23,793 nt of DNA, taken from positions 1 through 23,793 of IMG/VR virus record IMGVR_UViG_3300020348_000012. One strand, written 5' to 3'. Below the pieces are notes generated by a model. That model saw only the letters and a list, made by a program, of their open reading frames with translations, had not been told where the DNA came from and did not search any database. Positions within the stretch are counted from its first letter, which is position 1, and each line of letters begins with the position of its first letter. The position numbers and the translations under genes were made by a program. Below are positions 1 to 23,793 of this stretch, one piece after another. This stretch comes from a virus.

Positions 1-1
1 A

Positions 2-127
2 AATAAACATGAATATGCTAACTGTAATCTTATTGAGTTAGTACCATTACCTAAAGGAAGTGACTATGAGCAAAAACTTAAAGAACTTAAAACGGAGAAA
101 CTACTAAATGGCAATGACATACGGTAG
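2..127 (+). CDS. C-terminal end of a truncated upstream gene (unknown function)
   Basis: An open frame enters from the left edge and stops at TAG 125-127, giving 41 residues. The visible tail is charged (for example YEQKLKELKTEKLL). It overlaps the next gene, whose ATG is at 108, by 20 bases, as is common in this compact cluster. The ribosome site of the next gene (GGAG at 94-97) lies inside this tail. No family can be recognised from so short a piece. The frame could be open by chance, but the tight overlap and same-strand order favour a real gene continuing to the left. Confidence 0.6.
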   Translation, partial: NKHEYANCNLIELVPLPKGSDYEQKLKELKTEKLLNGNDIR

Positions 128-338
128 CATTGATAACTCAAAAAATAAAGTAACCTTAACTTTCACAAAAGGAGAATCATTATTTATACAAGAAGCATTA
201 GAGAAGCTACATAGTAATTTAGTCCAACACATCAAAGAATATGGTGATGATGAGGATGGTGGTTACGATGCAGAAATTAGAGTAATAGATAAAATAATAC
301 TAAAATTTGCAACCGCATTTCCACTTAAGAGGAGATAG
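108..338 (+). CDS. Small acidic hypothetical protein (76 aa)
   Basis: The ATG at 108 is preceded by GGAG (94-97) with a 10-base spacer. The product is acidic in the middle (a run of D/E/G around residues 46-52) and has no signal peptide, membrane segment or motif I recognise. It ends three bases before the PD-(D/E)XK nuclease gene, so the two are probably co-transcribed and translationally coupled. The function is unknown. Its position suggests an accessory role in the replication cluster, but that is context only. Confidence 0.75.
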   Translation: MAMTYGSIDNSKNKVTLTFTKGESLFIQEALEKLHSNLVQHIKEYGDDEDGGYDAEIRVIDKIILKFATAFPLKRR

Positions 339-341
339 TTA

Positions 342-1331
342 ATGGCATTTAAATATACAAATAAGAATAATCTTACATTACCATTAGCAGTATTTTTATT
401 GAACGATACATATGCTTATGATGATAGGCCTAATGCTATTAGTGCTACTAGTTTATTAAAACCTTTGCGTGAACTAGTGCTCTCTATGCAACATAAAGAT
501 CTAAATAAAACCGTAGATATTGCCGACATGGGTGCAGCTCGTATGGGATCTGCTATACATTCTGCTTGTGAAGCAGCATGGAAAAATGAAGATACGGTAA
601 GAGAAGCTTTAAGAACATTAGGTGCAGGAGACAGTGCTGTAAGAAACGTAAAAATAAATCCTACAGAAGTAAAACCTGGAGATATGCCAATATACGTAGA
701 ACAAAGAGTAGAAAAAGAAATAGATGGATTTATTATTTCTGGTCAATTTGATTTAGTATTAGCAGGAACTGTAAATGATTATAAATCTGCTACGGTTTGG
801 AAGTATATTTATGATAGTGATAGAGATAAATATGTTAAACAAGGCAGTATTTATAAATGGCTTAATCCAGATAAAATTACAGAAGATATTATTAATATTA
901 ATTATATTTTTACGGATTGGTCACCATCTAAAGCTAGAGAAACAAAGGACTATCCTCCATTTAGGACAGCCCATAAATCTTATCCATTATGGAGTGTTCA
1001 AGAAACAGAAAACTGGATCAGTAGCAAATTACAACGAGTTGAAGCACTACTAGATCAGCCCCAAAATTCCAGCATTTTTCCTGAATGTACTGATGAAGAA
1101 TTATGGGCAACTGATGAAGTATTTAAATATTATAAAAATCCAGCTAAGACAGATAGATCAACTAAAAACTTCGCAACAATGGACGAAGCATTACAACGAA
1201 AATCTCAGGATGGAGATGTAGGTATGATTCGAACAGTTCCAGGAGAAGTCAAAGCATGTCGTTATTGCTCAGTGGTAGAAGTATGTAGCCAAGCAAAAGA
1301 TATGCAAATGAGTGGGAGGTTACATTTATGA
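342..1331 (+). CDS. PD-(D/E)XK (RecB/Cas4-like) nuclease with C-terminal cysteine cluster
   Basis: The 329-residue protein has the RecB-family motif order: GSAIH with H73; acidic residues around E120-E124; GQFDLVL with D137; DYKSA with D146 and K148 (the D-x-K core that binds the catalytic metal); and Q167-x3-Y171 (motif IV). The C-terminus has C306-x2-C309-x5-C315, the spacing seen in the [4Fe-4S] clusters of Cas4 and AddB nucleases. A fourth ligand would have to come from upstream, with C76 and C249 as candidates. The likely role is DNA end processing or exonuclease action during phage recombination and replication. N4-like phages carry a nuclease of this type near their primase and SSB genes. 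The start follows an 'aagaggag' ribosome site just upstream. Family confidence is high; the exact substrate is unknown. Confidence 0.88.
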   Translation: MAFKYTNKNNLTLPLAVFLLNDTYAYDDRPNAISATSLLKPLRELVLSMQHKDLNKTVDIADMGAARMGSAIHSACEAAWKNEDTVREALRTLGAGDSAVRNVKINPTEVKPGDMPIYVEQRVEKEIDGFIISGQFDLVLAGTVNDYKSATVWKYIYDSDRDKYVKQGSIYKWLNPDKITEDIININYIFTDWSPSKARETKDYPPFRTAHKSYPLWSVQETENWISSKLQRVEALLDQPQNSSIFPECTDEELWATDEVFKYYKNPAKTDRSTKNFATMDEALQRKSQDGDVGMIRTVPGEVKACRYCSVVEVCSQAKDMQMSGRLHL

Positions 1332-1696
1332 TTAGTGGAATTAGAATTTACTCACCAGATGGAGTATTAAAGGAAGAAATTCCAAAGGAAAAAGCCCTAG
1401 AGTTATACAATGAAACAAATAAAGAAGATTGGTATTTGTCTCCGACTGAAAGAAAACATTGGGATAACATGATTACCAAAGAATCAAAACCCTATGAAAA
1501 AAAGGGTTTACGGCCTTGGATTAAACGAACTCATAAAATTACTAAAAAATACAATATTAAATGTATTGTTTGCCATAAAGAAGTAGTAAAATCTAATAAG
1601 TGCGCTAAGTACTGCGGCCACCAATGCTATAGAGTTTCACAAAGAAAGTCCTCATGGGAGAGATATCAACGAAAAAAAGGCGTATCTACGTCCTAG
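1328..1696 (+). CDS. Zinc-ribbon protein, hypothetical (122 aa)
   Basis: The ATG at 1328 overlaps the nuclease stop in an ATGA junction and has GGGAGG (1314-1319) eight bases upstream. The N-terminal half is charged and begins with a short beta-like stretch (IRIYSPDG). The C-terminal half has C79-x2-C82, then C92, C96 and C100 with H98 between (KYCGHQC), which fits a treble-clef or zinc-ribbon knuckle. Basic residues surround it (RKSSWERYQRKK), suggesting nucleic-acid binding. No HNH catalytic signature is evident, so I do not call it an endonuclease. The last codons (1677-1692) form the 5' arm of a long RNA stem reported separately. Confidence 0.75.
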   Translation: MISGIRIYSPDGVLKEEIPKEKALELYNETNKEDWYLSPTERKHWDNMITKESKPYEKKGLRPWIKRTHKITKKYNIKCIVCHKEVVKSNKCAKYCGHQCYRVSQRKSSWERYQRKKGVSTS

Positions 1697-1764
1697 CTTT
1701 GATAGTGTTCTATACATAACCATGAAGTTTAGTGCCAACACTTACGCAGACGTAGGTGCGTCTT
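1677..1764 (+). ncRNA. Structured RNA element: 16-bp stem enclosing a nested 6-bp stem
   Basis: AAGGCGTATCTACGTC (1677-1692) pairs over its full length with GACGTAGGTGCGTCTT (1749-1764). Thirteen pairs are Watson-Crick and three are G-U (1685-1756, 1683-1758, 1680-1761). All three non-canonical pairs are allowed only in RNA copied from the plus strand. Inside the loop, AGTGTT (1704-1709) pairs with AACACT (1737-1742). The 5' arm covers the end of the zinc-ribbon gene, whose stop is at 1694-1696. The 3' arm ends seven bases before the GAGGTG ribosome site of the next gene. It may be a cis-regulatory element or processing signal; a terminator is less likely because the loop is large and the following T tract is weak. 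Confidence 0.6.
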
Positions 1765-1782
1765 AATTTTAGAGGTGAGGCT

Positions 1783-1989
1783 ATGATCGAAATTATGAGA
1801 TTTAAAAGATTAGTTTCAGATATAACTATTAAGAATTTATCACAAAAAGAGTATGTAAAAGAAGTAGACAAGTTATTTAACGAAGTATTTGAGTGTCCTG
1901 ATAAGTTAGAACCCAAGCCGAATCACTTACCTGAAAAAGCTCGTAGAATAATACAACAAAAATATGGCCTAGGTCGATCAGAGAGTTAG
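1783..1989 (+). CDS. Small hypothetical protein (68 aa)
   Basis: I start this gene at ATG 1783 rather than at the in-frame GTG 1756. GAGGTG (1772-1777) sits five bases upstream of the ATG, whereas the GTG lies inside the 3' arm of the RNA stem and has no ribosome site. The product is mostly helical and charged, with one cysteine, and ends in a basic/polar tail (KYGLGRSES). No family is recognised. It is followed within seven bases by a tRNA gene, so the tRNA is probably cut out of the same transcript. Confidence 0.7.
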   Translation: MIEIMRFKRLVSDITIKNLSQKEYVKEVDKLFNEVFECPDKLEPKPNHLPEKARRIIQQKYGLGRSES

Positions 1990-1996
1990 TTAATCT

Positions 1997-2070
1997 GCCC
2001 TTGTAGCTCAAATGGCAGAGCAACTGAGTCGTAGAATCGGTGCGTGGAGGTTCGATCCCTCCCAAGGGCA
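1997..2070 (+). tRNA. tRNA with enlarged anticodon loop (isotype uncertain, Thr-CGU-like)
   Basis: A full cloverleaf can be drawn. The acceptor stem is GCCCTTG/CAAGGGC with discriminator A. The D arm is GCTC/GAGC with an AAATGGCA loop. The T arm is GGAGG/CCTCC with the canonical loop TTCGATC. The anticodon helix ACTGA/TCGGT (one G-U) closes a nine-base loop, GTCGTAGAA, instead of seven. With U33 at the second loop base the anticodon reads CGU, and G1-C72, C2-G71 and A73 also suit bacterial tRNA-Thr. A seven-base reading (TCGTAGA, anticodon GUA) would need a G-A mismatch and C at position 33, and bacterial tRNA-Tyr normally has a long variable arm. No CCA is encoded. It may be functional, a decoy or decaying. 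Confidence 0.85.
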
Positions 2071-2090
2071 TACTTTATAGGAGAATTGCT

Positions 2091-2552
2091 ATGGATAAAG
2101 ACGAGATTGATAATGAAATCAAAGAAATAACAAAAGGTGTTATTCCTGAAAGAAAGAAACATAGAGCAGAATATCAAATGACGTTGGGTAGTTTAATAAA
2201 AGCGTTAAGGAAAGAAAGAACTGGTTTACCAGTTATTATTTCTTCCGTCTACCATGGGTATGAGGATAGATACCCAGCTAATCCTCATAGCTATCATGGA
2301 TATTCAGAAGATTTGGCATTTGAACCTTTAAGTACTCCGATAACTGTTGCAGAATTTCTTACAATGTGTGAATCAATTATTAAAAATAGTTCCTTTCAGA
2401 TAGGAAATGCTTTTACAATTAATTCCCCTGTCTGGATTTCGAAACAAGATACAGCTAGTAAAAATGCTATTGCCGATGTTGTATCTAATGTCAATCAAGT
2501 AACTTTAGTTACTAAAGAAATAAAGGAAGAGGAGGTGAGTAATGGCAGGTAA
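2091..2552 (+). CDS. Conserved phage hypothetical protein (153 aa)
   Basis: The frame is open from GTG 2040, but that codon lies inside the tRNA. The supported start is ATG 2091, with AGGAG (2079-2083) seven bases upstream. The protein has the layout of a phage hypothetical family I recognise only by pattern: a TLGSLIKAL helix near residue 31, a Gly/Tyr/His-rich centre (GYEDRYPANPHSYHGY, 56-71), an acidic DLAFEP segment, a PITVAEFL helix near 83, and SPVWIS near 112. The function is unknown. It overlaps the next gene by 11 bases, indicating translational coupling. Confidence 0.75.
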   Translation: MDKDEIDNEIKEITKGVIPERKKHRAEYQMTLGSLIKALRKERTGLPVIISSVYHGYEDRYPANPHSYHGYSEDLAFEPLSTPITVAEFLTMCESIIKNSSFQIGNAFTINSPVWISKQDTASKNAIADVVSNVNQVTLVTKEIKEEEVSNGR

Positions 2553-2736
2553 ACAGAAAGAATATTCATATGAAATACAACTAAATTGGATGGGTGAATT
2601 TTTTACTTGCGATGGTCTTTTGGCGACATCAAAAGAAGATTTAATCAAACAAGTTAAAGAAAATTTTTATGAAGAATATGGAATTGAATTAGCTGATGCA
2701 GATATAGCTAATATTAAATCATATAAGAGGAGGTGA
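2542..2736 (+). CDS. Small hypothetical protein (64 aa)
   Basis: The gene starts at ATG 2542 behind a strong AGGAGGTGA site (AGGAGG 2530-2535). It lies inside the end of the previous gene. The sequence looks like a small alpha/beta protein: a beta-like YSYEIQLNWMGEFFTC stretch followed by helices (EDLIKQVKENFYEEYG) and a basic tail. No family, membrane segment or signal peptide is seen. The coding sequence of its tail also contains the ribosome site of the peptidase-like gene that follows. Confidence 0.7.
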   Translation: MAGKQKEYSYEIQLNWMGEFFTCDGLLATSKEDLIKQVKENFYEEYGIELADADIANIKSYKRR

Positions 2737-2739
2737 GTG

Positions 2740-3186
2740 ATGAAATTTGTTTACAACGATGGAGGACGAAAACAATCTGGCTACAAAGGAACGGCTGGCG
2801 ATTGTGTTACCAGGGCAATCGCAATCGCAAGTGAGTTACCATACCAAGAGGTCTATGAAGCTATGGCACATGGTAATTCTACTCAACGCAAATCTAAGCA
2901 TGATACAAAGAAGCGTACCCGAACCGCTAGAAATGGCATAAGTACGAGCCGAAAATGGTTCAAGGACTATATGGCTTCAATAGGTTTTAAGTGGACTCCA
3001 ACAATGCAGATTGGGTCTGGTTGCAAAGTACACCTCAAACCTGATGAGTTGCCAAAAGGCAGACTCATTGTTGCTGTCTCCAAACATTACACAACAATGA
3101 TTAATGGAGTTATTAATGATCTTTGTGATCCATCGAGAAACGGAACAAGGTGCGTCTATGGTTATTGGAAGAAAGGAGGTAGGTGA
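2740..3186 (+). CDS. Papain-like cysteine peptidase fold protein (phage family)
   Basis: I start at ATG 2740, six bases after AGGAGG (2728-2733); the frame also contains a GTG at 2737. The 148-residue protein has the order expected of papain-fold peptidases: C22 in a GDCVTRAIAIA helix near the N-terminus, H116 in VSKHYTTMING, then an Asp in the following strand (D127 or D130, before CDPSRNGTR). The conserved-looking tail (PSRNGTRCVYGYW) is shared by a common family of phage and plasmid hypothetical proteins. The middle (about residues 50-72) is a basic, probably flexible insert. The substrate is unknown. It could process a phage or host protein, or the fold may be used for something other than proteolysis. 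Confidence 0.65.
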   Translation: MKFVYNDGGRKQSGYKGTAGDCVTRAIAIASELPYQEVYEAMAHGNSTQRKSKHDTKKRTRTARNGISTSRKWFKDYMASIGFKWTPTMQIGSGCKVHLKPDELPKGRLIVAVSKHYTTMINGVINDLCDPSRNGTRCVYGYWKKGGR

Positions 3187-3368
3187 TGCCACTAAGTAAT
3201 CAACAACAATTAGAATATGTAAAAAGCTACTTACAAAATTTACAAGAAAGAGATGTAGAAGCTGCTGAAGAAGAAGATGTACAACTCTCAGTAGCTATTC
3301 ATTTTTTAGAAGAAGTAACAGAAACAGTAGCAAATATTGATTTCAAGGAGACTAAAGATGAAAGATAA
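3186..3368 (+). CDS. Small acidic helical hypothetical protein (60 aa)
   Basis: The ATG at 3186 overlaps the previous stop by one base (TGATG), with GGAGG (3175-3179) six bases upstream. The product is Gln/Glu-rich and almost wholly helical (for example LEYVKSYLQNLQERDVEAAEEE). It contains no cysteine and no membrane segment. It may be a small protein-binding or inhibitor-type phage protein, but nothing in the sequence fixes a function. It overlaps the next gene by 11 bases. Confidence 0.7.
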   Translation: MPLSNQQQLEYVKSYLQNLQERDVEAAEEEDVQLSVAIHFLEEVTETVANIDFKETKDER

Positions 3369-3660
3369 TGAAATGACAGACGACCAGATAATAAAAAATA
3401 GAGAAGAAAAATATGGGCCACCTTTAGATTGTTTTAATACTTGGGCAAAAATATGTACAGCCTTAGATAATTACGCAAAAGAATCTCCTTGGGAAAATAA
3501 AGCCCACCTATATGCATTAAAGATGGCAGCGTTAAAAATGGTTAGATCTGTTTGGAATCCGTCTACACTCGATAATTATCCAGATGGTAGAAATTATTTC
3601 TCTATCGCTCAGATGTGCAGTAGAGATGCAATTGCTAAGGGGAAAGGAAAACATGAATGA
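3358..3660 (+). CDS. DUF6378-like phage protein (100 aa)
   Basis: The frame opens at 3337, but AAGGAG (3345-3350) supports ATG 3358. The sequence follows the pattern I know for the phage family DUF6378: an R-x-x-x-YG-x-P start (REEKYGPP, 15-22), a helix, then ALKMAALKMVRSVWNPS (53-69) and a DNYPDGRNYF segment where the family has a D-x-W-x-D-ax-GY motif. That family is usually found beside nucleotide or replication genes of phages and has no proven activity that I can cite. The gene ends in an overlap with the primase start (ATG 3657, stop 3658-3660). Confidence 0.65.
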   Translation: MKDNEMTDDQIIKNREEKYGPPLDCFNTWAKICTALDNYAKESPWENKAHLYALKMAALKMVRSVWNPSTLDNYPDGRNYFSIAQMCSRDAIAKGKGKHE

Positions 3661-5816
3661 AAAAATATCATCCGTTTTCCGAAAAAATAGTCAATATCTT
3701 AGCTCGAAAAGTTAATAATGATAACCGTCATTTCTTTAGAGTATTAACAGCTTATTATTTATCCAAAGTAGCATCAATGATGAGATGTAATATTTTAACA
3801 AATGACCGAGACGTCATTCCAGTTAACACTTATGTATTAAACTTAATGGTATCAGGAACAGGTAAAGGGCATTCAACTAATATTCTAGAACGTGAATTCG
3901 TAGCACATTTTAAAAAAGAATTCCTAAATACTATTTTTCCTAGAAAAGCCGAAGAAAATATGCAGACATTAGCTCAAGAAAGAGCGGAATGGCGAATTAA
4001 TACTGGACAAAGTTTAGTTCCACTAGAAGAAGAATACAATACGCAATTAGCTAAATTTCAAGCCCACTTTGAAAGATTAGGAGAATTGGCATTTAGCTTT
4101 GATAGCGGAACTTCTCCAGCTGTTAAACAAATGCGAGAAAAATTATTACTTGCTTCAGCAGGATCCATGAATCTAGAACTAGACGAAGTTGGATCAAACT
4201 TGTCTGCAAATGTAGATGTATTAAATGTATTTTTAGAGTTATACGATGTAGGACTAGTTAAACAAAAACTCACAAAAAATACGAGTGAGAATATTAGATC
4301 AGAGGAATTACCTGGTAATACACCTACTAATCTAATGATGTTTGGTACACCTACTAAATTATTAGATGGTGGACGAATAGAAGAAGAATTTAAACAATTC
4401 TTAGAAACAGGATACGGTCGTAGATTACTGTACGGATACACTATAGATAATCATAGGACTAAGTACGCATCTGCACAAGAACGGTATAAAATGATGGTAG
4501 ACGAAAATTTAGCGAAAGAAATGCTAGATATACAAAGAACCTTTACAGATTTTGCAAAAAGGCCTTTTAATCCTATTTTACGCATGTCTGAAGAAAATTC
4601 GATCTATCTAATTGAATATCAAATGAAATGCGAAGAACTCGCAGACGATATGAAAGATCATATGGCCATCCATAAGGCTGAAATGATACATCGGTATTAC
4701 AAAGCTAACAAACTAGCTGGAGCATATGCGTTTACCGACAATAGTACGGAAATTACTCAAGATCACTTAGATTATGCTATTAGCCTAGTTGAAGACTCTG
4801 GAGAAGCCTTTCATACATTAATGCGAAAACAAGGCTCATATGAGCGTTTAGCTCATTATTTAGCTGATTGTGATAATGAGGTAACTCAGCATGAATTAAT
4901 GGAAGAATTGCCATTTTATAAAGGCACAGAGCTACAGAGGAAAGACCTAATGACATTGGCTACATCCTTTGGATATAGGAATAATATCATAATCAAAAAG
5001 CGAACATTAGACGAAATTGAGTTCTTTATTGGCGAAACTCTAGCCGAGACAGATCTTAATAAATTGACAGTAAGTATTAGTAAAGAATTAGCTTATAACT
5101 ACAAAACAGACTATCCGCCATTTGACTTATTACATAAATTGACTACAGCAGATGGCTATCATTATGCTGCTCATGGATTTGTAAATGGACATAGAACTAC
5201 TGAAAATGTCATAGCAGGATTTGATTTACTTATTCTGGATTGTGATGGGGATGTTTCTATGTCTACGGTTAAGGTGTTGTTGGAAGATTATACATTTCTA
5301 ATGTCAACAACTAAGAGACATACATCTGAAATAAATAGATTTAGACTTATTTTACCCTTGTCTCACAGGCTTAAATTGTCTCCAGGGGACTACTCTAAAT
5401 TTATGATAAATGTGTTTGAATGGTTACCTTTTCCAGTTGATGAAGGAGCCAAAGACATAGCTAGAAAATGGGCTTCTTTTCCTGGAGTTTATGAATATAA
5501 CCAAGGAAGCGTTCTTGACGCCACAATGTTTATCCCAGAAACTAAAAGAGCCGATGAAACAAGGGCTCAAATTACAACAGATGGGGTTAATAATATTGAG
5601 AGATGGTTTTACAATCATACCTCAACAGGCAATAGAGCTAATCACTTGTATAGATACGGAATGGTACTCATTGATGCAAAATTACCATTAGGAGATATCG
5701 TAGAAAAGTTAGAAGCATTTAATAGTAGATTAGATAATCCTTTACCAGAAGAACAATTTAGGAATAGTACAATTAAATCCATTTCTAAAGAATTCACAAA
5801 AAGGAGGGCAATTTAA
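3657..5816 (+). CDS. ATPase-primase fusion (N4 gp43-like primase)
   Basis: The 719-residue protein has two recognisable parts. The N-terminal half holds a P-loop, SGTGKGHS (66-73), and a Walker B-like LELDE (173-177), consistent with a P-loop/helicase-like module. The C-terminal part looks like an archaeo-eukaryotic-type primase/PrimPol. ILDCDGD gives D528 and D530 (metal-binding DxD), STTKRH ends in H555, and RFRLILPLS follows at 561-569, the usual sequence of these phage primases. The length and neighbours fit the N4 gp43 primase, which makes the primers for DNA replication. It overlaps the preceding gene and is followed after 22 bases by the next. The ATPase may translocate DNA for the primase; that is inferred. 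Confidence 0.8.
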   Translation: MKKYHPFSEKIVNILARKVNNDNRHFFRVLTAYYLSKVASMMRCNILTNDRDVIPVNTYVLNLMVSGTGKGHSTNILEREFVAHFKKEFLNTIFPRKAEENMQTLAQERAEWRINTGQSLVPLEEEYNTQLAKFQAHFERLGELAFSFDSGTSPAVKQMREKLLLASAGSMNLELDEVGSNLSANVDVLNVFLELYDVGLVKQKLTKNTSENIRSEELPGNTPTNLMMFGTPTKLLDGGRIEEEFKQFLETGYGRRLLYGYTIDNHRTKYASAQERYKMMVDENLAKEMLDIQRTFTDFAKRPFNPILRMSEENSIYLIEYQMKCEELADDMKDHMAIHKAEMIHRYYKANKLAGAYAFTDNSTEITQDHLDYAISLVEDSGEAFHTLMRKQGSYERLAHYLADCDNEVTQHELMEELPFYKGTELQRKDLMTLATSFGYRNNIIIKKRTLDEIEFFIGETLAETDLNKLTVSISKELAYNYKTDYPPFDLLHKLTTADGYHYAAHGFVNGHRTTENVIAGFDLLILDCDGDVSMSTVKVLLEDYTFLMSTTKRHTSEINRFRLILPLSHRLKLSPGDYSKFMINVFEWLPFPVDEGAKDIARKWASFPGVYEYNQGSVLDATMFIPETKRADETRAQITTDGVNNIERWFYNHTSTGNRANHLYRYGMVLIDAKLPLGDIVEKLEAFNSRLDNPLPEEQFRNSTIKSISKEFTKRRAI

Positions 5817-5838
5817 ACTTTACCGAAGGGGCACAAAA

Positions 5839-6462
5839 ATGAGAAAAAAATATAAGAATAAGAAGGAACCTAAAGTAGAAGTAATAACTAGAATGCCTAG
5901 TATATTACATGCACCACAAACACAGGCATTAATAAGTCATATTCAGAATCTTAAACCTATTTCAGCCGAAGATGCAAAGCGATTCCCACATAGAGTATGG
6001 GATAGAGCAGTAATAGATACATTAGCAGGTGGGGACACACGAGGTAGTAAACCCGGTAATAAGAAAAAATATTTAGAAGAAGCTAGAAAATATTGTTTTG
6101 CACAACACAGTATACTGCTTACTGCTGTTAAGAATGTGGGCTTACGAAGACTAACTAGTGCAGAAATGATAGTTAAGGGCGAAAGAAATAGAGATAAAAG
6201 TAATACTAATGAGCGAAAAGATGCTCATATGATTAAGAATTGCGTAAGCTCTACAGAATTATCTCCAACTGATAAAAAGAAACGTGACGCTTTATTGTTA
6301 AATCTAAAAGGACGGGAAATTATGAGCCGACCGTCTACATTTCAAGCACAATTACAACATATACAACAGAATAATAAAAGCTTACCACTAGGAGGCAAAG
6401 ATGGTATAGCAGCATTAGAAGTACTTAAACGAGTCTTACTTGAAGAGAAGGAGAAAAAATGA
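5839..6462 (+). CDS. Basic hypothetical protein next to primase (207 aa)
   Basis: The ATG at 5839 follows GAAGGGG about eight bases upstream. The product is strongly basic at both ends (it begins MRKKYKNKKEPK), with a helical centre and a GGDTRGSKPGNKKK loop near residues 64-77. I see no catalytic motif, signal peptide or membrane segment. N4 has a protein of unknown function (gp44) between its primase and SSB, and this gene occupies a comparable place; that is positional, not sequence, evidence. The basic character suggests DNA binding or a replisome partner. It overlaps the Sak4-like gene by four bases (ATGA). Confidence 0.75.
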   Translation: MRKKYKNKKEPKVEVITRMPSILHAPQTQALISHIQNLKPISAEDAKRFPHRVWDRAVIDTLAGGDTRGSKPGNKKKYLEEARKYCFAQHSILLTAVKNVGLRRLTSAEMIVKGERNRDKSNTNERKDAHMIKNCVSSTELSPTDKKKRDALLLNLKGREIMSRPSTFQAQLQHIQQNNKSLPLGGKDGIAALEVLKRVLLEEKEKK

Positions 6463-7193
6463 TTAATAACCATTTATTACTAGTATCAGGCAAATCTGCT
6501 TCAGGCAAAAGTGCTAGCTTGATAGACTTAGATAAACCTGAAGGAGTTATGTATTTAAATTGTGAAAATGGAAAAAAGTTACCATTTAAAAGCAAATTTA
6601 AAGAATACATTGTTACTGATCCCGCTCAAGTATATGAAGCTTTTAAAGAAGCGGAAAAAAATGAAAAGTTAAAAAACATACATACGATAGTAATTGATAG
6701 TCTTACGTATCTTATGGATATGTATGAAAGTACTAAAATAGTACCATCTACAAATAGGCAACAGTCATGGGGAGATTACTATCAGTATATGAGAATATTA
6801 ATGTCTCAAATAGTAGCTAAGTCTACTAAAAATGTAGTATTTCTAGCACACAGTTCAGATGTGTTAAACGAAGCCGAACACGTTACCGAAACCAAAGTTA
6901 TGGTTAAAGGGGCTTTAAAAAATATCGGTATAGAAAGTTTCTTTACTACGGTTATATCCACAAAGAAACTATCTTTAGAAAAGTTAGATGATAAGAATGC
7001 TAACTCTCCATTATATAAAGTTACTGATGAAGAGAAAGACTTAGGATTTAAATATGTATTTCAAACTAGAATAACTAAAGACTCAATACATGAACGGATC
7101 CGATCTCCTAGAGATATGTGGACTACAAAAGAAACATATATAGATAATAATTTACAAAATGTAATTAATAAACTTCATGAACATTACAAATAA
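6459..7193 (+). CDS. RecA-fold P-loop ATPase (Sak4-type, N4 gp42-like)
   Basis: This 244-residue protein is a compact RecA-like ATPase. The Walker A motif is GKSASGKS (11-18). The Walker B strand is HTIVIDSLTYL with D80. VVFLAHSSD follows, with H131 in the position of the sensor residue used by Sak4/RecA-type proteins. Many phages use such ATPases to load or stimulate annealing on SSB-coated DNA, and N4 encodes one (gp42) beside its primase. Here it lies between the gp44-like gene and the SSB, so the order differs from N4 as I recall it. The ATGA overlap with the previous gene implies coupled translation. Confidence 0.82.
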   Translation: MINNHLLLVSGKSASGKSASLIDLDKPEGVMYLNCENGKKLPFKSKFKEYIVTDPAQVYEAFKEAEKNEKLKNIHTIVIDSLTYLMDMYESTKIVPSTNRQQSWGDYYQYMRILMSQIVAKSTKNVVFLAHSSDVLNEAEHVTETKVMVKGALKNIGIESFFTTVISTKKLSLEKLDDKNANSPLYKVTDEEKDLGFKYVFQTRITKDSIHERIRSPRDMWTTKETYIDNNLQNVINKLHEHYK

Positions 7194-7201
7194 GGAGAAC
7201 T

Positions 7202-7441
7202 ATGAGCCATCCAGGAAATGACACAATTATAGACAATAAACGAGATACCATTACTATAGATGCGTCAAGAATCAAATTAATAGATGATATGGTTTATGTA
7301 GCTACTAAAATGGGAATTGGAGTAGTACAAGAAATTGCCGCAGAAACTCTAAATAGAAAACCAGGTATGTCTGTTAAAGAGTTTACAAAAGTACTAGACG
7401 AATACCTAGAAAAACAAGAAGAATTAAAGAATCGCCACTAG
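7202..7441 (+). CDS. Small hypothetical protein (79 aa)
   Basis: The ATG at 7202 has AAGGAG seven bases or so upstream, overlapping the end of the Sak4-like gene. The protein starts with a polar segment, then a beta-like DTITIDAS, then helices (LIDDMVYVATKMGIGVVQEIAAETL) and a charged C-terminal helix. No family is recognised. Its place between the annealing ATPase and the SSB suggests a role in the recombination/replication complex, but only by context. A 62-base non-coding gap follows. Confidence 0.7.
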   Translation: MSHPGNDTIIDNKRDTITIDASRIKLIDDMVYVATKMGIGVVQEIAAETLNRKPGMSVKEFTKVLDEYLEKQEELKNRH

Positions 7442-7503
7442 CCATGGTGTTTTAAGAAGGGAGCATAAGCTCAATCAATCACTTTAAACTAAGGACATAA
7501 ATT

Positions 7504-8235
7504 ATGAGTGAATGGGAACTACCAAAAAATGTGGAAACGCAATCCATAGAACGTGTAGGTGGAGGCGGATTTGCATGGGAATCTGGTGTATATGATGCAA
7601 CTGTTAAAATGGTTTATCTTAATCAGTCTGCATCTGAAGCCGTAAGTTTTAATATTATTCTGGAAAATTCAGAAGGTAAGGAGCTAAGAGAAGCCTTCTG
7701 GATTAAATCAGGAAAAGCTAAAGGGAACAAAACCTACTACACAAAAGATGGTAAAGATTATCCACTTCCAGGATACTCAATTGCTAATTCTATGTGCGTA
7801 GCAGTTTCAGGAGATCCATTAGCAAAATGCATGGATTCTGCTGAGAAAAAGACTGTTAAAGTTTGGGACTCGGAGAAAAAACAGGAGGCACCTGCCGAAC
7901 GACCAGTACTAATGGGGCTAGTTAATAAGCCAGTTAAAGTAGCTGTTCATCAAGTTATAGAAAATAGGCAAGTGAAGAATGAGTCTACTGGAAAATATGA
8001 ACCAAGTGGACAGACCCGGACTGTAAATGAATGCAAGTTCTTTGGTAACAAAGATGGCAAAACTGCTGAAGAAATTATTAATAAGACTGAAGCAGTTAAG
8101 TTTGATAAATGGGCTGAAAAGAATACAGGCTCAGTTATTAATAAAGCAACTAATACGCCTAAAGGTAGTAATTCTGCTGCAAGTATTATGGGTAGTACAC
8201 CCACAGACCCAGCAGATTCACTATTTGCTAACTGA
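7504..8235 (+). CDS. Single-stranded DNA-binding protein (N4 gp45-like)
   Basis: The 243-residue protein has the features of the N4-type SSB family: a short leader, a GGGGFAWESGVYDATVKM start to the OB-like domain (about 19-36), beta strands with aromatic and basic residues, a YYTKDGKDYPLPGYSI segment (78-93), and a disordered Ser/Thr/Asn-rich C-terminal third ending in an acidic tip (PTDPADSLFAN). In N4 the corresponding protein (about 265 residues) coats replicating DNA and also activates late transcription by host RNA polymerase. Whether this one does both cannot be read from sequence. The tip could dock partners. The stop overlaps the resolvase ATG by one base. Confidence 0.82.
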   Translation: MSEWELPKNVETQSIERVGGGGFAWESGVYDATVKMVYLNQSASEAVSFNIILENSEGKELREAFWIKSGKAKGNKTYYTKDGKDYPLPGYSIANSMCVAVSGDPLAKCMDSAEKKTVKVWDSEKKQEAPAERPVLMGLVNKPVKVAVHQVIENRQVKNESTGKYEPSGQTRTVNECKFFGNKDGKTAEEIINKTEAVKFDKWAEKNTGSVINKATNTPKGSNSAASIMGSTPTDPADSLFAN

Positions 8236-8708
8236 TGTTAGTTGTAGGGATAGACCCAGGTACTAATGGAGCAATCGCTGTACTGGATTCTGCGAATCCA
8301 GACAGCGTTGCTCTACTTAATTTAAAGAATAATGAAGTTTGGTACATATGGCACTGGCTAAATGACCTAAAATTAGTAGAAAAGAAATGTAGAGTATGGG
8401 TAGAAGACGTACATTCTATGTATGGTATGTCAGCTAAATCTAATTTTGGATTTGGTAGAAATTTTGGAACCGTACTTACGATTGGAGAGTTACTTACAGG
8501 AACTTTTCCGAGAACAGTTACACCTAAAATATGGCAAAAATACATAGGAGTAACTGTCAAAGGTAAAGCTATCAAAAAAGACGTAGCTAAGATAGCTAAA
8601 GGCTTATACCCTAACGCTGAACTATATGGTAAGAGAGGTGGTCTATTAGATGGCAGAGCCGATGCATTAATGATTGCCTATTATGGATTAAGACATAGAC
8701 GATTATGA
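8235..8708 (+). CDS. RuvC-like Holliday junction resolvase
   Basis: The 157-residue length is close to RuvC. The RNase H-like active site is visible: D7 in VVGIDPGTNGAIAVLD, E57 in VWVEDVHS, and D139 and D143 in GLLDGRADALMIAYYG. The loop MSAKSNFGFGRNFGTVLTI (65-83) matches the conserved helix that follows the second acidic residue in phage RuvC proteins. It would cut four-way junctions or branched replication products before packaging. It begins in a one-base overlap with the SSB stop and ends in an ATGA overlap with the oxygenase gene, so it sits in the same transcript. Confidence 0.9.
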   Translation: MLVVGIDPGTNGAIAVLDSANPDSVALLNLKNNEVWYIWHWLNDLKLVEKKCRVWVEDVHSMYGMSAKSNFGFGRNFGTVLTIGELLTGTFPRTVTPKIWQKYIGVTVKGKAIKKDVAKIAKGLYPNAELYGKRGGLLDGRADALMIAYYGLRHRRL

Positions 8709-9289
8709 AAGAAAAATCATTTACTATAAAAAATCATATAGGAATATTTGATAATTATTTTTCAGATCAGCTTTGTGATAATTATATCCAGTATTTCGAT
8801 AAGCTAAAAATGATTGATCGAAACACACTTGAATTTGTACAAGATCAACATCAAAGTCTCGTAACGAGTTTATATGGAAATGATTTGGATATTAGCTCAC
8901 TAGGAATTGTTGATTTTCATAAAGTATTTTGGAATGACTGTTATCCACAATATGTTGAGGCATATCCGATTATTAAACAATTTCAAAAACATGCAATTTT
9001 TGATTTAAAGATTCAAAAAACTGAAAAAGGCCAAGGCTATCATGCATGGCATACTGAAATGATGTCAGCAGCAACTCGTGATAGGTTCGTAGTCTTTTCA
9101 TTATTTTTAAATGATGTAGAAGAAGGAGGAGAAACGGAATTTTTACACCAAAGTGTAAGAATCAAAGCTATAAAAAACAGATTTATTTTATTTCCAGCAA
9201 CATACACACATGTACATCGAGGCAACCCACCGTTATCAGGAACAAAGTATATTATAACAGGATGGGTTGAATTCGGATCTCATGATTAA
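8705..9289 (+). CDS. 2-oxoglutarate/Fe(II)-dependent oxygenase (prolyl-4-hydroxylase-like)
   Basis: The double-stranded beta-helix signature is clear. H116 and E118 (AWHTEM) form the first metal pair, with Glu where Asp is commoner. H171 in THVHRG is the second His. K181, ten residues on (SGTKYIITGW), would bind the 2-oxoglutarate carboxylate. The segment FSLFLNDVEEGGETEF (131-146) matches the core of P4H-type enzymes. Such genes are frequent in marine phages; the substrate (protein, nucleic acid or small molecule) is not known. The gene starts in an ATGA overlap with the resolvase and lacks a good ribosome site, so it probably depends on translational coupling. Confidence 0.88.
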   Translation: MKEKSFTIKNHIGIFDNYFSDQLCDNYIQYFDKLKMIDRNTLEFVQDQHQSLVTSLYGNDLDISSLGIVDFHKVFWNDCYPQYVEAYPIIKQFQKHAIFDLKIQKTEKGQGYHAWHTEMMSAATRDRFVVFSLFLNDVEEGGETEFLHQSVRIKAIKNRFILFPATYTHVHRGNPPLSGTKYIITGWVEFGSHD

Positions 9290-9298
9290 GGAGGAAGA

Positions 9299-9769
9299 AT
9301 GAAAATAGAAATAGATATAGATATTGAATCTATAGTAAGAGAAGCACTAAAGAAAAAACAATCAGCTGGTTTAAATTCACTAATTGAAGAAGGAGTTTCT
9401 ATACCCGTAGAAGCTCCTACTAATAGTAGATCTAAATGGGAGTATGGCCGTAGAAATGGAAGACGTAGATCTCCCGAAGAAATGGCATTACATGAAGAAG
9501 AAAGGAGACTTGGACGTAGACTAACTCCAGAAGAAAAGGGGGCAGTTAAAGGAAAAGTTTCTATTGAGGACTCTATTGAAACAAAAGTAAAAGAAGATAC
9601 TATCAGGAAAGATCGGATTCAAAAATTAGCAGAAGAGGGTTTAGCTGCAGCATCTAAAGAACTAGAAGCAGAGCGACTAGACAAAGCACCCGAAAGCGGT
9701 GAAAAAGTCATAGACACAGAAATTCCAAAAACGGAAGATCTAACTAAGTTAGATTCCCTGTTCTCATGA
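9299..9769 (+). CDS. Highly charged hypothetical protein with SSB-like C-terminal tip (156 aa)
   Basis: The start at ATG 9299 has AAGGAGG at 9289-9295. The protein begins with a repetitive acidic segment (EIDIDIESI) and has an Arg-rich centre in which a short unit is loosely repeated (GRRRSPEEMA, 54-63; GRRLTPEEKG, 72-81). It ends in an acidic, probably disordered stretch finishing LTKLDSLFS. That tip shares D-S-L-F with the C-terminus of the SSB, suggesting a common binding partner. No enzyme motif is visible. Its last codon overlaps the ATG of the membrane protein (ATGA). Confidence 0.75.
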   Translation: MKIEIDIDIESIVREALKKKQSAGLNSLIEEGVSIPVEAPTNSRSKWEYGRRNGRRRSPEEMALHEEERRLGRRLTPEEKGAVKGKVSIEDSIETKVKEDTIRKDRIQKLAEEGLAAASKELEAERLDKAPESGEKVIDTEIPKTEDLTKLDSLFS

Positions 9770-9930
9770 CGCACTTAAAAAGTATTTTATATACGATAGT
9801 AGCTGTTATAGTTTTACTTGCTAGTCTCCTATTATTACCAGTAGCTATAGTAGTAATAGGAGGAATAGTACTGTACTTTGTTATTAGAGTATTATTGTGG
9901 GAACCGCCAGAAGAAGATTCTAGATTCTAA
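9766..9930 (+). CDS. Small membrane protein (54 aa)
   Basis: The gene reads ATG 9766 to TAA 9928-9930 and overlaps the previous stop in an ATGA junction. The product is a short basic N-terminus (MTHLKS), then a nearly unbroken hydrophobic stretch from about residue 7 to 44 broken only by P25 and G32-G33, then R41 and an acidic tail (EPPEEDSRF). That is one long or two very short membrane helices. A holin-like or membrane-anchor role is possible but unproven; the length is small for known two-helix holins. Its stop overlaps the stop of the convergent giant gene. Confidence 0.75.
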   Translation: MTHLKSILYTIVAVIVLLASLLLLPVAIVVIGGIVLYFVIRVLLWEPPEEDSRF

Positions 9931-12900
9931 TTTACCCACTTAGCTACATCCATAATAGTTTCATACCCAGTTACATTATCAGCTTCGTCAACTAAATTAA
10001 AAGTCTGAAATACATTAGGTGAAAATTGACCACCTAGCCAAGAGCTATTTATATTAGCTAAAGTAGGTACTCCTGTAATCTCCTGGATTACAGCAGAAAC
10101 ACCTACAGCTGTAGGACTAGTTTTTAGTAATTGTCTAGATGCTCTAGTATTACGTAAGTAGTACGAAAGGAATGCAGTAGCTCCGATAACGTCAAGAGCT
10201 TCCAGTACAGGAATCAACGCTTCATCAAACAATACAAAAGCGGTAAGTGCATCATGCATTGCCGTGCTAAAATCTTGTCCTTTAACATGCATAGCATGTT
10301 CCATCATTACATACCTGCCCATAAAGTCAGTCATCTGAACTAATTGTCTAGCTGCTTGTAAAGGAGCACTACCCTTAGTCATGAATGCCCATGATGCGAT
10401 AGTTTGTAAGCTTTGTGGAATTCTATCACCAACCTTTTTAAATTTTCCTTTAAAAATAGTACGTTTCATACGATTCCAATAACCATCAATCTGTGCTTCA
10501 TTTACATCCTCAACAATTAATGAATTTAAACCAGCTTCACTCATTCTATGGAGTTTATTACGTTGAATTCTATCCATTAATCTACGTGCTTTAAAAGCTT
10601 CTGGGCTATTAACTCTATCCAAGCCTTTAGTTTCGATAGTGTGCATTAGTTGAGCATGTTGAATATTATGATCTTTATATTTTATATATTCATTAATCCC
10701 CTCAATAGTTTTCTTAAAGATAAAAGAAAGAGGAATTTTACGCATCAATAGTTGAAAAACATTAGAACGTAGATTTCCAAATACTACAGCAGGCATGGTT
10801 AGTACTATCCGACTTTTACCATAACCTACTGTTTGTCTAAGTGCGTAATGCATTAATCCAGCTATTTGTTTACTTACTTGAGCAAGCCAACTATCTCCTT
10901 CAAACACTTTCATTTGAGTAATATCAAGTTGCCTATATCCAAATACTTTATCAATAATATCTTCCCTAACCATAAATGTTCCGTTTACGGCATATTCTTG
11001 TATATAAGTTCTAATAGCTTTAGGAAGTTTTCTAAATCTATCAATGTATTTAGAATCTGGATCTAAGAAATCTACAAATTGCTCTGGATGTTTACCATAT
11101 AGATCCTCTTGTTCATGAATGAGAAGATCAATTGTATCCATATCATTTTTAATTGTGTTAGAACGATCAGCGTATCCTGATTCCATATGTGCTAACACAT
11201 TTTGAATTTCTAAATCAGGACGTAAAAGTTCTTTTACATCGGAGTGATTCATCATTATACGATAGTCTGTAATCCTATTATTTTGATCTCTAATTGGGGT
11301 AAAAGCAAACCTCTCATCAAAACCTAAGTTCTTAGCTAAATTACCACTAAACTTTTTAAACGAATCAATCTTAGATTTAATCAACGCAAAATCAGGTTTA
11401 CCTGTTGCAGGATGTACATAAGCAGGATTCTGTAATAGTATCTCAGTTAATGAGGTTCCCATATGTCGTTGATTGGTCGTAGACATAATCCCGGATATAT
11501 CAGCAACTTCTGGAATGTTTCTATTGATATACATTGTATCCAGTGTTTGTGATCTATCTATTTTACCTAATGGGTACGAGTGTTTATATCCACGAGCAGC
11601 CATCTTATCTTTATCCGCAGCTGATCCAATTTTAATATCTGTAAGATTATCCAGACGTTCAACAATATAGCCTTTAACCATTTGAACAGGATCTCCATCA
11701 AACAGATCTCTTTGAGATTTTGTTTTGTACCAGATATGATTATCAAGTAAATCAATCATTCCATTAGCATCTGGATCTGCATTAAATTCTCTAGTAGATA
11801 GTTGCTGAACTTTCTCCCGTTGTTGAATATCAAGATGAGGGATAGAAGATATAGTCGCATATGCATCTAATAAATTAACTTGTGCTGGAGTAAAGTCTCC
11901 TTCTAAGTGGTCAAGAGCAATAGAATACGCATTAGTATATGCATCATGTTTTTTGCGTTTACCAGTTGCAATCCAGTAACCTAATTCATCTGCATATGCT
12001 ATAGCTTCACTATCTTTAGTTAACCCAAGTTGTCTTCTAATTTGATCTTTTAATCTACTTCTTTCAATTCTAGCAACCTTATCCTCTCCTAATAAGTTCA
12101 TAATTTTTCTAGTAGCATTAGGATCTTTATCTGCAAATCCTAAAGTATGCATCTTACGAAGACTAGATAGATCTGCTCTTAAAAGTACATCAGTAAGAGC
12201 TTCTCGAGTTTCAAAAGACATCCATTTATCATCTCCACTATCATCTGGTCTGGATTTCCAGATAGTTTTAAACCATTCATTAGAGAATGTCTCTGCTTCT
12301 CTACGTCTTTTAGATATATTAATTTTAGAATGAAGTAGTTGTTCTACCAGTTTCGGATTCTCTAAAGCACCGCCTCCTATTTCTTTAGCAACACCACGCA
12401 TAGTAAAATTAAGCAAACCCATAATGTGATCTCTAGTTGCTTTAGCGTGAACACTATCACTCATGGTTAGGTACCCTGCATATGTACCCATAGTTGCAAC
12501 TTTAAATGGTATTGGAGCCGTTTCTCCACCTGGCCCGTATTTTTCTGTTTCAGCAGCTACTGTTGCAACAGCTTGATCAAAAAATTCAATTATCCGAGCG
12601 TCAGAGCGTTCTAAAAATTGAATAGTTTTACTATCTAATTGACCATATTTACTTTTATGTTTATTTTGCATAGCAACTAATTGTTCCGTAATCGCTATAG
12701 CTTCAGCATAAGCTGTCGTATTATTGGACTCTACTTTCTTATTAAGTATTCGTTTAAAAGCATTTACAATTGATTGAACGAATTCCATAAATTTAGTTAA
12801 ATAGCTTCGATCTTTAGCAAGTTGTTTTGATTTCATATAATCAATTAAAGATCTATTCGTAAGAGCCATTGATAAAAACTCAGTTAGTCTATCCTTAGAA

Positions 12901-15900
12901 TTTGCTGTGTCGAAAGCATGTTTATATTGTGCTTTTGCTAGATTAGTTTCTGCACCTGTAGCTAAATTAACTGGACTAGTTCCTTTAGGACGGAATACTT
13001 TCCAGCCCTCACCCTTAAAATCTTTATGTAGTTCAGCTTCTAATTCATTATGTAAGCTTTCAAGTCTATCTGCTAATACAGGATCTTCTTCCAGTGCAAC
13101 CAATGTCATAGCATGAACCATTTCATGAAGATATGCTTCCTGTGGTGATTGCCCATTACGCCCTCTAGGAGGTAATTGACTAACAGACATAGTTATGCGT
13201 TCACTTTCTGGTTCATAAGTTGCTTGAGTAATTCCTTCTATTTTCTCCATTGTTAAAGTAAGATCATTAGTTTCTTGAAACCCGTCAGATATAATATCTA
13301 ATACTTCATTTAACGTAGATGTATGTGAATCCATTTCATCTTGACTATCGTAGTACTTACCTGAAAGAGCTTTAAATTTATTAAATAGTGATCTAACATT
13401 ATCACTAGTAATAGCCCCTAGTTCTTCAGTAGAAGTTATTTCACCTTTAGGAAAAGCGTCTAAAGAATGAAGACCCAATTTTTTACCTAATTTTGTAAGT
13501 TTTATATCTAAATCTTTATTATAAGCAGGAAATAAATTAGTTTGCTCTCTATAGTGTTTATTAAAATTACCACTATCTCTAGATATCTTTGGGTTATAAC
13601 CCATAGATTTTCCCATTGCTTCAAAAGATGTAAAGCTAAATGTTTCTGTATTCTTATTATAGTTTTGTTCAAACTCATTTAGTGTGTCAGTTTCAGATAA
13701 TTCTTCATTAGATAAATTATACATATGGTCTATATTAGTGTAGCCATCTTCTAGTAGCTTTTGTCTTTGCTCACGTACTTTTTGTGTAATTGCTTTAGCT
13801 CTTTCAGATATAACACTAAGACTAGATTTGTCATTCCACTCAAGGTATTCTGGATTAGCTTCCCATACACGCATTTTTACTTTATCTAATCTAGTAAGTG
13901 TTTTACCTACCTTGGCATTCTTAAATCCCATTCTCAATCTGTCAGCGTCAAGTTTATGTTCCTTTATAAAATCATTTAATTTTGCAGCTTTAGTTCGATT
14001 ATCTATATCTTGTCTAAACTCTTCCATTAATTGAATAGCTTTAGCAGTTAATTTTTCTTCTCTAGCTATTCGTTTTTGTTCTTTCTCAGTTAGTTCTATA
14101 GCATCTACTATATCTTTACGATCTGTATTACGCAGAACCCCTAGCATTTGATTATGCATTGCTTCCATAATGCTATGGGTTGTATTGAGTTCCCAGTGTA
14201 TTTTGTTATAGGTTCTTGTTAAGTAATTTGCCCAATTACTACTGGCATTAAATCCATCATGAAGAGCATTTATTTCTGCTTTTTTCAAAAGTAGCCTAGT
14301 CATAGCTGATGCGTCTTGGTTGATAACCTGACGAATTAGCACAGCTAATCCAGCTGCATCGAATACCAATGATCGTTTAGGTGTAGATCTGGATGTATCT
14401 TTTTGTCTTTCACGATCATAAAAGTTAATTTCAGCTTGGTTCTCTTCTATATCACCTTTGTTAGTTGTAAATTTAGTAGAACTTAAATCAATACCACCTT
14501 CAATTGTTCCATCTTGGAGCCTTGTAGCTAAAGCACCAGCTACTTGAGGGTAGAATTTCATTAAGCCTTGTTTATCCTTAACCAGATCAATAACTTCTTG
14601 TTTAGTTAAACCAGGCCTAACAGCCCTAAGTTGCTCAGTAGCCTTATCCTCAATAGCTTTGCGAGTCTTCGCTGCCATGTTTTTAGGAGCAGGTTTGCCT
14701 GTTTTCTTATTAGTAATGCTAAAGCCATCTTTAGTCTTTATAACGTTAAACGTATAGGCGCCTTGTGTAACTTCAACAGGTACATCTTCCATAACAGGGG
14801 CATCTAAATTAATTTCATCTAATTTATTCTTAATAGCCTCTTCAAAATGAACCATAAATACTTGGTGTAGTACGTCTCCCATTTCGACTATTGATTGTCG
14901 AGGTTCTACAGTATCCCCAAGTAACTCATCTAAACTAGCTTCAAATCTAGGAGCAACACGAGTATTTAATTCTGCACGTACCTGTATGTCATTAAGCTTT
15001 ACTTTAAAAGCAGGAGGAGTTATACCTAAATCTTTTTTAGTACCTTCTATTAACATTCGACCAAGAGCTCCTCGATCTGTTTGATTAAATGCATTTAGTG
15101 TTTCTAAAGCATCCATAAAAGGTGTAATAATTTGCTTTTCATAATTTTTTCTATTTTCAAAAAATCCATATCTTTTGTATTTATGGGTGTCTACAGGAAG
15201 CGCTGTTTTTGAGGTTTCTTCTACCAAATCTCTTAGTACATCTGCATGGCTAGGTTCCGACAATGTCGTGTAGTAAACTAATTCTTTATCATCTAAATTA
15301 CCATCACCAATTTGTTTACGAATCCATTTTCTACGGTTAGGTTCTACATCTTGATGGGCTGTACCCTCTAACCATGCTTTATAATTATTAACAGCAGTTT
15401 TTATATCTGGTGTTTTGATAGTACCTGGGATATCTCTAGACGCCCAAGGATTTCCAAAATGCTGAGATGCAGTTAATCCTGGAATAGTATTAGAATTAAA
15501 AATTCTTAATGTATAAATTCTATTTGTAAGATCTTCTTTAGCATATTGTTTAGCGTCTGGTACTCCTTTTCTATTAGTAACTTTAGTAAGGAATGCAGGT
15601 ATATCTGAACGTAGGAGTTCCTCTTCTTCATTATTAAAAATCTCTTTGTATTCTTTTTGAATAGTACTAATTCGTGAGTACATAGCTTTATTTACTTCAT
15701 TACTTACCTCATTAGCTATATTAGCTATTCCTCCACCATACATCTTCATAATAAAAGGATACTTAACAACCTCCCTCATAGATTCCTGATCTCTAAACTC
15801 TGGATAGATAATTATAAGAGCGGCATTAATCTTGTTATAGTCCTCTTTAAAATTAGCTTCTCCCTCTTTTGTCAGAGTATATCTTTTTTTATCAACTAGG

Positions 15901-18900
15901 TCTTTTGACACTCTTGAAAATACTTTTTTCTTATACTTATCTTTGTACCATTCCCAAGCAACATCAGCAGAGTCATTATTCTGCATAAATTTAACTAGAT
16001 CTTCATAAACACCAGGTTCTTTTGGATCAAAGGACTTATCTTTAAGATTATGGCCTACTTGACTATTCTTACGTATACGTTCTTCTTTGTCCCACATAGG
16101 AAACTGGAGTACATTTATAGCCCAACCATTAGAAGTACCGTCCCTTTCAGTATAAAGATCAGTTTCAAAAGTAGATTTTGATTTGTCTTCAATTCGTCTA
16201 AAATTCTTAGTATATCTTTTATTTCTACTTGGATAACCTGCTTTAGTTTTCTGAATAGCTTCTACTGTCATGTATTTAGATAATGCAGTAATACCATTTA
16301 GGAGAGTAATATCAGCTTCTTTAAATGTATTATCTTTTTTAATTGCTGATAAAGCTGAGGATAGATCTTGAGAAGCTCTGTCTTTATCCTTCTTAGCCTT
16401 GGCATCTTTAGGTTTAGTTCTAAGAATTCCTTTAGCGGCATTAAGACGTTGCATAGCTTCTACAGCTGCTAGAACATTTGAGTGATTAATAATATTCTGA
16501 AAGGCTTCTTCTGATTCAACTAAATCTTTTTTCTCTACAGCAAAAGCTTCATTAATTGCTAATTTAAAATTAGTAAACTGTTGTTCATTATCTACGGAAA
16601 TTTTATTAAGTCCCCAAGCACCTACTAAGCCTCTAGTAAGTTTACTATTTTGAGGATTAATCTTACCTACCTGCATATACCTATGGTGGCTTTGTAATTT
16701 CCAAGCTAAATGAAATGCTGTTAATTCCCCACGATCATATGCCTGTAATAGTTCCTGCAAAGTATCTAGCATTCCATTATTTCTAGATGTTTTACTGGCT
16801 ATTTCAACGTCATGGAATAATTGTATTTTTTCACCATCCTCAGTAGTTTCGTATAACTCCTCAACATCCATTAGCTCTTTCAAGACATCTGTGTCTCGTA
16901 AATCAGCCACAAGATCCATGGACTCTAATTTACTCCATACAACATTTTGAAGTCTTTTAAGTGTTTCATAAACTTCCCCACCTTTAGGAGCTTCTGTAAA
17001 AGTACCTGTAGATGGGTTTATTGGAGGAGGAGTTTGAAAAGGGCCAGGACTATTAATCATATTAGCCTTAGAGATACTTTTCATTTCTTCTAAGGCATCA
17101 AAAGTACTTTGGTTCCATTTTTGATTTTCATCTACTTTAATATGTAAGTAATGCTGTTGTTGTTCTAATGGTATAGGTTTACCTTCTGGATATTTTTTTC
17201 TAATCTCTTCATTATCAGAGACTTTTTCATGCGTAGGTGCATTGTTAAAAGCCCTATTTTCATTGTAATCATCAAAATTCCAATATTTTTTCTCTACAGA
17301 AAAATAAGCACCTTTATCAGTGCCTTGAGCAATTTCTAAGGCCATCATTCCAAGTGCAGGAGCTAGGAGTTCAAAATATAGATCCGCTCCTACTTGGTCT
17401 ATAGGACTGTCTTTAGGGATTTTTTTAGCTCTTAGATCTAAAATACTAATAGCATGGTTTCCCATATCCATAGCTGCATCATGGTACCCAAAACCAACGT
17501 CATTAAGTTCCTCATCTTCATTTCTATTAAGTGTTTGGTTCTTACCACTATATAGAAAAGCTTCTTTTGCAAAGTCGTTATCCTTAAATCTATTATTGTT
17601 AGGGGTACGTTGTCTAAAAGACATAGCTGTTAACATCATGGTAAATACTATCTGATTAGGTAGTACACCTTGATTGTTATTACCAGTAGGATCTTCTTGA
17701 AGAAGTAAAGTTAACGGGGCTCTTAAAGCATGATTTCTAACATTTAATAGTTCAGATGTAGGCAATACCTTAGTCGTGGTCTGAATATTACCAGATGCAT
17801 CTTTAATCTCTCTACTTACTCTAGTGTATTGACCATCTTTATCATATGCATCATTTATGTCTCTACTTAATTCTTCTACTTTCCATAGAATAGGATTCCC
17901 ATCTTTATCTACGTCTGTAACATTATTAACCGTCCGTATTACAACCTCTTTTCTTGATAAATCTATAGAACTAACTTGATCATATCTATTTTTAAAATGC
18001 GTAAAGTTTTTAGATAATGTTTCAGCCGATGCTTGTGTTACACCTAAATTCATTAAGGCATTAACTAACGATTCCTGAGTATCAAAATCTTCATCCATCA
18101 GAGTATTAACAGCATCTTTTAATGTAGGTCGTGTGGATCCGATTTGAACTAAGTCTGTAAAATACGCACCAAGTACTTTTAACTGCCGTTCTAAATTAGT
18201 AGCCGTTAATTTACCGCCTAATACTTTAAGTACACCTCCTGTAATAGCTCTTTTGTATATTCGTTTGCTGCCTTCAATAAAATTAGGAAACAGATTTAAT
18301 TGTGTTCCTTTTTCTGTTGTATCTTCGGCAGATCTGTCGAATAACGAGAGTTGCTCTCCTTTTTCACCCGGTCTAGGAGGTGGAGTAGTCTCATCAAAAG
18401 GTGTAGTAGTTGGGCCAGGTGGTTCATCAGATCTTTCAGGGACTTCACCTTCTGGAAAAAGGTCAAGTTGTTCTCCTGGTTCTGCTCCTTCAATCTTTTC
18501 TCGTCCTTGAATTTCTTTATTGAGAGCAATATAGCTTTGTTGGAGAGATTCGTGTTCATTTTTTTCCTCTGGAGTTATTGTACCCTCGTCTATTTTCTTT
18601 TTAAGTTCCAACCCTCTTTGTAAAATAGCTTCTAGGTTTTCTTTAAGAATAGCAGTCGGAGTTGTAGGAATGTCTTCAACTGATATTCCCTCTATTGTTG
18701 CTTCATCTATTTCAGGTGCTTTAAGAGAATCTTTAGCTTTTTTTAATCTTCTTAAAACTTCTTCGTGTTCAGCAAGATTTCGGGCTTTATTGAATTCATT
18801 TTTAGCCATAGAAGTATTTCTATGTCCTTCAACTACCCCCATAATCCAATTACCATAATTTACTTCCCCAGCAAGCGTATCAATTAATCTACCTGAGTTT

Positions 18901-21900
18901 TTATCTATTTTTGTAACATACGCAAATTTTCCATTATATAATTTCTTTTTATGTGCTTCATCAATTTGAGTCTCGGTCATATCTGTTACTACTTCATAGG
19001 TCATATCTCTACTATTTTCAGCTTTAGTACCCACAACAGCTACGGCTTTACCAGTACTAGTAAATATTTCATAGGCATTATCAAATGCATTTAATTTATT
19101 GTTTATATTAGTAGCATGAGTACGCATATCTGAAACAAGAGATTCAAGTCGTCTTGTGAGTTTTACATGATCTGTTAATTCAGTAAGGGCTGTTACAATG
19201 TCTGTGTAGTAAGCATGTAATCCTTTAAATTTCTTGCTCTCCCCTTCAAGAATTTCCTCATGTACCGTTGCCATATCTTTATCAATAGCGTCTTGTTTTT
19301 CACCTCTTTCTTTTTGAATTCTTTTTTGATTAAGTTTAGCTGTCCAGAATTTTATGTCATCTGGGGACTTGGCTTCTGCTAATTTCTTTTCTAATTCTTC
19401 TGGAGTTAACTTTTCTATTTCATCAAGCCTATCTTCTAATGACCCTAGAACTCTCTTACCAGTTCCTATTTTTTCTTCTAGTTCTTTTATTTCTTTTGAG
19501 AGTTGTTCTCGTACTTTTGTAATCTGTGCATCAGTTAAATCTTTATCAATTAATGCCTCTACATGATCTAATTTTGTAGAAGGAGTTGTATCAGTTCGTG
19601 GTTTATTTCCAAATATTAATGAATCAATTGGGACAGTTTCAGTTACTCCTGCAAGTTTTACATGAACCTTCCCATCTCTTTCTTGTTTGCCTAGGATTGT
19701 TTCAATAACAAATCCTTGTTCACCTTTTTTAAGTAATTCTTCATCAGTTGTATTTAAATGAACTACGTCTCCTGGTTTAAACTTTCCACTTGGATCAAAA
19801 TTCGTAATATCTGGATCTTCTTCTTCGCTCATCTTTTTAATTAATGTAATTTGAGCATCAACTTCTTCATCTGAAATTTTGTCTATATCTCTACCTGTTC
19901 CATCAGCCCTAAATCCTTTTGGATTTGCGGATCCTGGCATAGTCGGAGACTTAGGACTTGCTTTATATGATTCATTTTCAAGTACCTTAGTTCTTCTATC
20001 ATTAACGTCTATTAATTGTTTTTCATAGACTTTGAGCATTGTTGGGTTAAGAGGAGCTTGTAACTCATTAAGCAATTTATCCTGTTTTTTAATTGCTCCT
20101 TCTAGGTATGTAGCATGTTTCTGTTCTTCTATTTTAATAGCTTCCTGTTTTTTCGGCCCAGGTATGTCACTTTGATTAATCTTTTCAACATTACTCTTAT
20201 GTTCAGCTATTTTTGTTTCTAATTGGAGTTCAAGTTCTAAGAGTTCAGTCATTTTTCTTGCCCCAATCCCTACAGGTACTGCTTTGCCCTCATGTTGTAC
20301 ATATTCAACAGTATCTTCAAGTGTGATTGGATCAGGCAGTTGCTCTTCTAAATTAGTTTTCTCTTCTAGTCTTTTCTCTATTTCAGCTTCTAAATCATCA
20401 TTCATTGCTTCGATAGCGTCATCTAATGACATGGCACCATCTGAAACTAACTGTTCATAAGGCTTATATAGCTTTTTCAGTAAGGTATTAGTAGTTTCCA
20501 GTTTTCCAGGTCGACCAGGTAAACTTAAAGTTTTACCGTGTAGATTGGGTATTTCATCATAAGCATCTTGTAAATCAGTTAATTGTTCAGTAAGAGCGTC
20601 TAATTTAGATTTTAAATTAGAAGGTGCTTCTTGCATCTTTTTAATTTTTTCTATTTTTTCTTGAGTGCTCTTTATTTCATTTTCAATTTTTTGTTTAGTT
20701 GCTTTGTCTGTTTTAGCTGCTGCTTTCTTTCCAGAAGGATCCCATGCTTTTTTAGCAACTTTTTTAGTTACCTCTTTGGCTGTTCCTCCAACTGCCATTG
20801 CTGGTGCCATAGTACCAACTGCAAATCCTTCTGGAATTCCTCCTTCAACTGCTGCTTTACCAATATCAACTTTTTTCTGTAATGCCGCTTGTTCCAGCAT
20901 TGAATTAGTTGTTCCTTGTACAAACTCAGCACCAAACATTTTAGGAGGAGCCCATACTACTTTACCTAACGTACGTACAGTAGGATGTATAGTTGCCAAT
21001 ACACCATTCGTTATCTGTGTGCCCCATAAACCAGCACCACCTAATCCTGGGATTAATTTAAGTTGTTTTACAACTATACCTGCACTTACTTTTTCAGATA
21101 CTTCTTGTAAAGTAGAAAATATTTTAATATCCGTAAGTATTTCAGGTGTTAATGCCTTTTCACCATGCTCGGCAACATACTGCTCAATATTAGCCTTAGT
21201 TCTGCCTCTAGCTAAGCCAGTAAGTAGCCCAAGTTGGACAGGTATATTTCCATATACTAATGCTACCGTATATCCAAAACTATCAAGACCTTGTAGGGCA
21301 AGAGTACCTTTGTATTCTTTAAATAGCTCTAAAGCTGCTGCCGCATTGCCATGCTCTTTAGCAATTACACGCATTGCTGTAGTAGCACTTTCAATATATT
21401 TTCTATTATATGGATGTGCTTCATGCCATATTTTAGAGAATTCTTTAAGCTTAGCTTGTTGGTCTTGGTTTTCTTTCGCATCCTTATCTAAAGTAGCAAT
21501 TACTTGATACTTTTCACTATCCTTAAATGCCTGCAACTCAGCTGATAGTCCTTTATTTTCTTGAATTGCTAAATAGTTTAATTTGTCTTGCTGAGTAATT
21601 TCATCATTAGGATCATGTGTAATAGACGACAGAAAACTTCCAGCTTTAAGTCTATTATTATGATCATTAATATGTTCTGTTAAAGTTGTAGCTCCTACAA
21701 ATCCTTGAAATATAGTTTCAACAGGATCAACTAAACCTCCTACTAATTTATTGTACATTCCTGATACTGATGTTTCTTCAGGATGATCCAAAAGATTAGC
21801 TTGATAGTTTGCAATATCATAAGCCATGAATACTTGAGCTTCGATTTTATCGCTAAAAGGCATCCATGTACCGTCTTGTGTAAGTAGACGATATGTTCCA

Positions 21901-23793
21901 TCTTGTAATTCTACTAAGTTACGATTTACAGATACTATTGGAGATGATGGAGTAAAATCTGGTAGTTTATAAATTTCTTTAATCAGTGCTTCATTAGGAG
22001 TTTTGTAAGAACTGTATAAATCCTCATAAGTTTTAGCCTCAGCAGGGCGAGGAGTAGCAGGACTATAAATATTTTCACTAACTGTTTTTGGTACAGATCG
22101 AGGACTATAAATATCTGGCTCTGGAACATCTATTTGCGGAACTGCTTCTGGTGTTACTTCTGGTACCGTTTCTGGAACTTCAGGAGTAACAGCAGGTTGT
22201 TGATAAGTTCCTTTAGGATCAGAAATAATTTCTGCTCTCTTTGTAAGAGCTTGTTTACGTTTGTTATCAAAATAAGCAGAATCATGTTTATCTTCTATAA
22301 TTTTTTTATTGGTCTGGACATTGTCCATAATGGTATCAAGACCAGAATTTAAATACTGATTTGCGGAAAGATCCTGACGTCCAGTTGCAAAATCTCCATA
22401 ACCACTAAGACTATCCACACTAAACTTCTTTTGTTTTTTACGGCTACTTAGTTCTTGATCTATTCTTTTAAATTTTCGTTGTTCTGCTTGCAGTTTTTCT
22501 GCTCTTGCACGGTCTTTACCTGGATCTCTTCTATCTATATCAACACTAGGAGGTTTAGTAATAGGTGTAGGAGGCTTGTGCTCTTTAAGATGAGGTAATT
22601 TGTGAGTAGGTGTTAAAACAACTTCTTCTTTATCTGCCTTATTAGTAATTTTTCTAAGTTCATCTATTCGTTTAAATTCTCTTCTTTGTGCTTGTAGTCT
22701 TTCAGCTTTTCTACGATCTGCCCCAGTATCTCGTAAATCTACATCAGCAGGAGGAGCTTCTTGTACAGCCTTTGCAATACCACCAGGAGCACTAATATCA
22801 ACAGATGGATCAATTGTTTTAATAGGAGGAGGTGTTGGTTTGTCTTCTGGTTTATGTGTTTGACTAGATACTGGCTTGGACGTCTCCTCAACTGCTTCTG
22901 GCATTTTTGTAACAAACGGTGTTTGAGGAGTAGGTTTAGTAAAATCTTGTAATACACCATCTTTGTAATGAATTTTTTTCCAATGCCCCATACCTTCTTT
23001 AAAACTATCAAGATCTTTACGTTTTTTGGTAGCTACTTTTTTTCCACCAGGGCCTTCTTTAACTCCACCTTTAAATGGTCGTTGTTTAAATAGAGCAATA
23101 CCAGCAGTTTCTATTTCTTGCATTGTAGGATGAGTTTTTTTAGTTGCTTTAATAGCTTCCAGCACACGACTAAAACCAGTATTATATGATGCAGCAGCTA
23201 ACTGTTGAGCTTGTCGTTCGTCAAATCCTTTAAGTTTCCATCTATTAACATGCTTAGATAAGTACTTAGCTCCAGCATACAACTGATGAGCGGCATTATT
23301 TACATCGCCACCAGGTAACATTTCTTCCATGGTTTGTTGTGTTACTTGAGCTATACCTCTAACATTGGTTGGAGATTTAGCAGTTTGTTTATTGCCTGAT
23401 TCTTCAAAAACTAACGAACGAAATAATGCTTTAGGAAGTCCAAATTCTTCAGCAGCTCCATCTATAGCCGTAAAAATCTCATTTTCTTCTGTAAAAGATT
23501 TAGGAGTAGTAAGAGGGTCAGCTGTTACATCTGTAACTACAGGGTCTGGATTTACTTTATCAGAAAACGTAACATTACCAAATTCACCTGTAGATAAAGT
23601 ATCACTGTTAGTACCGACTACATTGGGAGTTGCCCCACCCATACCATATTTGTGATTTATAACCTGTGCTAATCTAGTAGCTTTAAGATTATGGACACTA
23701 TTGCGTTTAGCATTTAGTACATTAGCTAAACTAGCGGCTTTAGTCTGTAAAAGGGAGTCTCTTGCGGAAGGTTTTGGTGGAGTTGCGCCATTA
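9927..23793 (-). CDS. Giant virion RNA polymerase with lytic transglycosylase and metallopeptidase domains (partial, N-terminus outside window)
   Basis: The frame runs from TAG (9927-9929) to the right edge without a stop, so 4621 residues are visible. The Met at 23642, used here as residue 1, has no ribosome site and is preceded by coding-like sequence (VINHKYG), so it is probably internal. Domains: SLT transglycosylase (57-160); Pro/Lys-rich linker with a duplicated charged repeat (301-398); partly hydrophobic helical region (about 775-980); coiled coils and an SH3-like segment; three QLxLF motifs (1725-1785); a T7/N4-family RNA polymerase core (about 1890-3290); an HExxH peptidase (H3506, H3510, E3588); and a C-terminal region with hydrophobic helices, comparable to the N4 gp50 packaging domain. 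N4 vRNAP has about 3500 residues; this is over 1100 longer. Likely role: packaged protein injected with the DNA to transcribe early genes. Confidence 0.92.
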   Translation of the reverse strand, partial: NGATPPKPSARDSLLQTKAASLANVLNAKRNSVHNLKATRLAQVINHKYGMGGATPNVVGTNSDTLSTGEFGNVTFSDKVNPDPVVTDVTADPLTTPKSFTEENEIFTAIDGAAEEFGLPKALFRSLVFEESGNKQTAKSPTNVRGIAQVTQQTMEEMLPGGDVNNAAHQLYAGAKYLSKHVNRWKLKGFDERQAQQLAAASYNTGFSRVLEAIKATKKTHPTMQEIETAGIALFKQRPFKGGVKEGPGGKKVATKKRKDLDSFKEGMGHWKKIHYKDGVLQDFTKPTPQTPFVTKMPEAVEETSKPVSSQTHKPEDKPTPPPIKTIDPSVDISAPGGIAKAVQEAPPADVDLRDTGADRRKAERLQAQRREFKRIDELRKITNKADKEEVVLTPTHKLPHLKEHKPPTPITKPPSVDIDRRDPGKDRARAEKLQAEQRKFKRIDQELSSRKKQKKFSVDSLSGYGDFATGRQDLSANQYLNSGLDTIMDNVQTNKKIIEDKHDSAYFDNKRKQALTKRAEIISDPKGTYQQPAVTPEVPETVPEVTPEAVPQIDVPEPDIYSPRSVPKTVSENIYSPATPRPAEAKTYEDLYSSYKTPNEALIKEIYKLPDFTPSSPIVSVNRNLVELQDGTYRLLTQDGTWMPFSDKIEAQVFMAYDIANYQANLLDHPEETSVSGMYNKLVGGLVDPVETIFQGFVGATTLTEHINDHNNRLKAGSFLSSITHDPNDEITQQDKLNYLAIQENKGLSAELQAFKDSEKYQVIATLDKDAKENQDQQAKLKEFSKIWHEAHPYNRKYIESATTAMRVIAKEHGNAAAALELFKEYKGTLALQGLDSFGYTVALVYGNIPVQLGLLTGLARGRTKANIEQYVAEHGEKALTPEILTDIKIFSTLQEVSEKVSAGIVVKQLKLIPGLGGAGLWGTQITNGVLATIHPTVRTLGKVVWAPPKMFGAEFVQGTTNSMLEQAALQKKVDIGKAAVEGGIPEGFAVGTMAPAMAVGGTAKEVTKKVAKKAWDPSGKKAAAKTDKATKQKIENEIKSTQEKIEKIKKMQEAPSNLKSKLDALTEQLTDLQDAYDEIPNLHGKTLSLPGRPGKLETTNTLLKKLYKPYEQLVSDGAMSLDDAIEAMNDDLEAEIEKRLEEKTNLEEQLPDPITLEDTVEYVQHEGKAVPVGIGARKMTELLELELQLETKIAEHKSNVEKINQSDIPGPKKQEAIKIEEQKHATYLEGAIKKQDKLLNELQAPLNPTMLKVYEKQLIDVNDRRTKVLENESYKASPKSPTMPGSANPKGFRADGTGRDIDKISDEEVDAQITLIKKMSEEEDPDITNFDPSGKFKPGDVVHLNTTDEELLKKGEQGFVIETILGKQERDGKVHVKLAGVTETVPIDSLIFGNKPRTDTTPSTKLDHVEALIDKDLTDAQITKVREQLSKEIKELEEKIGTGKRVLGSLEDRLDEIEKLTPEELEKKLAEAKSPDDIKFWTAKLNQKRIQKERGEKQDAIDKDMATVHEEILEGESKKFKGLHAYYTDIVTALTELTDHVKLTRRLESLVSDMRTHATNINNKLNAFDNAYEIFTSTGKAVAVVGTKAENSRDMTYEVVTDMTETQIDEAHKKKLYNGKFAYVTKIDKNSGRLIDTLAGEVNYGNWIMGVVEGHRNTSMAKNEFNKARNLAEHEEVLRRLKKAKDSLKAPEIDEATIEGISVEDIPTTPTAILKENLEAILQRGLELKKKIDEGTITPEEKNEHESLQQSYIALNKEIQGREKIEGAEPGEQLDLFPEGEVPERSDEPPGPTTTPFDETTPPPRPGEKGEQLSLFDRSAEDTTEKGTQLNLFPNFIEGSKRIYKRAITGGVLKVLGGKLTATNLERQLKVLGAYFTDLVQIGSTRPTLKDAVNTLMDEDFDTQESLVNALMNLGVTQASAETLSKNFTHFKNRYDQVSSIDLSRKEVVIRTVNNVTDVDKDGNPILWKVEELSRDINDAYDKDGQYTRVSREIKDASGNIQTTTKVLPTSELLNVRNHALRAPLTLLLQEDPTGNNNQGVLPNQIVFTMMLTAMSFRQRTPNNNRFKDNDFAKEAFLYSGKNQTLNRNEDEELNDVGFGYHDAAMDMGNHAISILDLRAKKIPKDSPIDQVGADLYFELLAPALGMMALEIAQGTDKGAYFSVEKKYWNFDDYNENRAFNNAPTHEKVSDNEEIRKKYPEGKPIPLEQQQHYLHIKVDENQKWNQSTFDALEEMKSISKANMINSPGPFQTPPPINPSTGTFTEAPKGGEVYETLKRLQNVVWSKLESMDLVADLRDTDVLKELMDVEELYETTEDGEKIQLFHDVEIASKTSRNNGMLDTLQELLQAYDRGELTAFHLAWKLQSHHRYMQVGKINPQNSKLTRGLVGAWGLNKISVDNEQQFTNFKLAINEAFAVEKKDLVESEEAFQNIINHSNVLAAVEAMQRLNAAKGILRTKPKDAKAKKDKDRASQDLSSALSAIKKDNTFKEADITLLNGITALSKYMTVEAIQKTKAGYPSRNKRYTKNFRRIEDKSKSTFETDLYTERDGTSNGWAINVLQFPMWDKEERIRKNSQVGHNLKDKSFDPKEPGVYEDLVKFMQNNDSADVAWEWYKDKYKKKVFSRVSKDLVDKKRYTLTKEGEANFKEDYNKINAALIIIYPEFRDQESMREVVKYPFIMKMYGGGIANIANEVSNEVNKAMYSRISTIQKEYKEIFNNEEEELLRSDIPAFLTKVTNRKGVPDAKQYAKEDLTNRIYTLRIFNSNTIPGLTASQHFGNPWASRDIPGTIKTPDIKTAVNNYKAWLEGTAHQDVEPNRRKWIRKQIGDGNLDDKELVYYTTLSEPSHADVLRDLVEETSKTALPVDTHKYKRYGFFENRKNYEKQIITPFMDALETLNAFNQTDRGALGRMLIEGTKKDLGITPPAFKVKLNDIQVRAELNTRVAPRFEASLDELLGDTVEPRQSIVEMGDVLHQVFMVHFEEAIKNKLDEINLDAPVMEDVPVEVTQGAYTFNVIKTKDGFSITNKKTGKPAPKNMAAKTRKAIEDKATEQLRAVRPGLTKQEVIDLVKDKQGLMKFYPQVAGALATRLQDGTIEGGIDLSSTKFTTNKGDIEENQAEINFYDRERQKDTSRSTPKRSLVFDAAGLAVLIRQVINQDASAMTRLLLKKAEINALHDGFNASSNWANYLTRTYNKIHWELNTTHSIMEAMHNQMLGVLRNTDRKDIVDAIELTEKEQKRIAREEKLTAKAIQLMEEFRQDIDNRTKAAKLNDFIKEHKLDADRLRMGFKNAKVGKTLTRLDKVKMRVWEANPEYLEWNDKSSLSVISERAKAITQKVREQRQKLLEDGYTNIDHMYNLSNEELSETDTLNEFEQNYNKNTETFSFTSFEAMGKSMGYNPKISRDSGNFNKHYREQTNLFPAYNKDLDIKLTKLGKKLGLHSLDAFPKGEITSTEELGAITSDNVRSLFNKFKALSGKYYDSQDEMDSHTSTLNEVLDIISDGFQETNDLTLTMEKIEGITQATYEPESERITMSVSQLPPRGRNGQSPQEAYLHEMVHAMTLVALEEDPVLADRLESLHNELEAELHKDFKGEGWKVFRPKGTSPVNLATGAETNLAKAQYKHAFDTANSKDRLTEFLSMALTNRSLIDYMKSKQLAKDRSYLTKFMEFVQSIVNAFKRILNKKVESNNTTAYAEAIAITEQLVAMQNKHKSKYGQLDSKTIQFLERSDARIIEFFDQAVATVAAETEKYGPGGETAPIPFKVATMGTYAGYLTMSDSVHAKATRDHIMGLLNFTMRGVAKEIGGGALENPKLVEQLLHSKINISKRRREAETFSNEWFKTIWKSRPDDSGDDKWMSFETREALTDVLLRADLSSLRKMHTLGFADKDPNATRKIMNLLGEDKVARIERSRLKDQIRRQLGLTKDSEAIAYADELGYWIATGKRKKHDAYTNAYSIALDHLEGDFTPAQVNLLDAYATISSIPHLDIQQREKVQQLSTREFNADPDANGMIDLLDNHIWYKTKSQRDLFDGDPVQMVKGYIVERLDNLTDIKIGSAADKDKMAARGYKHSYPLGKIDRSQTLDTMYINRNIPEVADISGIMSTTNQRHMGTSLTEILLQNPAYVHPATGKPDFALIKSKIDSFKKFSGNLAKNLGFDERFAFTPIRDQNNRITDYRIMMNHSDVKELLRPDLEIQNVLAHMESGYADRSNTIKNDMDTIDLLIHEQEDLYGKHPEQFVDFLDPDSKYIDRFRKLPKAIRTYIQEYAVNGTFMVREDIIDKVFGYRQLDITQMKVFEGDSWLAQVSKQIAGLMHYALRQTVGYGKSRIVLTMPAVVFGNLRSNVFQLLMRKIPLSFIFKKTIEGINEYIKYKDHNIQHAQLMHTIETKGLDRVNSPEAFKARRLMDRIQRNKLHRMSEAGLNSLIVEDVNEAQIDGYWNRMKRTIFKGKFKKVGDRIPQSLQTIASWAFMTKGSAPLQAARQLVQMTDFMGRYVMMEHAMHVKGQDFSTAMHDALTAFVLFDEALIPVLEALDVIGATAFLSYYLRNTRASRQLLKTSPTAVGVSAVIQEITGVPTLANINSSWLGGQFSPNVFQTFNLVDEADNVTGYETIMDVAKWVN
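12843..13235 (-). other. HExxH zinc metallopeptidase domain of the giant protein
   Basis: AYLHEMVHAMT gives H3506, E3507 and H3510. About 78 residues later RLTEFLSMALTN supplies E3588, in the place of the third zinc ligand in the gluzincin-type peptidases found in large phage polyvalent proteins. It lies directly after the polymerase core. Possible roles are self-cleavage that frees the polymerase after entry, or cleavage of a host protein; neither can be read from sequence. Confidence 0.75.
13773..17975 (-). other. Single-subunit (T7/N4-family) RNA polymerase core
   Basis: The catalytic motifs occur in the right order. R2321 is followed at T7 spacing by NPQ (2329-2331) and T-x-GL, as in the T7 DxxGR region. 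Motif A is DGTSNG with catalytic D2501. Motif B is R2623-x3-K2627-x7-Y2635-G, identical in spacing to T7 R627/K631/Y639. NQDAS (D3110) corresponds to T7 SQDGS. Motif C is HDGF with D3129. Domain ends are estimated from the N4 mini-vRNAP and are uncertain by many tens of residues. Confidence 0.92.
18288..18470 (-). other. Three tandem QLxLF sliding-clamp-type motifs in a Pro-rich linker
   Basis: QLDLF (Q1725), QLSLF (Q1764) and QLNLF (Q1781) each follow Gly-Glu or Gly-Thr. They sit in a segment rich in P, E, T and G that leads into the RNA polymerase core. QL[S/D]LF is the classic pentapeptide by which bacterial proteins bind the beta sliding clamp DnaN, so two copies match it exactly and one differs only at the third place. 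The match to the motif is direct; binding is inferred. Confidence 0.7.
22449..22742 (-). repeat. Duplicated charged repeat in the N-terminal linker
   Basis: Two diverged copies of an approximately 30-residue unit lie at residues 301-329 and 367-398. Both run VD-x-RD-x-G-x-DR, then A-E-[RK]-LQA, then [RE/RK]FKRID and an EL end. The intervening 37 residues are Pro/Lys/His-rich. The unit is strongly helical and charged. It looks like an old internal duplication within a flexible tether between the transglycosylase and the rest of the protein. Confidence 0.7.
23163..23474 (-). other. SLT-type lytic transglycosylase domain of the giant protein
   Basis: Residues 57-160 carry the goose-lysozyme/SLT pattern. 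An N-terminal helix (FTAIDGAAEEFGLP) is followed by LVFEESGNKQTAKS, where E81 of the E-S-G motif is the expected catalytic acid. RGIAQVTQQTM (95-105) replaces the usual GLMQ segment, and AAASYNTGFSRV (149-160) matches the A-YN-G helix. Such domains cleave the glycan backbone of peptidoglycan. T7 gp16 has one at its N-terminus and uses it during DNA entry. The same role is inferred here. Confidence 0.85.

Follow-up and report, generated by a model that had tools for sequence, protein, structure and literature searches.

The question raised by this locus is whether a single phage polypeptide joins a peptidoglycan-cutting enzyme, an RNA polymerase and a metallopeptidase and, if it does, how far such a protein is new. 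The sequence analysed (hereafter, the window) comes from IMG/VR, where it forms a virus record of 23,793 bases, and residue numbers refer to its P0001 frame. The gene and the regions within it that are central to the argument are:

9927..23792, minus strand: giant virion RNA polymerase (vRNAP) gene; 4621 aa visible, stop-free, open at the contig end
23133..23465, minus strand: SLT lytic transglycosylase domain (P0001 110-220) with predicted catalytic Glu E131; PF01464, E 6.8e-13
14013..16895, minus strand: N4-type single-subunit RNA polymerase (P0001 2300-3260); alignment and AF2 model
12813..13430, minus strand: zincin-like metallopeptidase domain (about P0001 3455-3660); HEMVH at 3556-3560, third ligand E3638
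10218..13430, minus strand: C-terminal C2-type domain, opening with the zincin-like domain (P0001 3455-4525)

Sequence comparison suggests that the protein is the vRNAP of an uncultivated N4-like phage, a third ejection protein with an N-terminal SLT domain like that of T7 gp16, and we give this reading a probability of roughly 0.8. Fusions of N4-like RNAPs to metallopeptidase and lysozyme/transglycosylase domains have already been described, in the parts of Iyer et al. (2017, PMC5512222) on which we draw. Thus, the architecture is of a known kind and a claim of novelty for it is weak. What is new, judging from the protein comparisons, is a distinct uncultivated clade of SLT-bearing, often very long vRNAPs that swap modules.

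Extent and integrity of the giant frame

A first-pass annotation had placed an SLT domain, an N4-type polymerase and an HExxH domain in one uninterrupted frame of at least 4621 residues. Profiles, alignments and structure models bear this out, and all eight residues named in that annotation are present once its numbering (P0001 minus 50) is shifted by 50. In a near-identical contig (L003) the gene starts 17 residues earlier, so the full length is about 4638 aa and about 17 N-terminal residues of the window's vRNAP fall beyond the contig end. In joining enzymatic domains of unrelated kinds in a single chain, it resembles the polyvalent proteins of Iyer et al. (2017), whose early delivery into the cell would be predicted here as well.

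The window is a single metagenomic contig with the gene running off its end, and another contig (L002) leaves the window sequence at residue 2456, near L002's own end; we left L002 out as a check on the C-terminal half. Both observations would be compatible with two genes, one for an SLT and one for a vRNAP, having been fused artificially by chimeric assembly or a sequencing error. However, L003 agrees with the window at 99.97% identity over 3497 aa, and its independent record (G001) holds the SLT within a 4166-aa frame. The zincin is encoded at the other end of L003's record (L068) with 100% identity to the window, seven further distinct relatives likewise have the SLT as part of the giant frame, and the whole chain is cysteine-free. 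From L003/G001, L068 and the seven relatives we reject an assembly error, and we regard a joined-gene origin of the frame as extremely improbable.

RNA polymerase domain and gene context

The virion RNA polymerase family phrog_2206 matches the window protein with an E of 2.1e-144 (PHROGs). For comparison we used 26 named Schitoviridae records, 24 of them chosen for diversity from 335 matches and two, N4 and RPP1, taken by accession. When the window protein is aligned with these 26 and with three unnamed relatives, N4 residues 1556, 1667, 1675 and 1948, which we take to be catalytic in the mini-vRNAP, are matched by D2551, K2677, Y2685 and D3179. An AlphaFold2 model of residues 2300-3260 (pLDDT 71.8, pTM 0.61) has N4 mini-vRNAP as its top PDB match in Foldseek (E 3.7e-7). 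VIA-align 2 aligns the model with N4 mini-vRNAP (2po4) at Z 12.5 (594 aligned, rmsd 5.1), and the next match is T7 RNAP at Z 10.4. Alignment and model thus agree with the T7/N4-type polymerase with D, K, Y and D residues that had been proposed, N4 mini-vRNAP being the best match, and the combination of fold and residues is that of a Schitoviridae-type vRNAP.

On the opposite strand, the window encodes a set of replication genes that are those of RPP1:

342..1331, plus strand: exonuclease, N4 gp42-like; phrog_2139, E 5.4e-122 (same phrog in RPP1's annotated gp42-like gene)
3657..5816, plus strand: primase, N4 gp43-like; phrog_2135, E 3e-273 (same phrog in RPP1)
7504..8235, plus strand: single-strand DNA-binding protein, N4 gp45-like; phrog_743, E 3e-57 (same phrog in RPP1)

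The structural side is provided by L003, in which the order MCP, phrog_2130, phrog_2050, phrog_2220, two genes and vRNAP corresponds to N4 gp56-gp50 (the scan passed over a 105-aa frame that separates MCP from its neighbour in this order). No PHROG match was identified for the L003 genes of 292 and 688 aa. Taken together, the order from MCP to vRNAP and the opposed replication genes are as in N4 and RPP1. A tRNA-Tyr gene (1996-2071) is interspersed with the replication genes. Positions 8705-9289 encode a 194-aa protein that aligns at E 4e-45 to a portion of phrog_61, a family labelled 2OG oxygenase, and has weaker matches to DNA endonuclease families; the oxygenase label may stem from another domain of phrog_61.

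Zincin-like domain and C-terminal region

The match to phrog_2206 covers residues 3487-4595, which identifies the C2 domain of Schitoviridae-type vRNAPs. In a profile comparison by hhalign (98%, E 2e-13), the motif and the third-ligand Glu of the N4-type zincin are matched in the window by HExxH 3556-3560 and by E3638, so that the peptidase-like domain in the first-pass annotation (there H3506, H3510 and E3588; here H3556, H3560 and E3638) carries the motif of a zincin-like metallopeptidase. The Pfam family PF04450 matches at no better than E 0.05, and no curated family cut-off is passed. The window-type domain aligns more strongly (99.5%, E 9e-23) with the start of N4 C2, which no longer has the motif; between the two N4-type stretches themselves the similarity is weak (32%, E 5e-4). 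In VIA-align, the model of the CTD (pLDDT 58) places residues 3455-4525 on N4 vRNAP 2373-3405 with Z 17.4 (613 aligned, rmsd 27.5 overall), and its next-best matches, which are weak, are zincin peptidase chains (Z 5.3-5.5).

We conclude that the window's zincin is the counterpart of the degenerate stretch that opens N4 C2, and not of N4's own HExxH domain. We read the alignments as pointing to two tandem zincin-like units, with the motif kept by N4 in the first and by this clade in the second. At the start of C2 in the N4 vRNAP (L036), residues of about 2373-2560 resemble a degenerate second zincin copy. The relevant part of the N4 study reports C2 (residues 2376-3500) as having no significant structural homology (PMC12633501). 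A degenerate zincin opening N4 C2, with its motif kept here, would revise the division of the C-terminal part.

An HExxH motif occurs downstream of the polymerase in all 26 named vRNAPs, 1037-1360 residues from the C-end, and we therefore reject the peptidase as the novelty of the window protein. The distances form two groups, 1053-1087 (eight named phages) and 1216-1312 (17), with 1.245.O carrying two motifs at 1037 and 1360. At 1065 residues, the window belongs to the first group. In two named phages another HExxH precedes the polymerase, starting at frame residue 1198 in R7L (L055) and 1294 in RPP1 (L061).

Retention of the corresponding stretch without HExxH in 17 of the 26 named vRNAPs, along with the weak family-profile matches, would be expected if the domain were a structural part of C2 that is no longer a peptidase. 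However, H3556, E3557, H3560 and E3638 are invariant in a 20-row alignment (A5, positions H157, E158, H161 and E239). This suggests selection on the site, and we consider a purely structural role unlikely.

A different possibility is that the zincin cuts the polyprotein, in the virion or on entry, and that the three activities work as separate proteins. Iyer et al. suggest zincin processing as a theme of polyvalent proteins in the text drawn on here (PMC5512222). Recombinant N4 vRNAP, in the account given in part of PMC12633501, was recovered without degradation, which speaks against self-cleavage in N4. The absence of cysteine along the entire chain also fits joint passage, and it is improbable, in our judgement, that the activities are separated in this way.

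SLT domain and its distribution in the uncultivated clade

The PF01464 domain scores 48.6 bits against a curated cut-off of 21.3, with E131 present; the SLT called in the first-pass annotation is thereby recovered by profile search. Its motifs are E131-S132, GIAQV and YNTG, and the ES, G-x-x-Q and YN-G motifs are conserved across five aligned SLT copies. In PHROGs, residues 109-299 also match phrog_342 with an E of 3e-11. This family, labelled "internal virion protein with endolysin domain", we take to be that of T7 gp16 (internal virion protein with SLT). The match spans positions 18-177 of the 1235 in the profile and so does not extend over most of the gp16 family length. The window protein may work like gp16, to judge from this resemblance, but is not a gp16.

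Searching with the C-terminal alignment A2 recovered 31 loci, with vRNAP lengths in the clade of 3.1-6.0 kaa. The SLT is in the giant frame of nine of the 32 records searched, two of which are near copies of the window. Counting proteins with known N-termini, with the window and its near copies taken once and G017/G032 once, gives 16 distinct proteins; left out are G001 and G005 (near window copies), G017 (the G032 protein) and records without a complete N-terminus. The SLT is present in half of the 16 (window, G002, G009, G012, G013, G014, G018 and G021) and absent from the other half (G003, G007, G020, G022, G026, G029, G031 and G032). The SLT closest to that of the window is that of G002 (56%), and lacking the domain are G003 and G007, the nearest relatives of the window's protein. 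The G012-type SLT has its best match in a different transglycosylase family, phrog_4067.

In the tree, the 16 clade proteins group together at 100/100, and a branch of 2.99 separates them from five named ones; the program flagged long branches. On the C-terminal tree, where "SLT" stands for any PF01464 match and covers more than one type, the domain requires at least four changes (4-4 over bootstraps). As few changes as observed were found in 16 of 500 shuffles, so the label is somewhat clustered. At least four gains or losses of a wall enzyme in a polymerase that is predicted to be ejected allow SLT-bearing proteins to be compared with SLT-free sisters. The A2 search of bacterial genome contigs for relatives gave 45 pattern matches, none of which was confirmed.

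No other SLT was found in the records of the eight SLT-free clade proteins, and most of these records are fragments; thus, the domain appears to be dispensable or replaced. Scans of the N-terminal regions of these proteins (Pfam for 8/8, PHROGs for 7/8) revealed no wall enzyme of another kind. Absence of the SLT, whose activity is predicted, from half of the clade leaves some room for an SLT that serves lysis or assembly rather than entry, or that is a dead passenger. Yet the ES, G-x-x-Q and YN-G motifs are intact in the five aligned copies, the domain is placed N-terminally as in the SLT-bearing internal virion proteins of phrog_342, and the chain has no cysteine. We consider a non-entry role quite unlikely, and favour the ejected vRNAP with a functional wall enzyme.

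Comparison with named phages and known systems

The first-pass annotation had described these parts as usually separate. This stands for the SLT itself, which was not found inside the vRNAP of any of the 26 named phages (records searched whole) and hence is less common. It fails for the other parts, given the HExxH that follows the polymerase in 26/26, a T4-type lysozyme at the vRNAP N-terminus in 4/26 (three over the cut-off, one under) and the fusions described in the cited portions of Iyer et al. (PMC5512222). In domain order, polymerase then HExxH is common to all 26, and an N-terminal SLT occurs in none. Two of the 26 records, Presley and RG-2014, have an SLT in the frame directly upstream of the vRNAP; SP-076 and Pylas give two more lysozyme matches, each in a small frame of its own. 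An upstream SLT frame and an N-terminal lysozyme may represent alternative means of keeping a wall enzyme within one cassette. A tblastn search of named phages with the first 300 aa gave matches in 4 of 50,697 records, none annotated as vRNAP.

The window protein shares with N4 gp50 the RNAP fold and catalytic residues, the C2 domain, the absence of cysteine and the gene order. It differs in that gp50 has 3500 aa, no SLT match, and a separate HExxH domain (motif at 2228) with a degenerate copy at the place of the window's HExxH. The window protein also resembles the vRNAPs of Vibrio phages 1.097.O, 1.026.O, pVa5 and PJN101, which have an N-terminal wall enzyme, a polymerase, no cysteine and an HExxH, here 1058-1061 residues from the C-end. 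These four differ in having a T4-type lysozyme (PF00959) for the SLT and a length of 3.2-3.5 kaa; 1.026.O, the only one of the four included in the tree, is separated from the window by a long branch.

PMC5512222 describes N4-like RNAPs as carrying a fused metallopeptidase domain in every case (elsewhere in that source, in almost every case) and, in some, a lysozyme/transglycosylase as well. The Moraxella prophage protein DR90_1081, described there, combines all three, and differs from the window in an additional PBECR1 RNase domain. Giant virion polypeptides with an RNAP also include the P23-45 tail tape-measure RNAP and the crAss-like giant vRNAPs, whose polymerases are, in the passages cited, cellular-type and not T7/N4-type (PMC10770324, PMC10136315). 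T7 gp16 shares the N-terminal SLT and, by analogy, the place of third ejection protein, but has no polymerase.

Absence of cysteine and predicted mode of action

The window chain has no cysteine in 4621 aa, as is characteristic of Schitoviridae-type vRNAPs. About 48 would be expected from 16 plus-strand frames (32 in 3077 aa), although these replication-side frames may include non-genes, and about 13 from four late L003 genes (5 in 1758 aa). Two of these four genes, which lie upstream of the ejection genes, have no cysteine, nor do the two genes directly before the vRNAP in L003. Altogether, the six late genes before the vRNAP in L003 (517-9917) encode 5 Cys in 2738 aa, and four of the six have none. 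Late genes are generally cysteine-poor; thus, the contrast is smaller against them, and low cysteine is not special to an ejected chain.

None of the 16 distinct clade proteins (window plus 15) has a cysteine, over a total of about 72,000 residues that takes in the fused helicases; cysteine is likewise missing from 25 of the 26 named vRNAPs (1.245.O has one). Cysteine absence in the vRNAPs of LUZ7, LIT1/PEV2 and Presley, and a possible role in tail, periplasm or membrane passage, are set out in the cited parts of PMC3715699 and PMC5795418.

The first-pass annotation had pictured a protein that enters with the DNA, and a chain that lacks cysteine throughout its 4621 residues is what one would expect if it passes as a whole, which supports an ejected vRNAP. 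We predict that the chain would leave the capsid ahead of or together with the DNA, that the SLT domain would cut peptidoglycan locally, and that the cysteine-free chain would then cross the periplasm. The polymerase would transcribe early genes and help to pull in the DNA. The zincin-like domain would most likely act inside the cell, where it could clip the chain (relieving C-terminal inhibition) or hit a host protein. We infer all of these steps, as well as the place of action. Pertinent passages on related phages describe DEV gp73, gp72 and gp71 (the vRNAP) as functionally equivalent to gp14, gp15 and gp16 (PMC10925440). For N4, the sections cited state that wall activity is missing in the ejection proteins and that the polymerase is inhibited by its CTD (PMC12633501).

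Additional modules in the chain

One further module lies within the window's polymerase, about 50 residues after motif B:

15168..15587, minus strand: DUF4326-like module (P0001 2736-2875)

The PF14216 match has an E of 0.028 and 15.5 bits (20.3 bits in L004) against a cut-off of 25, so we call the module DUF4326-like only. It is 38-45% identical to copies elsewhere in the chain of five relatives, and was absent at this position from the 18 relatives aligned over the polymerase. Six vRNAPs (those of the window, L062, L097, L074, L083 and L101) carry the module in differing places; it precedes the polymerase in G002, G013, G021 and G031 and follows it in G014. DUF4326 domains usually have a cysteine motif, and in the window's stretch no cysteine is left. 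DUF4326 is proposed, in the cited part of PMC9503650, to process terminal phosphates of ADP-ribose derivatives.

An SF1 helicase lies inside the vRNAP frame of 5/32 clade records versus 0/26 named phages, in 25 of which a helicase match is in a separate short frame. The carriers are L062 (G002), L097 (G014), L098 (G018), L100 (G026) and L103 (G025). The fused helicase is AAA_30, with UvrD_C_2 in G014, G018 and G026, and is placed after the polymerase and ahead of the zincin; the G025 sequence ends before reaching its polymerase. Four fused stretches, with bounds set by eye, have no cysteine in 2384 residues and an intact Walker A. Nine stand-alone helicases of related phages, some of which may be near copies, have 55 Cys in 3928 aa. 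This control took the longest frame per stretch, leaving out 2/11 (L107 and L108) without Walker A; G025 is the sole phage of the stand-alone set also seen with a fused helicase.

We tentatively propose, at somewhat less than even confidence, that the clade vRNAP is a cysteine-free delivery chain whose fused enzymes lose their cysteines and enter together with the genome, the SLT, SF1 helicase, DUF4326-like and 2OG-oxygenase domains being exchangeable cargo. Helicase-bearing vRNAPs may then skip host supercoiling for promoter opening. If this is correct, the DUF4326-like module inside the window polymerase could tune transcription, and travelling domains would be recognizable in the sequence by the cysteines that they have lost on fusion. 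A fusion of a DUF4326-like module or helicase to an N4-like vRNAP was not found named in the limited literature consulted, which is weak evidence of absence.

Other vRNAP frames of the clade carry additional domains. The vRNAP of G020 (L082:553-3852) has an N-terminal 2OG-Fe(II) oxygenase domain (PF13532, E 4.1e-11), and the 5963-aa frame of G014 (L097:1729-19617) also encodes DUF7831 (PF25176, E 3.4e-28).
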